NCBI RefSeq assembly: GCF_019263705.2
Contig: NZ_JADQDK010000001.1
Location: 6,200,001-6,264,000, forward strand
Source of the DNA: Pseudonocardia abyssalis
Lineage (GTDB): Bacteria > Actinomycetota > Actinomycetes > Mycobacteriales > Pseudonocardiaceae
Length of the DNA stretch: 64,000 bases
Direction: 5' to 3'
In this document: positions 1-64,000 of the stretch, piece after piece
Numbering within the stretch: the stretch's first letter is position 1
How the letters are laid out: every line of letters starts with the position of its first letter
The notes under the pieces: generated by a model
Seen by the model: the letters and a program-made list of their open reading frames with translations, nothing else
Database searches by the model: none
What the model was told of the DNA's origin: nothing
Program-made: the position numbers and the translations under genes

Positions 1-252
1 CGAGCGGCCCCGCGGGGTCAGCGCGAAGACCTTGCGGCGCCGGCCGCCCGGCTCCTGGTCGACGGTGAGATGGCCGGAGGCGGTGAGGCGGTCGGGCTCC
101 CGGTAGAGCTGGGAGTGCGGGAACGTCCAGAAGTACTCCACGGACTTCCGGACCGCGCTCTCGAGCTCGTACGGCGTCGACGGGCCCCGCAGGTGGATCA
201 GTCCCAGAACGACGTACGAGGTGGGGCTCAGGCGGATTCCGTCCTCGCTCAT
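1..252 (-). CDS. PadR-family transcriptional regulator (3' end off the window)
   Basis: Eighty-four residues of a PadR-type winged-helix regulator are visible; the C-terminus runs off the left edge. The N-terminal segment has the family pattern: a helix around LGLIHLRGPSTPYELE, then SQLYREPDRLTASGHLTVD and a basic wing before KVFALTPRG. The ATG at 252 leaves a 56-nt gap to the divergent acyl-CoA ligase. That gap carries a perfect palindrome, as expected for an autoregulated repressor that also controls its neighbour. The ligand is not inferable. The family call is firm; the regulatory target is inferred from divergent placement. Confidence 0.85.
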   Translation of the reverse strand, partial: MSEDGIRLSPTSYVVLGLIHLRGPSTPYELESAVRKSVEYFWTFPHSQLYREPDRLTASGHLTVDQEPGGRRRKVFALTPRGRS

Positions 253-281
253 GGGCACATCCTCTCCCGACGCTTGACCAC

Positions 282-296
282 CCTCCGAATCGGAGG
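282..296. promoter_or_regulatory. Palindrome between padR and acyl-CoA ligase, candidate PadR operator
   Basis: CCTCCGA and TCGGAGG form a perfect 7-bp inverted repeat around one central base. The site lies in the 56-bp divergent intergenic region. Its right arm contains the GGAGG that could act as the ligase Shine-Dalgarno sequence, so repressor binding and ribosome binding would share bases. The operator role is inferred. Confidence 0.45.
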
Positions 297-308
297 TTGA
301 CTGACGGG

Positions 309-1868
309 ATGGACGTCCCGGAGCCGACCACGATCGGCGCGGCTCTCGATGCGGCCGCCCGCCGCGATCCCGCCGCCCCCGCCCTGGTCGAGGGGCGGGC
401 GGACGGGCGGGAGCCCCGCCGTTGGACCTACGCCGACCTCGCCGACGCGTCCACCCGCGTGGCCCGGGCCCTGCTCACGTCGTTCTCCCCGGGTGACCGC
501 GTCGCGGTGTGGGCGACCAACCGGCCCGAGTGGGTCCTGCTGCAGATGGGCGCGGCGCTCGCCGGGATCGTGCTCGTCACCGTCAACCCGGCCTACCGCG
601 ACAGCGAGGTCGCCTACGTGCTGCGGCAGTCGCGGGCGCACGGGCTGTTCGTCGAGCCGACGGTGCGCTCGCGCGACCTGCTGGCCGTCGCGCTCGGCGT
701 GGCCGCCGACCTGCCGACGCTGCACACGGTCGTCTCCCTCGACGACTGGCCGGACTTCCTGGGAGCCGCCGGGCCGGCCGACCTGCCGTCGGTCGACCCG
801 CGGGAGCCCGCCCAGATCCAGTACACGTCCGGCACCACCGGGTTCCCCAAGGGCGCGTTGCTGTCGCACGGCGGGCTGGCCCTCAACGGCCGCGTCTACG
901 CCGAGACGATCGGGGCGGGGCCGGGCGACGTCTGGGTCAACCCGATGCCGCTGTTCCACACCGCGGGATGCGGCCTCGTGACGCTGGGGGCGCTGCAGAC
1001 GGGCGGCTGTCACGTGCTCCCGCCCGGCTTCGACGCCGACCTGATGCTCGACCTGTTCGAACGGCACCGCGGCACGGTGCTGCTGTCGGTGCCCACGATG
1101 CTCATCCGCATGCTCGACGCCCAGGCGGCGCGGCCCCGCGGCATCGGCGCGTGGCGCCTCGCGACGCTGGGCGGTGCACCGGTCCCCACCGAGCTGGTCC
1201 GGCGGGCGGAGCGTGAGCTGGGGGTGGCGGTGGGCATCGGGTTCGGGCAGACCGAGGCGTCGCCCTACATCACCCACACCGTGCCCGACGACCCGCATCC
1301 CGCGTGGTCCGAGACCGTCGGGCGGCCGCTGCCGGGGGTGGAGGTGCGGGTCGTCGATCCCGGCACCGGGGAGGCGGTCCCGGTCGGGGGATCCGGCGAG
1401 ATCTGCACCCGCGGCCGGTGTGTGATGCTGGAGTACTTCGACGACGACACCGCCACGGCAGCCGCGATCGACGGCGACGGGTGGCTGCACACCGGCGACG
1501 TCGGCTCGCTGGACGAGCACGGCTACCTGCGCCTCAGCGGGCGGATCACGGACCTGATCATCCGCGGTGGGGAGAACATCTACCCGCGCGAGGTCGAGGA
1601 CGTGCTGTACGGGCACGGCGCCGTGGCGCACGCCGCGGTGGTCGGCCTGCCCGACGAGCACTGGGGCGAGATCGTCGCCGCGTTCGTCCAGCCGCGCGAC
1701 GGTCGCGGGATCGACGTGACCGAACTGGAGGCGTTGTGCCGCACCGCGTTGGCGTCCTACAAGGTTCCGCGCGTCTGGCAGGTCGTCGACGGGTTCCCGC
1801 AGACGGCGTCGGGCAAGATCCAGAAGTTCGTGCTGCGCGACGACTGGATGGCCGCACACCCGCGATGA
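309..1868 (+). CDS. Class I adenylate-forming acyl-CoA ligase (FadD-like)
   Basis: This 519-residue enzyme should activate a carboxylic acid to an acyl-adenylate and then an acyl-CoA. The P-loop-like motif YTSGTTGFPKG lies near residue 170, the GWLHTGDVG hinge motif near 390 and the catalytic-lysine motif GKIQK near 502. The length is normal for medium/long-chain acyl-CoA synthetases. ATG 309 is chosen because GGAGG lies 12 nt upstream; a TTG at 297 would directly abut that GGAGG. The gene faces a PadR regulator across a palindrome, so inducible use of an unusual acid is plausible. Substrate specificity cannot be read. Confidence 0.88.
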   Translation: MDVPEPTTIGAALDAAARRDPAAPALVEGRADGREPRRWTYADLADASTRVARALLTSFSPGDRVAVWATNRPEWVLLQMGAALAGIVLVTVNPAYRDSEVAYVLRQSRAHGLFVEPTVRSRDLLAVALGVAADLPTLHTVVSLDDWPDFLGAAGPADLPSVDPREPAQIQYTSGTTGFPKGALLSHGGLALNGRVYAETIGAGPGDVWVNPMPLFHTAGCGLVTLGALQTGGCHVLPPGFDADLMLDLFERHRGTVLLSVPTMLIRMLDAQAARPRGIGAWRLATLGGAPVPTELVRRAERELGVAVGIGFGQTEASPYITHTVPDDPHPAWSETVGRPLPGVEVRVVDPGTGEAVPVGGSGEICTRGRCVMLEYFDDDTATAAAIDGDGWLHTGDVGSLDEHGYLRLSGRITDLIIRGGENIYPREVEDVLYGHGAVAHAAVVGLPDEHWGEIVAAFVQPRDGRGIDVTELEALCRTALASYKVPRVWQVVDGFPQTASGKIQKFVLRDDWMAAHPR

Positions 1869-1901
1869 ACGCGGTCGTCGCACTGCGACGAGGCGGCATG
1901 G

Positions 1902-1975
1902 GGTGAGTGACGGGACTTGAACCCGCGGCCCCCTGGACCACAACCAGGTGCTCTACCAGCTGAGCTACACCCACC
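1902..1975 (-). tRNA. tRNA-His (anticodon GTG)
   Basis: On the minus strand a full cloverleaf can be drawn. The 7-bp acceptor stem pairs GTGGGTG with CACTCAC, with one G-U. The D-arm carries AGCTGGTAGAGC, the anticodon loop TTGTGGT and the T-arm GGTTCAAGTCC. The extra 5' G at position -1 (1975) faces C73, the hallmark of bacterial tRNA-His. CCA is not encoded. The tRNA-His next to oligoribonuclease is a familiar actinobacterial arrangement. Confidence 0.96.
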
Positions 1976-2030
1976 ATGCGCACCGGCCGGAGCCGGGAAC
2001 CGCTCCAGCTTAACGTGACCCCGCGAGCCG

Positions 2031-2633
2031 TTAACCCCGGGGTGCGAGCGCTGCGGCCACGGCCTGAGCCTGCTCGGTGCTCGGGCCGGGCTGGGCGACG
2101 AACAGCGTGCCGCGGTAGTAGGCGAGCTCGCGGATCGACTCCTCGATGTCGGCGAGTGCGCGGTGGGCGAGGCCCTTCTCCGGCTTCGCGTAGAACACCC
2201 GCGGGAACCAGCGGCGGCACAGCTCCTTGATCGAGCTGACGTCGACCATGCGGTAGTGCAGGTGGGCGTCGAGCTCGGGCATGTCGCGGCCGATGAAGCC
2301 GCGGTCGGTGCCGATGGAGTTGCCGGCGAGCGGGGCGGTGCGGACGTCGGGGACGTGCTCCCTGACGTAGGCGAGCACCTGCTCCTCGGCCTCGCGCAGC
2401 GTCACCGCGGAGCGGCGGACCTCCTCGGTGAGGCCGGAGTGCGCGTGCATGTCGCGGACCACGTCGGGCATCGCGGCGAGCGCGGACTCGTCGGCGTGGA
2501 TGACGACGTCCACCCCCTCGCCGAGCACGTTCAGGTCACCGTCGGTGACCAGGCAGGCGATCTCGATCAGAGCGTCGCTCTGCAGGTCGAGGCCGGTCAT
2601 CTCGCAGTCGATCCACACCAGACGGTCGTTCAC
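2031..2633 (-). CDS. orn: Oligoribonuclease (DEDDh 3'-5' exoribonuclease)
   Basis: Orn finishes RNA and c-di-GMP turnover by degrading 2-5-nt oligoribonucleotides in the cytoplasm. Residues 9-11 (D-C-E in [10 protein letters not shown]) are the first DEDDh acids. The segments [18 protein letters not shown] and [12 protein letters not shown] supply the rest of the exonuclease fold. The GTG at 2633 gives 200 residues, the usual length; an in-frame ATG at 2699 would add a non-conserved, Pro/Ala-rich extension. The gene is divergent from the HerA-like ATPase and sits beside tRNA-His. Confidence 0.95.
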
Positions 2634-2709
2634 CCCGCCAGCGTAGGCGCTGGTCGGCGGCACGGCCGGGTTCCCGTGCGGCGCGTCGGTGGCGGACATG
2701 ATCGGGCGA

Positions 2710-2715
2710 TAGGGT
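2710..2715 (+). promoter_or_regulatory. Likely -10 box of a leaderless promoter (TAGGGT)
   Basis: TAGGGT fits the TANNNT -10 pattern and ends 7 nt before GTG 2723. Transcription would therefore begin at or next to the start codon. The same spacing recurs before several other genes in this window. Confidence 0.5.
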
Positions 2716-2722
2716 GCGCGCC

Positions 2723-4258
2723 GTGGGGGACAACACCGCAGCACAGGAGATCGCGTCCGGCTACGCCACCGAGGGGGCGGCGCTGGAACTGGGGGCCGTC
2801 CTGGTCGACGGCGTCGTGGACCCGACGGCGCGGGTGCGCATCCCGTTCGCCACCCTGAACCGGCACGGGCTCGTCGCGGGCGCCACCGGAACCGGCAAGA
2901 CGAAGACGCTGCAGGGCCTGGCCGAGCAGCTCTCGAACGCCGGCGTCCCGGTGCTGCTGGCCGACGTCAAGGGCGACCTGTCCGGGCTGTCGCGGCCCGG
3001 CGAGCCCGGCCCGAAGATCGACGCGCGGGCGCGGGACACCGGCGACGACTGGACGCCCACCGCGTACCCCGTGGAGTTCCTGTCACTGGGTGGCACGAGC
3101 TCCGCGGTGCCGATCCGGGCGACGATCACGCAGTTCGGCCCGATCCTGCTGAGCAAGGTGCTCGACCTCAACGACACGCAGGAGTCGACGCTCGGCCTGA
3201 TCTTCCACTGGGCCGACAAGCAGGGCCTGCCGCTGCTCGACACCAAGGACCTGCGTGCGGTCATCCAGCACCTCACCAGCGACGAGGGCAAGGCCGACCT
3301 CAAGGGCATCGGCGGCGTCTCATCCGCCACGGCCGGGGTCATCCTGCGCGCACTGGTCAACCTGGAGGCCGCGGGCGGCGAGGACTTCTTCGGCGAGCCC
3401 GAGTTCGAGCCGTCCGACCTGATCCGCCTGGTCGAGGGCAAGGGTGTCGTCACGCTGCTGGAGCTGGCCGACCAGGCCGCCAACCCGCGCCTGTTCTCCA
3501 CATTCCTCATGTGGCTGCTCGCCGAGCTCTACGAGGAGCTGCCCGAGGCGGGCGACCTCGACAAGCCCAAGCTCGTCTTCTTCTTCGACGAGGCGCACCT
3601 GCTGTTCAACGACGCGTCGAAGGCGTTCCTGGAGCGCATCGAGCAGACCGTGAAGCTCATCCGGTCCAAGGGCGTCGGCGTCTTCTTCTGCACCCAGCTG
3701 CCCACCGACGTGCCCAACAACGTCCTCAGCCAGCTCGGTGCGCGCATCCAGCACGCCCTGCGCGCGTTCACCCCCGAGGACCAGACGGCGCTGCGCAAGA
3801 CCGTCAAGACCTACCCGAACACGAAGCACTACGACATGGAGGAGGCGCTCACCTCTCTCGGCACCGGCGAGGCGATCGTCACGGTGCTCTCCGAGCGCGG
3901 GGCGCCGACCCCCGTCGCGTGGTCCCGGATGCGGGCCCCGCGGTCGCTGATGGCGGCGATCGGGGAGGACGCAGTCACCGCCGCGGCCACGGCGTCGCCC
4001 CTGTTCGGGAAGTACGGCACGACCGTCGACCGCGAGTCGGCCTACGAGAAGTTGACGGCGAAGATCGCCGAGGTGCCGCCGCCCCCCGCCCCGGCCGACG
4101 CGCCGCCCGCCCGCGAGGAGCGTCGCGAGCGCGAGGAGCCGGGGTTCGTGGAGAAGGCGTTCGGTTCGCCGGTCGTGAAGTCGTTCCTGCGCTCCGCGGC
4201 CAGCGCGCTGGGACGAGAGATCACCCGCGGGATGTTCGGGACGCGCCGCAGGCGCTGA
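2723..4258 (+). CDS. HerA/VirB4-like ATPase of the DUF853 (YjgR) family
   Basis: This 511-residue cytoplasmic P-loop ATPase has its Walker A at residues 53-61 ([10 protein letters not shown]) and a Walker B near 283-290 ([11 protein letters not shown]). The segment [17 protein letters not shown] further on is a typical HerA-like helicase feature. Its fold is that of hexameric DNA-pumping translocases, but the DUF853 branch has no settled role. The C-terminus is Pro/Ala/Arg/Glu-rich and basic. GTG 2723 is chosen over the GTG at 2714 because a -10-like TAGGGT covers 2714. No NurA-like partner is adjacent. Confidence 0.85.
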
Positions 4259-4275
4259 CGCCGAGGGCCGCAGAA

Positions 4276-4296
4276 CGAACACGTTCGGTCACGAAC
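4276..4296. promoter_or_regulatory. Overlapping inverted repeats upstream of the beta-helix gene
   Basis: CGAAC-AC-GTTCG-GTCA-CGAAC forms two nested palindromes that share the central GTTCG. They lie in the 139-bp gap between the HerA-like gene and the secreted beta-helix protein, about 75 bp before a CATACT -10-like box at 4372-4377. They could be an operator or part of a terminator. The 2-bp and 4-bp spacers were compared with the actinobacterial SOS box and do not fit it well. Confidence 0.3.
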
Positions 4297-4397
4297 GGAA
4301 CGAGAACGACGCGAAACGACCACACCCCTGGGCCGATCGGCACGTTAGGGACTGCAGTACGTGATCGCGCTCATACTCGATGCCATTGGGGTTCGTG

Positions 4398-5789
4398 ATG
4401 TCGGCACTTCTCGTCCATCGGAAGAAGGCGCTCGCGGTCCTCGCCACCGCAGGCCTGCTCGGCGTCGGGGTGGTGACGGCCACCGCTGCATCGGCCGCGC
4501 CGCCGGTCCCGGCGCCCGCGGGCGCACTGATCGTCGGCGAGGACTCGTCGACGTGCCCCGACCCCGCGTTCGCGATGATCGGCGACGCCGTCGACGCGGC
4601 GGCGGCGGGCGACACCGTCTACGTCTGCGCCGGTGAGTACGACGAGGACGTCGACGTCGACAAGTCGCTGACCTTCCTCGGCGCCCAGCACGGCGTCGAC
4701 GCCCGGACCGGGCGTACCGACGACGCGGTCGAGTCGATCGTGAGTTCGGCGAGCGGCGCGTTCACCGTCGCCGGTGGTGTCGACGGCGTGACCATCGATG
4801 GGTTCACGCTCCGCGGCAGCGACGGCAACGGCATCGACGCGTTCCAGCGCGGCGCCGGGCACACGATCGTCAACAACGTGTTCGCCGACAACGTCAACGG
4901 GATCAACTTCAACTCCAACGGCTCCGAGCCGACGCTGATCCAGCGCAACCTGTTCGACGGCAACAACCGGGGCGGCGGCGAGGGCGGGCAGGGCGTGTTC
5001 AACACCTCCGGCGCCGCGAACGACGTGCTGGTGTCGGACAACCTGTTCCGCAACCACGGCGTGGCCGCGTTCAACACGATCGGCGACAACCCGCGCTCGA
5101 CCGGGCTGGTGTTCCGCGACAACGAGAGCGTCGACGACGCCACCCTCGCGGTGGTCAACCAGTCCTCCGGCGTCCGGATCGAGTTCAACCGGGCGACCAA
5201 GTCCGCCGCTCTGCCGTCCGGCACCGGGATCCTGCTCGGCGGCAACTCCGACGGACCCGTGGTGCGGGGCAACAAGATCATCGGCGGCAGGGGCGTCGGG
5301 ATCGGCGTCATCTCGGCGTTCGGCGCCCCCAACACCGACGTGCTGGTCGAGGCCAACCTGGTCACCGGCCGCGACGTCGGCATCGGCGTCTCGGGACCGC
5401 ACGACGACACCGTGACGATCCGCTTCAACGGGGTCTTCGACAGCCGGGGCGAGGGCGCGGCCAACGGCTTCGGCATCCGCCTGCTCGGCGACACCGACGG
5501 CGTCGTCGTCGCCAAGAACGCGGTGCTCGGCAGCCGGCAGCTCGACTGCAGCGACGCCTCGACCGGTGGCGGTACCGCCGGTACTGCCAACATGTGGCTG
5601 CTGAACATCGGGGCCTCCAGCGACCCGACCGGCCTGTGCCTGCCCGGCGCGCTCCCGCCCGGCGTGCCCGGTGAGGACGACGACGGCGGTCACGGTGGCG
5701 GGGAGCACGGTGGCGGGGAGCACGGTGGCGGGGAGCACGGTGGCGGGGAGCACGGCGGCGGCAAGGACTGGCACGGCCCCGGGAAGTAG
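4398..5789 (+). CDS. Secreted right-handed parallel beta-helix protein
   Basis: The 463-residue product begins with a Sec signal peptide: a basic HRKK, a hydrophobic AVLATAGLLGVGVV, and a cut near AASA-APP. The body is a repetitive solenoid rich in NxF/NxI turns such as NNVFADNVNGINFNSNG, matching the pectate-lyase/NosD-like parallel beta-helix superfamily. Known members bind or cleave polysaccharides or act as surface proteins; no catalytic triad is recognised here. The C-terminus is a GGGEH repeat tail that may bind metal or the wall. ATG 4398 is preferred to ATG 4380 because a CATACT -10 box puts the transcript start after 4380. Confidence 0.75.
   Translation: MSALLVHRKKALAVLATAGLLGVGVVTATAASAAPPVPAPAGALIVGEDSSTCPDPAFAMIGDAVDAAAAGDTVYVCAGEYDEDVDVDKSLTFLGAQHGVDARTGRTDDAVESIVSSASGAFTVAGGVDGVTIDGFTLRGSDGNGIDAFQRGAGHTIVNNVFADNVNGINFNSNGSEPTLIQRNLFDGNNRGGGEGGQGVFNTSGAANDVLVSDNLFRNHGVAAFNTIGDNPRSTGLVFRDNESVDDATLAVVNQSSGVRIEFNRATKSAALPSGTGILLGGNSDGPVVRGNKIIGGRGVGIGVISAFGAPNTDVLVEANLVTGRDVGIGVSGPHDDTVTIRFNGVFDSRGEGAANGFGIRLLGDTDGVVVAKNAVLGSRQLDCSDASTGGGTAGTANMWLLNIGASSDPTGLCLPGALPPGVPGEDDDGGHGGGEHGGGEHGGGEHGGGEHGGGKDWHGPGK
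5691..5765 (+). repeat. 15-bp tandem repeat encoding the GGGEH tail
   Basis: Four identical 15-bp units (CACGGTGGCGGGGAG) run from 5691 to 5750 and a fifth, diverged unit follows. Each unit encodes H-G-G-G-E. Perfect DNA identity suggests recent expansion or slippage, so the tail length may vary between strains. Confidence 0.9.
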
Positions 5790-5799
5790 CTCCCGCTGA

Positions 5800-5834
5800 C
5801 GCGGCGCCGGTCGGGATCCCCGACCGGCGCCGCG
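5800..5834. terminator. Bidirectional hairpin terminator between convergent genes
   Basis: A perfect 16-bp stem closes a 3-nt loop in the 45-bp gap between the beta-helix gene and the convergent glycosyltransferase. There is no T-tract, which is normal for GC-rich actinobacterial terminators. It should serve both strands. Confidence 0.8.
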
Positions 5835-6917
5835 CTACGTCCGGACCAGGGACTCCAGCTCGTCGGCGGCCGCACCGGCGCCGTCGCGGGACCGGATCCG
5901 GGCCCCGACGGCGGCCGCGGCACCCCGGTGTGGCCCGTCCCCGAGCAGCGCGGTGACCGCCGCGGCGATCTCCGCCGGCGGGCTGCCCGGCGACAGGGCC
6001 CGCCCCGCCCCCGACGCCTCGACGGCCGCCCCGATCATCGGGTGCACCAGCTGGGGATGCCCAGGCAGGACGAGGACCGGCAGGTCGTTGGCGAGCGCAC
6101 GCACGGTCGTGGCGTGCCCGCCGTGGCCGATCAGCAGGTGGGCGCGGGAGAGCACGTCGGCGTGGTCGAGCCTGCGGTGGAGCCGCACGCCGTCGGGCAC
6201 CCGCAGCACCTCGCCGTCCACCCCGTCGCCGATGCCCACGACCGCGGTGCCGTCCAGGCCGTCGAGCGCGTCGAGCACCCGCTGCAGCAGCTCGGTCCGC
6301 CCCGGGTAGGCGCCGGTGCCGAGGTCGACGGCGACGAGCGCGTCGGGTTCCCGGGCCGGCGGCCGCAGCCGCCCGGTGACGGCGCCGGTGTGCACCGCGC
6401 CGGCGGGCAGCGGGCCGTCCAGGTCGGGGTCGGTGGCCACGAGCACCCGCGCTGCCCGGCCCCACAGCGTCGCGGGCCGCAGCCGCCGCAACCGGGAGGC
6501 GAGCCCGAGTGGCCCGGTTGCCCAGCGCTCGGCGAGGAACCGGTACAGCGTCGGCACCAGCACCGCGGTCGGGATCCCGGAGCGCTCCGCCTCCCGCACG
6601 GCGGCGAGGCAGGTGGCGTCGACGAGCACGACGTCCGGGCGGCGCCGCGCGAGCTCGGCGCGGACGTCGACCCCGGCCCCCGGATCCAGCGCCAGCGCGA
6701 CCCGGGCGGCCAGGAACCGGTTCTCCGGGATGTCCGCGGCCGGGGACAGGGCGGCGGCGTGGGCGTACGCCGCGAACCCGAGGCCGGCACCGTTCACCGC
6801 GGCGTACCGATCGGCGTGGTCGAGCACGCGCACGTCGTGGCCGCGCCGGACGAGCTCCGTGCCGATGACCAGCGGGGTCGTGTCCCCGCCGCGGGCGACG
6901 ATCAGGATGCGGGACAT
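5835..6917 (-). CDS. UDP-glycosyltransferase, GT1/MGT family
   Basis: The 360-residue protein has the GT-B layout of GT1 enzymes. The N-terminal Rossmann half starts MSRILIVARGGDTTPLV. The C-terminal nucleotide-sugar-binding half ends with the signature HGGHATTVRALANDLPVLVLP followed by HPQLVHPMIGAAVEASGAG. Such enzymes glycosylate small molecules (macrolides, polyketides, xenobiotics). No biosynthetic cluster is nearby, so detoxifying glycosylation is as likely as antibiotic decoration. It appears to be a single-gene unit ending at the shared terminator. Confidence 0.82.
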   Translation of the reverse strand: MSRILIVARGGDTTPLVIGTELVRRGHDVRVLDHADRYAAVNGAGLGFAAYAHAAALSPAADIPENRFLAARVALALDPGAGVDVRAELARRRPDVVLVDATCLAAVREAERSGIPTAVLVPTLYRFLAERWATGPLGLASRLRRLRPATLWGRAARVLVATDPDLDGPLPAGAVHTGAVTGRLRPPAREPDALVAVDLGTGAYPGRTELLQRVLDALDGLDGTAVVGIGDGVDGEVLRVPDGVRLHRRLDHADVLSRAHLLIGHGGHATTVRALANDLPVLVLPGHPQLVHPMIGAAVEASGAGRALSPGSPPAEIAAAVTALLGDGPHRGAAAAVGARIRSRDGAGAAADELESLVRT

Positions 6918-7003
6918 CGGGTGTCCTCCGTGCGCGGGTCCGGGCGGGCGCCGTCACCGTACGCGACGTGGGCGGGTCGTCGACGCGGCGCGGGCCGCCG
7001 CCG

Positions 7004-8485
7004 TCACCGGCGCAGGAACGGGGTGATCAGGCCGGGGACGGCGGCGTCGGCGAGGGCCACGCCGTCGGCCGCAGCGACGTCGAGGACGGTGTAGCCGCCC
7101 TGCCCGGCCGCCGTCACCGCCTCGACCGTGACCACCCCGGCCCGGCGCTGGAACACGCTCTGCCGCACCGTCCAGCCGATCACACCGTCGCGCTGCAGCG
7201 CGACGGTGGTGCGCACCAGCGAGCCCTGCCGGGCGACGAGGTAGCGCGCGGTGAGCTGGTGCCCGAGCTGGGCGTAGCGGTCGAGGCCCAGCAGCACGGC
7301 GACGGGGAGCAGCAGCAGCGACGTCGGCCCCGCCCAGCCGGGCCCGAGCAGGAAGGCGGCGGCGCACACCACCACGGCGGGCACGAGGGTGCGGGTGAGG
7401 CGGCGGGTCCGGGCCGCGGCCGGGTGGGTGCGCAGCGCGGCCCCGGTGATCTCCGCGGGGTGCGCGCGCAACGTGGCGGACGCGACGCGGTGCGCCTCCG
7501 CGCGGGGGGCCGGGGGCTGCAGCGCGCCGCCCTGCGCGTCGCGCGAGAGCCCCGTCGACAGGGCCCGGCACTGCGCGCCGCGTCCGAACCGCAGCAGGAC
7601 GGGCTCGCTGATCTCGGCCCCGCGCAGCCGCTGCTCGGCCACCGACAGCGAGCGCTGCGTCAGCAGGCCCCGCTTCACGCGCAGGGTGCCGTCGGCCTCG
7701 CGGGTGAGGCGGTAGCCGTACCAGCGCTCGGCGTAGAGGAGCACCGACCCGACGACGGCCAGCACCAGCAGCACCCCCACGACGACGAGCACGCCCAGCC
7801 AGATCGGGGCGCTCGCGAAGCGGCCCGCGGCGTCGTCGACGGCGCCGATGTCGCGGGGGTCGACGCCCAGGTCGTCGACCAGGTTGAACAGGGTCGCACC
7901 GATCGCGCCGATGCCGGCGATCGAGGAGAACGTGAGCGGGGCGAAGCGCAGCCAGGACCAGTCGAGGCGGGCGAGCAGCTCACCCGGCGCGGCCTCCTGC
8001 GCCGCGACGGCGGCGGGCCCGGACCGGTCCAGCAGCTCGCGGCGCAGGAGATCGGCCTCGGCCCTGCTGACGGCGTCGAGGCTCAGCCCGGCCGACTCCA
8101 GCGGCGATCCCGACGCCGCCCCCACCTGCACCACCGACAGCCCGAACGCGCGGTGCAGCAGCCGGGCGGTGAGGTCGACGGAGCGGATGCGGTCGCGCGG
8201 AACCGAGCGGCGCTGGCGGCGCAGCCACCCGGTGTGCAGCTCCACGCGGTCCGCCGTGATCCGGTACCGCGTCGTGCGCCAGCGGACGATCCCGGCCAGC
8301 ACCACGACCCCGGCCGCGACGGCGGCGATCCAGAGCCGGACCGGGTCGCCGGTGCCGCCGGTGACCAGCAGGATCAGCACCAGCGGGACCAGTCGCCCGA
8401 GGCTGCCCAGCGGGCCGACGACGAGCATCCGCGGATCGAGCCGGCGCCACGGCTGCTCGCCGACGACCTGGTCGACGGCGGTCAC
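7004..8485 (-). CDS. Membrane protein with bPH2 domains (YdbT-like)
   Basis: The 493-residue integral membrane protein has hydrophobic hairpins near residues 25-65, 175-200, 220-255 and 370-410. Three bacterial PH-like (bPH2) segments contain motifs such as TTRYRITADRVELHTGWL and YGYRLTREADGTLRVKRGLL. It overlaps the smaller PH gene by GTGA (8482-8485). In Bacillus the paired ydbS/ydbT genes have been tied to resistance against an antimicrobial peptide. That is family knowledge, not something shown here. The pairing strongly suggests one membrane complex. Confidence 0.82.
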   Translation of the reverse strand: MTAVDQVVGEQPWRRLDPRMLVVGPLGSLGRLVPLVLILLVTGGTGDPVRLWIAAVAAGVVVLAGIVRWRTTRYRITADRVELHTGWLRRQRRSVPRDRIRSVDLTARLLHRAFGLSVVQVGAASGSPLESAGLSLDAVSRAEADLLRRELLDRSGPAAVAAQEAAPGELLARLDWSWLRFAPLTFSSIAGIGAIGATLFNLVDDLGVDPRDIGAVDDAAGRFASAPIWLGVLVVVGVLLVLAVVGSVLLYAERWYGYRLTREADGTLRVKRGLLTQRSLSVAEQRLRGAEISEPVLLRFGRGAQCRALSTGLSRDAQGGALQPPAPRAEAHRVASATLRAHPAEITGAALRTHPAAARTRRLTRTLVPAVVVCAAAFLLGPGWAGPTSLLLLPVAVLLGLDRYAQLGHQLTARYLVARQGSLVRTTVALQRDGVIGWTVRQSVFQRRAGVVTVEAVTAAGQGGYTVLDVAAADGVALADAAVPGLITPFLRR

Positions 8486-8982
8486 GTCGCGTCGCCCGGG
8501 GTGGCCTGCGTCGTCTCGGTCAGGGTGCGGGCCAGCTCGGCGGCCTCCCGCGCGTCGAGCCCGGCGATCTTCACGGCGCCGCGGGCCGAGGCCGTCGTCA
8601 CGGTGACGGTGGCCAGCTTCAGGAGCTGCTGGAGCGGCCCGTGCTGGGTGTCGACGGTCTGCACGCGCGAGATCGGCGCGATCCGCCACTCCCGCACGAG
8701 CCAGCCCGACAACGTGTAGACGGCCTCGTCGGTGATCTCCCACCGGTGGATGCGGAACAGGATGCGCGGGACGACGAGCACGTAGACGAGGACGACGGCG
8801 ACGGTGGCCGCGAGCGGGTACGCCCAGGCGGGTGCGCCCGTCGTCAGCAGGAGGACGAGCTGGGGCCCGCCGAGCGCCACCAGCCACAGGAGCGCCCGCA
8901 GCTGCCACCAGCGCACGGCCCGCGGGCTCACCTGGTGCGCGGGCGGGCGCAGCGGCGGTTCGACGGTCATGGCGCCGATCAT
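8482..8982 (-). CDS. Small PH-domain membrane protein (YdbS-like)
   Basis: The 166-residue protein has two N-terminal transmembrane helices near residues 30-75 and then one bPH2 domain (RIHRWEITDEAVYTLSGWLV, then RVQTVDTQHGPLQQLLKLAT). The start ATG at 8982 overlaps the stop of the upstream acyl-CoA dehydrogenase-like gene (ATGA). The gene overlaps the larger partner by GTGA, giving a translationally coupled three-gene unit. ATG 8970 is an alternative start. Confidence 0.85.
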   Translation of the reverse strand: MIGAMTVEPPLRPPAHQVSPRAVRWWQLRALLWLVALGGPQLVLLLTTGAPAWAYPLAATVAVVLVYVLVVPRILFRIHRWEITDEAVYTLSGWLVREWRIAPISRVQTVDTQHGPLQQLLKLATVTVTTASARGAVKIAGLDAREAAELARTLTETTQATPGDAT

Positions 8983-10091
8983 GCCCGGCCGGTGAACGCG
9001 CGGAGCTGCGCGACCCGCACCCCCGCGGTCTGGGCCTGGATCAGGTGGAACGCCGCCTCGCGGGCCCAGCGTTGCTCCGGGCTGGTGCGCAGGAGCGCGC
9101 TCCCGGACCGCGCCGCGACGAGGGTGTGCGCGCCCCGCACCACCAACTCGGTGACGGCCGCGCGCACCGCCGTCCGCTCGGCCACCGGGGCCGTCGACCC
9201 GTAGGCCTCGCGGCGCAGTGCGGCGGCCCGCGGGGCCAGGTCCAGCGCGGCGTCGAGGGCTTCCGGCCGGGATGCGCCCAGGTCGGCGAGCGCCACCAGC
9301 ATCGCGCGCAGGAGACCGAAGGAGGCGGGCGTCGCGTTCGCGGTGCGGGCGGCGTCGTGGGCGCGCCAGGCCACGGCGTCGATGACGGCCAGCACGTCGT
9401 CGGCGTCGACGGTCAGGCCGTCCAGCTCCAACGCGACGGTCCGGGTGCCGCCCATGACGGCGAGCGGGAGCGGCGCACCGGCGCGCAGCCCCGGCCGTTC
9501 GCGGGCCGGGAGGAGGGCGAGTACGAAGCGGTCGTCGGCGGTCGTCGCGGCGATCATGACGACGTCGAGCAGGCCCCACCCGGTGCACCAGTCGGCGGCA
9601 CCGTGGAACGTCCACCCGGTGCCGGCGGGCTCGGCGCGCACCGCGGGCGGGCCGGGGCGGCGGACGTGCGCGATCGCGATGCCCGCCCGCGTCGTGGCGG
9701 CGGACAGGCGGGCGCGGTACCGGTCCGCGGCCGGCCCGGCCCGGTACCCGTCGAGGCCCGGGAGGGGCCCGCGGGACAGCGCCTGCGGGACGCGGTGCTG
9801 GGTGGTGAGGAACCAGGTGGCGCCGCAGGCCCCGGCGACCTGCTCGACCACCGCCGCGTCGACCGACTCGTCCGCCCCGTGCCCACCCTCGGCCACCGGG
9901 ACGCGGGTGCTCAGGAGCCCGGCCTCCGCCAGGACGTCGAGGTGCGCCGGGTCGACGCCGTGCGCGGCGTCGTCGGCGGTGGCGGCGTGCGGGACCAGGA
10001 GGTCGGCGGCGATCCGGGCGGCCGCGACGACCGCCGGATGGCCGTCGACGCCGGGGAGGGCGAAGTGCTCGAGGACGGTCGCTGAACCCAC
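8979..10091 (-). CDS. Acyl-CoA dehydrogenase-like flavoprotein
   Basis: The 370-residue protein follows the acyl-CoA dehydrogenase plan. The helical N-terminus ends in ACGATWFLTTQHRVPQA, a mid beta-domain contains GWTFHGAADWCTGWG, and a helical C-terminus follows. The usual C-terminal R-D-x(n)-EGT signature is absent, so it belongs to a divergent branch such as flavin-dependent hydroxylase or desulfurisation-type homologues and may not use CoA esters. GTG 10091 is the first good start. It is coupled by ATGA to the PH-domain pair, an unusual partnership. Confidence 0.7.
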   Translation of the reverse strand: MGSATVLEHFALPGVDGHPAVVAAARIAADLLVPHAATADDAAHGVDPAHLDVLAEAGLLSTRVPVAEGGHGADESVDAAVVEQVAGACGATWFLTTQHRVPQALSRGPLPGLDGYRAGPAADRYRARLSAATTRAGIAIAHVRRPGPPAVRAEPAGTGWTFHGAADWCTGWGLLDVVMIAATTADDRFVLALLPARERPGLRAGAPLPLAVMGGTRTVALELDGLTVDADDVLAVIDAVAWRAHDAARTANATPASFGLLRAMLVALADLGASRPEALDAALDLAPRAAALRREAYGSTAPVAERTAVRAAVTELVVRGAHTLVAARSGSALLRTSPEQRWAREAAFHLIQAQTAGVRVAQLRAFTGRA

Positions 10092-10199
10092 TCTCCCGAC
10101 GCTACGTCCTCACTCCGACCCCCGCCGCACGATCGCCGCGGTCCGCACGGTGTCGCCCTGTTCGGGACCGTGGAGTGCGACGCGGGCCGATCTTCGAGG

Positions 10200-11078
10200 T
10201 CAGGGGAGCGGGAGGACCGCGGTGGCGTGCAGCGCGACGTAGGGCAGGGCCGCGACACCGCAGGAGGCGGGGCGGTGGCCGACGCCGGGGCGCTCCGCGA
10301 CCTCCACCGCCCACCGTCGGCCGGCGGGCCCGGAGACCACGACGGTGCCGGGACGGGCGAGGGGGTCAAGGGTGAGTGCGTCGGCGTCGCGCAGGCCGGT
10401 GGCGTCGCGCACGGCGAGCTCGGCGACCTGCCCGGCCGCCGACCACGTCGACCGGCCCCGGCTCAGCCCGGCCTCCATCTCGCCCAGTGCGGCGGCCTTG
10501 CGGGCGGAGATCGCGGTGGCCGCGTCCAGGCGGCCGTAGAGGTACCCGGTGGGGAGCACGAGCGCGGTGGGGGCGAAGCGGTGCCCGCCGAGGTGGCTGC
10601 ACTCCCACACGTTCGGCTCCCCGACGGTGGTGACGGCGACGGCGAGCGCGCGCCCGTCGACGGCGCAGCAGCGGTCGCGGCGGCCGTGCGTGCAGACCAG
10701 CAGCAGGGGGTCGCGCACCGGTTCCCCGGGGATCGGGGTGTCGGCCCGGGGCAGCGGCACCGACGTGAGGTCGTGGGGGCCGGTGATCGTCAGCACCGTG
10801 GTGCGGGCCGCGCCGGGCACGGTGTCGGCCAGGAACACGCGCGTGGGGCCGTCGGGTCCGCGGCGGCCGGGACGGCGGATCAGCAGCGGCCGCCAGCCCG
10901 CGGCGCTGGCCCGGGCCGCGAAACCGGAGATCGACGGGTCCGGGTGGGAGGCGATGTCGCGCGGCCAGGCGCCGCGGTGCTCGAGGGCGACCCAGCGCGC
11001 GGCCTGCGGTGCGGTGCCGGCCAGCGGCTCGTCGACGGCGCGCGCGAGGACCGCGCAGCGACCCTCGCAACCCGTCAT
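10200..11078 (-). CDS. Sucrase/ferredoxin-like family protein (thioredoxin-fold Fe-S type)
   Basis: The 292-residue protein carries the family cysteines: CEGRC at the N-terminus, VCTHGRRDRCCAVDGRALA in the middle, and the conserved WECSHLGGHRFAPTALVLP block. Members resemble thioredoxin-like [2Fe-2S] ferredoxins; their physiological partner is generally unknown. ATG 11078 sits 6 nt downstream of a TACCTT -10-like box (11085-11090, minus strand), so it may be leaderless. An imperfect inverted repeat at 11094-11107 lies just upstream. Confidence 0.8.
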   Translation of the reverse strand: MTGCEGRCAVLARAVDEPLAGTAPQAARWVALEHRGAWPRDIASHPDPSISGFAARASAAGWRPLLIRRPGRRGPDGPTRVFLADTVPGAARTTVLTITGPHDLTSVPLPRADTPIPGEPVRDPLLLVCTHGRRDRCCAVDGRALAVAVTTVGEPNVWECSHLGGHRFAPTALVLPTGYLYGRLDAATAISARKAAALGEMEAGLSRGRSTWSAAGQVAELAVRDATGLRDADALTLDPLARPGTVVVSGPAGRRWAVEVAERPGVGHRPASCGVAALPYVALHATAVLPLP

Positions 11079-11093
11079 CGGGTGAAGGTACCG

Positions 11094-11107
11094 TAAGGGT
11101 GCCCTAA
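11094..11107. promoter_or_regulatory. Imperfect inverted repeat upstream of the sucrase/ferredoxin-like gene
   Basis: TAAGGGTGCCCTAA lies immediately upstream of the candidate -10 box and in the gap to the acyl-CoA ligase. It resembles half-sites of an iron (IdeR/DmdR) box, but the arms are too close together. The function is unknown. Confidence 0.25.
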
Positions 11108-11128
11108 CACGCCCGGGTGAACGGATGG

Positions 11129-12694
11129 TCAGCCCGTGAGCTCGCGGTGCACGACCTTGCCGGTCGCGTTGCGCGGCAGCTCGTCGAGGAAGACCACGTC
11201 CCGGGGCACGGCGAACCGGCTCAGCTCCGCCCTGACCCAGCCGCGCACCGCGTCCGCGTCGACCGACGTCCCGGGCTCCAGCACGACGTACGCGGCGAGC
11301 CGCTGGCCGTACTCGTCGTCGTCGACGCCCGCGACGGCCGCCTCCCGCACCTCCGCCCGCGCGACGATCAGGTCCTCCACCGGGCCGGGGTGCACGTTCT
11401 CCCCACCGCTGACGATCATGTCGTCGGCGCGGCCGGTGAGGTGCAGCCGCCCGTCGGCGTCGACCCTCCCGACGTCGCCGGTGCCCATGAGGTCCCCCGA
11501 CCGCTCGACGTCGGCACCTTCGCGCGTGTAGCCCTCGAACGGCATGTCGTTGCCGACGAACACCCGGCCCTCGGTACCGGCGGGCACCTCGTCGCCGTGC
11601 TCGTCGAGGACGGCGAGCCGCGTGCCCAGCGGCGCGCGGCCCGCGGTGCCGGGTGCCGCGCGCAGGTCCCCGGGCCCGGCGATGCTGACCCAGGAGACCT
11701 CGGTGGAGCCGTAGAGGTTGTAGAGGACCTCGCCGTGGCGGTCGAGGAACGCCGTCGCGAGACCTGCGGGCAGCGCCGACCCGCTGACGGCGACGACCCG
11801 CGCCATGGCGCCCCCGGCGGGCTCGTCCATCGCGCGCTGCAGCATCACCGGGACGGCGAACACCGCGTCGCAGGTCGCGGCGATCTCCAGGAACCGGGCG
11901 GGGTCGAACTTCGCGCTCAGCACGACGGGGGAACCCAGCAGCATCGCGAGCTGCAGCGCCGCGTGTCCCCAGGTGTGCAGCAGCGGCGCCGCGATGTGCA
12001 CCGGCTCGCCCGCGCGCAGCGGGATGGAGCCGAGCACGGCGGCGATGGGCGCGAGGTTGTGCGGCGGCGGGCGGCGGGCACCCTTGGGCGGGCCGGTCGT
12101 GCCGGACGTCAGCACGATGGTGTGCCCGCCGGTGGGGCGGAAGGGCAGCGGGCCGGGGCCGCCGCGCGCGATCAGGTCGGTCAGGTCGCGGACGACACGG
12201 CACGAGTCGGGCAGGTCGGTGAACTCGGCGTCGGCGAGCAGGGTGTGCACCCCGAGCTCGTCGACGACGTCGGCCCGCTGACCGGCGGACATGCCCGTGT
12301 TGAACAGCACGACGTCGGCGCCCAGCTTGCCCACGGCGATCTGCATCTCGACGGGGCCGCGGTGGTTGCGGCACAGCACGCCGACCCGCGTGCCCTCGCC
12401 GACCCCGCTCGCGGCGAGCGCCTTCGCGAGGCGGTCGGTGCGCTCGTGCAGCTCGCCGAAGGTGAGGGTGCCGTCGTCGTCGACGATCGCGGGCCGGTCG
12501 GGGTGCCGGGCCGCGCCCGCCTCGTACCCGGCCGCGACGCTCAGCCGGTAACGCACGGCCGCCGTCGCCATGCGGGCGAGCCGGTCGGGCCGCACCGGGC
12601 CGATCAACCCCGCCCGCCCGAGCTCGCGCAGCGCGCGCGCCGTGCCGACCGCCTCGTCCGCCACCGCGCGCGCGGTGCTCCACACCAGGTTCAC
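11129..12694 (-). CDS. Fatty-acid--CoA ligase (FadD-type AMP-binding enzyme)
   Basis: The 521-residue ligase has the AMP-binding motif LTSGTTGPPKG near residue 190, NLYGSTE near 320, TGDVGRVDADGRLHLTGRADD near 415 and the C-terminal catalytic motif RNATGKV. It resembles the mycobacterial FadD2/FadD12-like branch with an N-terminal helical extension. The start is GTG 12694. The gene stands alone; its 5' end faces the terminator of the GT39 gene. The acyl substrate is unknown. Confidence 0.87.
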   Translation of the reverse strand: MNLVWSTARAVADEAVGTARALRELGRAGLIGPVRPDRLARMATAAVRYRLSVAAGYEAGAARHPDRPAIVDDDGTLTFGELHERTDRLAKALAASGVGEGTRVGVLCRNHRGPVEMQIAVGKLGADVVLFNTGMSAGQRADVVDELGVHTLLADAEFTDLPDSCRVVRDLTDLIARGGPGPLPFRPTGGHTIVLTSGTTGPPKGARRPPPHNLAPIAAVLGSIPLRAGEPVHIAAPLLHTWGHAALQLAMLLGSPVVLSAKFDPARFLEIAATCDAVFAVPVMLQRAMDEPAGGAMARVVAVSGSALPAGLATAFLDRHGEVLYNLYGSTEVSWVSIAGPGDLRAAPGTAGRAPLGTRLAVLDEHGDEVPAGTEGRVFVGNDMPFEGYTREGADVERSGDLMGTGDVGRVDADGRLHLTGRADDMIVSGGENVHPGPVEDLIVARAEVREAAVAGVDDDEYGQRLAAYVVLEPGTSVDADAVRGWVRAELSRFAVPRDVVFLDELPRNATGKVVHRELTG

Positions 12695-12757
12695 GCCGCG
12701 ATCTTCGCAGCGCGGTGGGCCGGACGCAGGGCGACCCCGCTCCGCGAGCCGGGCGGG

Positions 12758-12798
12758 GGCACGTCGGGCCGCCGGAGGGGGCGGCGGCCCGACGTGCC
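12758..12798. terminator. Hairpin terminator of the GT39 gene
   Basis: Arms 12758-12773 and 12783-12798 form a perfect 16-bp stem with a 9-nt loop. It begins 3 nt beyond the stop codon of the minus-strand GT39 gene. No T-tract follows, as usual for this GC content. Confidence 0.8.
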
Positions 12799-12801
12799 GG
12801 T

Positions 12802-14760
12802 TCAGCCCGCGAGGTCGTAGACGGTCTGCCCGCCCACGGTCGTCGCGGTGTAGGTGGCGGCGACCCAGGCGGCGATCTCGGAGTTCCCGCGCCCGCCGAC
12901 GTCGGTGGACCCGATGAAGTACCGGATCTCGCCCGAGGCGACGTGGCCCCGGAACTCGGTGAGCGTCGGGGCGGGGTCGCTGCCGGTGAACCCGCCGATC
13001 GCCATGACCGCGGTACCCGAGGACAGCTCCAGGCCCGCCGCGCCCTGCGCGCCGACGGTCGCCGCGGCCCAGCGCGTCCCGGCGTCCTGCAGGAGCGCCA
13101 CGAGCGCGGGATCGGACTCGACGGCCTCACCCGGGCCGCCGCCCATGCCCGTCCCGCCGCGCATCGCGCCGCCGCCGGGGACGGTGCCGGTCGGCGCCGT
13201 CCCCCGGGGCGCCCCGTCCGGACGGGTGCCGTCGCCGGGGAGCCCGCCGGCGGGGAGGTCCCCGCCGGGGAAGCCTCCCGGGAAGCCGCCGCCGGGGAAT
13301 CCGGTCCCACCCTCGACGGTCGGCCCGGCCAGCACGATCGAGCCGGTGTGGGCGGTCGCGGCCGTCTGCACCGCGTACGCCGTGGGGCCGGCCAGCCCGG
13401 TCAGCGCGACGACCAGCACCGCGACCACCCCGGCCCGGCGTCCCGTGCGTCCCAGCAGCAGCACCGCGACGGCCACCACCGCGAGCCCGACGACGACCCA
13501 GCGCAGCCAGGGCAGGAAGTCCGGCGACCGGCCGAGCAGCACCCAGGCCCACGCCGCGGTCCCGGCGGTGACGACGGCCAGCGCGGCCCGACCCCGCCAC
13601 GTCGACCGCTGCTGCCACAGCGCGTGCCCGCCGACGCCGACGAGCGCGGCGATCCCGGGGGCGAGCGCGACCGAGTAGTACTCGTGGATCGTGCCCTCCA
13701 TGAAGGAGAACACCAGCCCGGTGACGACGGTCCAGCCGCCCCACAGCAGCAGCGACGCCCGCAGCGGGTCGGTGCGCGGGGCCCGGCGCGTCAGCCACAG
13801 CCCGACGACGAGCAGCGCGAGCGCGGCCGGCAGCAGCCAGGAGATCTGACCGCCGAAGTTCGAGCCGAACAGCCGTGTCAGGCCGACGGTGCCGCCGAAG
13901 CCGCCACCACCACCGATGCCGCCGCCCATGTTGCCGGAGCCGCCGAGGATCCGGCCGAGCCCGTTGTAGCCCAGGGCGAGCTCCAGCGCGCTGTTCGTCT
14001 CCGAGCCGCCGATGTAGGGACGGCTGTCGGCGGGCCACAGCTCGACGAGCGCGATCCACCAGCCCGCGCTCACCACCACAGCGACGCCCGCCAGCAGCAG
14101 CTGCCACAGGCGGCGGCGCAGGCCGGTCGGCGCGGCCACCAGGTAGACCAGCACGAACGCCGGCAGCACCAGGAAGCCCTGCAGCATCTTGGCCAGGAAC
14201 GCGAACCCGATCAGCACGCCGGCGAGCACCGACCAGCGCGTACCGGCCCGCTCCACCGCGCGGACCGTCGCGTACGCCGCGCCCACCATGAGCAGCACGA
14301 GCAGCGCGTCGGGGTTGTTGAAGCGGAACATCAGGACGGCGACGGGCGTCAGCGCCATCACGGTGCCCGCGACGAGAGCGGCGCCCGGCCCGGCCACCCG
14401 GCGTACCGCCGCGTGCAGCAGCGCGACCGTGCCGACGCCCATCAGCGCCTGGGGCACGAGCATGCTCCATGTCGAGAACCCGAGGATCCGCGCGGACAGG
14501 GCCATCGCCCACAGCGATGCGGGCGGCTTGTCGACGGTGATCGCGTTCGCCGAGTCCAGCGAGCCGAACAGGAACGCCGTCCAGTCCTGCGACATCGCCT
14601 GCACGGCGGCGGCGTAGTAGCTGTTGGCCCAGCCGTTGGCGTCGAGGCCCCAGATGTGGAGCACCGCCGTCCCGACGAGCAGGATCGTCAGCGGTGCCCG
14701 CCTCCGTACGGGGGCGGGGGCGGCAGGGGCCGGAGCGGGTCGGTCGAGGGTGGCGGTCAT
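12802..14760 (-). CDS. ArnT/PMT-like GT39-family membrane glycosyltransferase
   Basis: The 652-residue protein has about a dozen transmembrane helices. Its N-terminal first loop carries LDSANAITVDKPPASLW, and the acidic D-K-P motif is typical of polyprenyl-phosphate-sugar-dependent glycosyltransferases. Conserved FRFNNPDALLVLL and EYYSVALAPGIAALVG follow. A glycine stretch (about residues 270-285) and a Gly/Pro-rich linker (about 510-570) precede a soluble C-terminal domain. The gene overlaps the GT2-GtrA gene by ATGA, which would provide and flip the lipid-linked sugar donor. A truncated paralogue lies at 17155-17649. Confidence 0.88.
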   Translation of the reverse strand: MTATLDRPAPAPAAPAPVRRRAPLTILLVGTAVLHIWGLDANGWANSYYAAAVQAMSQDWTAFLFGSLDSANAITVDKPPASLWAMALSARILGFSTWSMLVPQALMGVGTVALLHAAVRRVAGPGAALVAGTVMALTPVAVLMFRFNNPDALLVLLMVGAAYATVRAVERAGTRWSVLAGVLIGFAFLAKMLQGFLVLPAFVLVYLVAAPTGLRRRLWQLLLAGVAVVVSAGWWIALVELWPADSRPYIGGSETNSALELALGYNGLGRILGGSGNMGGGIGGGGGFGGTVGLTRLFGSNFGGQISWLLPAALALLVVGLWLTRRAPRTDPLRASLLLWGGWTVVTGLVFSFMEGTIHEYYSVALAPGIAALVGVGGHALWQQRSTWRGRAALAVVTAGTAAWAWVLLGRSPDFLPWLRWVVVGLAVVAVAVLLLGRTGRRAGVVAVLVVALTGLAGPTAYAVQTAATAHTGSIVLAGPTVEGGTGFPGGGFPGGFPGGDLPAGGLPGDGTRPDGAPRGTAPTGTVPGGGAMRGGTGMGGGPGEAVESDPALVALLQDAGTRWAAATVGAQGAAGLELSSGTAVMAIGGFTGSDPAPTLTEFRGHVASGEIRYFIGSTDVGGRGNSEIAAWVAATYTATTVGGQTVYDLAG

Positions 14761-15983
14761 GACACGGACTCCTTCGGGCGGAAGATCCAGGTGCGGAAGG
14801 CGACGAAGCGGAGCAGCGTCGCGAGGGCGTTGGCGGCGATGAGCACCGCCAGCTCGACGGCCGCGCTCGCACCGGGTGCGGCGGCGGAGAGCAGGGCCAG
14901 CGCGCCGGTCGTCAGTGCGAGTCCGAGACCGAACACGATCAGGCCCTGGAACTGCTGCGCAGCGGCGCCGTCGCGGCCGCGGACCCCGAACGTCAGGCGC
15001 CGGTTGGCCGCGGTGTTCGCGACGGCGGTGACGAGCAGGGCGACGAGGTTGGCCGCGTACGCCCCGAGGGGGTCGCGCAGCAGCAGGAAGACCAGCAGGT
15101 GGGCCACCGTGCTGACGACGCCGATCGCGGCGAAGCGCACCAGCTGACCGGGCATCCCGGTGGGCACGCCGGCCACCTCCAGCGAGGGGCGGGCGAGCTG
15201 GCCGCGCAGTTCGCCCAGCGGCAGCGCCCCGGTGGCGAGCGCGCGTCCGAGCCGGGCGATGCCGCGCAGGTCGGCGAGCGCGGTGGGCACGATGTCGACG
15301 CGGGAGTCGGGGTCGTCGACCCAGTCGACGGGTACCTCGTGGATCCGCAGCCCGGCGCGCTCGGCCAGCACCAGTAGCTCGGTGTCGAAGAACCACCCGC
15401 CGTCCTCGACGTGCGGCAGCAGCGCATGCGCCACGTCGGCGCGGATGGCCTTGAACCCGCACTGCGCGTCGCTGAACCGCGCGGCCAGCGCCCCGCGCAG
15501 CAGCAGGTTGTAGGACCGCGAGATGAACTCCCGCTTGGCCCCGCGGACCACCCGGGACCCGCGGCCCAGCCGGGTGCCGATCGCGAGGTCGGAGTGCCCG
15601 CTGATCAGCGGGGCGACCAGCGGCAGCAGGGCGGCGAGATCGGTCGACAGGTCGACGTCGCAGTAGGCGAGGACCTGCGCGTCCGAGGACTCCCAGACGG
15701 CGTGCAACGCCCGGCCACGGCCCTTCTCCGCCATTCGGAACACCTCGACGCCCGCCAGCTCGTCGGCGAGCCTCCGCGCGATCCGCGGGGTCGCGTCGGT
15801 GCTCGCGTTGTCGGCGATCGTGATGCGGAACGGGTAGGGCAGCTGGGCTGACAGGTGCGCGTGCAACCGCCGGACCGACGGTTCCAGCGCCGCCTCCTCG
15901 TTGTGGACGGGCACGACGAGGTCCAGCACGGGGCCGCCGGCGCGGGCCCCGGGCGGTGCGGCGGGGGCGGTCTCGACGGTCAT
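14757..15983 (-). CDS. GT2 glycosyltransferase fused to a GtrA membrane domain
   Basis: The 408-residue protein starts with a GT2 catalytic domain of dolichol-phosphate-mannose-synthase type. Visible features are VVPVHNEEAALEPSVRRL, ADNASTDATPRI, the DVD of AYCDVDLSTD, and QCGFKAIRADVA. A GtrA domain of four transmembrane helices follows from about residue 270 (QLVRFAAIGVVSTVAHLLVF). Such fusions make a polyprenyl-phosphate sugar and probably move it across the membrane. The GT39 transferase is translationally coupled downstream. The array of 22-bp repeats begins about 75 nt upstream. Confidence 0.9.
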   Translation of the reverse strand: MTVETAPAAPPGARAGGPVLDLVVPVHNEEAALEPSVRRLHAHLSAQLPYPFRITIADNASTDATPRIARRLADELAGVEVFRMAEKGRGRALHAVWESSDAQVLAYCDVDLSTDLAALLPLVAPLISGHSDLAIGTRLGRGSRVVRGAKREFISRSYNLLLRGALAARFSDAQCGFKAIRADVAHALLPHVEDGGWFFDTELLVLAERAGLRIHEVPVDWVDDPDSRVDIVPTALADLRGIARLGRALATGALPLGELRGQLARPSLEVAGVPTGMPGQLVRFAAIGVVSTVAHLLVFLLLRDPLGAYAANLVALLVTAVANTAANRRLTFGVRGRDGAAAQQFQGLIVFGLGLALTTGALALLSAAAPGASAAVELAVLIAANALATLLRFVAFRTWIFRPKESVS

Positions 15984-16057
15984 GGCACGAGCGTGTCGAT
16001 CTCCGCTGTCGGGCCCGTGTGGCCGACCTGTGCGTCGGCTGTGCGTCCCTCCCCGCC

Positions 16058-16145
16058 GAGTTTGCCGATCACACCCGGCGAGTTCGCCGATCAGGCCCGG
16101 TGAGTTCGCCGATCCGCTTCGGTGAGTCGGCCGATCACGCCCGGT
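16058..16145 (+). repeat. 22-bp tandem repeat array, four units
   Basis: Four exact-length 22-bp units have the consensus GAGTTCGCCGATCASGCCCGGT. They end 4 nt before the stop of the decayed histidine kinase. The same unit family appears in inverse orientation at 17713-17800 and 33806-33890. Confidence 0.85.
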
Positions 16146-16148
16146 CGG

Positions 16149-16790
16149 TCAGAACTCGGCACCGTCGTCGTCGGCGTCCCGCCCGTCGCGGACCCCGGTG
16201 GTAGCCGGTGAGCCGGTCGCGGATCGCCTCGGGATCGCGCCGGCGCAGCGGACCGGCGGGCCGGCGCGCTCCCCGGCACGAGCTGCGCGCCGGGGGTGCG
16301 CTGCGGCGATCCGTTGGCGTCGAGGTCGACCGGGAACGGGCCGCCCGGTGCGGCGTCGTCGGCCGGCCCTGCTGAGCCGGGACCGGGGCCGCCTGCGGAA
16401 CCGGCTGTCGACGCGGGGTGGACCCGACGACGAGGTGGCCGGGATGGCGACGCGCGGTGATCCCGGGGTCGCCGGTGATGGACGAGACCGACACCACCTC
16501 GCCGCCGCTCTGCACGCGGGCCTGCGCCAGCCCGGCGCCGGTCACGAGCCGGACGTCGATGCCGTGCCGCGAGCCGCGCGACCACGAACAGCCCCATCGC
16601 CGTGACGCCGTGCCGCCGACCTCGGTTCGCCGGGCCGGCGACCGGTTCGCCTCCGCCAGGTCCTCGGCGGGCATTCCCACGCCCGTGTCGGTGATCTCGA
16701 CGACGAGCGGCCCGTTGCCGGAGCGGACGACGCGCCTCCGCACCGGCGCGACCGGCGGGAGAAGTTGGTGGCGTTGTCGAGCAGTTCGGC
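16149..16790 (-). pseudogene. Frameshifted C-terminal half of a sensor histidine kinase
   Basis: Spread over different minus-strand frames one can read a GHKL ATPase domain in order. ELLDNATNFS (N-box) lies near 16785, then VVEITDTGVGMPAEDL (G1 box), then MGLFVVARLAARH (G2 region). The tail RDRLTGYHRG and DGRDADDDGAEF ends in a stop at 16149. At least three frame changes are needed, one within the last 50 nt. The 5' part (sensor and dimerisation domains) is missing. The family resembles the nitrate/sulfonate-type kinases of actinomycete conservons. Confidence 0.75.
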
Positions 16791-17018
16791 GGGATCGGCT
16801 CGATCGAGGGCCCGATCCTCGGCGCGATCATGTTCTTCGCGCTGCAGCAGGTGCTGGAGCCGTACGGGGTCTGGTACCCGGTGGTGCTCGGCCCGGTCGC
16901 GATCGCCGCCGCCCGCTCCACCCGGCGCGGGTTGTGGGGGCCGGTGACGGGTGGGCGGGACGTGCGGTTCCTCCCGACCGGCTACCACGTGACGCTCCCG
17001 ACGCCCCCACACCCATGA
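16785..17018 (+). pseudogene. C-terminal fragment of a LivM-type branched-chain amino acid permease
   Basis: About 77 residues in one plus-strand frame match the end of LivM ABC-transporter permeases: GGIGSIEGPILGAIMFFALQ, YGVWYPVVLGPVAIA, then RGLWGPV and a final FLPTGYHV. There is no upstream permease sequence. The homology starts exactly where the opposite-strand kinase homology stops (about 16785-16790), so this is a deletion or rearrangement junction. It is not expected to be functional. Confidence 0.75.
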
Positions 17019-17056
17019 CCCCCGCCCCTGCCCCCGATCCTGACCGACCACCCGTC

Positions 17057-17155
17057 CGCGAGTCGCTGTTCCCGCGTCCGCGAGTCGTCGACTTTCCGAC
17101 CGCGAGTCGCGTCGCCGATGCGACACTCCACCGCGAGTCGGTTCCGTCCGCGGGT
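17057..17155 (+). repeat. CGCGAGTCG-type repeats, partly 22-bp periodic
   Basis: Two units of exactly 22 bp (17057-17078 and 17079-17100) start with CGCGAGTCG. Irregular copies follow at 17101, 17132 and 17149. The array runs into the truncated end of the GT39 pseudogene. Similar CGCGAGTCG/GCGGGTCGGGG units occur near 26826-26890 and 53440-53480. Confidence 0.7.
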
Positions 17156-17649
17156 CGCGTACGCGGCGCCGACCAGCAGCAACGTCAGCAGGGCGTCGGG
17201 GTTGTCGAAGCGGAACATCAACACGGCGACGGGCGTCAGCGCGAGGGCGGCCCCCGCGAGCAGCCCCGCCCCGTGGCCCGCGGTGCGGCGCACGGCCGCG
17301 TACAGCAGACCGACCGTCGTGATGCCCATCAGGGCCTGCGGCACCAGGCTGCTCCAGCTGGACAGACCGAAGATCCGCACCGGCAGGCCCATGACCCACA
17401 GCGCCGCGCGCGTCTTGTCGACGGTGATCGCGTCGGCGGAGCCGAGGAACCAGGCGGTCCAGCTCTCACCGCCCGCCTGCGCCGCGGCGGCGTGCAACGC
17501 ATTCGCCCAACCGGAGGCGGACAGGCCCCAGAGGTAGAGGGCGGCGGTCGCGGCGAGCAGGGCCGCGACGGACGCGCTCGGCCCCGGGTCGGGCGTCCCG
17601 GCCGCGAGATCGGGTCGGCCGGGCGGGCGAGGGCGGTCGTCACGATCAT
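17155..17649 (-). pseudogene. Truncated GT39-family glycosyltransferase copy
   Basis: The minus strand encodes the N-terminal 130 or so residues of a GT39 enzyme closely paralogous to 12802-14760. The segments LWGLSASGWANALHAAAAQA, ADAITVDKTRAALWVMGL, PQALMGITTVGLLYAAVRR and MFRFDNPDALLTLLLVGAA are all recognisable. Homology stops at the CGCGAGTCG repeats. The only ATG (17649) is in another frame from the body, so an early frameshift is also likely. The loop motif reads DKTRA where the intact copy has DKPPA. Confidence 0.8.
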
Positions 17650-17712
17650 GGAGCCTGGCGACGCGACCTGTGTCCGCCCGGTGCCGCAGCTGTGCGCCGC
17701 CTGTGCGCGAAC

Positions 17713-17800
17713 GGCACACTCGCCGTGCGTGGTCGGCACACTCGCCGTGCGTGGTCGGCAAACTCGCGGGGGGTGGTCGGCAGACTCAGTGGGGGAGGGT
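17713..17800 (-). repeat. 22-bp tandem repeat array, inverse orientation
   Basis: Units of 22 bp start at 17713, 17735, 17757 and 17779. The first two are identical and the last is diverged and overlaps the histidine kinase stop codon. Read on the minus strand the unit GAGTGTGCCGACCACGCACGGC aligns with the 16058 array. Thus two arrays flank the pseudogene cluster in opposite orientations. Confidence 0.8.
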
Positions 17801-19222
17801 CACCGTGAACTCGGTGCGGCCGGGGCGGCTCGTCACGTCCACCGTGCCCCGGTGCGCCGCGACCACCGCGGAGACGATCGCCAGGCCCAACCCGGTGCTG
17901 CCGCTCTCCCGCGACCGCGAGCTCGATCCCCGCGCGAACCGCTCGAACACCCGCGGTGCCAGCTCGGGCGCGATCCCCGGCCCGTCGTCGACGACCGTCA
18001 GCACCACACCGCCGTCGCGCGGCGCCAGCCCGACCGACACCCGCGTCCCCGGCGGCGTGTGCGTGCGGGCGTTGGCCAGCAGGTTGTTGAGCACCTGGGC
18101 GAGCCGGGATGGGTCGCCGGTGACGGTCACCGGCTCGTCGGGCAGGTCGAGCAGCCAGCGGTGCCCCGGACCGGCGACGTGCGCGTCGTTGACGGCGTCG
18201 AGGACGAGGTGGGTGAGGTCGACCTCGACGCGCTCCAGCGGGCGGCCCGCGTCGAGGCGGGCGAGCAGCAGGAGGTCCTCGACGAGCGTGCTCATCCGCT
18301 CCGCCGACGACGAGATGCGCTGCAGCGAGTACGCCGCCTCCTCGGTCAGCTCGCCGCGGCGCGACAGCTCGGCGTACCCGCGGATCGCGGCCAGCGGGGT
18401 GCGCAGCTCGTGGCTGGCGTCGGCGACGAACTGGCGCAGCCGCAGCTCGCTCGCGTGCCGCTCCTCGAGCGCCGAACCCACGTGGTCGAGCATCCGGTTG
18501 AGCGCGGTGCCGACCTGCCCCACCTCGCTGCGCGGGTTCGTCACCGGCACGCGCTCGACGAGCTCCACCGCCCCGCTGGCCAGCGGCAGGGCGCTGACCC
18601 GCGACGCCGTGGCCGCGACCTCCTCCAGCGGCCGAAGCTCCCGGCGCACCGCGACCGCCCCGGCCACCCCCGCGCCGAGCAGGGCCACCGCGACGACGAC
18701 GACCTCGATCGTCACGAGCGTCGACAGCGTCTCCTGCAGCGGCCGCTCGGACTGGCCGGTCACGACCGTCACCGTGTCGCCGTCGGCCTCGGTGCGCTCG
18801 CCGGCGACGAGCCGGTAGCTGCCCAGCTCGCCGAGCTCCGCGCTGCGGGGCCGGTCGCCGACCACGACGTCGAGCAGGGCGGAGGTGACCTCCGAGGGCA
18901 CCGGCTGACTCGTCCCGCGGCGGTCGAGCACCGCGGCGCTCGTGACCCGCCCGTCGGTGATCTCGGCGACGAGCACCCCGAACGGCAGCCCCGGCCCGAA
19001 CGGTGCGCCCGCGGGCAGGTCGTCGCCGTCGGGCGGGGTGCGGGCGCTGTCGTCCGGCGGCAGCCCGCGGGCGATCCCGCCCGTCGCGCGGAGGTTCTCG
19101 TCGAGCTGGTCGACGAGGATCCCGTTCAGCGACACCGTCGTGACGATCCCGATCAGGGCCCCCGTCACGGCGAGCAGGAGCAGGACGGTCGCGACCAGCC
19201 GCGCCCGCAGGGTGCCCCTCAC
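17786..19222 (-). CDS. Sensor histidine kinase of an OmpR-type two-component system
   Basis: This 478-residue membrane kinase has a first transmembrane helix at about residues 10-32, an extracytoplasmic sensor segment, and a second helix near 165-190. A HAMP linker follows, then the H-box FVADASHELRTPLAAIRGY near residue 267. The N-box is LNNLLANARTHTP, G1 is VVDDGPGIAPEL and G2 is GSTGLGLAIV. GTG 19222 overlaps the regulator stop by GTGA. The gene lies on the same strand as, and upstream of, the GT39/GT2-GtrA pair, an arrangement common in actinomycetes. Those genes are its likely targets. Confidence 0.92.
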   Translation of the reverse strand: MRGTLRARLVATVLLLLAVTGALIGIVTTVSLNGILVDQLDENLRATGGIARGLPPDDSARTPPDGDDLPAGAPFGPGLPFGVLVAEITDGRVTSAAVLDRRGTSQPVPSEVTSALLDVVVGDRPRSAELGELGSYRLVAGERTEADGDTVTVVTGQSERPLQETLSTLVTIEVVVVAVALLGAGVAGAVAVRRELRPLEEVAATASRVSALPLASGAVELVERVPVTNPRSEVGQVGTALNRMLDHVGSALEERHASELRLRQFVADASHELRTPLAAIRGYAELSRRGELTEEAAYSLQRISSSAERMSTLVEDLLLLARLDAGRPLERVEVDLTHLVLDAVNDAHVAGPGHRWLLDLPDEPVTVTGDPSRLAQVLNNLLANARTHTPPGTRVSVGLAPRDGGVVLTVVDDGPGIAPELAPRVFERFARGSSSRSRESGSTGLGLAIVSAVVAAHRGTVDVTSRPGRTEFTVTLPH

Positions 19223-19950
19223 CCGGCCGGTTTCAGGACGTACCCGGCCCCGCGCACGGTGTGGATCATCGGCTCGCGCCCGGCGTCGATCTTCTTTCGC
19301 AGGTAGGAGACGTAGAGCTCGACGACGTTGGACTGGCCGCCGAAGTCGTAGTGCCAGACGCGGTCGAGGATCTGGGCCTTGCTCAGCACGCGCTTGGGGT
19401 TGCGCATGAGGAAGCGCAGCAGCTCGAACTCGGTCGCCGTCAGCTCGACGAGCGCGTCGGCGCGGCGGACCTCGTGGCTGTCCTCGTCGAGCGTGAGGTC
19501 GCCGACGACCAGCTCCGTGCCCTGGCGCACCGCGGCCATCCCCGAGCGGCGCAGCAGCCCGCGCAGCCGCGCGACCAGCTCCTCGATGCTGAACGGCTTG
19601 GTGACGTAGTCGTCGCCGCCCGCGGTCAGGCCGGCGACGCGGTCCTCGACGGCGTCGCGGGCGGTGAGGAACAGGACCGGCACCTCCGGGGTGTCGGCGC
19701 GCATGCGGCGCAGCACCTCGAGGCCGTCGAAGTCGGGGAGCATCACGTCGAGGACGACCGCGTCGGGCCGGAACTCGCGCGCCCCGCGCACCGCGGACGA
19801 GCCGTCGGCCGCCGTGCGGACCTCCCAGCCCTCGTAGCGCAGGGCCATGGACAGCAGCTCGGCCAGCGTGGACTCGTCGTCGACGACGAGCACGCGGATC
19901 GCGCCGCCGTCGGCGCGGCGCAGCGGCACCTGCTCGTTCATCGTCGACAT
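19219..19950 (-). CDS. OmpR/PhoB-family response regulator
   Basis: The 243-residue regulator has a receiver domain (acid pair in VVDDES, phospho-acceptor Asp68 in VVLDVMLPD, conserved Lys in YVTKPFS). It ends in a winged-helix domain (ELTATEFELLRFLMRNP, then VELYVSYLRKKID and HTVRGAGYVL). It is the first gene of the unit with the histidine kinase and would bind direct repeats in target promoters. It resembles mycobacterial TcrX/PrrA-like regulators. ATG 19950 is used; ATG 19938 is an alternative. Confidence 0.93.
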   Translation of the reverse strand: MSTMNEQVPLRRADGGAIRVLVVDDESTLAELLSMALRYEGWEVRTAADGSSAVRGAREFRPDAVVLDVMLPDFDGLEVLRRMRADTPEVPVLFLTARDAVEDRVAGLTAGGDDYVTKPFSIEELVARLRGLLRRSGMAAVRQGTELVVGDLTLDEDSHEVRRADALVELTATEFELLRFLMRNPKRVLSKAQILDRVWHYDFGGQSNVVELYVSYLRKKIDAGREPMIHTVRGAGYVLKPAG

Positions 19951-20045
19951 GCTAGTGACCCTCGCGCGCGGAGCTGTCCCGTCGCTGGGAGAGACCTGTG
20001 CGCCTGCTGTGGAACCGGACGGCTCCCGATTCCGTGCACGTCGGC

Positions 20046-20230
20046 ATGTTCACCGCCGACGCCATCGCGTTCCTGTCCGAGATCGCCGACGACAGCACCC
20101 CGGGTTCTTCGCCGCCCACCGCGACCGCCACACCGCCGCGCTCGCCACCCCGATGCGGGGAGACGTGGCGCGCGGCCGGCCCGGTGCTGCGCTGGCTCGA
20201 CCACCACGTCGGGCGCGGCCGACCCGGTCG
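20046..20230 (+). pseudogene. Remnant of a DUF2461 protein
   Basis: MFTADAIAFLSEIADD continues, after a +1 shift near 20097, into PGFFAAHRDRHTAALATPMR. Together they match the N-terminus of DUF2461 proteins (FxxxALAFLxxLAxDNxxxFFxAHRDxY). The following Gly/Arg/Pro-rich sequence shows no further family similarity. It fills most of the 430-bp space between the response regulator and the thiolase-like gene. Confidence 0.45.
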
Positions 20231-20366
20231 TACCCCGCCCCCGCCCGGAGCCGCCCGCCGCCGGGCGATCGCCGCCGGGTGATCACCGGGGGTGGTCCGC
20301 AGGTGCCACCGGCGACACCCGGGGGCCACTCCTGGCGATCATGGCCCGGGGCCCCGGCGGCGTCTG

Positions 20367-20372
20367 TAGCGT
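20367..20372 (+). promoter_or_regulatory. Likely -10 box, leaderless promoter (TAGCGT)
   Basis: TAGCGT ends 7 nt before GTG 20380, placing transcription initiation at the start codon. Confidence 0.5.
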
Positions 20373-20379
20373 CGCCGTC

Positions 20380-21861
20380 GTGACGTCAGACGAACGGCGG
20401 CCGGTGCTGGTCGGGGTCGGGCAGGTCCGAGGCAACCGGGAGCGGACGGTCGAGGGGGCGCGCGAGCCCTTCCCCCTGATCCTCGACGCCGTGCGCGCGG
20501 CGGCGACCGACGGCGGCATCGACCTCACGACCCTCGACGCGGTCTGTACCGTGCACGTCGCGAGCTGGGCCTACGACGACCTCGCCGCCCGCGTCGCCCG
20601 CGAGATCGGGGCGACGCCGCGGCACACCCTCGACACGGGGGTCGGTGGCCAGCGCCCCGCCGAGCTGCTGGAGCAGGCGGCGGCGCGGATCGCGGCGGGT
20701 GACTCGCGGGTCGCGCTGATCGTCGGCGGCGAGGCGCAGGCGTCGGTGCAGGCGCTGTGGCGCAACGGGATCGACCCCGCGGAGCGCTGGAGCGCCACGC
20801 CCGGCGGGCCGCCGTCGTTCGAGGAGACCGGGCTGCGCAGCGACGCCATGACCCGCACCGGGCTCGTGCTGCCGACGCGCGTCTACCCGCTGTTCGAGAA
20901 CGCGCTGCGCGCCGCCCGCGGGGAGAGCCCGGAGCGGGCCGCGCGGGCCTCCGCGGAGCTGTACGCGGCGTTCTCGCAGGTCGCGGCGACGAACCCGGCC
21001 GCGTGGAACCCCGAGCCGCGCTCCGCCGACGAGATCGCCACCGTCGGACCCGGCAACCGGATGGTGTGCGAGCCGTACCCGCTCTCGCTCAACGCGATGC
21101 CGATGGTCGACCAGGCCGCCGCGGTCGTCGTCACCTCGCTGGCCGCGGCCCGCGAGGCGGGCGTGCCGGAGGACCGGATCGTGCACGTGTGGGGCGGGGC
21201 GGGCGCCCACGACGCCGCCGACGCACTCGCCCGGCCGAGCTTCGCGGCGTCGGCCGCACTGTCCGACGTCCTCGACCGCACCCTCGCCGCGACGGGCCTG
21301 AGCGCCGCCGACCTCGACGTCATCGACGTCTACAGCTGCTTCCCCGTCGTCCCGAAGCTGGTCGGGGAGCACCTGGGGATCGCGCCGCCGGTCGGGGTCA
21401 CGGGCGGGCACTCGGCGTTCGGCGGGCCGCTGTCGAGCTACACGCTGCACGCGCTGGTGGCCGTCACCGAGCACCTGCGTAGGGAGCGCGGCACCGCGCT
21501 GGTGCACGGCAACGGCGGCTACCTCACCCACGAGCACGCGCTCGTCGTCAGCACGACACCCCACGACTACGTCGGCGATCCCGAGTCCCGGGACACCGCG
21601 GGGCCGGGGCCCGCGGTGCGAGAGCGCGTCGACGGCGAGGAGGTGACGGTGGAGACCGCCACCGTCGAGCACGGCCGCGACGGCACCCCGGCGCAGGGCT
21701 TCCTGGTGGCGCGCACCGCGGAGGGGGCGCGGTACTGCGCATCCACCGTCCCCGGGGACGTCGCGAGCGCACGGGCGCTGTCGCTGGGGCTGGGCGAGAC
21801 GGTCGGGCGGAGGGTCCGCGCGACGACGACGGGCGAGCACGTGGTGGTGGAGACGACATGA
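20380..21861 (+). CDS. Thiolase-superfamily protein (acetyl-CoA acetyltransferase/SCP-x type)
   Basis: The 493-residue protein belongs to the SCP-x/lipid-transfer-type thiolases, which are often annotated acetyl-CoA acetyltransferase. Visible parts are DTGVGGQRPAELLEQAAARI, the VDQAAAVVVTSL segment, VIDVYSCFPVVPKL and GGHSAFGGPLSSYTLHALV. A C-terminal OB-like extension follows. The N-terminal nucleophile position does not show the classic thiolase C-x-S context, so the chemistry may differ. ATGA overlap with a downstream acyl-CoA dehydrogenase implies a joint role in degrading an acyl-CoA or steroid side chain. Confidence 0.8.
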   Translation: MTSDERRPVLVGVGQVRGNRERTVEGAREPFPLILDAVRAAATDGGIDLTTLDAVCTVHVASWAYDDLAARVAREIGATPRHTLDTGVGGQRPAELLEQAAARIAAGDSRVALIVGGEAQASVQALWRNGIDPAERWSATPGGPPSFEETGLRSDAMTRTGLVLPTRVYPLFENALRAARGESPERAARASAELYAAFSQVAATNPAAWNPEPRSADEIATVGPGNRMVCEPYPLSLNAMPMVDQAAAVVVTSLAAAREAGVPEDRIVHVWGGAGAHDAADALARPSFAASAALSDVLDRTLAATGLSAADLDVIDVYSCFPVVPKLVGEHLGIAPPVGVTGGHSAFGGPLSSYTLHALVAVTEHLRRERGTALVHGNGGYLTHEHALVVSTTPHDYVGDPESRDTAGPGPAVRERVDGEEVTVETATVEHGRDGTPAQGFLVARTAEGARYCASTVPGDVASARALSLGLGETVGRRVRATTTGEHVVVETT

Positions 21862-23000
21862 CCGATCCCTGGCGCACCGACGAGCGGAACGCGCTGCGGG
21901 CGCTCGTCGCCGACTTCACGACCCGCGAGATCGTGCCGCACCTGGCCGACTGGGAGCGCGACGGGGAGGTCCCGCGTGAGCTGCACCGGAAGGCCGCGGC
22001 CGTCGGGCTGCTCGGCGTCGCGCACCCGGAGGAGGTCGGCGGGGGCGGCGGCGACGCGATCGACGGCTTCCTCGTCGCGGAGCAGATCATCCTGTCCGGC
22101 GGCTCGGGCGGGCTGGTCGCGGCGCTGCTCACGCACGGGATCGCGCTGCCGCACATCATCGCGGCCGGTGACCCGGACCTGATCGACCGGTTCGCGCGCC
22201 CCACCCTGGCCGGTGAGCTGATCGGCGCGCTGGGGATCACCGAGCCCGAGGGTGGGTCCGACGTCGCCGGGATCCGTACCCGGGCGCGCCGCGAGGGCGA
22301 CGAGTACGTCGTCGACGGGGCGAAGCTCTACATCACCTCCGGCGTGCGGGCCGACTTCGTGACCACCGCGGTGCGCACGGGCGGCGAGGGGCACGCGGGG
22401 GTGTCGCTGCTCGTCGTCGAGAAGGGCTCGCCGGGGTTCGCCGTCTCGCGCAAGCTCGACAAGATGGGCTGGCTCTGCTCCGACACCGCGGAGCTGTCCT
22501 ACGCCGGGGTCCGCGTGCCGGTGGGGCACCTCGTCGGCGCCGAGGGCACCGGGTTCCTGCAGATCGCGCAGCAGTTCCAGAGCGAGCGCCTGTCGCTGGC
22601 CGTGCAGGCCTACGCCACCGCGCAGCGCTGCTTCGACCTCACCAGCACCTGGATCCGCGAGCGCGAGACGTTCGGGCGGCCGCTGTCCTCGCGGCAGGTC
22701 GTGCGGCACCGGATGGCCGAGACGGCCCGGCAGATCGACGTGGCGCGGGTCTACACGCAGACGGTGACGACCCGCTGGCTCGCCGGGGAGTCGATGCTCA
22801 TGGAGACCGCGATGGCCAAGAACACCGCGGTGGCTGCGTGCGACCACGCCGTCTACGAGTGCGTCCAGCTCCTCGGCGGGCTCGGCTACATGCGCGAGCA
22901 CGAGGTGGAGCGGCACTACCGCGACGCGCGGCTGCTGAGCATCGGCGGCGGCACCACGGAGATCATGAACGAGATCATCGTGAAGCTGCTGGGCTTCTAG
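21858..23000 (+). CDS. Acyl-CoA dehydrogenase
   Basis: The 380-residue FAD enzyme has the full family layout. The helical N-domain ends in LGITEPEGGSDVAGI, the beta-domain contains VDGAKLYITSGVRADF, and the helical C-domain has QLLGGLGYMREHEVERHYRD. It ends with IGGGTTEIMNEIIVK. The C-terminal position that is Glu in medium-chain enzymes (EGT) is Gly here (GGGT), as in branches with the base elsewhere. It is coupled to the thiolase-like gene by ATGA. Its stop codon shares the CTAG tetranucleotide with that of the convergent siderophore-interacting gene. Confidence 0.92.
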   Translation: MTDPWRTDERNALRALVADFTTREIVPHLADWERDGEVPRELHRKAAAVGLLGVAHPEEVGGGGGDAIDGFLVAEQIILSGGSGGLVAALLTHGIALPHIIAAGDPDLIDRFARPTLAGELIGALGITEPEGGSDVAGIRTRARREGDEYVVDGAKLYITSGVRADFVTTAVRTGGEGHAGVSLLVVEKGSPGFAVSRKLDKMGWLCSDTAELSYAGVRVPVGHLVGAEGTGFLQIAQQFQSERLSLAVQAYATAQRCFDLTSTWIRERETFGRPLSSRQVVRHRMAETARQIDVARVYTQTVTTRWLAGESMLMETAMAKNTAVAACDHAVYECVQLLGGLGYMREHEVERHYRDARLLSIGGGTTEIMNEIIVKLLGF

Positions 23001-23731
23001 CGGGCCCGCCAGTAGCCGGTGGCGTAGACGGCGCGGCGGTCGATGCCGCGGTCGTCGAGCAGGTGCTTGCGCAGGTCCTTGACGCACGCGCTCTCGCCCG
23101 AGAGCCACGCCTGCCCGCGGCCGGGCGGGAACTCCGCCGCCCGCACCGCCTCGGCCAGCGGCGCCCCGGCCGCGCGGTCACCGCGGTGCACCCAGGTGAC
23201 GATGCCGGGCAGCGCCTGCTCCTCGGCCGCGTCGGCGACCTCCACGAACACGAGCGCGGGCACGCCGGGCGGGAGGGCGTCGAGCACGGTGGCGACCGCG
23301 GGGAGGGCGGTCTCGTCACCGATCACGACGTGGAAGTCGGCTCCCGCGTCGGGGTCGTAGCGCCCGCCCGGCTCGGAGACGCCGACCCAGGCGCCCGGCT
23401 GCGCCTCGGCCGCCCAGGCCGCGGCGGGCCCGTCGCCGTGCAGCACGAAGTCGACATCGAGCTCGCCCGCGCCCGCGTCGAACCGCCGCACCGTGTACGT
23501 CCGGATCGCCGGCCGGGCCTCACCCGTGGGCCACACCGGCCCGCCCGACGCGGCGCGGGGCACCGCGGGGCGCTCCTGGCCGGGCACGGGGAAGAACATC
23601 TTGATCCGGCGGTCCGGGCCGTCGCCGGGGAAGCCGGCGAGCTCGTCGCCGCCGAGCGTCACGCGGATCATCCGCGGGGTGACCCGCTCGCTGCGCCGGA
23701 CCTGCAGCAGGCGGGGTGCCGTCGTGCTCAT
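22997..23731 (-). CDS. Siderophore-interacting protein (FAD-binding ferric-siderophore reductase)
   Basis: The 244-residue protein is of the SIP/ViuB type. A FAD-binding domain carries RTYTVRRFD, followed by ELDVDFVLHGDGPAAAWA. The NAD(P)H-binding half carries VVIGDETALPAVATVLDAL and ends WLSGESACVKDLRKHL. These enzymes reduce Fe(III)-siderophores in the cytoplasm. No siderophore synthesis or uptake gene is adjacent. Its 5' end lies 7 nt beyond the TetR gene, so the two may be cotranscribed from the TetR promoter. Confidence 0.9.
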   Translation of the reverse strand: MSTTAPRLLQVRRSERVTPRMIRVTLGGDELAGFPGDGPDRRIKMFFPVPGQERPAVPRAASGGPVWPTGEARPAIRTYTVRRFDAGAGELDVDFVLHGDGPAAAWAAEAQPGAWVGVSEPGGRYDPDAGADFHVVIGDETALPAVATVLDALPPGVPALVFVEVADAAEEQALPGIVTWVHRGDRAAGAPLAEAVRAAEFPPGRGQAWLSGESACVKDLRKHLLDDRGIDRRAVYATGYWRAR

Positions 23732-23738
23732 CGGAGGA

Positions 23739-24341
23739 TCATCCCGTGCCCGGGTTCAGCGTCCCCAACCCCGTCCAGGCCAGGTCCATGAGGTACTGCG
23801 TGGCCTGCTCGCTCGTGACCGTCCGGGCACTGCCGCGCCACACGGCCAGCCGCTCGCACGCCCCCACGATCACCTGCGCCCAGCCTGCGAGCTGCTGCGG
23901 GTCGGTGCCGGGGGCCTGCACGGCGAGCAGGGCGGCGATGAAGTCGGTCTGCTGCGCGCGGATGCCTTCCAGCGCCTCGCCCGCGACCGTCGACTCGCAG
24001 TACAGCAGCGTCCACTCCGGCTCGTGGCGCTCGAGGTAGTCGAAGAACGCGCGGGTGCCGCGGCGCAGCATCTCCTCGGGGGTGTCGGCGGACGCGGCCG
24101 CGCTCGACGTGACCTCCAGCAGCTCTGCGCGCGCCCGCGAGATGCAGGCGAGCAACAGGCCGTCCTTGGAGCCGAAGTGGGTGTAGAGCACGGGCTTGGT
24201 GACGCCCACGCGCTCGGCGACGGCGTCCATCGACGCGTTCTGGAAGCCCCGTTCGCTGAACACGACGACGGCGGCGTCGAGGATCTGCTGCTCGCGCTCC
24301 GCCCGGCCGACGCGGCGACGGGGGGCTCGTGTCGTCGTCAC
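23739..24341 (-). CDS. TetR-family repressor divergent from a Baeyer-Villiger monooxygenase
   Basis: The 200-residue regulator has an N-terminal TetR helix-turn-helix (MDAVAERVGVTKPVLYTHFG, about residues 38-57) and an all-helical ligand-binding domain. GTG 24341 lies 72 nt from the divergent monooxygenase start. Three copies of GGTAAC, spaced exactly 14 bp apart, lie between them. The layout parallels EthR/EthA of mycobacteria, where a TetR repressor controls a neighbouring monooxygenase. Repression of both genes and relief by a ketone-like ligand are inferred. Confidence 0.9.
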   Translation of the reverse strand: MTTTRAPRRRVGRAEREQQILDAAVVVFSERGFQNASMDAVAERVGVTKPVLYTHFGSKDGLLLACISRARAELLEVTSSAAASADTPEEMLRRGTRAFFDYLERHEPEWTLLYCESTVAGEALEGIRAQQTDFIAALLAVQAPGTDPQQLAGWAQVIVGACERLAVWRGSARTVTSEQATQYLMDLAWTGLGTLNPGTG

Positions 24342-24351
24342 GGGAAGACCC

Positions 24352-24392
24352 TACCGCAGGTAACTTACTCGTGGTAACTTACCGCCGGTAAC
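24352..24392. promoter_or_regulatory. Multi-copy TetR operator with 14-bp periodicity
   Basis: GGTAACTTAC occurs at 24359 and 24373 and GGTAAC at 24387. The palindromes TACC-GCA-GGTA (24352-24362), TTAC-TCGTG-GTAA (24365-24377) and TACCG-C-CGGTA (24380-24390) interlock with them. The site occupies most of the divergent promoter region and could hold two or more repressor dimers side by side. Confidence 0.7.
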
Positions 24393-24413
24393 AGTGACCC
24401 GGGAGGACGTGGG

Positions 24414-25871
24414 ATGACCGATCAGACCGTGGACGTGGCCATCGTCGGCAGCGGGTTCGCCGGGCTCGGCGCCGCCGTGAAGCTCGCGGAGGCCGGACGC
24501 GGCGACTTCGTCATCCTGGAGAAGGGCGACAGCGTCGGCGGCACCTGGCGGGACAACACGTACCCGGGCTGCGCCTGCGACGTGCAGAGCCACCTGTACT
24601 CCTTCTCCTTCGCCCCCAACCCGAACTGGACGCGGACGTTCGCACGCCAGCCGGAGATCCGCGCGTACCTGGAGTCGGTGACCGACCGCTACGGCCTGCG
24701 CGACCGGCTGCGCTTCGGCCGCGAGGTCACCGGCCTGGAGTGGGACGGCAGCCGTTGGGCCGTGAGCAGTGCCGACGGCTCCGTCGTGCACGCGCGCGCC
24801 GTCGTGTGGGGCACCGGGCCGCTGCACCTGCCGTCGACGCCCGAGATCGAGGGCATCGAGCAGTTCCGCGGCGCCGTGTTCCACTCCTCGCGCTGGAACC
24901 ACGACCACGACCTGCGCGACAAGCGCGTCGCCGTCATCGGGACGGGGGCGAGCGCGATCCAGTTCGTGCCCCACATCCAGCCCGAGGTCGCCGCGCTGAC
25001 GCTGTTCCAGCGGACCGCGCCGTGGGTGCTGCCCAAGCCCGATCGCGAGATCGCCGGCCCGCTCCGCGCGCTGTACAAGGCGCTCCCGGCGGCGCAGAAG
25101 GTGCAGCGCTCCCTGGTCTACGCGCGCAACGAGATGCTCGTGGGCGGCTTCCTCAAGCCCGCCCGCATGAAGATCATCGAGGGCTTCGCGCGCGCCTACC
25201 TGGACCGCAAGTTCGCCGACCGCCCCGACCTCAAGGCCAAGCTGACGCCGGACTTCACGATCGGCTGCAAGCGCATCCTCATGTCCAACGAGTACTACTC
25301 CTCGCTCAAGCAGTCCAACGTCGACGTCGTGACCGACGGGATCACCCGCGTCACCGAGACCGGTGTCGTCACGGCCGACGGGATCGAGCACGAGGTCGAC
25401 ACGATCATCTTCGGCACCGGGTTCCGGGTCGGGGAGAGCCTGGCCGACGTCACCGTCACCGGGCGCGACGGCGTCAAGCTCGCCGACGAGTGGGCCTCCG
25501 GTCCGCAGGCACTGCTCGGCACGACCGTCGCCGGGTTCCCCAACCTGTTCATGATGATCGGCCCGAACACCGGCCTCGGGCACAGCTCGATGGTGTTCAT
25601 GATCGAGTCGCAGACCAGCTTCATCCTCGACGCGCTGCGCCTGCTCGACGTCCACGGCGTCACCGCGATCGACACCCGCCGCGACCGCCAGGACGCCTTC
25701 AACGCCGACATCCAGAAGCGGCTGGTCGGCTCGGTGTGGAACACCGGCGGCTGCAAGTCCTGGTACCTGGACGCGGAGGGCAACAACCGCACGGTCTGGC
25801 CCGGCTACACGTTCGACTACCGGCGCCGCACCCGCAAGGTGAACCCGGCCGACCACGAACTGGTTGCATAG
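24414..25871 (+). CDS. FAD-dependent Baeyer-Villiger monooxygenase
   Basis: The 485-residue enzyme converts ketones to esters or lactones with FAD, NADPH and O2. It shows the first Rossmann motif (VGSGFAGLG), the second (VIGTGASAIQ) and the type I fingerprint F-R-G-x(3)-H-x(3)-W (residues near 155-165). It also has the GGTWRDNTYPGCACDVQSHLY block. GGGAGGACGTGGG provides a Shine-Dalgarno before ATG 24414. It is controlled by the adjacent TetR gene. menC begins 6 nt after its stop. Confidence 0.92.
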   Translation: MTDQTVDVAIVGSGFAGLGAAVKLAEAGRGDFVILEKGDSVGGTWRDNTYPGCACDVQSHLYSFSFAPNPNWTRTFARQPEIRAYLESVTDRYGLRDRLRFGREVTGLEWDGSRWAVSSADGSVVHARAVVWGTGPLHLPSTPEIEGIEQFRGAVFHSSRWNHDHDLRDKRVAVIGTGASAIQFVPHIQPEVAALTLFQRTAPWVLPKPDREIAGPLRALYKALPAAQKVQRSLVYARNEMLVGGFLKPARMKIIEGFARAYLDRKFADRPDLKAKLTPDFTIGCKRILMSNEYYSSLKQSNVDVVTDGITRVTETGVVTADGIEHEVDTIIFGTGFRVGESLADVTVTGRDGVKLADEWASGPQALLGTTVAGFPNLFMMIGPNTGLGHSSMVFMIESQTSFILDALRLLDVHGVTAIDTRRDRQDAFNADIQKRLVGSVWNTGGCKSWYLDAEGNNRTVWPGYTFDYRRRTRKVNPADHELVA

Positions 25872-25876
25872 GGACC

Positions 25877-26806
25877 GTGTACGTCTACTCCCTGCCGATG
25901 ACCACCCGCTTCCGCGGGATCACCGTCCGGGAGGGCCTGCTGCTCGAGGGGCCCGCGGGGTGGGGCGACTTCTGCCCCTTCCCGGAGTACGCCGACCCGG
26001 AGGCGCGCGCCTGGTTCGACGCCGCCCACGAGGCCGCGTTCGACGGCTGGCCCGCGCCGGTCCGGGACACGGTGCCGGTCAACGCGATCGTGCCGGCGGT
26101 GTCGCCGTCGGTCGCGCACGCGATGGTCGTGGCGTCGGGGTGCGGCACGGCGAAGGTGAAGGTGGCCGACGCGCCGGGGTCGCTGCCCGACGACCTCGCG
26201 CGCGTCGAGGCCGTCCGCGACGCAGTGGGGCCCGGCGGGCACGTGCGGGTCGACGCGAACGCGCGGTGGTCGGTGGACGAGGCCGTGGTGGCGATCCGCT
26301 CCCTGGACCGCGCGGCCGGGGGGCTCCAGTACGTCGAACAGCCGTGTGAGTCGCTCGCCGATCTCGCAGCGGTGCGCAGGCGGGTCGATGTGCGGATCGC
26401 CGCCGACGAGTCGATCCGCCGGGCGTCGGATCCGCTGAAGGTGGCCGTCGCGGGGGCGGCCGACGTCGTCGTGCTCAAGTGCGCGCCGCTCGGCGGGGTG
26501 CGCCGGGCGCTGGAGGTCGCGGAGGCGTGCGGGCTGCCGTGCGTGGTGTCCTCGGCGTTGGAGTCCGGGGTGGGGCTGGCCGCGGAGATCGCGCTGGCCG
26601 GGGCACTGCCGTCGCTGGAGTTCGCCTGCGGTCTGGGCACCGGCGCGCTGTTGGCGGCGGACGTCGTGCCCCCCCTCGCCCCGGTCGGCGGGCTGCTCCC
26701 GGTGCCCCGCACGCCCCCCGTCCCGATCCTCGACGAGGCACTCGCCGCCGACCCGGAGCGCACGGCGTGGTGGCTGGCCCGCCTGGCCCGGGTCCGTACC
26801 CCCTGA
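25877..26806 (+). CDS. menC: o-Succinylbenzoate synthase
   Basis: The 309-residue enolase-superfamily enzyme dehydrates SHCHC to o-succinylbenzoate in menaquinone synthesis. The catalytic residues are in place: KVKVAD (Lys-x-Lys), VDANARW (metal Asp), EQPCE (metal Glu), AADESIR (metal Asp) and VLKCAPLGG (second Lys). The N-terminus VYVYSLPMTTRFRGITVREG matches actinobacterial MenC, which favours GTG 25877 over ATG 25898. No other men genes are in view; it may be read through from the monooxygenase 5 bp upstream or have its own promoter. Confidence 0.92.
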   Translation: MYVYSLPMTTRFRGITVREGLLLEGPAGWGDFCPFPEYADPEARAWFDAAHEAAFDGWPAPVRDTVPVNAIVPAVSPSVAHAMVVASGCGTAKVKVADAPGSLPDDLARVEAVRDAVGPGGHVRVDANARWSVDEAVVAIRSLDRAAGGLQYVEQPCESLADLAAVRRRVDVRIAADESIRRASDPLKVAVAGAADVVVLKCAPLGGVRRALEVAEACGLPCVVSSALESGVGLAAEIALAGALPSLEFACGLGTGALLAADVVPPLAPVGGLLPVPRTPPVPILDEALAADPERTAWWLARLARVRTP

Positions 26807-26822
26807 CCCGCCGCCGCCCCTG

Positions 26823-26960
26823 ACCCCGCCCCGCGAGTCGCTGGTTCCGCGCCCGCGGGTCGGGGCGGTGCCTCGCGGGTCGGGGCGGCGCCCATCCGGG
26901 CTCGCGCACGTACCGGCGGCTCGCGCACCGCCGGACGTGCGCGAGACGCCGGTCGGTGCG
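26823..26960 (+). repeat. Intergenic GC-rich repeats (GCGGGTCGGGG and GCTCGCGCAC units)
   Basis: The 294-bp gap between menC and the flavoprotein holds GCGAGTCGCTGGTTCCGCGCCC, two GCGGGTCGGGGCGG copies 20 bp apart, and two GGCTCGCGCAC copies. Further palindromic GTGCG/CGCAC words run to about 27040. The first units belong to the same family as the repeats at 17057. No coding potential is seen. Confidence 0.55.
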
Positions 26961-27087
26961 CGGGCCCTGTGCCCTGCGCACCGATACGCACCAGCCGTCT
27001 CCGCCGGTGCGTGGGTGTGCGCAGTGCAAGGCCGGGCACGCGGGGCGGGGTGGCCACCGTCACCGGGCGCCGGGTCCACCCGGCGCC

Positions 27088-27093
27088 TAGCGT
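27088..27093 (+). promoter_or_regulatory. Likely -10 box, leaderless promoter (TAGCGT)
   Basis: TAGCGT ends 7 nt before ATG 27101, identical in sequence and spacing to the boxes before 20380 and 28038. Confidence 0.55.
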
Positions 27094-27100
27094 GGCCGCC

Positions 27101-28027
27101 ATGTCGGTGATCGTCGTGGGGGCCGGGATCGCCGGGATCGCGTGTGCGCGGGAGGTGGCGGCCGCGGGGCTGCCGGTGCGGGTGCTGGAGCGCGCGCGGG
27201 TCGTCGGCGGGCGGATGTCGAGCAGGCGCCTCGCCGGACGTCCGGTGGACCTCGGCGCGGCCTACTTCACCGCGCGCGACCCGGAGTTCACCGCGGTAGT
27301 CCAGGGCTGGCAGGACGCCGGCCTGGTCCGGGAGTGGACCTCCGAACCCGCCGTGCTCGGCAACGGGAAGCGGGGCAGCGCCCCCGGACCCGTCCGCTAT
27401 GCCGCACCGGGCGGGCTCCGCAGCCTGGTCGCCGACCTCGCGACGGGCCTCGACGTCCGTCTCGGGCACGAGGTCACCCGCGTCGGCCCCGGCCCGGTCG
27501 TCGACGGAGAGTCCGCCGACACCGTCGTCCTCGCCATGCCGGACCCGCAGTCCGCGCGGCTGCTGGGCACACCGTCGCCGTCCCCCGAGTGGACACCGGT
27601 GATCGCCGTCGCCGCGGGGTGGTCCCGACGCCGGTGGGACGACCTGCCGGTCGCGTTCGTCAACGACCATCCCGTGCTCACGCTCGTCGCCGACGACGGC
27701 GCCCGCCGCGGTGACGGCGCCCCGGTGCTGGTCTCCCACACCGTCGCCGACGTCGCCCGCGACCACGACACGGACCCGGACTCGGCCGTCCCGCTCGTCC
27801 TCGACGCGCTGGCCGGACTCCTCGGCGTGTCGGTCGAGCCGGAGTGGACCTACGCCCACCGCTGGCGCTACGCCTCCCCGGCGCGGGATCGGGACGAGCC
27901 CTTCCACCTCGGTGACGACGGCATCGCGTTCGCCGGCGACGGCTGGGGCACGCCGAAGGTCGAGACGGCGTGGCGCTCCGGGACGCTCCTGGGGCGGGCA
28001 CTCGCGGCCCGCGCCTCGGCGGATTAG
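27101..28027 (+). CDS. NAD(P)/FAD-dependent amine-oxidase-like (renalase-like) oxidoreductase
   Basis: The 308-residue flavoprotein starts with a Rossmann FAD motif (VVGAGIAGIACAREVAAAG) and the GG doublet VVGGRMSSRR. It contains LGAAYFTARDPEF and ends with the second FAD contact FAGDGWGTPKVETAWRSG. This is the compact renalase-like branch of the monoamine oxidase superfamily, whose bacterial members oxidise nicotinamide dinucleotide isomers or unknown substrates. It is probably leaderless. The next gene's -10 box overlaps its stop codon. Confidence 0.83.
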   Translation: MSVIVVGAGIAGIACAREVAAAGLPVRVLERARVVGGRMSSRRLAGRPVDLGAAYFTARDPEFTAVVQGWQDAGLVREWTSEPAVLGNGKRGSAPGPVRYAAPGGLRSLVADLATGLDVRLGHEVTRVGPGPVVDGESADTVVLAMPDPQSARLLGTPSPSPEWTPVIAVAAGWSRRRWDDLPVAFVNDHPVLTLVADDGARRGDGAPVLVSHTVADVARDHDTDPDSAVPLVLDALAGLLGVSVEPEWTYAHRWRYASPARDRDEPFHLGDDGIAFAGDGWGTPKVETAWRSGTLLGRALAARASAD

Positions 28028-28030
28028 CGT
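28025..28030 (+). promoter_or_regulatory. Likely -10 box overlapping a stop codon (TAGCGT)
   Basis: The TAG stop of the flavoprotein is the first half of TAGCGT, which ends 7 nt before ATG 28038. One trinucleotide would serve both as a stop codon and as part of a promoter. Confidence 0.5.
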
Positions 28031-28037
28031 CGGCGCC

Positions 28038-29414
28038 ATGACGGTGCTCGACGACCTGCGCGCCGCACTGCCGGCGCGGCACCTGCTCACCGACCCCGAC
28101 ACGGTCGCCCCCTACCTGCACGACGAGGCCGAGTGGGCGCCGCACGGGGCCGCGGTGGCGGTGGCCCGCCCGGCCACGACCGCCGAGGTGGCCGCGATCG
28201 TCACCGCGTGCGCAGCGCACGGCGTCCCGGTCGTCACGCGTGGGGCGGGCACCGGGCTGTCCGGCGGCGCCAACGCCGTCGAGGGGTGCGTGGTCCTGTC
28301 CACCGAGCGGATGCGCGACATCGTCGAGATCGACCCGGCGGAGCGACTCGCCGTCGTGCAGCCGGGCGTCGTCAACGACGACCTGCGCTCGGCCGCGGCG
28401 AAGGAGGGCCTCTGGTACCCGCCGGACCCGGCGAGCGCCCCCTGGTCGACCATCGGCGGCAACGTCGCCACCAACGCGGGCGGCCTGTGCTGCGTCAAGT
28501 ACGGCGTGACCCGCGACTACGTGCTCGCGCTGGAGGTCGTGCTCGCCGACGGCCAGGTCGTGCGGCTGGGTCGGCGCACCGCGAAGGGCGTCGTCGGCTA
28601 CGACCTGGCGGGGCTGATGGTCGGGTCGGAGGGCACGCTCGGTGTCGTCACCGAGGTGACGGTCAAGCTGCGGCCCGCGCGGACCACCGCCCCACGCACC
28701 GTCGTCGGCTTCTTCGACACGCTCCCCGCGGCGGGCGACGCCATCTCGCGCGTCACCGCCGCCGGGCTGCAGCCGGCGATCTTCGAGCTCGTCGACCGCG
28801 TGTGCCTCAAGGCCGTCAACGACTGGAAGCGGGCCGGTCTCCCCGAGGATGCCGCCGTGCTGCTGCTCGCCCAGACCGACCTCCCGGAACCCGCAGCGGA
28901 GTACGAGGCGGCGGCGATCCACGCCGAGTTCCTGGCCGCGGGGGCGAGCGACGCGCTGGTGTCGACCGACCCGGTCGAGGCCGAGGCCCTGTTCGACGCG
29001 CGGCGCCTCGCCTACCCGGCGCTCGAGCAGCTCGGCCAGGCCATGCTGACCGAGGACGTCTGCCTGCCCCGCGGCCGGATCGCCGAGATGCTGACGAGGA
29101 TCGAGGAGATCGCCGCGCGCCGCGACGTCGTGATCGCCACCGTCGCGCACGCGGGCGACGGCAACCTGCACCCGCTGATGCTCACCCCGCACGGCGACGA
29201 CGCGGCCCGCATCCGTACGCAGGCCGCGTTCGACGACATCGTCGACGCCGCGCTCGACCTCGGCGGCACCGTCACCGGCGAGCACGGCGTCGGACTGCTC
29301 AAGCGCGACGGGGCCCTGCGCGAGCTCGGCCCGGCCGTCGTCGCGATGCACCGCGCCGTCAAGGCGGCCCTGGATCCGCGCGGGATCCTCAACCCGGGCA
29401 AGGTGATCGCGTGA
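28038..29414 (+). CDS. FAD-linked 2-hydroxyacid oxidase/dehydrogenase (GlcD-like)
   Basis: The 458-residue enzyme has an N-terminal FAD-binding type 4 domain with TRGAGTGLSGGANAVEG (near residues 72-88) and IGGNVATNAGG. The C-terminal domain contains the metal-binding AHAGDGNLHP and GEHGVG motifs near residues 375 and 415. Family members oxidise glycolate, D-lactate or D-2-hydroxyglutarate. No GlcE or GlcF partner follows, so it probably works as a single-subunit enzyme. It overlaps the acyl-CoA ligase by GTGA. Confidence 0.9.
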   Translation: MTVLDDLRAALPARHLLTDPDTVAPYLHDEAEWAPHGAAVAVARPATTAEVAAIVTACAAHGVPVVTRGAGTGLSGGANAVEGCVVLSTERMRDIVEIDPAERLAVVQPGVVNDDLRSAAAKEGLWYPPDPASAPWSTIGGNVATNAGGLCCVKYGVTRDYVLALEVVLADGQVVRLGRRTAKGVVGYDLAGLMVGSEGTLGVVTEVTVKLRPARTTAPRTVVGFFDTLPAAGDAISRVTAAGLQPAIFELVDRVCLKAVNDWKRAGLPEDAAVLLLAQTDLPEPAAEYEAAAIHAEFLAAGASDALVSTDPVEAEALFDARRLAYPALEQLGQAMLTEDVCLPRGRIAEMLTRIEEIAARRDVVIATVAHAGDGNLHPLMLTPHGDDAARIRTQAAFDDIVDAALDLGGTVTGEHGVGLLKRDGALRELGPAVVAMHRAVKAALDPRGILNPGKVIA

Positions 29415-30820
29415 CCGTCCTCCCCACGCTCCTCGACCCGACCGACCGCCCCGCCCTGCGCGCGGGCGACGACTCGTTGACGCACTCGGAGCTGGCGTCG
29501 GTCGCCGACGCGCTGGCCGAGCGGATCCGGGCGGCCGGACCGAAGCGGATCGCGGTGCACGCGGTGCCGGGGATCCACACGGCGGTCGCGGTGGCGTCGG
29601 CGGTGCTCGCCGGGGTGCCCGCGGTGCCCGTCAACCCGAAGCTGGGGGAGCGCGAGCTGGCCCACGTCCTCGCCGACTCCGAGCCCGGTGCGGTGCTCGC
29701 GGCCCCCGGCGCCGTCCTCCCCGGCGGGCTGGCGGATCTCCCGCGGATCGACGTCGAGCTCAGCAGCACCGGTGGCGGCGCGCCCCCGCGCGACCCGGGG
29801 CCGGCCGCGCCCGCGCTCGTCGTCTACACCTCGGGGACCACCGGCCCGCCCAAGGGCGCGGTGCTCTCCCGTGGGGCCGTCGCGGCCAACCTCGACGCCC
29901 TCGCCGACGCCTGGTCCTGGACCGGCGACGACGTGCTCGTCCACGCCCTCCCGCTGTTCCACGTGCACGGGCTCGTGCTGGGGGTGCTCGGACCGCTGCG
30001 CCGCGGAGGGTCGTTGCACCACCTCCCCGCCCTCGACGCCGGCGCGCTCGCCGACGCCGTCGACGGCGGCGCCACGATGGTGTTCGGCGTGCCGACGCAG
30101 TACCACCGCCTCGCCGACCAGCTCCAGGACGACCCGGACGCCGCGAAGCGGATCGGCCGCGCCCGGCTGCTCGTCTCGGGCTCCGCGGCGCTCACCGCCG
30201 TCGACCACACCCGCCTGCGCGCCGCCACCGGCCTCGCCGTCCGCGAGCGCTACGGGCTCACCGAGTCGCTCATCCTCACCGCCGTGCGCGCCGACGAGGA
30301 GCCCGAGCCCGGCACCGTCGGCCGCCCGCTCGCCGGGACCGAGGTGCGCCTGGACCCGGTCGAGGGCGACCCGGACCTGGGCACCGTCCACGCACGCGGC
30401 CCCGGCCTGTTCGACGGGTACCTCAACCGCGGCGGCGGCACGGACCACGACGGCTGGTTCGCCACCGGCGACATCGGTCGCTGGACGGAGTCGGGGGCGC
30501 TCGCGCTCGTCGGCCGGCACTCCACCGACCTGATCAAGTCCGGCGGCTACAAGATCGGCGCGGGGGAGATCGAGAACGCGCTGCTGGAGCACCCCGGCGT
30601 CGCCGAGGCCGCGGTGTTCGGCCTGCCCGACGAGGACCTGGGGGAGCGGGTCGTCGCGGTCGTCGTCGCCGCGGGGGATGTGCCCGTCGAGCAGGAGCTG
30701 ATCGACCACGTCGCCGCCCAGCTCGCCCCGCACAAGCGCCCGCGGGAGGTGCGGTTCGTCGACGTGCTGCCGCGTAACGACATGGGCAAGGTGCTCAAGT
30801 CCCGTTTACGGGAGGGCTGA
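29411..30820 (+). CDS. Acyl-CoA synthetase of the MatB/FadD36-like type
   Basis: The 469-residue AMP-forming ligase is shorter than usual, as in malonyl-CoA synthetase-like enzymes. Motifs are YTSGTTGPPKGAVLSRG near residue 138, ERYGLTES near 277, GWFATGDIG near 350 and MGKVLKS at the C-terminus. GTG 29411 overlaps the hydroxyacid-oxidase stop, implying coupled synthesis and possibly a shared substrate such as a hydroxy- or dicarboxylic acid. The exact acid is not determinable. Confidence 0.88.
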   Translation: MTVLPTLLDPTDRPALRAGDDSLTHSELASVADALAERIRAAGPKRIAVHAVPGIHTAVAVASAVLAGVPAVPVNPKLGERELAHVLADSEPGAVLAAPGAVLPGGLADLPRIDVELSSTGGGAPPRDPGPAAPALVVYTSGTTGPPKGAVLSRGAVAANLDALADAWSWTGDDVLVHALPLFHVHGLVLGVLGPLRRGGSLHHLPALDAGALADAVDGGATMVFGVPTQYHRLADQLQDDPDAAKRIGRARLLVSGSAALTAVDHTRLRAATGLAVRERYGLTESLILTAVRADEEPEPGTVGRPLAGTEVRLDPVEGDPDLGTVHARGPGLFDGYLNRGGGTDHDGWFATGDIGRWTESGALALVGRHSTDLIKSGGYKIGAGEIENALLEHPGVAEAAVFGLPDEDLGERVVAVVVAAGDVPVEQELIDHVAAQLAPHKRPREVRFVDVLPRNDMGKVLKSRLREG

Positions 30821-30839
30821 GACCGGGCACTCCGGTTCA

Positions 30840-32294
30840 ATGCCGAAGACGACCGCAGCCCCGCCCACGCCCCTGCACTTCCGAGGCGCCGCCGAGGCCG
30901 GATCGCCCCGGCTGGCCGGCCTGCCGGGGGTGCACCGTGAGGAGCCGTCGCCGGTGGTGGTGCTCGAGGTCGAGCGCTACGACACCGACGACCTGCGCCT
31001 GTCCGTGGCCGGGATCACGTTGTCCCTGCACCGGGGAGACGGGCCTGCGCAGTGGAACCTGGACCTCCCCGACGGCGACCACGACGAGCGTCTGCGCGTG
31101 CCCGTCGCGGCCGACGCGCCGGAACCCGCCCCGGTGCCCGCGCAGATCGACGAGCTGATCCGCGGCGCCGCCCGCGACCGCGCGGTGCGCCCCGTCGGCC
31201 GCGCCCGCACGACCCGCGCGGTGACGCGCCTGCTCTCGCAGGACGACACCGTCGTCGCCGAGGTCGTGCACGACCATGTCTCGGTGGCCACGCTGGGCCG
31301 CTCCACCGACGTCCGCACCTGGACCGAGGCAGCGCTCGACCTGCGGGCCGGGGCCCCGGACGGCCTGGCAGGCCGCCTCGCCGAGTCCGGCCTGACCCCC
31401 GCCCCTCCCGGCGTCGAGGCCGAGCTGGACCGCCTGCTCCGCCCCGCCCGCCCGCGTCGGGCCCGGGTCGGGAAGAAGGGGTCCGCCGGTGCCGTGCTGA
31501 TGACCTACGTCGCCGCGCAGGCCGACCGCATCGCCGCCGAGGACCTGCGCGTGCGCCGCGACGAGCCCGACGCGGTGCACCAGCTGCGGGTCGCCGCGCG
31601 CCGGATGCGCAGCGCGTTGCAGGCCTACCGGCCACTGCTCGACGCCGAGCGCACCGAGCCCGTCGTCGACGCGCTGCGCGGGTTCGGCCAGGCCCTCGCC
31701 CCCGCCCGCGACGCCGAGGTGCTCCGCGAGCGGGTGCTCGCCGGACTCGCCGCGCTGCCGCCCGAGCTGCGGTTGGGTCACGCCGAGGCGTTCGCGACCC
31801 GGCACTTCGCCCGCATCGAGGCCGAGGCACGTGCGGCCGTCCTCACCGAACTCGACGGCGAGCGCTACGCCGCCCTGCGCAGCGCGCTCGACGCCCTGCT
31901 GGAGGAGCCGCCGCTGACGAAGGCGGCGCGGGGGAAGTCGGGGCTGAAGGCCGGGGTCGCGCGGGCGACGAAGCGGCTGACCCGGGCCGTCGACGTCGCG
32001 GTGCAGTCCGGCCCGGAGCAGACCGAGGCCGTGCACGCGGCACGCAAGGCGGGCAAGCGGTTGCGCTACGCCACCGAGGTCGCGGGCACGAAGGACAAGG
32101 GACTCAAGCACCTGCAGAAGGCGCTGGGGGAGCACCAGGACGCCGTCGTCGCGAGCGCGACACTGCGCGAGCTGGGCGCCGCGGCCCACGCGAGCGGGGA
32201 GAACGGGTTCAGCTTCGGCGTACTGCTGGGCCGTGACGTCGAGCGGGCCGCGCGGATCGAGCACGACCTACCGCGGCTCTGGGCCCGCCGCTGA
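30840..32294 (+). CDS. CYTH and CHAD domain protein
   Basis: The 484-residue protein carries a degenerate N-terminal CYTH-like segment (about residues 30-190) with alternating charged strands such as VVVLEVERYDTDDLRLSVAG. A CHAD domain (about 215-480) follows, with the conserved histidines in DAVHQLRVAARRMRSALQAY and EAVHAARKAGKRLRYATEV. CHAD domains bind inorganic polyphosphate granules; CYTH domains handle triphosphates. The CYTH part lacks an obvious ExExK start motif and may be inactive. Its 3' end overlaps the convergent gene by 27 bp. Confidence 0.85.
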   Translation: MPKTTAAPPTPLHFRGAAEAGSPRLAGLPGVHREEPSPVVVLEVERYDTDDLRLSVAGITLSLHRGDGPAQWNLDLPDGDHDERLRVPVAADAPEPAPVPAQIDELIRGAARDRAVRPVGRARTTRAVTRLLSQDDTVVAEVVHDHVSVATLGRSTDVRTWTEAALDLRAGAPDGLAGRLAESGLTPAPPGVEAELDRLLRPARPRRARVGKKGSAGAVLMTYVAAQADRIAAEDLRVRRDEPDAVHQLRVAARRMRSALQAYRPLLDAERTEPVVDALRGFGQALAPARDAEVLRERVLAGLAALPPELRLGHAEAFATRHFARIEAEARAAVLTELDGERYAALRSALDALLEEPPLTKAARGKSGLKAGVARATKRLTRAVDVAVQSGPEQTEAVHAARKAGKRLRYATEVAGTKDKGLKHLQKALGEHQDAVVASATLRELGAAAHASGENGFSFGVLLGRDVERAARIEHDLPRLWARR

Positions 32295-32753
32295 GTCCTC
32301 GCGCAGCTGGATCGCCAGGTGCACCAGGGGTGGGGCGACCGCGGCGGGCAGGCCGACGGACAGCGCGACGTCGAGCTCGGCCCACGTGCGGTCGCCCACC
32401 CCGCGCAGCAGGACCACGAACCAGTCGGGCGACTCCCGGCGCAGCGCGTCGACGACCCGTGGTTCGTCGGTGGCCACCACCGGGAGCTGCCCGGCCTCGC
32501 GGGCCGCGGTCAGGCGCACGTGGTCGAGGACGAACCGGGTGCGGCCGCGCCGGTACTCGACGAGCACCTGCGCCCAGGACCGCAGGTCCTCGAGGTGGCC
32601 GGTGGTGACGCGCTCGCTGTCGGCGCCCTCGCCCGGCCCGTCGGTCAACGCCGGACAGCGCGCGTAGCGCCTGGCCAGGGTCGTGAGCCCGAACGCCGCG
32701 GTGCGCAGGTCGGCCGCGACGGATCCGACGAGGAGGACTCCACGGGCTTCCAC
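32268..32753 (-). CDS. Conserved hypothetical protein
   Basis: I do not recognise this 161-residue soluble protein. It starts VEARGVLLVGSVAADLR, which loosely resembles a kinase beta1-loop but lacks a Walker Lys. It later has RTRFVLDHVRL and SPDWFVVLLRGVGDRTW. GTG 32753 is preferred to GTG 32762 because TACGGT at 32761-32766 (minus) would be a -10 box 7 nt upstream. Codon use matches the neighbours. It is divergent from the PHP gene with only 29 bp between starts and overlaps the CYTH-CHAD gene tail-to-tail. Confidence 0.65.
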   Translation of the reverse strand: MEARGVLLVGSVAADLRTAAFGLTTLARRYARCPALTDGPGEGADSERVTTGHLEDLRSWAQVLVEYRRGRTRFVLDHVRLTAAREAGQLPVVATDEPRVVDALRRESPDWFVVLLRGVGDRTWAELDVALSVGLPAAVAPPLVHLAIQLREDSAAGPEPR

Positions 32754-32782
32754 GACGTCCACCGTAGGGCAGGATCGGGCCG

Positions 32783-33805
32783 GTGAGCGACGACCGCGAC
32801 CCCGTGGCCGACCTGCGCCGGGTGGCCTTCCTGCTGGAACGTGCGCACGAGTCCACCTACCGCGTCCGTGCGTTCCGTACCGCCGCCGCCGTGCTGGCGA
32901 GGAAGGAGCGCGGGGAGCTGACGCGGCTCGCACTGTCCGGCGAGCTGGTGCGGCTCAAGGGGGTCGGGGAGGTGACGGCGCGGTGCGTCGTCGAGTCGCT
33001 GACCGGTGAGGAGCCGGTGTACCTGCGCCGCCTCGAGGCGACGGAGGGCACACCGCTCGACGCGGCTGCGCTGGCCCTGAAGGACGCGCTGCGCGGCGAC
33101 TGCCACAGCCACACCGACGCCTCCGACGGTGGCTCACCGCTGCGCGAGATGGTGGAGACGGCGCGGGCGCTCGGGCACTCCTACCTCGTCGTCACCGACC
33201 ACTCGCCGCGCCTGACCGTGGCCAACGGGCTCTCGCCGGAGCGGTTGCGGGCGCAGCTGGAGCAGATCGCTGAGCTCAACGCCGAACTGACGGACTTCCG
33301 CGTCCTCACCGGCATCGAGGTCGACATCCTCGACGACGGCGCGCTCGACCAGGACCCGGACCTGCTCGACCAGCTCGACGTCGTCGTCGCCAGCGTGCAC
33401 TCCAAGCTGCGGATGCCGCGGGCGGAGATGACCGAGCGGATGCTGACGGCTGTCGCGAACCCGCACGTCGACGTGCTGGGGCACTGCACCGGACGGATGG
33501 TCATGGGCAAGCGGAAGCGTCCGGAGTCGGAGTTCGACGCCGACCGGGTCTTCGCGGCCTGCGCGGAGTACGGCGTGGCGGTGGAGGTCAACTCCCGGCC
33601 CGAGCGGCTCGACCCGCCGAAGCGCCTGCTGCGCCTCGCCGTCGAGGCGGGCTGCGAGTTCACGATCGACACCGACGCCCACGCCCCCGGCCAGCTCGAC
33701 TGGCTCGGCAACGGCTGTGAGCGCGCGGTCGCCTGCGCGGTGCCGCCCGACCGCGTCCTCAACACCTGGCCCGTCGAGAGGCTCCTGGACCGCACCCGCG
33801 CCTGA
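32783..33805 (+). CDS. PHP-domain phosphoesterase with N-terminal HhH domain
   Basis: The 340-residue protein begins with a PolX-like helix-hairpin-helix region (FRTAAAVLARK, LKGVGEVTARCVVESL). From about residue 110 a PHP metal-dependent phosphoesterase domain follows: GDCHSHTDASDGGSPL, VVTDHS, GIEVDIL, VVVASVHSKLRM, DVLGHCTGRM and TIDTDAHAPGQLDWL. All metal-ligand His/Asp/Glu motifs of the PHP fold look intact. The polymerase domain of true PolX is absent. It could act on DNA ends or on phosphorylated small molecules. Confidence 0.87.
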   Translation: MSDDRDPVADLRRVAFLLERAHESTYRVRAFRTAAAVLARKERGELTRLALSGELVRLKGVGEVTARCVVESLTGEEPVYLRRLEATEGTPLDAAALALKDALRGDCHSHTDASDGGSPLREMVETARALGHSYLVVTDHSPRLTVANGLSPERLRAQLEQIAELNAELTDFRVLTGIEVDILDDGALDQDPDLLDQLDVVVASVHSKLRMPRAEMTERMLTAVANPHVDVLGHCTGRMVMGKRKRPESEFDADRVFAACAEYGVAVEVNSRPERLDPPKRLLRLAVEAGCEFTIDTDAHAPGQLDWLGNGCERAVACAVPPDRVLNTWPVERLLDRTRA

Positions 33806-33890
33806 TCGGCCGACTCACCGGCCCGAGGGCACCCTCGCAGGGCGCGCCGGCGAACTCGGGCGAACCTCACCCGGCGAGTGTGCCGCTCCC
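33806..33890 (-). repeat. Third locus of the 22-bp GAGTTCGCC repeat family
   Basis: Read on the minus strand, units beginning GAGTTCGCCGGCGCGCCCTGC, GAGGGTGCCCTCGGGCCGGT and GAGTCGGCCGATCAG follow one another at 20-22-bp steps. They fill the 100-bp gap between the convergent PHP and cupin genes. Confidence 0.6.
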
Positions 33891-33905
33891 GCTCGGGGAT
33901 CGGGG

Positions 33906-34283
33906 TCAGGCCAGTTCGAAGTCGGCGAAGTCGAAGCCGGGGGAGACCACGCAGCTGAGCAGGGCCGGGGCCGGGCCGAGGAGTCGGGCCGACTGCCAGG
34001 CGTCGGCGGGCACCGTCAGCTGCGGGGTGCCCGCGTCGAGCACCGACGCCCTCCCGTCGACCGTCAGCTCCACCGCCGAGCCCGAGTGCCACAGCCACAG
34101 CTCGGCCGAGGAGACGCGGTGCCGGGCCGACACCGCGTCGAGGAGGTAGAGGATCGCCGTGGCACTCGGGCGCGTCCCCCGCGGCGTGTCGACGCACACC
34201 GGGGAGGTCCAGGTGCGCCGGTACCAACCCCCCTCGGGGTGGGGTACGAGGCCGTGAGCTGCAGCTTCCGGGGGAGCGGACAC
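33906..34283 (-). CDS. Cupin protein of the DUF985 family
   Basis: The 125-residue single-domain cupin shows the family hallmarks HGLVPHPEGGWYRRTW, SATAILYLLDAVSARHRVSSAELW and a final SCVVSPGFDFADFEL. Many DUF985 proteins are annotated RmlC-like cupins; their substrate is unknown. GTG 34283 is chosen because CAGAAT lies 6 nt upstream as a possible -10 box. An upstream TTG at 34301 is less likely. It is downstream of, but separated by a terminator from, the PfkB kinase. Confidence 0.85.
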   Translation of the reverse strand: MSAPPEAAAHGLVPHPEGGWYRRTWTSPVCVDTPRGTRPSATAILYLLDAVSARHRVSSAELWLWHSGSAVELTVDGRASVLDAGTPQLTVPADAWQSARLLGPAPALLSCVVSPGFDFADFELA

Positions 34284-34400
34284 CCCGCGATTCTGACGCA
34301 ACGCGACGCGCCGACCCGATGGAGGGCCACCCGGACCGGTGCCTGAGGTGGCGCCGGGGACCCTGCGCGGTCGATGATCGTGTCGGCCTTACGGCGGGCC

Positions 34401-34451
34401 CGTGGGTGGGGCGGCGGCGAAAAGATCTGGGGCGTCGCCGCCCCACCCACG
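34401..34451. terminator. Strong hairpin terminator after the PfkB gene
   Basis: Arms 34401-34416 and 34436-34451 are perfectly complementary over 16 bp with a 19-nt loop. The structure starts 2 nt after the minus-strand PfkB stop codon. It separates PfkB from the cupin gene on the same strand. Confidence 0.85.
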
Positions 34452-34453
34452 TT

Positions 34454-35395
34454 TCAGGCCAGTTCGGCCGCGGTGGGCGGGTCGGCCCCGCGCCGCGAGC
34501 AGGTGATCGCCGCAGCCCGGGCGGCGAGGTCGAGCAATGCGTCGAGGACGGCCGCGTCCAGGGCCCTCAGCTCGGCCCGGCGCGCAGCCCCGAGCAGGTC
34601 CCGGCCGTGCAGCCCGGCGAGCAGGGCCGCGGAGAACGTGTCTCCCGCGCCGACGGTGTCGACGACCGTCACCGGCACGCCCGGTCGCCGCGTCCGCAGT
34701 CCGGTGGCGGTACCGGCGAGCACGCCGTCGCCGCCCAGGGTGATCGCGACGACCGCGGGCCCGCGCGTGACCCAGTCCTCCAGCGCGGCCTCGGGGGTGA
34801 GGCCGAGCCACTCCAGGTCCTCCGAGCTGACCTTGACGACGTCGGCCACGGCGAGCAGCGCGTGCACCCCCTCCAGCACGCCGGCCGGGTCCCCCATCAG
34901 CAGCGGGCGGCAGTTCGGGTCGTAGCTGACGGTCGCGGTGGCCATGGCCCGCTCCAGCAGCGCGCGCAGCGGGCCGTCGCCGGGGGCGGTGGTGAGCGCG
35001 AGCGAGCCGGAGTGCACGGCGACGACCGGGCCGTCCAGCGCCCCGGCCAGCTCGGCGTCGGTCCACTGCCAGTCGGCGGTGGCGTCGACGCGGAAGTCGT
35101 AGCTGGGGACGCCGTCGTCGTCGACGGTCACCAGCGCCATCGACGTCTGCTCGGTGGCGGCGACCGTGTGGTCGAGCGACACCCCGTTGTCGGCGAGGTG
35201 CGCGCGCATCCGGCGCCCGAGGGGGTCGTCGGCGAGGCGCGCGAGCATCCGCACCGGGACGCCGAGCCGGGCCAGCCCGACCGCGACGTTCGCCGGGCTC
35301 CCGCCGGGCGCGATCTCCAGGTAGCCGCCGACGGGGGCCGGGACGAGGTCGACGAGCGCCTCACCGGCGACCGCGACGATGCCCGTCTCAGCCAC
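34454..35395 (-). CDS. PfkB-family carbohydrate kinase (fructokinase-like)
   Basis: The 313-residue ribokinase-fold enzyme has the N-terminal signature GGSPANVAVGLARLGVPV and the C-terminal catalytic signature DTVGAGDTFSAALLAGL with its anion-hole and base Asp. The sequence VAGEALVDLVPAP at the start matches fructokinases. It phosphorylates a sugar, likely fructose, with ATP. GTG 35395 overlaps the SRPBCC gene stop by 8 nt, so the two genes are cotranscribed. A terminator follows immediately. Confidence 0.9.
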   Translation of the reverse strand: MAETGIVAVAGEALVDLVPAPVGGYLEIAPGGSPANVAVGLARLGVPVRMLARLADDPLGRRMRAHLADNGVSLDHTVAATEQTSMALVTVDDDGVPSYDFRVDATADWQWTDAELAGALDGPVVAVHSGSLALTTAPGDGPLRALLERAMATATVSYDPNCRPLLMGDPAGVLEGVHALLAVADVVKVSSEDLEWLGLTPEAALEDWVTRGPAVVAITLGGDGVLAGTATGLRTRRPGVPVTVVDTVGAGDTFSAALLAGLHGRDLLGAARRAELRALDAAVLDALLDLAARAAAITCSRRGADPPTAAELA

Positions 35396-35816
35396 GTACG
35401 GCGCCGTCGAGGTTCGCCAGCACACCCTCGTGGATCCGGCGCAGGCCCTTCGGCGCGAACGTCCGCTCGAAGAAGCCGCCGATCCCGCCCGCGCCCTTCC
35501 AGGTGGTGACGACGCGGACGGTGCTGCGGTGCGTTCCCTCGGACGTGACCGTCCACGTCGTGACCATCGAGGAGTTCGCGTCGCGCTCGACGATCGTGGC
35601 GTTGTCGGGCTTCTCGACGGCGACGAGCTGGTCGCGCACCCGCTTCTCGGTGGCGGCGAGCTTCCAGTGCACCCGCCCGTCGGGCTCGGTCCGGTACTCC
35701 GAGTAGTGCTCGGTGAGGATCGTCGGACGGACCTTCTCGTAGTCGCCGAGTGCCGTGCTGACCGTCTCCGCGGGGGCGTCGATCGTGCGCTCGGCCGTAG
35801 CCGTCACCTGTGCCAT
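35388..35816 (-). CDS. SRPBCC-fold protein (START/polyketide cyclase-like)
   Basis: The 142-residue protein starts MAQVTATAERTIDAPAETV, the usual first strand and P-A-E turn of SRPBCC lipid- or ligand-binding proteins. It ends in the long C-terminal helix KGLRRIHEGVLANLDGAV. The function is unknown; family members bind hydrophobic ligands. ATG 35816 is preferred because CAGGAT lies 7 nt upstream. It is translationally coupled to the PfkB kinase. Confidence 0.82.
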   Translation of the reverse strand: MAQVTATAERTIDAPAETVSTALGDYEKVRPTILTEHYSEYRTEPDGRVHWKLAATEKRVRDQLVAVEKPDNATIVERDANSSMVTTWTVTSEGTHRSTVRVVTTWKGAGGIGGFFERTFAPKGLRRIHEGVLANLDGAVRG

Positions 35817-36212
35817 GGCGGCCATCCTGCCGCACGCCCGGCACCGGTCGCGCGACGCCGGCGGGATGACCGAGGTGCTGTCGGCGGTCGACCGCGGCGA
35901 CACCGCCCGGTCCACGCCGACCTGGTGCTGGGGGTGTCCGCCGACCTCGCCCCGATCGAGTGGTGAGAGCGGGCGGCCCGGCCACCGCGGTTGCACCCGT
36001 CCCGATCGCGAGGAGACGGGCGGCCGACGACGAGCCCCGCCCGCACAACCGCCCGCTCCGCGCGGAGCAAGGATCGGCCCGGGCCGACCGTCGAGGACCC
36101 GCGAGAGACATCGGTACACAACTCGTGGCTCCAGCTGCCCCCGTACCCCGCCCGCCCACCGCCGCTGCGACGGCGGGCCTTCGCTCGCCGCCGCTGCCGG
36201 GCGGGACCGCGA
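35817..36212. other. Intergenic region without a convincing gene
   Basis: This 396-bp gap between the WXG-like gene and the SRPBCC gene (both minus strand) has no frame with a credible product. A plus-strand stretch at 35866 reads MTEVLSAVDRGDTA, which faintly resembles the start of an ECF sigma factor. It is followed in another frame by HADLVLGVSADLAPIEW. It may be a remnant; I cannot assign it. The SRPBCC promoter must lie near 35825-35870. Confidence 0.4.
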
Positions 36213-37136
36213 TCAGCCGGGGGAGGGTGCGTCCCAGCCCTGACGGTCCTGTGCGGCGTTGGTGAGCTGCTTGCCCGTCTCGATCACCTCCGCGGCCCGG
36301 ACCGTGCCGGCACCGCTCAGGATCCCCTCGCCCGTCGTGTCGAGGAGGGGGGCGGCGGCGCGGACCTGCGCCACGGTGTCGCGCATCGCCGAGACCAGCT
36401 GGTGGGCGGTGCGGCCGGAGGCGTCGAGGGCGTCGAGCAGGCGGGAGATCTGCTGGACGAACGAGCGCGCCAGTCGCTCCGCCCGCACGATCGCCTGCAC
36501 CGCCGCGGCGGCGAGCGATCCACCGGCGGTGAGGAAGGCGAGCACGCCCGACCAGAGCAGCAGCTGCAGGAGGAGCCACACGAACTCCGCGATCTGGTCG
36601 CGGATCCAGGAGCGAATCGCCGCGACCCCGGCGCCGGACACCAGGATCACCGACGACAGGCGCTCGGCCATCGCGGCGACGTCGTCGAGGCGGGTGGCGT
36701 AGTCGGTGACCGCGGCGCGGTAGGCGTCGGCCGCGGCCCCCTCCCAGTCCGGGGAGCCGCCGGCGAGCTCTCCTCGGTACCCGGCGGCCACCGAGGAGAG
36801 CTGCGCGCCGACGTTGCGCCAGGTCTGCGCCTGGGCCTTGATCTGGGTCGGGTCACCGGCGAGGGCGTCGAGCGGCTCGTGCAGCCACCAGACGTGCTCG
36901 ATCAACCAGCCGATGGCGGAGGTGGCGAGGGCGTCGAGCGGGTTCATCACCGCGTCCAGTCCGTCGAGCGCGGCACCGGCGGTGGTGAACCCGATCTGCA
37001 GGAGGTCGGGGTCGTCGCGCGCCCACGCGGCGTTCATGTCGGCGACGCTCGATGTGGCGCCCGCGCCCTCCCAGTTGTCGAGCGGCTGGGCGTCCTCGTT
37101 CTCCGCCTCGACGATCAGCGGGTTCGGCGCGGTCAT
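36213..37136 (-). CDS. WXG100-superfamily-like protein, probable type VII secretion substrate
   Basis: The 307-residue protein has a helical N-terminal half. Its PDWEGAAADAYRAAV (near residue 130) matches the W-x-G turn of ESX proteins followed by the Y-x(3)-[DE]-like region. A hydrophobic segment (WLLLQLLLWSGVLAFLTAGG, about 190-210) and a helical C-terminus follow. Similar proteins form the N-terminal domains of ESX-exported effectors, but no toxin domain is attached here. It is the last gene of a three-gene operon with EspC-like and YbaB proteins, overlapping by ATGA. Confidence 0.75.
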   Translation of the reverse strand: MTAPNPLIVEAENEDAQPLDNWEGAGATSSVADMNAAWARDDPDLLQIGFTTAGAALDGLDAVMNPLDALATSAIGWLIEHVWWLHEPLDALAGDPTQIKAQAQTWRNVGAQLSSVAAGYRGELAGGSPDWEGAAADAYRAAVTDYATRLDDVAAMAERLSSVILVSGAGVAAIRSWIRDQIAEFVWLLLQLLLWSGVLAFLTAGGSLAAAAVQAIVRAERLARSFVQQISRLLDALDASGRTAHQLVSAMRDTVAQVRAAAPLLDTTGEGILSGAGTVRAAEVIETGKQLTNAAQDRQGWDAPSPG

Positions 37137-37435
37137 CGCGGCGGCCGGAACAGCTCGGCGGTGACCCGCTCGGCGTGCTCGTAGGCGTCGCGCGTGGCGC
37201 GCAGGCCGACGACGAAGCCCTCCGACTCGTCGGCGAGCCCGCGGACCGCGTGCGCCCCGATGCCCGCCGCCACCCCGACGGCGAGGGCGAACACCTGCCC
37301 GAGCAGCCCGTAGGAGAGCGGGTCGAGCGGGCGTCCGGCGTCGCCTGCCCGGCGCATCGGCTCCGCGACCGACCCCTCGACGAAGCCGATGTGCGCCCCG
37401 ATGTCGCCGAGCCGGAACCCGAAGTCGGCGTTCAC
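37133..37435 (-). CDS. Small EspC-like/ESX-associated protein
   Basis: The 100-residue helical protein starts VNADFGFRLGDIGAHIGFV and ends DAYEHAERVTAELFRPPR, resembling the ~100-residue partners (EspC/WXG type) coded beside ESX substrates. It lacks a clear W-x-G motif and has a Gly/Ala-rich central helix that may insert in membranes. It overlaps both neighbours by 4 nt (GTGA upstream, ATGA downstream), so stoichiometric synthesis with them is likely. The family assignment is tentative. Confidence 0.6.
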   Translation of the reverse strand: MNADFGFRLGDIGAHIGFVEGSVAEPMRRAGDAGRPLDPLSYGLLGQVFALAVGVAAGIGAHAVRGLADESEGFVVGLRATRDAYEHAERVTAELFRPPR

Positions 37436-37776
37436 GACCCCGACCCCTGGTACGAGCGGATCACCTGCATCGCCTCGCTGTCGCCACCGAGCAGCGGGGC
37501 GACGGCCTCGGTCACCCGACGGTCGGCCTCGGCCTGTGCCCGGGCCGCGGTCTCGACGACGAGCGCGGCCAACTGGACCCGGGAGAGTGCCTCGCTGCGC
37601 TCGGAGAACACGATGCGCCGCACCGCGCCCCCGGGGGCGACGGTGACCGACACCGCCCCGTCGGGGCTCGCGGCCGTGCCGTCGACGCCGGCGAGCGCGG
37701 CCTGCGCGCGGTCGGCACGGGCCTTGAGGTCCGTGAGCCGGTGCTGGTAGCTGTCGAGCCACTGTCGTCCGTCCAT
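37432..37776 (-). CDS. YbaB/EbfC-family protein
   Basis: The 114-residue protein has the YbaB/EbfC layout. A coiled N-terminal helix (YQHRLTDLKARADRAQAALA) is followed by a small beta-sheet (GAVSVTVAPGGAVRRIVF), then LSRVQLAALVVETAARAQAEADRRV. In actinomycetes such proteins often precede genes for ESX/WXG exported effectors and may act as chaperones or DNA binders. ATG 37776 sits 8 nt from a TACCGT -10-like box (37785-37790, minus). It is the first gene of the operon. Confidence 0.85.
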   Translation of the reverse strand: MDGRQWLDSYQHRLTDLKARADRAQAALAGVDGTAASPDGAVSVTVAPGGAVRRIVFSERSEALSRVQLAALVVETAARAQAEADRRVTEAVAPLLGGDSEAMQVIRSYQGSGS

Positions 37777-37842
37777 GCCCGCGGACGGTACGGACGGAGG
37801 GCCGCACTCCGTGGGCGTTCGGTGAAACCCGTCGCGCTCACG

Positions 37843-37848
37843 TAGCGT
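37843..37848 (+). promoter_or_regulatory. Likely -10 box, leaderless promoter (TAGCGT)
   Basis: TAGCGT ends 6 nt before GTG 37855 of the asparaginase gene, in the 78-bp divergent region shared with the ESX-type operon. Confidence 0.5.
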
Positions 37849-37854
37849 CGATGC

Positions 37855-38802
37855 GTGATCGACGATCGGGCACAGGCCCTGGCCCACGTGGTGCGGGGCG
37901 GGACGGTGGAGTCGGTGCACCGCGGGCACCTCGTCGCGCTCGACGGCGGCGGCTCGACGGTCCTGCACCGCGGCGACCCGGGCGTCACGATCTTCGCGCG
38001 GTCCGCGCTCAAGCCCGTGCAGGCCGTCGCGATGCTGCGCGCCGGACTCGACATCGACGACGAGCTGCTCGCGCTCGCCTGCTCCAGCCACTCCGGAGAG
38101 CCGCTGCACGTCGACGGGGTCCGCCGGATCCTCGCCGCCGCGGGCCGCACCGAGGACGACCTGGCCAACACTCCCGCCTACCCGCTCGGCGAGGACGTCG
38201 GCGCCACCTGGCGGGCCGACAGGTTCGGCCCGTCGTCACTGGTGCAGAACTGTTCGGGCAAGCACGCCGCGATGATCGCCACGTGCGTGGCGGCCGGCTG
38301 GCCCGTCGAGGGCTACCGCGACCCGGCGCACCCGCTCCAGAAGGCGGTCCGGGAGACCGTGGAGGAACTCACCGGCGACACCGCCGAGCACGTCACGGTC
38401 GACGGCTGCGGCGCGCCGCTCTACTCCTGCACCCTCACCGGCCTCGCGCACGCCTTCGCGTGGCTCGTCCTGGCCGAGCCCGGCACGCCCGAGCAGCGGG
38501 TGGCTGCGGCCATGTCGGCGCATCCCGAATGGGTCGGCGGCATCGGCCGCGACGTCACCGGGTTCATGGCCGACGTGCCCGGTCTCGTCGCCAAGGACGG
38601 GGCGGAGGGGGTGTGGGCGGCCGCCCTGCCCGACGGCGGCGCGGTCGCGGTGAAGGTGCTCGACGGGGCGATGCGGCCGCTGCCGGTCGTCGTCGCCGAG
38701 GCGCTGCGCGCACTGGGCGCCGACATCCCCGACGACCTGGGCCGACGTCCGGTGCTGGGTGGCGGGGAACCGGTGGGGGAGATCCGAGCGGTCCTGCGCT
38801 GA
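37855..38802 (+). CDS. L-asparaginase II family protein
   Basis: The 315-residue protein belongs to the thermolabile asparaginase II family (PF06089 type), unrelated to the classical amyloid-like enzymes. Conserved stretches are FARSALKPVQAVAML, CSSHSGEPLHVDG, QNCSGKHAAMIATCVAAGW and VDGCGAPLYSCTLTGLA. It should hydrolyse L-asparagine to aspartate and ammonia in the cytoplasm. GTG 37855 is preceded by the -10 box; the ATG at 37851 is out of frame. Confidence 0.9.
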   Translation: MIDDRAQALAHVVRGGTVESVHRGHLVALDGGGSTVLHRGDPGVTIFARSALKPVQAVAMLRAGLDIDDELLALACSSHSGEPLHVDGVRRILAAAGRTEDDLANTPAYPLGEDVGATWRADRFGPSSLVQNCSGKHAAMIATCVAAGWPVEGYRDPAHPLQKAVRETVEELTGDTAEHVTVDGCGAPLYSCTLTGLAHAFAWLVLAEPGTPEQRVAAAMSAHPEWVGGIGRDVTGFMADVPGLVAKDGAEGVWAAALPDGGAVAVKVLDGAMRPLPVVVAEALRALGADIPDDLGRRPVLGGGEPVGEIRAVLR

Positions 38803-38848
38803 CGGGCCCGCGCGCGGTGACGGGCACGCTGCGTGATCTCCTGGTCGC

Positions 38849-39391
38849 ATGAGACGGCTCCTGCTCCCCGCACTCCTCGTCCTGACCCTCGCCGGCTGCG
38901 GCGGCGCCGAGACCGCCGCCCCCGCCGCGTCCCCGTCGACCGCCGCGTCGTCCGCCTCCGCGACCGCCGCCGCCCCGGCCGGCCCCGAGGGCGGCGTTCC
39001 CGGTCTGTCCGGTGACCCCACCGACCTGACGGCCCCCACCCAGGCCGGGGCCGGCTCGGGCGCGCCGCCGACCGAGCTGCTCCTCGAGGACGTCGTCGTC
39101 GGGGAGGGCGCCGCGGCGACCCAGGCCGACACGGTGAACGTCCGTTACACCGGCACGCTGTGGTCGGACGGCTCGACCTTCGACAGCTCGTGGTCGCGCG
39201 GCGACGCCCCCATCGAGTTCCCGCTGGACCAGGTCGTCCCCGGCTTCTCGCAGGGCATCGAGGGCATGGCGCCGGGCGGGCGCCGCGTCATCGTGATGCC
39301 GCCGGACCTGGCCTACGGCGACAACCCGCCCCCCGGCCTGCCCGCCGGTGCCACGCTGGTCTTCGTCGTGGACCTCGTCGGCATCAGCTGA
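38849..39391 (+). CDS. FKBP-type peptidyl-prolyl isomerase lipoprotein
   Basis: The 180-residue protein has a lipoprotein signal peptide (MRRLLLPALLVLTLAGC, lipobox LAGC with acylated Cys17) and a disordered Ala/Ser/Pro/Gly linker. From about residue 75 comes one FKBP domain (VNVRYTGTLWSDGSTFDSSW, FPLDQVVPGFSQGIEGM, LAYGD). It should be membrane-anchored outside the cell and assist folding of secreted proteins. Its stop abuts that of the convergent copper ATPase with no spacer. Confidence 0.92.
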   Translation: MRRLLLPALLVLTLAGCGGAETAAPAASPSTAASSASATAAAPAGPEGGVPGLSGDPTDLTAPTQAGAGSGAPPTELLLEDVVVGEGAAATQADTVNVRYTGTLWSDGSTFDSSWSRGDAPIEFPLDQVVPGFSQGIEGMAPGGRRVIVMPPDLAYGDNPPPGLPAGATLVFVVDLVGIS

Positions 39392-41590
39392 TCACCGCGC
39401 GGGCCGGAACCCCCGCAGCCGCAGGCTGTTGGCCACCACGAACGCCGAGCTGAACGCCATGGCTGCCCCGGCGATCATGGGGTTGAGCAGTCCGGAGGCG
39501 GCCAGCGGCAGGGCGGCGACGTTGTAGGCGAAGGCCCAGAACAGGTTGCCCTTGATGGTGCCGAGCGTGCGGCGCGAGAGCCGGATCGCGTCGCCGACGG
39601 CCCGCAGGTCGCCGCGGACCAGCGTCAGGTCGCTCGCCTCGATCGCCACGTCGGTGCCGGTGCCCATCGCGAGCCCGAGGTCGGCCTGGGCGAGTGCGGC
39701 GGCGTCGTTGACGCCGTCGCCGACCATCGCCACGACCTTCCCCTCGTCCTGCAGCCGCTTCACGACGTCGAGCTTGTCGGCGGGCAGCACCTCGGCGATC
39801 ACGTCGTCGATACCCACCTGCGCGGCGACGGCGCGGGCGGCGCGGGCGTTGTCGCCGGTGAGCAGGACAGGGTGCAGGCCGAGGCCCCGGAGCTGCGCGA
39901 CGGCCTCGCGCGACGTCGGCTTCACCGTGTCGGCGACGACGAGCACGGCGCGCGCCACCCCGTCCCAGGCGACGACGATCGCGGTGCGCCCGGACTCCTC
40001 GGCCGCCTCCCGCGCCGCGACCAGCGGCCCGGGCAGGTCGACGTCGACCAGTGCCGCCCGCCCCACGACGACCTCGTGGCCCTCGACGGTGCCGCGCACC
40101 CCGAGGCCCTCGACGTTCGCGAATCCGGTGACCTCCGGCAGGTCCCCGACGCGCTCCCGCGCCCCGGCCACGACGGCCGCCGCGATCGGGTGCTCCGACG
40201 CCGCCTCGACCGCCCCGGCGAACCGCAGCGCGTCCTCGTCGCCGGTGACGGAGACCAGCGACATCCGCCCCTCGGTGACGGTGCCGGTCTTGTCCAGCAC
40301 GACGGTGTCGACGCGACGGGTGGACTCCAGCACCTCCGGTCCCTTGATCAGGATGCCGAGCTGGGCGCCGCGCCCGGTGCCGACGAGCAGCGCGGTGGGC
40401 GTGGCCAGCCCGAGCGCGCACGGGCACGCGACGATCAGCACCGCGACCGCCGCGGTGAACGCGGTCGCGGCCCCCGCGCCGGTGCCGAGCCAGAACCCGA
40501 GGGTGGCCGCGGCGAGGGCGATGACGACGGGCACGAACACCCCGGACACGCGGTCGGCCAGGCGCTGCACCGCGGCCTTGCCGCTCTGCGCGTCCTCGAC
40601 GAGCTTCGCCATCCGGGCGAGCTGGGTGTCGGCGCCGACCCGGGTGGCCCGCACGACCAGGCGCCCGCCGGAGTTGACGCACGATCCGACCACGGCGTCA
40701 CCGGGCCCGACCTCCACCGGCACCGGCTCCCCGGTCAGCAGCGAGACGTCGACGGCGGAGCTGCCGTCCTCCACCACTCCGTCGGTGGCGACCTTCTCCC
40801 CGGGGCGCACGACGAACCGGTCGCCCACGCGCAGCGACTCGACCGGCACGCGGGTCTCCGACCCGTCGCGCAGCACGGCGACGTCCTTCGCCCCCAGCTC
40901 CAGCAGCGCGCGCAGCGCCGCCCCCGCCTGCCTCTTGGACCGCGACTCGAACCACCGTCCGGCCAGCAGGAACGTCGTGACGCCCGCCGCGACCTCGAGG
41001 TAGATGTTGGCCGCGCCGTCGCTCGGCGAGATCGTCAGCTCGAAGGGGTGCACCATCCCGGGGGTGCCCGCGGTGCCCCACAGCAGGGCGTAGAGCGACC
41101 ACGCGAACGCGGCCAGCACGCCCATCGACACCAGCGTGTCCATCGTGGCCGCGCCGTGGCGCAGGTTGGTCCAGGCCGCGCGGTGGAACGGCGCCGCCGC
41201 CCAGACGACGACCGGCCCGGCGAGCGCGAGCACGATCCACTGCCAGTACGTGAACTGCCACGCCGGCACCATCGACAGCGCGATCACCGGCACCGACAGC
41301 GCGATCGAGACGAGCAGCCGCTCGCGCAGCGGGTCGGCCACCTCCTCGACGGGAGCGGGCTCCGCGGCCGGCAGGACCGCGGTGTACCCGGCCGCCTCCA
41401 CCTGCGCGACGAGCACCGCAGGATCGACGCCGGCGGGCGCCTGCACCCTGGCCTTCTCGGTGGCGTAGTTGACGCTGGCGCTCACGCCGTCGAGCTTGTT
41501 GAGCTTGCGCTCCACCCGGTTGGCGCAGGACGCGCACGTCATCCCGCCGATCACCAGCTCGATCTCGGTGACGGGGAGCGTGGCGGTCAT
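39392..41590 (-). CDS. copA: Copper-exporting P1B-1-type ATPase
   Basis: The 732-residue ATPase pumps Cu(I) out of the cytoplasm. It has one N-terminal heavy-metal-binding domain (GMTCASC, Cys19/Cys22) and eight transmembrane helices with CPC in the sixth (near residue 390). The DKTGT phosphorylation site lies near 435, SEHPIA (nucleotide-binding HP) near 465 and GDGVND near 640. It is the last gene of the copper operon csoR-copZ-secreted protein-copA on the minus strand, overlapping the secreted-protein gene by ATGA. Confidence 0.93.
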
Positions 41591-42492
41591 CGGGGTCCCT
41601 CCTCGTGCGAATGCGGTTCACTCTCGGCCACGGGTCCGGTGGCCGGGCCGGTGGGCACCGTGAACTCCGCGGTGCGGACGACCCCGCCGTGGGAGAAGTC
41701 CAGGAACAGCCGGTACGTGCCGTCGCTCGGCACCTCGGCGACGAACCCGATCTCCGGCCCCGCGGGCCCGTCCGACGGGTGCACGTGCAGGTAGGCCAGG
41801 TCACCGCCGCGCAGCGCGACGAGGTGGCCGTACGCGCCGAGATAGGGATCGAGATCGGTGACGGGCACGCCGTCGCGTGCGACCGTGAGCGTGACGGGGG
41901 AGGCCCGCCCCGGCACCAGGTCGCCGTCGAGGGTGACGGAGTAGCCGCCGACCTGCGCGGTGCGGGTCGGGACGTGCTCGACGGGGACGAACTCTCCGGG
42001 CACGGACACGTCGACGCCCAGCGTCACGGGGGCGCCGCCGGTGGGGACGAAGTCGGCGAATGCGCGGTAGCTTCCGCCGTCGCGCAGCTCCAGCGGCACG
42101 GTCCAGGTCCCGTCCGGCGCCATCTCCGGGTGCACGTGCCGGAACCCGGAGCCGTCGCGGCGCACGAGGATCAGGTGCATCCGCTTCTCGTGCTCCACGT
42201 CGAACGCGGTGACGGGGGCCCCGTCGGAGCCGGTGATCGTGAACGCGAACGGGCCGCCGGTGTGGGTCGTCGCGGTGGGTCGCAGAGTGTAGCCCCGTTC
42301 GGTGACGGCCAGGCCCGGGGGTGGTTCTGTCGCTTCCGCGACGGTGCCACTGTGAGCGTCCCCGTGGGCCGCGGTGCCGGGAGCGGCGACCGCGGAACCC
42401 AGGGGACCGACAGCGGTTCCGGTCGCCCATGCCCCGGCCGTGACCAGGACGAGCGCCGCACCGTAGGCGGTCAGCTTGGTGGTGGTGCGCAT
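41587..42492 (-). CDS. Secreted copper-island protein with His-rich motifs
   Basis: The 301-residue protein has a signal peptide ([21 protein letters not shown]). Two Ig-like beta domains contain [20 protein letters not shown] and [20 protein letters not shown], each with metal-ligand-like His and Met residues, and a His-rich end (EPHSHEEG). Related proteins are common beside actinobacterial CopA/CopZ and are thought to bind copper outside the membrane. The two similar half-domains suggest an internal duplication. It is coupled to copA by ATGA and lies 2 nt after copZ. Confidence 0.75.
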
Positions 42493-42494
42493 GG

Positions 42495-42701
42495 TCAGGC
42501 GGCCACCGCGTACCCGGCCTCGGCGACGGCGGCGCGTACGGCGCCGTCGTCGAGCGGGGCGGCGCTGCGGACGGTGACGGCCCCGGTGGGCAGGTCGACC
42601 GCGACGGCCGTGACGCCGTCGATCTCGGTGATCTCCTCGGTGACCGACGCGACGCAGTGCTCGCAGGTCATGCCGGTGACGGTCCAGGTGTGCTCGGTCA
42701 T
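42495..42701 (-). CDS. copZ: Copper chaperone, heavy-metal-associated domain
   Basis: The 68-residue protein is a single HMA ferredoxin-like domain with the copper site GMTCEHC (Cys13, Cys16) and a typical C-terminal AVAEAGYAVAA. It delivers Cu(I) to the CopA-type ATPase or to CsoR. GGAAGGAAACGAC precedes the ATG as a good ribosome-binding site. It sits between csoR and the secreted protein. Confidence 0.93.
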   Translation of the reverse strand: MTEHTWTVTGMTCEHCVASVTEEITEIDGVTAVAVDLPTGAVTVRSAAPLDDGAVRAAVAEAGYAVAA

Positions 42702-42715
42702 GTCGTTTCCTTCCT

Positions 42716-42997
42716 CTACGAACGGACGAGGCGCGCGATGGCCGCGCTGGCCTCGGCGACCTTGTCGTCGGCCGCCTGCCCTCCCTGGGCGACGGCCTCG
42801 GAGACGCAGTGGCGCAGGTGCTCGTCGAGCAGGCCGAGTGCCACTGCCTCCAGCGCCTTCGTGGCGGCGGAGACCTGCGTGAGGACGTCGATGCAGTACT
42901 TGTCGTCCTCGATCATCTTGGCGATCCCGCGTACCTGGCCCTCGATGCGCTTCATGCGCTTGAGGTAGGCGTCCTTGTCCTGGGCGTATCCGTTCAC
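42716..42997 (-). CDS. csoR: CsoR-family copper-sensing repressor
   Basis: The 93-residue all-helical repressor has the complete Cu(I) ligand set Cys35, His60, Cys64 (YCIDVL and EHLRHC) and the start YLKRMKRIEGQVRGI. Copper binding releases it from GC-rich palindromes of the ATACCCC-N3-GGGGTAT type. Such a site lies at 45002-45018, ahead of the upstream CPH-type ATPase. GTG 42997 overlaps that ATPase's stop (GTGA), so the whole island may be one transcript under autorepression. Confidence 0.93.
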   Translation of the reverse strand: MNGYAQDKDAYLKRMKRIEGQVRGIAKMIEDDKYCIDVLTQVSAATKALEAVALGLLDEHLRHCVSEAVAQGGQAADDKVAEASAAIARLVRS

Positions 42998-44985
42998 GAC
43001 TCCACCATACTCTGCGGGGGTACCGTACGCAGGTCCACCCGGCGCAGCAGCTGTGCGTTCAGTGCCACGACGACCGTCGACAGGCTCATCGCGACGGCCC
43101 CGGCCGCGGGCGGCAGCACGAACCCGGCCCCGGCCAGCACCCCGGCGGCCAGCGGTACCGACAGCACGTTGTACCCGGTGGCCCAGAGGAGGTTCTGCAC
43201 CATCTTGCGGTACCCCGCCCGGGAGAGCCGCCGCACGGCGAGCACCGCGCGCGGGTCGTCGGTGGCCAGCACGACCCCGGCGGACTCCATCGCCACGTCC
43301 GTGCCGGCCCCGATCGCGATGCCGACGTCCGCGCGGGCCAGCGCGGGAGCGTCGTTGACGCCGTCGCCGACCATCGCCACCCGGAGCCCGCGTGCCTGCA
43401 GCCGGGCCACGGCGGCGTCCTTGTCGGCGGGCAGCACCTCCGCGACGACCTCGTCGACGCCCAGTTCGGCACCGACGGCCTCCGCGACGTCCCGCGCGTC
43501 CCCGGTGATCATGACGACGCGGACTCCCGCCGCGTGCAGCCCGTCGACGGCCTCGCGCGACTCCGGACGGACCGCGTCGGCGAGCGCGATCGCGCCGACC
43601 ACCACCCCGTCGCGGACGACGTGCAGCACGGTCGCGCCGCTGCGGGTGTCCAGCGGGTCGAGGGCCAGTTCGCGCAGCAGGGCCGGGCCGCCGACGGCGA
43701 CCTCGTGCCCGTCGACCACCGCCTGCACGCCGCGGCCGGTCAGCGACCGGAAGCCGCGGGCGGCGGGGACGGTCGGCGCCGCGGCGACGATCGCGCGGGC
43801 CAGTGGGTGCTCGGAGTCCGACTCGGCCGCCGCGGCCAGTGCGAGCACCTCGTCGCGGGTGCGTCCCGGGGCCGGGGAGACGGCGACGACGGTCGGCTCG
43901 CCGCGCGTCAGGGTGCCGGTCTTGTCGAACAGCACGGCGTCGACCGAGCGCATCCGCTCGAGCGCGAGCCGGTCCTTCACGAGGATCCCCGCGCGCGCCG
44001 ACATCGACGTCGAGATCGCGATGACCAGTGGGATCGCCAGACCCAGAGCGTGCGGGCAGGCGATGACCAGCACGGTGACGGTGCGTTCGACCGCGGCGTC
44101 GAGGTCGCCCAAGGCGGTCCACACGGCGAAGGTCAGTGCCCCGGACGCGGCCGCGAACCAGAACAGCACGGCGGCGGCCCGGTCGGCGAGGGCCTGTGCG
44201 CGGGATCGGGACGCCTGCGCGTCGGCGACCAGGCGCCGGATTCCGGCGAGCGCGGTGTCCTCGCCGACGGCGGAGACCCGGACGCGGATCGCGGAGTCGG
44301 TGGCGACCGTACCGGCGACCACGCGGTCGCCCGCCCCGCGCAGTGCGGGGCGCGACTCGCCGGTGACCGTCGACTCGTCCACCTCCGCGGCCCCCTCGGT
44401 GACGGTCCCGTCGGCGGGGACGCGGCCGCCGGAACGGACGAGCACCACGTCGCCGACGACGAGGCCGGCCAGCGGGACCGCCGTCACCGTGCCGTCGGCG
44501 GACACCCGCTCCGCGGAGTCGGGGAGCAGGTCGGCCAGGGCGTCCAGGGCGCCGGAGGCCTGTCCGAGCGCCCGCATCTCCAGCCAGTGCCCGAGCAGCA
44601 TGATGACGACCAGCAGCGCGAGCTCCCACCAGAAGTCGAGCATCAGGTCGCCGAGTCCGAGCGTCGTCGCGGTGCTGGCGACCGCGGCGACGGTGATCGC
44701 CAGTGCGACCAGCGTCATCATCCCGGGCCGTCGCGCCCGTACCTCGCCGACGGCGCCGGTGAGGAAGGGCCATCCGCCGTAGAGGTAGAGGGCCAGGCCG
44801 AGCGTCGGCGGGATCCCGGTGGCCCAGCCCGGCACCGTGTAGCCGAGCAGGTCGGCGAGCATCGGGCTGGCCACGACGACGGGCACCGCGAGCACCAGGC
44901 TGATCCAGAACCGGTCGCGGAACCGGGCGGCGTGGTCGTGGTGGTCGTGCGCGTGCGGAGCGGCCACGGCGTGGTCGATGGTCAT
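42994..44985 (-). CDS. CopB-like P1B-type metal ATPase (CPH motif)
   Basis: The 663-residue pump lacks an HMA domain and instead starts with a His-rich tail (HAHDHHDH). Eight transmembrane helices carry CPH instead of CPC near residue 312 (VIACPHALGLA). DKTGT near 353, TGES, SEHPLA and GDGVNDAPAL are intact. The CPH class (P1B-3/CopB) is associated with Cu(II), Cu(I) or Ag(I) export. It is the first gene of the copper island, with the CsoR-type operator just upstream. Confidence 0.9.
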   Translation of the reverse strand: MTIDHAVAAPHAHDHHDHAARFRDRFWISLVLAVPVVVASPMLADLLGYTVPGWATGIPPTLGLALYLYGGWPFLTGAVGEVRARRPGMMTLVALAITVAAVASTATTLGLGDLMLDFWWELALLVVIMLLGHWLEMRALGQASGALDALADLLPDSAERVSADGTVTAVPLAGLVVGDVVLVRSGGRVPADGTVTEGAAEVDESTVTGESRPALRGAGDRVVAGTVATDSAIRVRVSAVGEDTALAGIRRLVADAQASRSRAQALADRAAAVLFWFAAASGALTFAVWTALGDLDAAVERTVTVLVIACPHALGLAIPLVIAISTSMSARAGILVKDRLALERMRSVDAVLFDKTGTLTRGEPTVVAVSPAPGRTRDEVLALAAAAESDSEHPLARAIVAAAPTVPAARGFRSLTGRGVQAVVDGHEVAVGGPALLRELALDPLDTRSGATVLHVVRDGVVVGAIALADAVRPESREAVDGLHAAGVRVVMITGDARDVAEAVGAELGVDEVVAEVLPADKDAAVARLQARGLRVAMVGDGVNDAPALARADVGIAIGAGTDVAMESAGVVLATDDPRAVLAVRRLSRAGYRKMVQNLLWATGYNVLSVPLAAGVLAGAGFVLPPAAGAVAMSLSTVVVALNAQLLRRVDLRTVPPQSMVES

Positions 44986-45000
44986 CGGTACCTCCTCAGG

Positions 45001-45018
45001 TATACCCCATGGGGGTAT
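45001..45018. promoter_or_regulatory. CsoR operator
   Basis: ATACCCC-ATG-GGGGTAT (45002-45018) is a perfect 7-bp inverted repeat with a 3-nt centre. It matches the known CsoR-family consensus of AT-flanked C4/G4 tracts. It lies 16 bp upstream of the CPH-type ATPase start and would block its promoter without copper. Confidence 0.88.
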
Positions 45019-45122
45019 GGCGACGATAGCAGGGAAGGCGGTACCCCCACCAGGTATTCCCGTCGCTGCGCGGGAAGGGTCGGCCGCGCGGACGCCGCGG
45101 ACCGGTCCGACCGCCGGCGGGC

Positions 45123-45194
45123 GCGCCCGCCGAGGGGATCGTCGCCATCCGGGAGGCGGAGATCGCCGAGACGGACGGTCTGCTCGCCGGCTGA
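45123..45194 (+). pseudogene. Possible C-terminal scrap of a DUF305-like protein
   Basis: The last 23 codons before a TGA read APAEGIVAIREAEIAETDGLL. They resemble the C-terminal helix of DUF305 proteins (AxxIxxAQxAEIAxMRxWL), which often accompany copper genes. Upstream sequence gives no further match. Very short, so low confidence. Confidence 0.2.
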
Positions 45195-45196
45195 GC

Positions 45197-45228
45197 GGGC
45201 GGGGCGGCCTGCTGAGGCCGCCCCGCCC
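45197..45228. terminator. Hairpin terminator of the PASTA lipoprotein gene
   Basis: A perfect 13-bp GC stem with a 6-nt loop begins 3 nt after the minus-strand stop codon at 45232. Confidence 0.75.
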
Positions 45229-45231
45229 CGG

Positions 45232-45534
45232 TCAGCAGCCCTCGCCCTGCCGCACGACGCCGAGGTCGACCATCGAGCCCGCCGTGATCTCGCTGTCCGG
45301 GTCGGGGGTCTGGGTGCACACGAGCCAGTCGACGTCGACGACCTGGGTGCGGTTCGCCCCGCTGAGGTCGTGCGTCGTGACCGGGACCTCGAACCCGGTC
45401 AGCTCCTGCACGGCGTCCTGGGCGGCCTGCAGGTTCTGGCCGACCACGCCGGGCATCCGCCACGCGGGGCCGACCGAGCAGCCGGCGATGCCGGCCACCA
45501 CGAGCAGGGCGGTGAGGACGCGGCGTCGGGTCAC
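45232..45534 (-). CDS. Small lipoprotein with a PASTA-like domain
   Basis: The 100-residue product has a lipoprotein signal (VLTALLVVAGIAGC, acylated Cys19). One PASTA-like domain follows (MPGVVGQNLQAAQDAVQELT, then DWLVCTQTPDPDSEI). PASTA domains bind peptidoglycan stem peptides or beta-lactams when attached to kinases or penicillin-binding proteins. Stand-alone lipoproteins of this size are common and uncharacterised in actinomycetes. Two cysteines in the mature domain may pair. Confidence 0.8.
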   Translation of the reverse strand: MTRRRVLTALLVVAGIAGCSVGPAWRMPGVVGQNLQAAQDAVQELTGFEVPVTTHDLSGANRTQVVDVDWLVCTQTPDPDSEITAGSMVDLGVVRQGEGC

Positions 45535-45657
45535 GCCCTGTATGTCGGTGGACCGGCCCCCGTGTTACCGCCGGGTACACATGCGTCGGGCTCTCCCGCC
45601 TCGTAACCTCCCCGGCGAGTACCCCCTGGTGGGTGCGCGGCGCGCGAGGAGGACGGC

Positions 45658-47124
45658 ATGACCGAGGTGTTCCGGATGCTGATCGGGGGCCGGGCCGTCG
45701 ACGCGGCGTCCGGCCGCACGTTCGAGTCGGAGAACCCGTACACGGGGGAACCCTGGGCGCAGGTGCCCGACGGCGGGCCCGAGGACGTCGACGCCGCGGT
45801 GGCCGCGGCCCGCGCCGCTCTCGACGGCGAGTGGGGTTCCCTGACCGGCTTCGCGCGCGCCGCGCTGATGCGCCGCCTCGGCGACCTGATCGGGGAGAAC
45901 GCGGAGCGCCTGGCCCGCCTCGAGGTCAACGACTCCGGCAAGCTCTACCGCGAGATGATCGGCCAGCTCACGGGCCTGGGTTCCTGGTACCACTACTACG
46001 CGGGCCTCGCGGCCACGCTCGAGGGCCGCCAGATCCCGGCGCCGAACCCGAACTTCCTCGTCTACACCCGCCGCGAGCCGGTCGGGGTCGTCGCGGCGAT
46101 CACGCCGTGGAACTCCCCGCTGCTGCTCACGACCTGGAAGCTCGCGCCTGGGCTCGCCGCGGGCTGCACGTTCGTCGTCAAGCCCTCGGAGCACTCGCCC
46201 GCGTCCACGCTGGGATTCGCCGAGCTGTTCGCCGAGGCCGGGTTCCCGGCGGGCGTCGTCAACGTCGTCACCGGGCTGTCACGGGAGACCGGTGCGGCAC
46301 TGGCCGGGCACCCGGGCGTCGACAAGGTGGCGTTCACCGGCTCCACGGCCACCGGTCGGGCCGTCGCGCACGCCGCGGCCGACAACCTCAACGCCGTCAC
46401 CCTGGAGCTGGGCGGGAAGTCGCCGCAGATCGTCTTCCCCGACGCCGATCTCGCGGCCGCTGCCAACGGCCTGATCGCGGGCGTGTTCGCGGCCACCGGG
46501 CAGACCTGCATGGCCGGTTCGCGGCTGATCGTGCACGAGTCGGTGCACGACGAGCTGATCCGGCTGGTCGCCGAGCGCGCCGCCACGATCCGGCTCGGCG
46601 ACCCGAACGACCCGGAGACCGAGATGGGTCCGGTCGCGAACGGGCCGCAGTACGAGAAGGTGCTCGGTTACCTGCGCACCGCGCAGGACGAGGGTGCGAC
46701 GGTGGCGTACGGCGGCGCTGCGGACGACGGCCTCGGCGGCTACTTCGTCAAGCCGACCGTGCTGTCGGTCAAGGCCTCCGACACGGTGTTCCGCGAGGAG
46801 GTGTTCGGCCCGGTCCTCTCGGCCGTCACGTTCACCGACGAGGAGGAGGCGCTCACGCTCGCCAACGACACGCCCTACGGGCTGGCGGGCGCCGTCTGGA
46901 CGAAGGACGTGCACCGCGCGCACCGGGTCGCCGCGAGGCTGCGGGCCGGCACGGTGTGGGTCAACGCCTACCGCGTGGTGTCGCCGAGCGTGCCGTTCGG
47001 CGGCATGGGCCAGTCCGGCATCGGCCGCGAGAACGGGGTCGAGGCGGTGCTCGCCTACACCGAGAACAAGTCCGTCTGGGTGGAGCTGACGGGCGGCACG
47101 CGCGACCCCTTCACCCTCGGGTAG
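45658..47124 (+). CDS. NAD(P)-dependent aldehyde dehydrogenase
   Basis: The 488-residue enzyme has the full ALDH fold. TPWNSPLLLTTWKLAPGLAA binds cofactor, TLELGGKSPQIV contains the general base Glu near residue 250, and GQTCMAGSRL contains the nucleophile Cys near 283. EVFGPVLSAVTFTDEEEA lies near the end. The substrate is an undetermined aldehyde. It is a single gene; the next gene begins 36 nt downstream. Confidence 0.93.
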   Translation: MTEVFRMLIGGRAVDAASGRTFESENPYTGEPWAQVPDGGPEDVDAAVAAARAALDGEWGSLTGFARAALMRRLGDLIGENAERLARLEVNDSGKLYREMIGQLTGLGSWYHYYAGLAATLEGRQIPAPNPNFLVYTRREPVGVVAAITPWNSPLLLTTWKLAPGLAAGCTFVVKPSEHSPASTLGFAELFAEAGFPAGVVNVVTGLSRETGAALAGHPGVDKVAFTGSTATGRAVAHAAADNLNAVTLELGGKSPQIVFPDADLAAAANGLIAGVFAATGQTCMAGSRLIVHESVHDELIRLVAERAATIRLGDPNDPETEMGPVANGPQYEKVLGYLRTAQDEGATVAYGGAADDGLGGYFVKPTVLSVKASDTVFREEVFGPVLSAVTFTDEEEALTLANDTPYGLAGAVWTKDVHRAHRVAARLRAGTVWVNAYRVVSPSVPFGGMGQSGIGRENGVEAVLAYTENKSVWVELTGGTRDPFTLG

Positions 47125-47160
47125 GGATTGGGGCTCGTCCGAACGGGGTACCCGCCCCAC

Positions 47161-47643
47161 ATGGACACCGACAAGAAGCTTCAGGCGAGCAAGGTCATCG
47201 CTGCCCCTGCCGACACGATCTTCGCGCTCCTGTCCGACCCGAACCAGCACTCCGCGATCGACGGTGCCGGTGCGATCCAGAGTGTGGAGGGAACGACCCC
47301 GCCCATCTCGGGCATCGGCCAGGTCTTCACGATGAACATGCAGGCCGACGACCTGGGCGAGTACCGGATGGTCAACTCCGTCACCGCCTACGTCCCCGGT
47401 GCGCGCGTCGGCTGGGCCCCGAAGGTCGACCCGACGTGCGAGCTGGCGGGCAAGCTCGGCGACATGGAGGCCAGCGGCCACACGTTCACCTACGACCTGC
47501 GCGAGGTCGACGGGGGCACCGAGGTCACCTCGGTCTACGACTGGACCGGCGTCAAGGACCCGCAGTTCGAGAAGATGTTCCCGCGGGTCTCGCAGGAGCA
47601 GCTCGCCGGCACGCTCGACCGGATCGAGTCCGCCGTCAGCTGA
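47161..47643 (+). CDS. SRPBCC-fold protein (polyketide cyclase/dehydrase family)
   Basis: The 160-residue protein has the SRPBCC start ASKVIAAPADTIFALLSDPN and the final helix FPRVSQEQLAGTLDRIESAV. It probably binds a hydrophobic ligand or modifies a lipid. ATG 47161 is the natural start; upstream in-frame codons lie in a GGGGTACCCGCCCC inverted repeat. Its 3' end overlaps the convergent kinase gene by 8 nt. Confidence 0.85.
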   Translation: MDTDKKLQASKVIAAPADTIFALLSDPNQHSAIDGAGAIQSVEGTTPPISGIGQVFTMNMQADDLGEYRMVNSVTAYVPGARVGWAPKVDPTCELAGKLGDMEASGHTFTYDLREVDGGTEVTSVYDWTGVKDPQFEKMFPRVSQEQLAGTLDRIESAVS

Positions 47644-49297
47644 CCGGCAACCGCACCAGCACCGTCGTGCCCGACCCCGGTGCGCTGTCCACGGTGAGCT
47701 GCCCGCCCATCGCCTCGGTGAGGCCGCGGGCGAGCACCATCCCGAGGCCGGCGCCGGGCTCGGGACCGACGTCCGCCCCGAGTCGGTCGAACGGCACGAA
47801 CAGCCGCTCCAGGAACTCCTCCGGGATGCCCGGTCCGGAGTCGGCGACGCGGATCGTGCCGGCCCCGGCCCGCACCCGCACCCGGCCGCCCGCGTGGTTG
47901 TAGCGCACGCCGTTGGTGACGAGGTTGATCAGCACCTGGCGCAGCCGCCGCGGGTCGGCGCGCACCGTGCCGCAGGGGGCGCACGCGTCGAGCACGACAC
48001 CGCGCTCGTCGGCGAGGGGCCCCAGCAGGTCGACGACCTCGCCGACGAGCCCGGCGACGTCGACGTCGACCGGATGCAGCGGGAGCGCCCCCGCCTCGAT
48101 CGCGGCGATGTCGAGCACGTCGTCGACGAGCGCGAGGATGTGCGAGGACGCCCCGCCGATGTGCCCGAGGGCCGCGGACCGGCGCGCCGGGCTGAGCTCG
48201 AGGGTGCCGAGCAGCTCGGTGAACCCGGTGATCGCCTGCAACGGCGTGCGCAGCTCGTGGCTCAGCGCCGACAGGAAGTCCGACTTCGCGCGGCTCGCCG
48301 ACTCCGCCACCTCGCGGGCCAGCTCCGCGTCGCGCCGCGCCCGCCGGTCGGCCTCGGCCGCGCGCCGGGCGGTGACGTCGAGGACGTTGACGCTCAGGTA
48401 GACCGGCTCCCCGCCCGCCCCCCGCACGACCGACGCGGTGACGCCCGCCTGCACCGGCTCGCCGTCGGCCCGCAGCAGGGTGGTCTCGAACTGCACGGAG
48501 TCGAGCGCGCCACTGGTGCACAGCTCGATCGCGGTCAGCGCCGCCGGGGCGGTCGGCGGGTCGAGCACGGAACCCAGCCCGGCCGCGAGCAGCGCGTCCT
48601 CGTCGTGGCCGAGCATCTCGCGCAGGGCGCGGTTGACCCGGCCGAACCGGCCGTCGAGCCCGGTCAGCGCCATGCCGACGGCGTTGTCCTCGAACGCGCG
48701 GCGGAACCGCTCCTCGCTCTCGGTCAGTGCCCCGTAGAGCCGCGCGTGCTCGATCGCCACCGACGACAGGTGCGTGAACCGCTCGACGAGGCGCCGCTCG
48801 CGCTCCGACGGGCGGTGCGGGACGTCGTGGTAGACGGCGAACGTGCCCAGCACCCCGGTGGCCCCGCCGATCGCGCGGCCGTGGATCGGGCTCGACCAGC
48901 ACGCCCGGAGTCCGTGCGGGCTGGCGAGTGCGTGGAAGCGGGTCCAGCGTGCGTCGTCGAGGATGTCCTCGGCCACCACCTCGGCGTCGAGGTGCGCCGC
49001 CGTGCCGCAGGAGCCGGACTCGGGGCCGAGTGCGATGCCGTCGACGGCCGCGGAGTACACCGGCGGGAGTGACGGCGCCGCACCGTGGCGCAGCGTCGTG
49101 CCGCTGTCGTCGAGCACCAGCACCGAGCAGCGGCTGCCCGGGATGAGCTCCTCCAGCGCCACCGTCACCGCCGTCAGCATCTCCGGGAGGGCGGCGCCGC
49201 CCGCGATCAGCTCCAGCACGGTGGTCTGGCGGTGCAGCAGGTCGAGGCTGTCGGCGTGGTCGAGCTCGGCGACGGCGTCACGGGTCAGGGCGGGCAT
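47636..49297 (-). CDS. GAF-PAS hybrid-input sensor histidine kinase
   Basis: The 553-residue cytoplasmic kinase lacks transmembrane helices. It has a GAF domain (about residues 35-175), a PAS domain (about 185-305; NAVGMALTGLDGRFGRVN), an H-box (FLSALSHELRTPLQAITGF, near 340) and an HATPase domain (INLVTNGVRYNH, VADSGPGIPEEF). It is coupled to its regulator by TGATG. The GAF-PAS input points to small-molecule, redox or light sensing inside the cell; no chromophore Cys can be assigned safely. Confidence 0.92.
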   Translation of the reverse strand: MPALTRDAVAELDHADSLDLLHRQTTVLELIAGGAALPEMLTAVTVALEELIPGSRCSVLVLDDSGTTLRHGAAPSLPPVYSAAVDGIALGPESGSCGTAAHLDAEVVAEDILDDARWTRFHALASPHGLRACWSSPIHGRAIGGATGVLGTFAVYHDVPHRPSERERRLVERFTHLSSVAIEHARLYGALTESEERFRRAFEDNAVGMALTGLDGRFGRVNRALREMLGHDEDALLAAGLGSVLDPPTAPAALTAIELCTSGALDSVQFETTLLRADGEPVQAGVTASVVRGAGGEPVYLSVNVLDVTARRAAEADRRARRDAELAREVAESASRAKSDFLSALSHELRTPLQAITGFTELLGTLELSPARRSAALGHIGGASSHILALVDDVLDIAAIEAGALPLHPVDVDVAGLVGEVVDLLGPLADERGVVLDACAPCGTVRADPRRLRQVLINLVTNGVRYNHAGGRVRVRAGAGTIRVADSGPGIPEEFLERLFVPFDRLGADVGPEPGAGLGMVLARGLTEAMGGQLTVDSAPGSGTTVLVRLPVS

Positions 49298-49986
49298 CAC
49301 GGCTCCAGCTGGTAGCCGACACCGCGCACGGTCCGCAGCCGACGCGGGTGCGCGGGGTCGGACTCGATCTTGTGCCGCAGTCGGTGGACGTGCTCGGTGA
49401 CGGTGGCCTCGCCCTGCCAGCCCGGGTCGCTGCGCCACACCTGCTTCAGCAGCTGCGCGCGGCTGAACACCTGCCGCGGGTGCTGGACGAGGAAGGCGAG
49501 CAGGTCGAACTCGCGTGCCGTCAGGTCGACGGTGCGGCCGTCGGCGACGACGTCGCGGGTCGCCGGGTCGACGACGAGTCCGCCGCCGCGCGCCCCCGGG
49601 GCGGAGCGTCCCGAGCGGCGCATGACGGAGCGGACCCGGGCGGCGAGCTCGCCGGGGGAGAAGGGCTTGACCAGGTAGTCGTCGGCGCCGAGATCCAGGC
49701 CGACGATCCGGTCGGTCTCCCCGCTGCGCCCGGACAGCACGATCACCGGAAGGGACCCGTCGCCGTCGCGGACGCGGCGCAGGACGTCGAGCCCGCCGAC
49801 GCCCGGCATCGAGAGGTCGAGCACCACGAGATCGGGGCGGGCGTCGGCGATCCGGGCCAGCGCCGCGGCCCCGTCCGGAGCCTCGTCGACGAGGTAGCCG
49901 TCGGCCTCGAGCTGCCAGGACACGACGGTGCGCACCCGTTCGTCGTCGTCGACGACGAGCACCCGCGCCTGTGTGCGATCGGTCAC
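49297..49986 (-). CDS. OmpR-family response regulator
   Basis: The 229-residue regulator has a receiver domain (VVDDDERVRTVV, phospho-acceptor Asp57 in VVLDLSMPG, Lys in YLVKPFSPGE) and a C-terminal winged helix (LTAREFDLLAFLVQHPRQVF, TVTEHVHRLRHKIE, RTVRGVGYQLEP). GTG 49986 is preferred over ATG 50007 because GGGAGGGGG lies at ribosome-binding distance. It pairs with the GAF-PAS kinase; targets are unknown. Confidence 0.9.
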   Translation of the reverse strand: MTDRTQARVLVVDDDERVRTVVSWQLEADGYLVDEAPDGAAALARIADARPDLVVLDLSMPGVGGLDVLRRVRDGDGSLPVIVLSGRSGETDRIVGLDLGADDYLVKPFSPGELAARVRSVMRRSGRSAPGARGGGLVVDPATRDVVADGRTVDLTAREFDLLAFLVQHPRQVFSRAQLLKQVWRSDPGWQGEATVTEHVHRLRHKIESDPAHPRRLRTVRGVGYQLEP

Positions 49987-50089
49987 CCTCGACCCCCTCC
50001 CGGCCATCGTGCCCGTCGGGCGAGGGGGGCGGCAAGGGGGCGGCCGTTGTCGCTCCGTTGAGCGTCCGTTGCGACGGGGCCGTGATCCG

Positions 50090-50478
50090 TCAGCCGAGCG
50101 CGGCGGGCAGCGACCGGGCCATCAGACCGGCCACGACGAACGCGACGCCGACCACGACCGGCCCCGCCGCGACGCGTCCCGCGGGCCCGCCCGGCAACGA
50201 CGCGCGACGTGGGTCGCGGGGGTCGTGCAGCACCCGTACCCGCAAGCCGAGGCGGACGGTCCACGGTAGGCTGCTGCGCGCGCAGGTGGTGCGCACGAAC
50301 CGGCCGTCGTGAACTCCGGTACCGGGTGCCGGTGCCCGCCGTCGGTCTCGGAACCCACGACGGCGCCCGGCACCGACGCCGCCCGGCCGACGAACCGTGC
50401 CCGCCGCACCGCCACCACGACCCCGGCGACGACCAGTGCCGCGCCGACGGCGAGCAGGCCGCCCGGGATCGCGGTCAC
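50090..50478 (-). pseudogene. DUF3592 membrane protein interrupted by a 1-nt frameshift
   Basis: The first frame from GTG 50478 encodes a transmembrane helix (AVGAALVVAGVVVAV) and the DUF3592 strand VPGAVVGSETDGGHRHPVPEF. The conserved continuation DGRFVRTTCA, then LGLRVRVLHDPRDPRRASL and a second helix, is in another frame. A single missing base near 50310 explains the break. The start overlaps the EthA-like gene stop by GTGA. It could be a sequencing error or a genuine recent mutation. Confidence 0.75.
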
Positions 50479-51929
50479 CGCACGGGGACCCGGGCGGGGG
50501 CGACGTCCATGTCGCGGCGCAGGCTCGCGCTGCTCATGACGAGTCGGTCGAGCAGGTAGTTCTGCCGCACGTCGAACGGCTCCCGGCCGGTGCGGCGGGG
50601 GAACCGGTCGACGGCCCGCTGCACGTAGGACGAGGTGAGGTCCAGGAACGGCAGGCGCGGGGCGTCGGCGTCGGGCACCCGGGGCGTCGCCGACGCCAGA
50701 CCGTGCTCGCGCAGGTGGCGCACGAGCCGGGCGACGAATCGCGACGACAGGTCGGCGCGCAGCGTCCACGAGGCGTTGGTGTACCCGAAGCAGAACGCGA
50801 AGTTCGGCACCCCGCCGAGCATCAGCCCGCGGTAGGCGACGCTGCTGCCCACGTCGACCGGGTCCCCGTCGACCACCAGGTCCATCCCGCCCAGCGCCAC
50901 CAGTGACAGGCCGGTCGCCGAGACCACGATGTCGGCGTCGAGCACCCGCCCCGACTCCAGCCGGATCCCCTCCGGCACGAACCGGTCGATCCGCTCGGTC
51001 ACGACCGAGGCGTCGCCCGCCGCGACGGAGCGGAAGAAGTCGCCGCCGGGCACGACGCACAGGCGCTGGTCCCACGGTTCGTAGGTGGGGGTGAAGTGCT
51101 CGTCGACGTACGCCGGGTCGTCGATGAAGCGCAGCGCGCCCGCCCGCAGCAGCTTCTTCGCGGTCTGCGGGCGGCGCCGGCACAGCTGGTAGAACGCCGA
51201 GGTCAGCAGCACGTTCTTGGTGCGCACGATCGAGTGGGCGAGCCCCGCGGGCAGGTACGTCCGCAGGGTGTTCGCGATGCCGTCGGTGCGCGCGAGCGCC
51301 GTCAGGTACGACGGCGAGCGCTGCAGCATCGTCACGTGCCCGGCCTTCCCGGCCATCGCGGGGACGAGGGTGACGGCCGTGGCGCCGCTGCCGATGACGA
51401 CGACCCGCTGCCCGGCGTGGTCGAGGTCGGCGGGCCAGAACTGGGGGTGCACGAACCGGCCCGCGAAGTCGTCGAGGCCGGCGAAGTCGGGCTGGTACCC
51501 CTTCCCGTAGTCGTAGTAGCCGGTGCAGGCGTAGAGGAACGTGCACGTCCACACGTCGCCGCCGTCGGTGCGGACCGTCCACCGCGCGTCGTCGGAGGAC
51601 CACTGCGCTCCGAGCACCCGCGTACCGAACCGGATGTGCTCGGTGATCCGTGCCTCGGTGGCGGTGTCGCGGATGTACTCCCGGATCTTCTCGCCGCCGG
51701 CCATCGACTCCCGCCCCCGCCACGGCCGGAACGGGTAGCTCAGGGTGAACATGTCGGAGTCCGACCGGACGCCCGGGTAGCGGAACAGGTCCCAGGTGCC
51801 CCCGATGGCGTCGCGCGACTCCAGGATCGCGTAGCTCGTGCCGGGGGCGTCGTGCTGCAGCCGCCACGCGGCCCCGATCCCGGACAGGCCGGCCCCGACG
51901 ATGAGCACGTCGACGTGATCACTGGTCAT
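50475..51929 (-). CDS. EthA-like flavin-containing Baeyer-Villiger monooxygenase
   Basis: The 484-residue enzyme closely follows mycobacterial EthA along its length. Shared features are VGAGLSGIGAAWRLQ, GGTWDLFRYPGVRSDSDMFT, the fingerprint FAGRFVHPQFWP, GSGATAVTLVPA, PWDQRLCVVPGGD and GYTNASWTLRADL. EthA oxidises ketones and activates thioamide prodrugs such as ethionamide. Unlike ethA it has no adjacent TetR gene; a TetR-linked paralogue lies at 24414. It is coupled to the frameshifted DUF3592 gene. Confidence 0.92.
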   Translation of the reverse strand: MTSDHVDVLIVGAGLSGIGAAWRLQHDAPGTSYAILESRDAIGGTWDLFRYPGVRSDSDMFTLSYPFRPWRGRESMAGGEKIREYIRDTATEARITEHIRFGTRVLGAQWSSDDARWTVRTDGGDVWTCTFLYACTGYYDYGKGYQPDFAGLDDFAGRFVHPQFWPADLDHAGQRVVVIGSGATAVTLVPAMAGKAGHVTMLQRSPSYLTALARTDGIANTLRTYLPAGLAHSIVRTKNVLLTSAFYQLCRRRPQTAKKLLRAGALRFIDDPAYVDEHFTPTYEPWDQRLCVVPGGDFFRSVAAGDASVVTERIDRFVPEGIRLESGRVLDADIVVSATGLSLVALGGMDLVVDGDPVDVGSSVAYRGLMLGGVPNFAFCFGYTNASWTLRADLSSRFVARLVRHLREHGLASATPRVPDADAPRLPFLDLTSSYVQRAVDRFPRRTGREPFDVRQNYLLDRLVMSSASLRRDMDVAPARVPVR

Positions 51930-51987
51930 GGCCCCGATTGTGGACCGGTCCTGCCACGACCGCTCCCGCCGGTCCAGGACGTCGTAC

Positions 51988-53373
51988 TCACGGAGCAGGG
52001 CTGGACGGCATCGGTTCGGGATCGTCCGGCAGGGCCGACGTCACCCGTCGGGTGGCACGGTGGCCCAGGAAGACAGGTCGGTTGGCGTGCGCGAACAGCA
52101 GCGGCAGCAGCTCCGCGGCCCGGACGGGGCCGTACCAGCCGTGCCGGGCGGGCGCCTCGCCGAACGCGGTGACGCCGTCGGGTCGCACCCCCGGCCCGGC
52201 CACGACCAGCGGGGTGGGGTCGGCGGTGTGCAGCACCCCACCCACCGACGGCGTGGCGTGGTCGCCGGTGACGGCCACGACGGCGCGCCCGGCCAGGTCC
52301 GCGAGCCCGGTGAGGCCGCGGTCGGCCGCTTCCAGCACCTCCCGCTTGGCGTGCGGCCGCTTCGTGTGCCCGGCCTCGTCGGTGGCTTTCGTGTGGACGT
52401 GGACGAACCGCGCGCCGCCGGTGATCAGCTCGTCGGCCGCGGCGAGCCGGGTGGCGAGGTCGGCGGCGACGTCCGGCGAGGCGGCCACGTGCCGCAGCTC
52501 CGTGCCGAGCACTCCGGCCAGGCCGCGGTAGAGCCCGGTCTGGGTCACCAGCGCGCCCGCCACGCCGTTCAGCTCCGTGAACGTCGGGATCGGGGTGCGG
52601 TCGCCGGACCACTTCGTGGTGAGCACGTCGAGCGGGGGCAGACCGTCGGCGGTGCGGCGGGCGTTCACCGGGTGGGCGCGGAGCACGGCGCGGGCGTCGA
52701 GCAGCAGCGCGTTGAGCGTCTCCGCCGTGGCCGTGCCCTCGGGCGAGGTGGGCAGCACCCGCAGCCACGGGTGCCGCTCGGCGAAGAACGGGTCGGAGTC
52801 GGTGACGGCGCCGCTCGCGTGCCCGGCCAGCGTCAGCAGGGCCTCGCCCCTCCCGCGCAGGGCGCGCAGCGTCGCCCCGTGTCGGGCGGCGACGGGGGAG
52901 AGGGCGTCGAAGAGGGTCGTGACGTCGGAGGCGTCGTCCGCCGCGGCCCGGCCGGTGATCCACACCCGGCCGTCGTGGGTGGACGACGCCCGCAGTGCGG
53001 CGTGCGTCACGGCCGTCCCGTACGGCACGTCGAGGCCCGCGCCGACGGCCTCCAGCACGGCCCGGCCCGGGAACGGCACGTCGGCGAACCCGAACATCGC
53101 CCAGTGCGCGAGCTCCGACGCGGGCGCCGGTCCCCACCCGAACGGCAGGTGCCATCCCGACGCCCCGCGCGCGGCCAGCGCATCGAGCACGGGGGTGTGG
53201 GCGGCCTCGGCCGGGGTGCGGCCCCCGAGCTCGGGGACCGGGCGGTCGCCGAGCCCGTCGAGCACCACGAGGACGACGGGGACCCGGTCGTCGGGCAGCC
53301 GCGGCTGGGTCTCGCCGTGGTGGAACGTGCCGTCGGCGCGCGGGAGCACCGCCTCCGGCGGCCTCACCGGCAC
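51988..53373 (-). CDS. ApgM-like alkaline-phosphatase-superfamily phosphoglycerate mutase homologue
   Basis: The 461-residue protein resembles archaeal-type cofactor-independent phosphoglycerate mutase. VVLVVLDGLGDRPVPELGG supplies the first metal Asp and FVHVHTKATDEAGH the His/Asp pair. VVAVTGDHATPSVGGVLH supplies the second metal pair. The usual catalytic Ser region appears as PFGWGPAPASELAHWAMFG. Whether it acts in glycolysis or on phosphonate or other substrates is open. The GTG 53373 start is uncertain; GTG 53367 is close by. Confidence 0.75.
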   Translation of the reverse strand: MPVRPPEAVLPRADGTFHHGETQPRLPDDRVPVVLVVLDGLGDRPVPELGGRTPAEAAHTPVLDALAARGASGWHLPFGWGPAPASELAHWAMFGFADVPFPGRAVLEAVGAGLDVPYGTAVTHAALRASSTHDGRVWITGRAAADDASDVTTLFDALSPVAARHGATLRALRGRGEALLTLAGHASGAVTDSDPFFAERHPWLRVLPTSPEGTATAETLNALLLDARAVLRAHPVNARRTADGLPPLDVLTTKWSGDRTPIPTFTELNGVAGALVTQTGLYRGLAGVLGTELRHVAASPDVAADLATRLAAADELITGGARFVHVHTKATDEAGHTKRPHAKREVLEAADRGLTGLADLAGRAVVAVTGDHATPSVGGVLHTADPTPLVVAGPGVRPDGVTAFGEAPARHGWYGPVRAAELLPLLFAHANRPVFLGHRATRRVTSALPDDPEPMPSSPAP

Positions 53374-53424
53374 CCCGACCGGCGCACGCTCACGCCCCGA
53401 CCCGGGGGACGGGTCGTACGCACC

Positions 53425-53480
53425 CCCGCGAGCCGGGGTCCCGTAGTGCGCGGGTCGGGGTCTCCGGGAGCTCGGGTCGG
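53425..53480 (+). repeat. Short GCGGGTCGGGG-type intergenic repeats
   Basis: CGCGGGTCGGGGTCTCCGGGAG (22 bp) is followed directly by CTCGGGTCGGGGCCGGGGCG. They lie in the 118-bp gap between the phosphatase-superfamily gene and the adenylyltransferase gene and match the 26823 family. Confidence 0.4.
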
Positions 53481-53491
53481 GGCCGGGGCGG

Positions 53492-54031
53492 TCACCGGCG
53501 GGCCGCCATCGGGGCCACGGCGAGGATCTCGGCGAGCAGGGGCGCCACACCCGGAGGCACCGCGTCGTGCCAGCCTGCATCCGCCGCGAGCAGGACGCGG
53601 ACCTCGGTGGCGGAGCGCTTGGCGGCCGGGTCGCCGTCGAGAACGGTCACCGGGTAGCCGCCCGCCACCAGCGCCTCGGCCTTCTGCCGCTCCCAGCCGT
53701 GGTAGGCGCGCACGTACTGCCGGGCGTCGAGCGGGACGTAGTCCGCCCAGACCGTGGGGCGGGTGAGGTCGAACGGCGCGATCGTGGTGCGGTCGGCCCA
53801 CCCGGCCCCGGCGAGTGCGGCGGTCAGCAGCCGGGACCGCTCGTAGTAGGTGAACGGGTTGGCCGCCCGGGTGTGCCGGTGTGCCGACGTGGACTCCTCG
53901 TGGCGGGCCTCGGTGTCCGGGTTCGTCACGGCGACGATCACGTGGTCGCACTCCGCCAGCGCGACGCCGATCAGCTCCAGGTGCTGGTCGTGAACGGGCT
54001 GGAACCGGCCCGTGACGCAGCCGGTCGTCAC
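53492..54031 (-). CDS. Nicotinamide-nucleotide adenylyltransferase-like protein
   Basis: The 179-residue nucleotidyltransferase starts GCVTGRFQPVHDQHLELIG, the GRFQPxHxxH motif of NadM-type enzymes, and ends with RSATEVRVLLAAD, matching the [ST]-x-[ST]-x-[IV]-R signature. It would transfer AMP from ATP to a nicotinamide or related nucleotide. The HxGH motif reads HDQH, so its Gly is replaced by Gln; substrate range could differ from true NadM. GTG 54031 overlaps the acyl-CoA dehydrogenase stop (GTGA). Confidence 0.8.
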   Translation of the reverse strand: MTTGCVTGRFQPVHDQHLELIGVALAECDHVIVAVTNPDTEARHEESTSAHRHTRAANPFTYYERSRLLTAALAGAGWADRTTIAPFDLTRPTVWADYVPLDARQYVRAYHGWERQKAEALVAGGYPVTVLDGDPAAKRSATEVRVLLAADAGWHDAVPPGVAPLLAEILAVAPMAARR

Positions 54032-55257
54032 CGCAGCAGCCCCCGGGCGATGGCGTTGCGCTGGATCTCCACCGTGCCGGCCGGGATCTTCAGGTTGCGA
54101 GCCACCCGGAAGAGCTTCTCCTCCGGCGAGCCCTGCAGGAGTCCCGTGCCGCCGTGCACCTGCACCGCGTTGTCGGCCACCCGGAAGAACGCCTCGTCGT
54201 TGACCACCTTGATCAGGCTGACCAGCCGCGGTGCGTCGGAGTGCAGCGGGATCGAGAACGGCCCCAGCTCGTCGAGCTCGGCCTGCGCGACGAGCGACGT
54301 GGCGCGGGCGGCGTAGACGTCGGTGTCCATGTCGGCGATCAGGTGCTGCACGGCCTGCAGGTCCGCGATCGGCCGTCCGCCGGACTGCCGCGTGCGCGCC
54401 CGGTCGATCGCCCGGTCCACCAGCCAGGAACCCCAGCCGGCGCACATCCCGCCGCGGCACATCCGCCGCCAGTTGATCCACGCCATGGCGAGCGCGAACC
54501 CGTCGCCGACCTCGCGCACCACGTTCTCCGCAGGCACCCGGACGCCGTCGAAGTGCAGCTCGCCGGTCAGGCCGTCGCCCAGCATCGTGGGGATGTCCCG
54601 GCCGCGGGTGACGCCCGGCGCGTCGGCGTCGACGAGGAACATCGACAGCGACCGCGTGCCCGCCCCGGCCTCGGTGACGGCGACGACCTGCAGGACCTCG
54701 GCGAAGTGGGAGTTGGTGATCCATGCCTTGGCGCCGTCGAGGATCCAGTCGGTGCCGTCGCGGCGGGCGCGGGTGGTCATGGCGAGGACGTCGGTGCCCA
54801 CCGAGGTCTCGGTGTTGCAGAACGCCCCGGTGATCTCCCCGGCCAACAGCGGCTCGAGGTAGCGGCCGCGCGCGGCGTCGGAGCAGTGCTCGATGGCGGG
54901 GCTGACGCCCTCGGTCCAGCCCAGCGCGGCCAGGCCCAGTCCGAGGCCGGAGCTGCGGTAGACGTACTCCTCGACGTGCTGCATCTCCACGCGGGAGAAC
55001 CCGTCGCCCCCGGCCCCGGTGGAGATGTGCGGGTTGTAGAGCCCGGCGCGGGCGGAACGTCTCTGGACCTCGCGGCGCGCCGCCCAGACGACCGGGTGCA
55101 TCCGGCCGTCGGCGTCGAGGGCGGGCCGCCACACGGTACCGACGCCCGCCGCGGCGAGCCCGGCCTCCACGGACGCGACCTCGCTGTCGAGGAAGGTGCG
55201 GAAGCGGGTCGTGTAGTCGGTGACGCGTCTCGAAGCGGCCACGGTGCCGGTGGTCAT
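54028..55257 (-). CDS. Acyl-CoA dehydrogenase family protein
   Basis: The 409-residue protein has the family core: AFCNTETSVGTDVLAMTTRA, ILDGAKAWITNSHFAEV and VQVHGGTGLLQGSPEEKLF. The C-terminal signature reads PAGTVEIQRNAIARGLL, with Ala in place of the medium-chain catalytic Glu. A glutamate elsewhere or a non-dehydrogenase reaction is needed. ATG 55257 is 6 nt from a TACGGT -10-like box (55264-55269, minus). It is coupled to the NadM-like gene by GTGA, an odd metabolic pairing. Confidence 0.88.
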   Translation of the reverse strand: MTTGTVAASRRVTDYTTRFRTFLDSEVASVEAGLAAAGVGTVWRPALDADGRMHPVVWAARREVQRRSARAGLYNPHISTGAGGDGFSRVEMQHVEEYVYRSSGLGLGLAALGWTEGVSPAIEHCSDAARGRYLEPLLAGEITGAFCNTETSVGTDVLAMTTRARRDGTDWILDGAKAWITNSHFAEVLQVVAVTEAGAGTRSLSMFLVDADAPGVTRGRDIPTMLGDGLTGELHFDGVRVPAENVVREVGDGFALAMAWINWRRMCRGGMCAGWGSWLVDRAIDRARTRQSGGRPIADLQAVQHLIADMDTDVYAARATSLVAQAELDELGPFSIPLHSDAPRLVSLIKVVNDEAFFRVADNAVQVHGGTGLLQGSPEEKLFRVARNLKIPAGTVEIQRNAIARGLLR

Positions 55258-55263
55258 GATCCG

Positions 55264-55269
55264 ACCGTA
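55264..55269 (-). promoter_or_regulatory. Likely -10 box, leaderless promoter (TACGGT)
   Basis: TACGGT on the minus strand ends 6 nt before ATG 55257. The same TACGGT sequence precedes the start codons at 32753 and 60913. Confidence 0.5.
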
Positions 55270-55417
55270 GCCATCGCGTCCGGGCCGCGATAGCACGCTC
55301 GGCCGCCCCGGCCCGCCACTCGCCCGGGTGATGCCGCAGGCCTGCCGGAACCGGTGGTGGAGGTGCGCGACGATGCACGGCGCCCGCGCGTCGGGATCGT
55401 CGTCCGGATCACCCGGG

Positions 55418-55657
55418 TCAGCCGCCGGAGGAGAAGTCGTTGCCGTCGTCGTCGGTGTAGAGCAGATCGCCGTCGCAGGTACTGATCGATCCGCTGTCGA
55501 AGAACTCGGTCCGGCACTCCGGTTCGCTCGAGGTGCCGCCTCCGCCTCCGTCTCCGCCGAGGAGCGAGGACACGAGCAGGACCATCCCGACGACGAGGCC
55601 GCCGACGAGCAGCAGGATCGTGCGGATGCCGGTGGCGGGTCGGGGGGTGTCGTACAT
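55418..55657 (-). CDS. Small single-pass membrane protein
   Basis: The 79-residue protein has a short cytoplasmic N-terminus, one transmembrane helix (TILLLVGGLVVGMVLLVSSLL, about residues 13-33) and a glycine linker. Its acidic tail carries two cysteines (PECRTEFFDSGSISTCDGDLL) that could form an extracellular disulfide. No family is recognised. A good start context and normal codon use support it as a real gene. Confidence 0.6.
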   Translation of the reverse strand: MYDTPRPATGIRTILLLVGGLVVGMVLLVSSLLGGDGGGGGTSSEPECRTEFFDSGSISTCDGDLLYTDDDGNDFSSGG

Positions 55658-55767
55658 GGCGGGCTCCTGGTGGCTGCGACGTCCGGGGGTGTGCACCAGC
55701 TTCCGGTGGCGGGACCTTCTCGTCTGTGCAGAAGTACCCGTCCACAGCGGTCGCTCGCCGCAGTTCA

Positions 55768-56125
55768 CCGCTCCGGAACCGATCACTACTCCGACCACCC
55801 GGACCCGGCCCAGCCGGAGCAGGCCGTCGCGAAGATCGCGCACCGGTTCCCCGGGCCGCCGGACGCGGCCGTGAGCAGCACCTACGCCGGTTGCTACGAC
55901 GTCACACCCGACTACAACCCGGTGATCGGCCCCACCGGCGTCGACAGGCTGCTCGTCGCCGCCGGCTTCAGCGGTCACGGGTTCAAGACCTCGCCCGCCG
56001 TCGGCGAGCTGGTGGCGCGTCTCGTCGTCGACGGGGGCGACACCTCGTTCCCGCTCGGCCGCTTCGCTGCGGGCACCCCGCTCACCAGCCCGCACCCCTA
56101 CGTCGGCGCGGGAGAGATGCGGTGA
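55768..56125 (+). pseudogene. C-terminal remnant of a FAD-dependent (DAO-type) oxidoreductase
   Basis: About 115 residues match the end of glycine/sarcosine-oxidase-like enzymes: STYAGCYDVTPDYNPVIGPT, then LLVAAGFSGHGFKTSPAVGE and VVDGGDTSFPLGRF. The N-terminal FAD-binding half is missing and no start precedes it. The stop overlaps the following XRE-cupin gene start by GTGA, so the pair was once an operon. Confidence 0.75.
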
Positions 56126-56765
56126 GGCCCGACCACGGACCGGCCGCGCGCGAGGTCGACCGTCCCGCGCCGTCGGACGGACTGTTGGAGCGGGCACCCG
56201 CGGTCCAGGTACGGCGGTACCGTCTCGCCGTCGGAGCCACCCTCGGCGACCTCGCGACCCGGACCGGCATCTCGAAGGCGATGCTGTCGAAGATCGAGAA
56301 CGCCCAGACCTCCTGCAGTCTCACGACCCTGGCCCGCCTCGCCGCCGCGCTCGACGTGCCGGTCACCGCGCTGTTCCGCGGCGCCGACACACCGCGCGAG
56401 GCCGTGTACACCCCGGCCGGGGAGGGTGCGCGGATCACCGCCCGCGGGACCCGTGTCGGCCACTACTACACCCTGCTCGGCTACACCCTGCTCGGCGCCC
56501 TGCGCGGCCGGCACAAGCGCATGGAGGCCCACCTCGTCACGCTCACCGAGCGCCGCGAGGTGTTCCCGCTGTTCCAGCATCCGGGTACGGAGCTGCTGTT
56601 CGTGCTGGAGGGCGAGATGGCCACGGCCACGGCGACTCCGGCTACACCCTGCGCCCCGGTGACGCCCTGCAACTCGACGGCGAGGGCGTGCACGGCCCGC
56701 AGGAGCTGGTGGAGCTGCCGATCCGGTTCCTCTCGGTCGTGGCGTACGGCGACCGCGAGCGCTGA
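56122..56765 (+). pseudogene. Frameshifted XRE-cupin transcriptional regulator
   Basis: The N-terminal helix-turn-helix (VGATLGDLATRTGISKAMLS) and the first cupin strands (FPLFQHPGTELLFVLEGEM) are in one frame. The rest of the cupin (GDSGYTLRPGDALQLDGEGV, then FLSVVAYGDRER and a stop at 56765) is in another. One base is lost near 56620-56630, in a run of CACGG repeats prone to slippage. Regulators of this type control amine or amino acid catabolism, fitting the decayed flavoprotein upstream. Confidence 0.78.
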
Positions 56766-56844
56766 GCCGTCGGTCGCTCTGCGTCGCGGTGGATCAGTCG
56801 ATCGACCGATGTGGACGTGCCGGACGTTCGACAGGGTGGGGTCC

Positions 56845-57123
56845 ATGGGGGGATCCATACCGAGCACGACCGACCCGACCTGGCAGCGCCCCTGCCACGT
56901 CCACGACCCGAACCTCTGGTTCGCCGAGACACCGGCCGACCTGGAGACGGCCAAACGACACTGCGGGAGCTGCCGCATCCGACCCGCCTGCCTGCGCGGA
57001 GCGCTGAGCCGCGGTGAGCCGTGGGGTGTGTGGGGAGGCGAGATCCTCGACCGGGGCGTGGTGGTCGCGGTCAAGCGCCCCCGCGGCCGCCCGCCGAAGG
57101 CCGGTGGCCGGTGGCCGGCGTGA
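56845..57123 (+). CDS. whiB7: WhiB7-type redox-sensitive transcriptional regulator
   Basis: The 92-residue protein has four Fe-S cysteines (Cys17, Cys40, Cys43, Cys49), the GVWGG turn at residues 61-65, and the AT-hook RGRP at 80-83 that distinguishes WhiB7. Length and sequence (CHVHDPNLWFAETPADLE) closely parallel mycobacterial WhiB7. There it activates intrinsic antibiotic-resistance genes with SigA and autoregulates. ATG 56845 gives the usual length; an in-frame ATG at 56809 would add 12 residues. It is the last chromosomal gene before the integrated element. Confidence 0.93.
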   Translation: MGGSIPSTTDPTWQRPCHVHDPNLWFAETPADLETAKRHCGSCRIRPACLRGALSRGEPWGVWGGEILDRGVVVAVKRPRGRPPKAGGRWPA

Positions 57124-57139
57124 GACCGTGACCTCGGTG

Positions 57140-57184
57140 TGGTGCCCTCGGCAGGACTCGAACCTGCGACCTAGAGATTCCGAG
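57140..57184 (-). other. Attachment-site scar: 3' fragment of a tRNA gene
   Basis: On the minus strand this reads as the 3' half of a tRNA. It has a 7-nt anticodon-loop-like sequence, a 5-nt stem strand, a variable loop, a perfect T-arm (GCAGG-TTCGAGT-CCTGC), the 3' acceptor strand CGAGGGC, A73 and encoded CCA. No matching 5' half (GCCCTCG...) lies upstream on that strand. This is the pattern left when an element integrates into a tRNA 3' end. The intact tRNA should lie at the element's far end, right of the window. tRNA identity is uncertain. Confidence 0.75.
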
Positions 57185-57594
57185 TCGGTGTCCCGGGACG
57201 GTGCCGCGTGGTGCCGGACAGTGCCGCTGAGCTGGGCGGACAGTTCCGGCGCCTACGCGACATCTGGCGTCGTTCCTGGCCGTTCCAGGTAGGTAAATGT
57301 GGGATGCGATCTTGAACCGACCCGCTGCGGGGTTCGGCCCACACCTCCCCGGCTCCCTCGTCCTGGCCGCCTTGCTCGTCGCGGTGGTGGTGTCCAGGGT
57401 GGCGCAGCCATCGCGTAGCGACGCCGCAGGCGCCCTGTACTCCGCCGGTGCGACGTGGACGATCAACGGCAGAGGGGCCGTTCCGCATCCTCCTGACCGC
57501 GTCGACCGTAGGTGCTTGTGACGCCACGTTTAGGGCGGCATGATCCACGCCACAGTCCGTGATCTGACGATCGGACTCATACGGAGGTCGGGAA
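57185..57594. other. Element end region without a convincing gene
   Basis: This 410-bp stretch between the att scar and the lipoprotein gene has only short frames with no recognisable product. Several GGTGCCG/CAGTGCCG words just right of the scar could be integrase arm-type sites, but this is speculative. A good Shine-Dalgarno (GGAGGT, 57583-57588) near the end belongs to the lipoprotein. Confidence 0.5.
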
Positions 57595-57960
57595 GTGACG
57601 AGTAGCCGCGTGAGCACCACCAGCATCATCGCTGTGGTGTCATTGGCGCTATTGGGTGGATGTGCAAGTACCGGCGGAAGTGGCGAAGTAGCGGTCGAAC
57701 CGTTGTCACCGCGGCAGGCGGCGGAGCAGGCGTACATGGCAATCATCGTCAATCAAGGTGCCTTGACTTCGACCGAAGCAGATATGATTGCGTACGGTGA
57801 TGCGGCGTGCGAGTTCCTGGCGAACTCATCGCAGGTAAATGGCGCCGCGCAGGGTCGAAGGCTCGCTGAGTCAATGTTCGTCCTTCAGGGCGACGTTTCG
57901 CAGAGTCAGGCGTCCGCAATATTTGGGGCCGCGGAGAACTCGGGCCTGTGTGAGTCGTAG
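57595..57960 (+). CDS. Small lipoprotein, DUF732-like
   Basis: The 121-residue product has a lipoprotein signal (IIAVVSLALLGGC, acylated Cys23). A small helical domain (EADMIAYGDAACEFLANSSQ, then AAENSGLCES) follows, whose two cysteines recall DUF732 secreted proteins. Those are common in actinomycetes and their phages. GTG 57595 follows GGAGGT by about 7 nt. Its codon use is less GC-biased than the chromosome, consistent with acquired cargo. Confidence 0.75.
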   Translation: MTSSRVSTTSIIAVVSLALLGGCASTGGSGEVAVEPLSPRQAAEQAYMAIIVNQGALTSTEADMIAYGDAACEFLANSSQVNGAAQGRRLAESMFVLQGDVSQSQASAIFGAAENSGLCES

Positions 57961-57994
57961 CCAGTCGCTAGCCGTCTGCGGGTGAACTGATCAG

Positions 57995-58084
57995 CAAGGG
58001 CGATCCCGCTGCGCCGGGCGAGCCCCGCCGGGAGCGGAGCGGCAAGGCGGGGTCTGGCCCGGCGGCGCGCGAAGCGCGCCCTTG
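57995..58084. repeat. Compound nested hairpin structure in the mobile element
   Basis: An outer 8-bp stem (CAAGGGCG / CGCCCTTG) encloses two inner hairpins. The first has GCCGGGC / GCCCGGC plus CCCCGCC / GGCGGGG with a small internal loop (58013-58063). The second is GGCGCGC-GAA-GCGCGCC (58064-58080). All stems are perfect. It lies between the lipoprotein and the low-GC nuclease-like gene and could be a terminator, a transfer or replication locus, or a non-coding RNA fold. Confidence 0.75.
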
Positions 58085-58233
58085 ATGATGAAAGAGGTCA
58101 ACGCGGCAACGTGGCGGCAACGGACTTGCGACGGTGCTTCGCTACAGGTGCGGCGAAACCTGCGTCTCGTAGCCCGGACTCGTGGATCTGCAGCCGGCTG
58201 GAGCCTGACAGCCGGGGTATCAGCTCCGCTGGC

Positions 58234-59154
58234 CTACGCCCAACCCAGCGTGTCGCGTGTGTAGACCGATCCAATGATGAGGGCGAGGAAGTTGACAATC
58301 TCCGCGAATAGTTCCGCTGGCATCGCCGCCTCGGCTGGAATGTATGCGGCCTGAAATCTTACGAGTGCGTGGTAAACAGACTCCAGGATAACCGTGTGGA
58401 TCATCTCGGCATCGCTGAAGTCTTCATTCATGTCAGCAAGAAGCAGATTTCCGAGAGGGCTGGGAGAAGGGTCTTCTCGGCGTGACCTGGTGTACTCGAA
58501 GACGATCTCCTGAAAGTCTGCTGAGATCATCCATCCGTCTTTTCCATTGGGCAGAAGCGTCCCGATATCAAACGCAATCTGAGCAAGTCTGTCATACAGC
58601 TCGTGTTGCAGATCCAGAGTTTCCTTGCCGTCAAGCTCTCCTAAAGATTTCAAGTGAGATATCGTTGCGATGTTTCTCATTGCATGGCGGAAGCGGGTCT
58701 TCCATGCCAGAATCTTGACTGCTGGAATATCGAAAGCCTGCCGCTTGTCGAACTTTATGGTTTGGGTTCCCGACTTATCGACGGGGATCCGCTTGGAGTA
58801 ATCGCTACCATCGGGGATCAGGTACCAGCCACAGTCATTTGTGACGTCCCATCGAACTATTACTGCCAAGTCTGCACTCTTCACCCAGCGGGCGAGATGT
58901 CCGTTAGATATTGCGACAGCTTTCGGGGATGCTGAATCGCGGAGTGAGGTTCCCTTGAATCCTTTCACCTGTATCCAGATTTTAGAGTCGTCCATTTCCT
59001 GTTCGATACAGGTCTGAACGAGTAAGTCTTCGCCAAAGTCTTCATTGTTGATACTCGATATGTAGTCCGCCAAAGCGCAGACCTTCATCACGGATACTTC
59101 CGCAAGATGGCCAATCTGCCGGTTGGCGTCCTTTCTGGGTCTGCCACGTTTCAT
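58234..59154 (-). CDS. DUF4365-like PD-(D/E)XK-fold protein with AT-hook-like N-terminus
   Basis: The 306-residue protein starts MKRGRPRKD, an AT-hook-like minor-groove motif. A DUF4365-type nuclease core follows: GHLAEVSVMK (Glu19), EDFGEDLLVQ (Asp43) and WIQVKG (Gln62-x-Lys64), then HLARWVKSADLAVIVRWD and CGWYLIPD. This E-D-QxK layout is the catalytic pattern of PD-(D/E)XK nucleases. The C-terminal 160 residues are helical and unrecognised. The gene is strikingly lower in GC than all backbone genes, so it is recent cargo. A defence role is possible but unproven. Confidence 0.72.
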   Translation of the reverse strand: MKRGRPRKDANRQIGHLAEVSVMKVCALADYISSINNEDFGEDLLVQTCIEQEMDDSKIWIQVKGFKGTSLRDSASPKAVAISNGHLARWVKSADLAVIVRWDVTNDCGWYLIPDGSDYSKRIPVDKSGTQTIKFDKRQAFDIPAVKILAWKTRFRHAMRNIATISHLKSLGELDGKETLDLQHELYDRLAQIAFDIGTLLPNGKDGWMISADFQEIVFEYTRSRREDPSPSPLGNLLLADMNEDFSDAEMIHTVILESVYHALVRFQAAYIPAEAAMPAELFAEIVNFLALIIGSVYTRDTLGWA

Positions 59155-59263
59155 CGGGGCAAAGTACCCGGCTACCAGCAGGTCATGTCGCACAACTCGA
59201 CATGCCGCTGTCTTGGCTGGCACCGGCGCGAGCGGGCGGCGTCGTTCCGGGGTCCGATCCGGC

Positions 59264-60136
59264 CTACCCGGCTACGGGCCGGCCGGCACGGGTGAGGGCG
59301 ACGCCGGCCAGGATGAGGACACCGCCGATGGGCAAGGTCAAGCTCGCGGGCTCGTTGAGAATCAGGACGCCGAGCAGCAGCGCGATCGCGGGAACCAGGT
59401 AGGTCACGACGCTGGCGGCGGTGGCGCCTTCGGTGGCGATGAGCTGAAAGTTGATGATCAGCGCGATACCGGTCCCGATGATGCCGAGGATTAGGACGGA
59501 CACGGTGGGCAGCGCCTCGGGGCCGTGGATCGCGCCGCTGAACGGCAGGGCTACGGCGAGGATGCCGGTTGCGATCACGAGCTGTGCGACGGTCAGCGTC
59601 AGGGGTGAAAGTCCGCGGTTGGTGAGGAAGCGGGCCTGGTAGATGTAGGCCAGTCCGTAGCTGGCTGCGGCGCCGATGCAGGCGAGCACTCCGCCGGTTG
59701 TGCCGCTGGCCAAGCCGTTCCACGGCTCGAACACCACAATGACGCCGACGAATCCGAGGGCAACGCCCGCGCTGCGTCTAACTGTAAGCCGGCTGTCGCT
59801 GCGGGTCGCTGTCGCGAGTAGCAGCGTCCACAGTGGAGTTGTGGCGTTGATGACGCCAGCCAGGCTCGACGACACGGTCTGTTCCGCAACGGCAAACAGT
59901 GTGTAGGGGATCGCATTAGCAATCAGCGCGGAAACGGTGAGGTGAAACCACTTTGCCCGGCCGGCCGGCCGCGGTAGCCGGCGCACGAGCACGATCGGCA
60001 CGAGCACCAAGGCGCCAAGCGCGAGCCGGGCGAATGTGAGCTGTATTGGGGTGAATCCGTCGAGCGCCAGTGCGATCCAGAAGAATCCCGATCCCCACAG
60101 CAGGGCGAGTGCGGCGATCAGGCCGGTGGTGCGCAC
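59264..60136 (-). CDS. EamA/DMT-superfamily exporter
   Basis: The 290-residue integral membrane protein has about ten helices in two EamA repeats (LLWGSGFFWIALALDGFTPI at the start; IGTGIALIINFQLIATEGAT and LVPAIALLLGVLILNEPASL in the second). Such proteins export metabolites or drugs. GTG 60136 directly follows the stop of the GntR regulator with no spacer. The exporter is thus translated with the conjugation regulator, which is unusual for backbone genes and suggests captured cargo. Confidence 0.88.
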   Translation of the reverse strand: MRTTGLIAALALLWGSGFFWIALALDGFTPIQLTFARLALGALVLVPIVLVRRLPRPAGRAKWFHLTVSALIANAIPYTLFAVAEQTVSSSLAGVINATTPLWTLLLATATRSDSRLTVRRSAGVALGFVGVIVVFEPWNGLASGTTGGVLACIGAAASYGLAYIYQARFLTNRGLSPLTLTVAQLVIATGILAVALPFSGAIHGPEALPTVSVLILGIIGTGIALIINFQLIATEGATAASVVTYLVPAIALLLGVLILNEPASLTLPIGGVLILAGVALTRAGRPVAG

Positions 60137-60913
60137 CTATTCGACGGGGGCGTCGTAGCGCAGTCCCGACAGATCGGCGCGCATGACGAACCGCGTCAGC
60201 TCGTAGGGCTCGCCCTCGGTGTCGATGCTGGTGTGTAGGACGTCGAGCACTGGGACGCCGGGGGAGAGCTGTAGGTGCTCCCGCTCGTCGGGGGTGGGCA
60301 TCCGGGCGCTGATCTCGTCGTGGATGCGGGCCATTAGGTGCCCGCGTTCCTCCAAGATCCCGTGGATGCCGAACGGGTGTCCCACCTCGTCGCGCAGGAG
60401 CGCGGTGCTGTCGGCGAGTGCCCACGGCAGCCACGTCGTGACCCGTTGGACCGGGTCGGCGTCGGCCCAGAACACGTTCTCGCGGCGCAGGGCCGACGGG
60501 GTGTCGGGGGAGATCTTCAACCGTGCGGCGACGTCGGCCGGCGGGGTGACCCGCTCGACGGACAGCACCTCGAACCGGCCGGCCTTGCCCTGCTTCGCGC
60601 ACTCCAGCAGGAACGGCGACAGGCCGGTGTCGCGGTAGCGGGGGCTGTAGCGGTCGTTCCCGAGGCGGATCACGGAGATGGCCGGCCGCACGAACACCCC
60701 GCGGCCGTGCTCGGCGATGACTAGCCCGCTCTCGGCGAGTAGCCGGATGGCCTGGCGGGCGGTGTTGCGCGCGATGCCGTGGAACTCGGCGAGCTCGCGT
60801 TCCGAGGGCAGCTTCGCGCCGGCCGCGAGCTCGCCGGACTCGATGGAAACGCGCAGCTCATCGGCCAGGCGCTCGCTGGCCGGACGACGGTCGCCGCCCT
60901 CGGAAGAAGTCAT
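60137..60913 (-). CDS. GntR/UTRA-family regulator, KorSA-like repressor of the element
   Basis: The 258-residue protein has a winged helix-turn-helix (residues about 12-78; KLPSERELAEFHGIARNTAR, then AEHGRGVFV) and a UTRA effector domain (about 95-255). In pSAM2 the GntR-type KorSA represses pra and thereby replication and transfer. Here the same divergent arrangement holds. ATG 60913 lies 7 nt from a TACGGT -10 box that abuts a palindrome, so autorepression is expected. Unlike KorSA it is linked to an exporter and might sense its substrate. Confidence 0.88.
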   Translation of the reverse strand: MTSSEGGDRRPASERLADELRVSIESGELAAGAKLPSERELAEFHGIARNTARQAIRLLAESGLVIAEHGRGVFVRPAISVIRLGNDRYSPRYRDTGLSPFLLECAKQGKAGRFEVLSVERVTPPADVAARLKISPDTPSALRRENVFWADADPVQRVTTWLPWALADSTALLRDEVGHPFGIHGILEERGHLMARIHDEISARMPTPDEREHLQLSPGVPVLDVLHTSIDTEGEPYELTRFVMRADLSGLRYDAPVE

Positions 60914-60920
60914 GTCACCC

Positions 60921-60926
60921 ACCGTA
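60921..60926 (-). promoter_or_regulatory. Likely -10 box of the GntR gene (TACGGT)
   Basis: TACGGT on the minus strand ends 7 nt before ATG 60913, giving a leaderless transcript. Its outer edge touches the first ACTGGC palindrome. Confidence 0.5.
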
Positions 60927-61017
60927 CTGGCTTGCGCCAGTCAGGTGAAATCCATAGGTCGCCGTTCCTGTGTCATGCGCCACGTGCTCTACTGGCTCAA
61001 GCCAGTTAGCCAACTGG
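60926..61017. promoter_or_regulatory. Three ACTGG palindromes in the GntR/pra divergent promoter
   Basis: Palindrome 1 (60926-60941) is ACTGGC-TTGC-GCCAGT, palindrome 2 (60991-61006) is ACTGGCT-CA-AGCCAGT and palindrome 3 (61002-61017) is CCAGTT-AGCC-AACTGG. Palindromes 2 and 3 overlap. Palindrome 1 covers the GntR promoter, and 2 and 3 lie 26-52 bp before the pra start. They are the likely operators of the GntR repressor. Confidence 0.8.
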
Positions 61018-61042
61018 CGCAACTCAGTCTCAGGAGTCCTTC

Positions 61043-61495
61043 GTGTCTGCCAGCAACCAGCGCCTTCCCATCCCGCACGAGCAGATCTTCCCGCACGGCT
61101 GCTACCTCGTCACCGACGTCGAGCCGATGCGCGACTTCGACAAGTCCACCCGCGAGAACTTCGTCCAGGCCCTCGACAAGGTCACCGGCCTGCGCCTGTG
61201 GTCGGCGATGGCCCACGACGCCGACCCGGACGTCCGTAAGACCGAGAAGACCTTCGAGATCAAGTTCATGGGCGAGGTCCAGCCGGTGCCTCCGCCGACC
61301 GTGCCCGGCACGCCGTTCCGGCCGGTCGAGTTCGACGGCCTGACCGTGACGCCCTACATCGACGACAAGGCGTGCAAGCCGGCCCGGCCGGGGGAGCAGC
61401 ACCGCTGCCGCGCCCGGATCGCCTACAGCCTGCGTGCGATCGGCATGCGCGCCCCGCGCCCGGCCGGGAAGGCGGGTCACAGCGATGCTGCGTGA
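61043..61495 (+). CDS. pra: Pra-like activator of replication, integration and excision
   Basis: The 150-residue protein matches the Pra family of pSAM2-type elements. It has an N-terminal HEQIFPHGCYLVTDVEPMRD followed by alternating strands (VTGLRLWSAMAHDADPDVRK, then VPGTPFRPVEFDGLTVTPYI) and YSLRAIGMRAP. Pra switches on the excision and replication genes. GTG 61043 follows CAGGAG at ribosome-binding distance. It lies under the three-palindrome operator, as expected for KorSA-type control. Confidence 0.82.
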   Translation: MSASNQRLPIPHEQIFPHGCYLVTDVEPMRDFDKSTRENFVQALDKVTGLRLWSAMAHDADPDVRKTEKTFEIKFMGEVQPVPPPTVPGTPFRPVEFDGLTVTPYIDDKACKPARPGEQHRCRARIAYSLRAIGMRAPRPAGKAGHSDAA

Positions 61496-61859
61496 GATCA
61501 CCGTGCCCGCCGGCACGACCGTTCCCGACCTCGTCGAGCGCGCGATGCTCCGGTGCTCGCAGGAGTACGGCGAGGCATTGGCCCTGCCCAGCGGCAGCTA
61601 CGCCGAGCAGGCCCACCGCGCCGAGGCCCTGGCCGCGGTGTGCGAGCGCCGCGCCCGCTGGTGGGGCGTGCTCCTGCGGTGGATCTTCTCTACCGACTGC
61701 ACCTTGCCGTGGGTGTTCGGCGCCGCCGTACTCGACGCGCGCCGGCGCGACGAGGACGACGCCCGGTTCTGGCGCAGCACCGCCGCCGACTGGCACGCCG
61801 AGCACACCGCCCGCGTGATCGGCGACCCGTTCGACCGCACGTCCGGGAGGGCGTCATGA
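61485..61859 (+). CDS. Hypothetical AICE backbone protein
   Basis: The 124-residue soluble protein begins MLREITVPAGTTVPDLVERA and contains WWGVLLRWIFSTDCTLPWVF. I recognise no domain. It overlaps pra by 11 nt and the next gene by ATGA, so it is part of the pra operon. Similar-sized unknowns occur between pra and the transfer gene in related elements. Confidence 0.75.
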   Translation: MLREITVPAGTTVPDLVERAMLRCSQEYGEALALPSGSYAEQAHRAEALAAVCERRARWWGVLLRWIFSTDCTLPWVFGAAVLDARRRDEDDARFWRSTAADWHAEHTARVIGDPFDRTSGRAS

Positions 61860-62227
61860 ACGGCATCGACGAGCAGCGCTCCCCGGCCCTGGACCGGGCC
61901 GCCGAGGGCACCGACGGGTGGGGGCAGGTCGTGCGCCACCAGCGGCACGCGACTCCTGATCACGCCGACTTCTACGCCCTGGCCGGCGAGATCGTCACGA
62001 CCCTGCACGCGCTCGACGACCTCGCCGAGGTCCTGGCCGGCCAGGTCGCCGGCTACGCGCAGGGCCGGCCCGTCTACGACGACACCCGCACCGTCGACCC
62101 GGCCGCCCGGCTCGCCGAGGCCACGGCCCTGCTGCGCGACACCCGCAAGGGCCTGCGCACGACCGTGGTGCCGGCGAACCGGTTCTGGTCCGCCATCGGC
62201 CACATCGGAACGGAGACGACGCCATGA
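61856..62227 (+). CDS. Hypothetical AICE backbone protein
   Basis: The 123-residue protein is mostly helical (FYALAGEIVTTLHALDDLAE, then ARLAEATALLRDTRKGLRTT). No family is recognised. ATGA overlaps on both sides show it is translated in line with its neighbours. It may serve in element maintenance or transfer. Confidence 0.75.
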   Translation: MNGIDEQRSPALDRAAEGTDGWGQVVRHQRHATPDHADFYALAGEIVTTLHALDDLAEVLAGQVAGYAQGRPVYDDTRTVDPAARLAEATALLRDTRKGLRTTVVPANRFWSAIGHIGTETTP

Positions 62228-62406
62228 GCCACGCCATGCGCACCGACCGCCGCAACCGCCGCGCCCCGGTTGACCGCTGCGAGGTCTGCTGCGCCGTCCT
62301 CGGCCGCCGCCCGCAGCCCCACCGTCGCCGCTGCGCCGACCACCTCGCCCAACTCGCCCTCGTGCCCATGCGGGCCGTCGGCCGACGCACCCGGAGGGCC
62401 GCATGA
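62224..62406 (+). CDS. Small zinc-ribbon-like protein
   Basis: The 60-residue, very basic protein contains C-x2-CC near residues 19-23 (RCEVCCAVLGRRP) and H-x(4)-C-x2-H downstream, a possible zinc knuckle. It overlaps both neighbours by ATGA. It might bind nucleic acid or regulate the transfer operon. Its position in a continuous overlapping operon supports a real gene despite its size. Confidence 0.65.
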   Translation: MSHAMRTDRRNRRAPVDRCEVCCAVLGRRPQPHRRRCADHLAQLALVPMRAVGRRTRRAA

Positions 62407-63032
62407 ACCGCCGCACCGACCCGGACCGCTTCGCCCGCTCGGAGCCGTTCGAGGTCTTCACCCGCCCACAGCGCTCGCGCCCGGCCCGCCTCGCTGGCCT
62501 CCTGATCCGCCGCCGCGCCGAGATCGCCGTCATCGTCGCCGGGCTGCTCGCCTGGTCCTGGCTCACCGAGCACCTGCCCACCTGGGGCGCCGGTCTCGTC
62601 CTCGGCATCCCGGCCCTGGCGGCGATCGCGGTCCCGGCCAGCCGGCGCTACCTGCACCGCCGCACGCTGGCCATGCTCACCCGCCACCGGCTCCGCTCGG
62701 TGTTCGTGCAGCGCCGCGTCATGAACTGGACCGGGAACCTGCCGGTCCTGCTCTGGTCGCGCCCGACCCCGGTCGGGGAACGAGTGTGGGTGCTGCTGCG
62801 CGCCGGGATCGACGGCACCGACATCGAACGCAACCTCGCGCACATCGCCTCGGGATGCTTCGCCCGTGACGCCCGGATCAACGTCACCCGCCGGATGACA
62901 GCGCTGGTCCTGGTCGACGTCATCCGCCGCGACCCGCTCAGCGGCCCGGCCGCCCAGCTGGCCGCCCACACGACACCGCGCCCGGTCGCCCGGCCGGTCC
63001 TGCACAGCGTGCCCACCCAGAAGGGAGCCTGA
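62403..63032 (+). CDS. Membrane protein of the transfer operon
   Basis: The 209-residue protein has a basic N-terminus, two transmembrane helices (AEIAVIVAGLLAWSWL and WGAGLVLGIPALAAIAVP, about residues 38-78) and a cytoplasmic domain with the segment ERVWVLLRAGIDGTDIERNL. It precedes the FtsK-like gene by 2 nt. In related elements a membrane protein at this place anchors or assists the translocase, which itself lacks membrane helices here. Confidence 0.75.
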   Translation: MNRRTDPDRFARSEPFEVFTRPQRSRPARLAGLLIRRRAEIAVIVAGLLAWSWLTEHLPTWGAGLVLGIPALAAIAVPASRRYLHRRTLAMLTRHRLRSVFVQRRVMNWTGNLPVLLWSRPTPVGERVWVLLRAGIDGTDIERNLAHIASGCFARDARINVTRRMTALVLVDVIRRDPLSGPAAQLAAHTTPRPVARPVLHSVPTQKGA

Positions 63033-63034
63033 CC

Positions 63035-63847
63035 ATGCGCGCCATCCGCCGCCGATTCCGCCCGCGCGCCTGCCCGATCGACCTCGCGCCCACCTCGATC
63101 TGGGACCCGATCCGGCTCGGGATCGACGAGAACGCCTGCCCCGTCGACATCACGCTCATCTACCGCAACATCCTGCTGGCCGGGGAGCCCGGCGCCGGCA
63201 AGTCCGGCGGGCTGAACCGGATCACCGCACACGCCGCCCTCGCGACCGACTGCCGGCTGTGGCTGATGGACGGCAAGCGCGTCGAACTCGGCCTCTGGCG
63301 ACGCGCCACCGACCGGTTCGTCGGCCCCGACCTCGCCGAGGCCATCGACGCGCTCGGGGAGCTGCAGGCCGAGATGGACCGCCGCTACGACCAGCTCGAC
63401 GCCGACAGCGCACGGCAGATCGAGCGCAACGACTGGACCGACGCGATCATGCTCGTGATCGACGAACTCGCCTACTACTCGGCCACGGCGGGGGACAAGA
63501 AGCAGCGCGACCAGTTCTCGCTGCTGCTGCGCGACATCGTCGCCCGCGGCCGCGCCGCCGGCATCATCGCCGTGGCCGCCACCCAGCGCCCCAGCCACGA
63601 CATCATCCCGGTCTCCTTGCGGGACCTGTTCGGCTACCGGCTCGCGTTCCGCTGCACCACCGAGACCAGCTCGGACATCATCCTCGGCCACGGCTGGCAC
63701 ACCCGCGGCTTCGACGCCTCCACAATCGACCCGGAGGACCGCGGCGTCGGCTGGCTGCTCGCCGAGGGCGGCATCCCGCGCCGGATGCGCTGCACCTGGC
63801 TCACCGACGCCGACATCGCGTCCGTCGTCGCGGCGGTGACCTCGTGA
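63035..63847 (+). CDS. FtsK/SpoIIIE-type DNA translocase, TraB/TraSA-like conjugation protein
   Basis: The 270-residue protein has Walker A at residues 50-57 (GEPGAGKS), Walker B at about 137-144 (AIMLVIDE) and the FtsK-like AATQRPSHDIIPVSLRDLF after it. It is short, like the pSAM2 transfer protein TraSA, and moves double-stranded DNA between mycelia as a hexameric pore motor. No transmembrane helix is present; the preceding membrane protein may supply the anchor. It overlaps the next gene by GTGA. Confidence 0.9.
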   Translation: MRAIRRRFRPRACPIDLAPTSIWDPIRLGIDENACPVDITLIYRNILLAGEPGAGKSGGLNRITAHAALATDCRLWLMDGKRVELGLWRRATDRFVGPDLAEAIDALGELQAEMDRRYDQLDADSARQIERNDWTDAIMLVIDELAYYSATAGDKKQRDQFSLLLRDIVARGRAAGIIAVAATQRPSHDIIPVSLRDLFGYRLAFRCTTETSSDIILGHGWHTRGFDASTIDPEDRGVGWLLAEGGIPRRMRCTWLTDADIASVVAAVTS

Positions 63848-64000
63848 ACGAGTACCGCCTGATCATGACCAGCATCGCTGGCTTCTGCGGGCTCTGCGCC
63901 GCGTCGGGCGTGTGGCCCGCCATCGACACCGTGATGACCGCCGGCCTGCTCGGCCTCGCCGGCCTGGCCCTCGCCGGCCACCTCGCCCGGGCCACCGTCC
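63844..64000 (+). CDS. Membrane protein of the transfer region (3' end off the window)
   Basis: Fifty-two residues are visible from GTG 63844, starting VNEYRLIMTSIAGFCGLCAA and continuing in a second hydrophobic helix (VMTAGLLGLAGLALAGHLA). It overlaps the translocase stop. A DUF2637 or Spd-type spread protein would fit the position, but too little is seen to decide. Confidence 0.6.
   Translation, partial: MNEYRLIMTSIAGFCGLCAASGVWPAIDTVMTAGLLGLAGLALAGHLARATV

Follow-up and report, generated by a model that had tools for sequence, protein, structure and literature searches.

A predicted DREN/DUF4365-type nuclease with its own C-terminal domain, carried by an AICE of Pseudonocardia abyssalis, as a candidate defence gene

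Results

The nuclease gene and its host element

The window analyzed here is a stretch of 64,000 nucleotides from Pseudonocardia abyssalis, in which a reading frame on the minus strand (58234..59154) encodes a protein of 306 aa, beginning MKRGRPRK, with a predicted DREN/DUF4365-type nuclease domain and a helical C-terminal domain. The call rests on the open reading frame together with its relatives, and because the product is homologous to other proteins it is not a chance frame. Initiation at an alternative GTG (59223) would lengthen the protein by 23 aa; the related proteins start close to the ATG. The gene was originally singled out as low in GC, and this holds: its GC content was 0.515 in a window of 0.741, and its GC3 was 0.596, compared with 0.82–0.97 in three other genes that the element carries (EamA, GntR and FtsK). 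A copy search found the gene at a single place in its own genome. Just upstream of the ATG, between the EamA and nuclease genes, lies a perfect 7+7 bp inverted repeat (CATGTCG-N7-CGACATG, 59184..59204), which was the sole match in the window with up to two mismatches permitted (0.40 expected) and which, judged on its sequence, is a possible operator or control site of the nuclease gene.

The gene had also been placed in mobile-element cargo near an att end, and a 38-bp repeat, a tRNA-Arg gene and AICE genes confirmed this placement. The near att copy, a 3' fragment of tRNA-Arg at 57142..57179, marks the near end of the element, and the far copy lies beyond the window inside an intact tRNA-Arg (TCT) gene, at 67127-67164 in window numbering (genome 6267127-6267164); 37 of the 38 bp are identical and 10.0 kb separate the copies. 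About 1 kb separates the nuclease gene from this att copy, an interval that contains a single small frame (DUF732-like, below the cut-off). Its neighbour in the cargo, on the other side, is a gene for an EamA-family transporter (59264..60136, minus strand). These are followed by the GntR/UTRA regulator of the element (60137..60922, minus strand) and by an FtsK/SpoIIIE-type transfer protein (63035..63847, plus strand; PF01580). Since the element also carries a RepSA-type replication protein (PF20199, E 5.8e-96) and a tyrosine integrase (PF00589), these genes and the tRNA att repeats identify it as a pSAM2-type AICE. Upstream of the GntR gene the sequence ACTGGC-N4-GCCAGT was found at 60926-60941 and 60991-61006, the only two copies in the window with up to one mismatch (0.17 expected), and from the sequence these are likely operators of the GntR regulator. 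When the remaining genes of the element were scanned with PADLOC, the FtsK-type ATPase was the only one with a defence match.

A DREN-like nuclease domain with an invariant motif

Residues 5-166 (58657..59142, minus strand) form a PD-(D/E)XK (DREN-like) nuclease domain. Structure prediction and fold search matched the predicted PD-(D/E)XK fold to solved DREN domains, and the SPARDA DREN domains were clearly the best structural matches of the protein. The matches span essentially the nuclease part, with one (9jt2_B) reaching residue 277. SPARDA DREN domains were also the sole DUF4365-type sequence matches in the PDB, and these were weak (best E 0.0013).

The family alignment (A3) contained 32 of 38 sequences (P0001-P0029 plus nine genes from related loci). 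P0027 and P0029 were omitted as short fragments, L006 and L007 were treated as duplicates of P0007 and P0006, L008 had a C-terminus that looked different by eye, and L010 was a fragment. All 32 rows shared D39, G41, D43, Q62 and K64, giving a DxGxD...QxK motif, D39-x-G41-x-D43 ... Q62-V-K64, encoded by codons 39-64 (58963..59040, minus strand) with SPARDA-like spacing. On this sequence evidence D43, Q62 and K64 are likely to be the active site. The catalytic set first suggested was E19-D43-Q62xK64, and its last three residues stand; E19 was found in one of the 32 rows, that of the window protein (five rows were gapped), and was rejected as a family catalytic residue. The RGRPRK sequence proposed as an AT-hook aimed at AT-rich DNA fared similarly, as GRP or RGRP near the N-terminus was likewise seen in the window protein only (1/32) and the Pfam AT_hook match scored 12.2 bits, below the 17.4 cut-off, so the AT-hook was rejected as a family feature. 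Being confined to the window protein, neither E19 nor the GRP-type hook can be a core part of the family's mechanism.

The DUF4365 assignment held for the fold and for the family, where 31 of the 32 aligned members matched at E ≤ 0.01 and P0002-P0005 exceeded the curated cut-off, but not for the window protein's own Pfam match: searched against PF14280 it gave nothing at E ≤ 1 and was thus below the curated cut-off. Since its relatives match DUF4365 and it does not, we class it as a divergent homologue of the family, and the modelling supports the view that the gene encodes a DUF4365-type PD-(D/E)XK nuclease fold. A predicted nuclease fold and conserved catalytic residues are the opposite of the outcomes that the original prediction had named as telling against it. 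Nonsynonymous divergence was lower than synonymous divergence in both halves of the protein in all five pairs compared, with synonymous sites near saturation.

The C-terminal domain

Helices are predicted from about residue 160 onward, and residues 167-306 (58237..58656, minus strand) make up a predicted helical domain which is conserved family-wide and has no recognized relative. W151 and R154 at the junction are conserved, and F214, G277 and P279 are nearly invariant. This domain had been described from the start as long and unrecognized, and it stayed so: fold searches with the domain alone, using a low-confidence model (pLDDT 65), returned no significant match.

Distribution and genomic setting

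Relatives are sparse. The family was present in one of 62 genomes of the window's genus and in four of 394 genomes of a class-wide sample, counting the window's own; the other three were weak. Searches of viral_contigs (with P0001 and A3), of phages (P0001) and of plasmids (P0002 and P0006) found no relatives. At all nine related loci the gene, or gene piece, was lower in GC than its surroundings.

Two comparisons bear on how the gene is inserted. In the same genus, the G434 contig carries the 3' part of the EamA gene (window 59279-59463) 18 bp from the segment corresponding to 57971-58123, which in the window lies downstream of the nuclease gene, and the intervening 1,155 bp, including the whole nuclease gene, are missing; because this contig is a degraded piece, it documents the gene's absence but not an intact ancestral site. 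A relative in a Tardiphaga MAG lies between glpK and ruvC (genes named by eye), where the congeneric G406 has 166 bp in place of the carrier's 1,055 bp. Flanking DNA of this locus was matched in 18 of 18 genomes of its genus and the nuclease stretch, among the matches listed, solely by the locus's own genome. The downstream flank is partly multi-copy, and a segment about 470 bp long, upstream of ruvC (L009:8872-9330), occurs in many copies in its own and related Tardiphaga-group genomes. From these sequences the nuclease gene appears to have been inserted on its own in two backgrounds.

BLASTP of 101 predicted proteins from eight related loci and the window revealed no recurring partner gene, using a home-made gene finder which overlooked the DUF4365 gene at both L006 and L009. 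Besides the DUF4365 gene, GntR-type genes (L008, L009 and the window) and FtsK-type genes (L008 and the window) recurred, and two further matches were short, spanning 22 and 37 residues. At L008 (Streptomyces sp. RB17, 1504-16470) the DUF4365 gene is near GntR and FtsK-type genes resembling those of the window's AICE. A short piece in Streptomyces sp. ISL-87 (L010:4619-4858), close in sequence to the L005 gene and near a contig end, is probably a broken gene. In a PADLOC scan of selected neighbours at five related loci, L003 had an N6-MTase and a GIY-YIG protein matching PDC-S57, L004 had an SMC-like ATPase with generic matches, and L008 had a type IIG R-M enzyme, while the selected neighbours at L002 and L005 had no defence match. 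With so few loci, defence-like neighbours in three of five are only suggestive. L006 and L009 appeared by eye to be set among ordinary genes.

A second DUF4365 gene in the same genome

Another DUF4365 gene was found at 5315.7 kb of the same genome (locus L011, G000:C1:5314203-5317604). It encodes 211 aa (locus 1312-1947) and matches PDC-M02A (1.1e-18), and the overlapping gene at locus 1944-3101 encodes a partner of 385 aa matching PDC-M02B (5.3e-62). The pair comes after a frame that by eye resembles a tyrosine integrase. This genome therefore holds both a predicted two-gene defence candidate and the solitary DUF4365 nuclease of the AICE. The window protein matched nothing in PADLOC at E ≤ 1, M02A included. 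Family matches to PADLOC were weak, with 22 of 32 members matching an Argonaute-associated REase (best E 1.4e-7) and 13 of 32 weakly matching one M02A model.

Discussion

Most work on DREN/DUF4365 nucleases concerns their role as effectors of short Argonautes; there, pairing of guide and target leads to filament assembly and collateral cutting. By computation, the gene described here has a nuclease fold with a conserved D-x-G-x-D...Q-x-K site and a C-terminal domain that is distinct and likewise conserved, and it is carried as a single mobile gene. Our preferred reading, held with about even confidence, is that it encodes a stand-alone DREN/DUF4365 nuclease, controlled by its own C-terminal domain, which serves as an accessory defence on the AICE. 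The control, the trigger, the collateral DNA cutting and the defence role are what we infer. Points in favour of this reading are the SPARDA fold matches, the invariant motif, the reported activities of the NbaSPARDA and TmuRE-Ago proteins, the low nonsynonymous divergence, the patchy low-GC occurrence as an apparent single-gene insertion, the second DUF4365 gene with its M02B partner and the defence-like neighbours at three loci. EAT16, a DUF4365 protein whose second domain is of another kind, also speaks for it, being reported to be toxic in E. coli with no Argonaute present and to lose this effect on mutation of residues in the motif (PMC11297309). Points against it are the lack of a PADLOC match for the window protein, the weakness of the family's own matches, the absence of defence matches at L002 and L005 and, the FtsK-type ATPase apart, among the other genes of the element, the ordinary surroundings of L006 and L009, and the searches of phages, plasmids and viral contigs, which found no relatives. 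The C-terminal helical domain would fill the place of SPARDA's APAZ-Argonaute and hold the nuclease inactive, perhaps by controlling oligomer assembly; on sensing an invader it would release the nuclease, which could then degrade cellular DNA with little sequence preference, so that phage or plasmid is blocked or the cell is killed or arrested. Carried as an accessory defence, the nuclease would protect the host of the element as well as the AICE itself.

The C-terminal domain might instead read a modified base or a site at which the DREN domain then cuts, making the protein a one-gene modification-dependent or sequence-selective restriction enzyme (type IV-like). We regard this as unlikely, because the window protein has no recognized SRA, EVE or winged-helix domain, nor any other that reads modifications, the structural score against NhoI was within the tool's range for common arrangements, and the best matches are collateral nucleases rather than site-specific ones. 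A service to the AICE itself, whether in maintenance, in exclusion of competitors or in resolvase-like DNA processing during transfer or replication, is in our view decidedly improbable, since a backbone function would be expected to be more constant, while the nuclease segment is absent from the related element fragment G434 and relatives are located away from elements of this kind, one being that between glpK and ruvC.

The protein could also be the nuclease half of a toxin, either of a toxin-antitoxin pair or of a delivered effector. A precedent is EAT16, an eCIS-associated two-domain toxin with an N-terminal DUF4365 (PMC11297309). As none of the genes beside the nuclease gene is evidently a small antitoxin or immunity gene, we give this explanation little credence. 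A selfish homing-type endonuclease copying its own gene into empty sites is the least probable of all, as the gene is inserted at unrelated intergenic positions with no common target seen, the two empty sites are unclean (their junctions hold 18 and 166 bp of different sequence), and SPARDA is a far closer match than I-Ssp6803I.

If the reading as a self-controlled defence nuclease is extended from this gene to its relatives, the family would be an undescribed one-gene immune system, free of Argonaute and guide, in which the invader is sensed directly by a fused helical domain, different from APAZ, that sets off collateral DNA destruction, and which moves through actinobacteria and alphaproteobacteria as single-gene islets and is loaded onto AICEs. 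This broader claim we put forward tentatively and with less than even confidence. Our search of the literature on DUF4365, DREN and SPARDA found no stand-alone DUF4365 defence protein, a result that is no proof of novelty because subscription papers lay largely outside the search. If the claim is true, such a gene, travelling alone and bringing a second domain of its own, would show that one and the same effector has been coupled to another trigger. It would also offer a compact system in which to learn how such a nuclease is kept off, and a candidate defence module of actinomycete conjugative elements.

Among known systems SPARDA is alike in its PD-(D/E)XK DREN domain and in a D...QxK motif whose D-to-Q spacing, 19 residues, is identical; the DREN of NbaSPARDA is reported to use D41, Q60 and K62 and to require tetramers (PMC12205087), and the DUF4365-APAZ protein of TmuRE-Ago is reported to degrade DNA non-specifically (PMC10810196). 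The differences are that DREN-APAZ chains in the PDB have 442-467 aa compared with 306 aa for the window protein, whose helical second half is shorter and yielded no recognized APAZ in fold searches with a low-confidence model. Among the element genes scanned there was no Argonaute gene, and Piwi (PF02171) was found in none of the eight carrier genomes, the window's own included; in the control set M. jannaschii alone was detected, and a very divergent Piwi could escape this search because no short-pAgo genome served as a control. Membership of SPARDA was rejected for lack of a Piwi in these genomes.

PDC-M02, for which our literature search found no papers, shares a DUF4365 nuclease (M02A) and pairs it with a partner of about 385 aa (M02B). 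No M02B-like gene was present among the nine element genes scanned beside the window nuclease, and the C-terminal domain showed no similarity to the M02B protein of L011 (prob 0.1). EAT16 resembles the window protein in having an N-terminal DUF4365 with DxGxD...QxK followed by a second domain and in being independent of Argonaute, and differs in being described as an injection-system toxin (PMC11297309). The element as a whole is like other pSAM2-type AICEs in its RepSA, FtsK-type transfer protein, GntR regulator, tyrosine integrase and tRNA att repeats, whereas its cargo nuclease falls outside that backbone.
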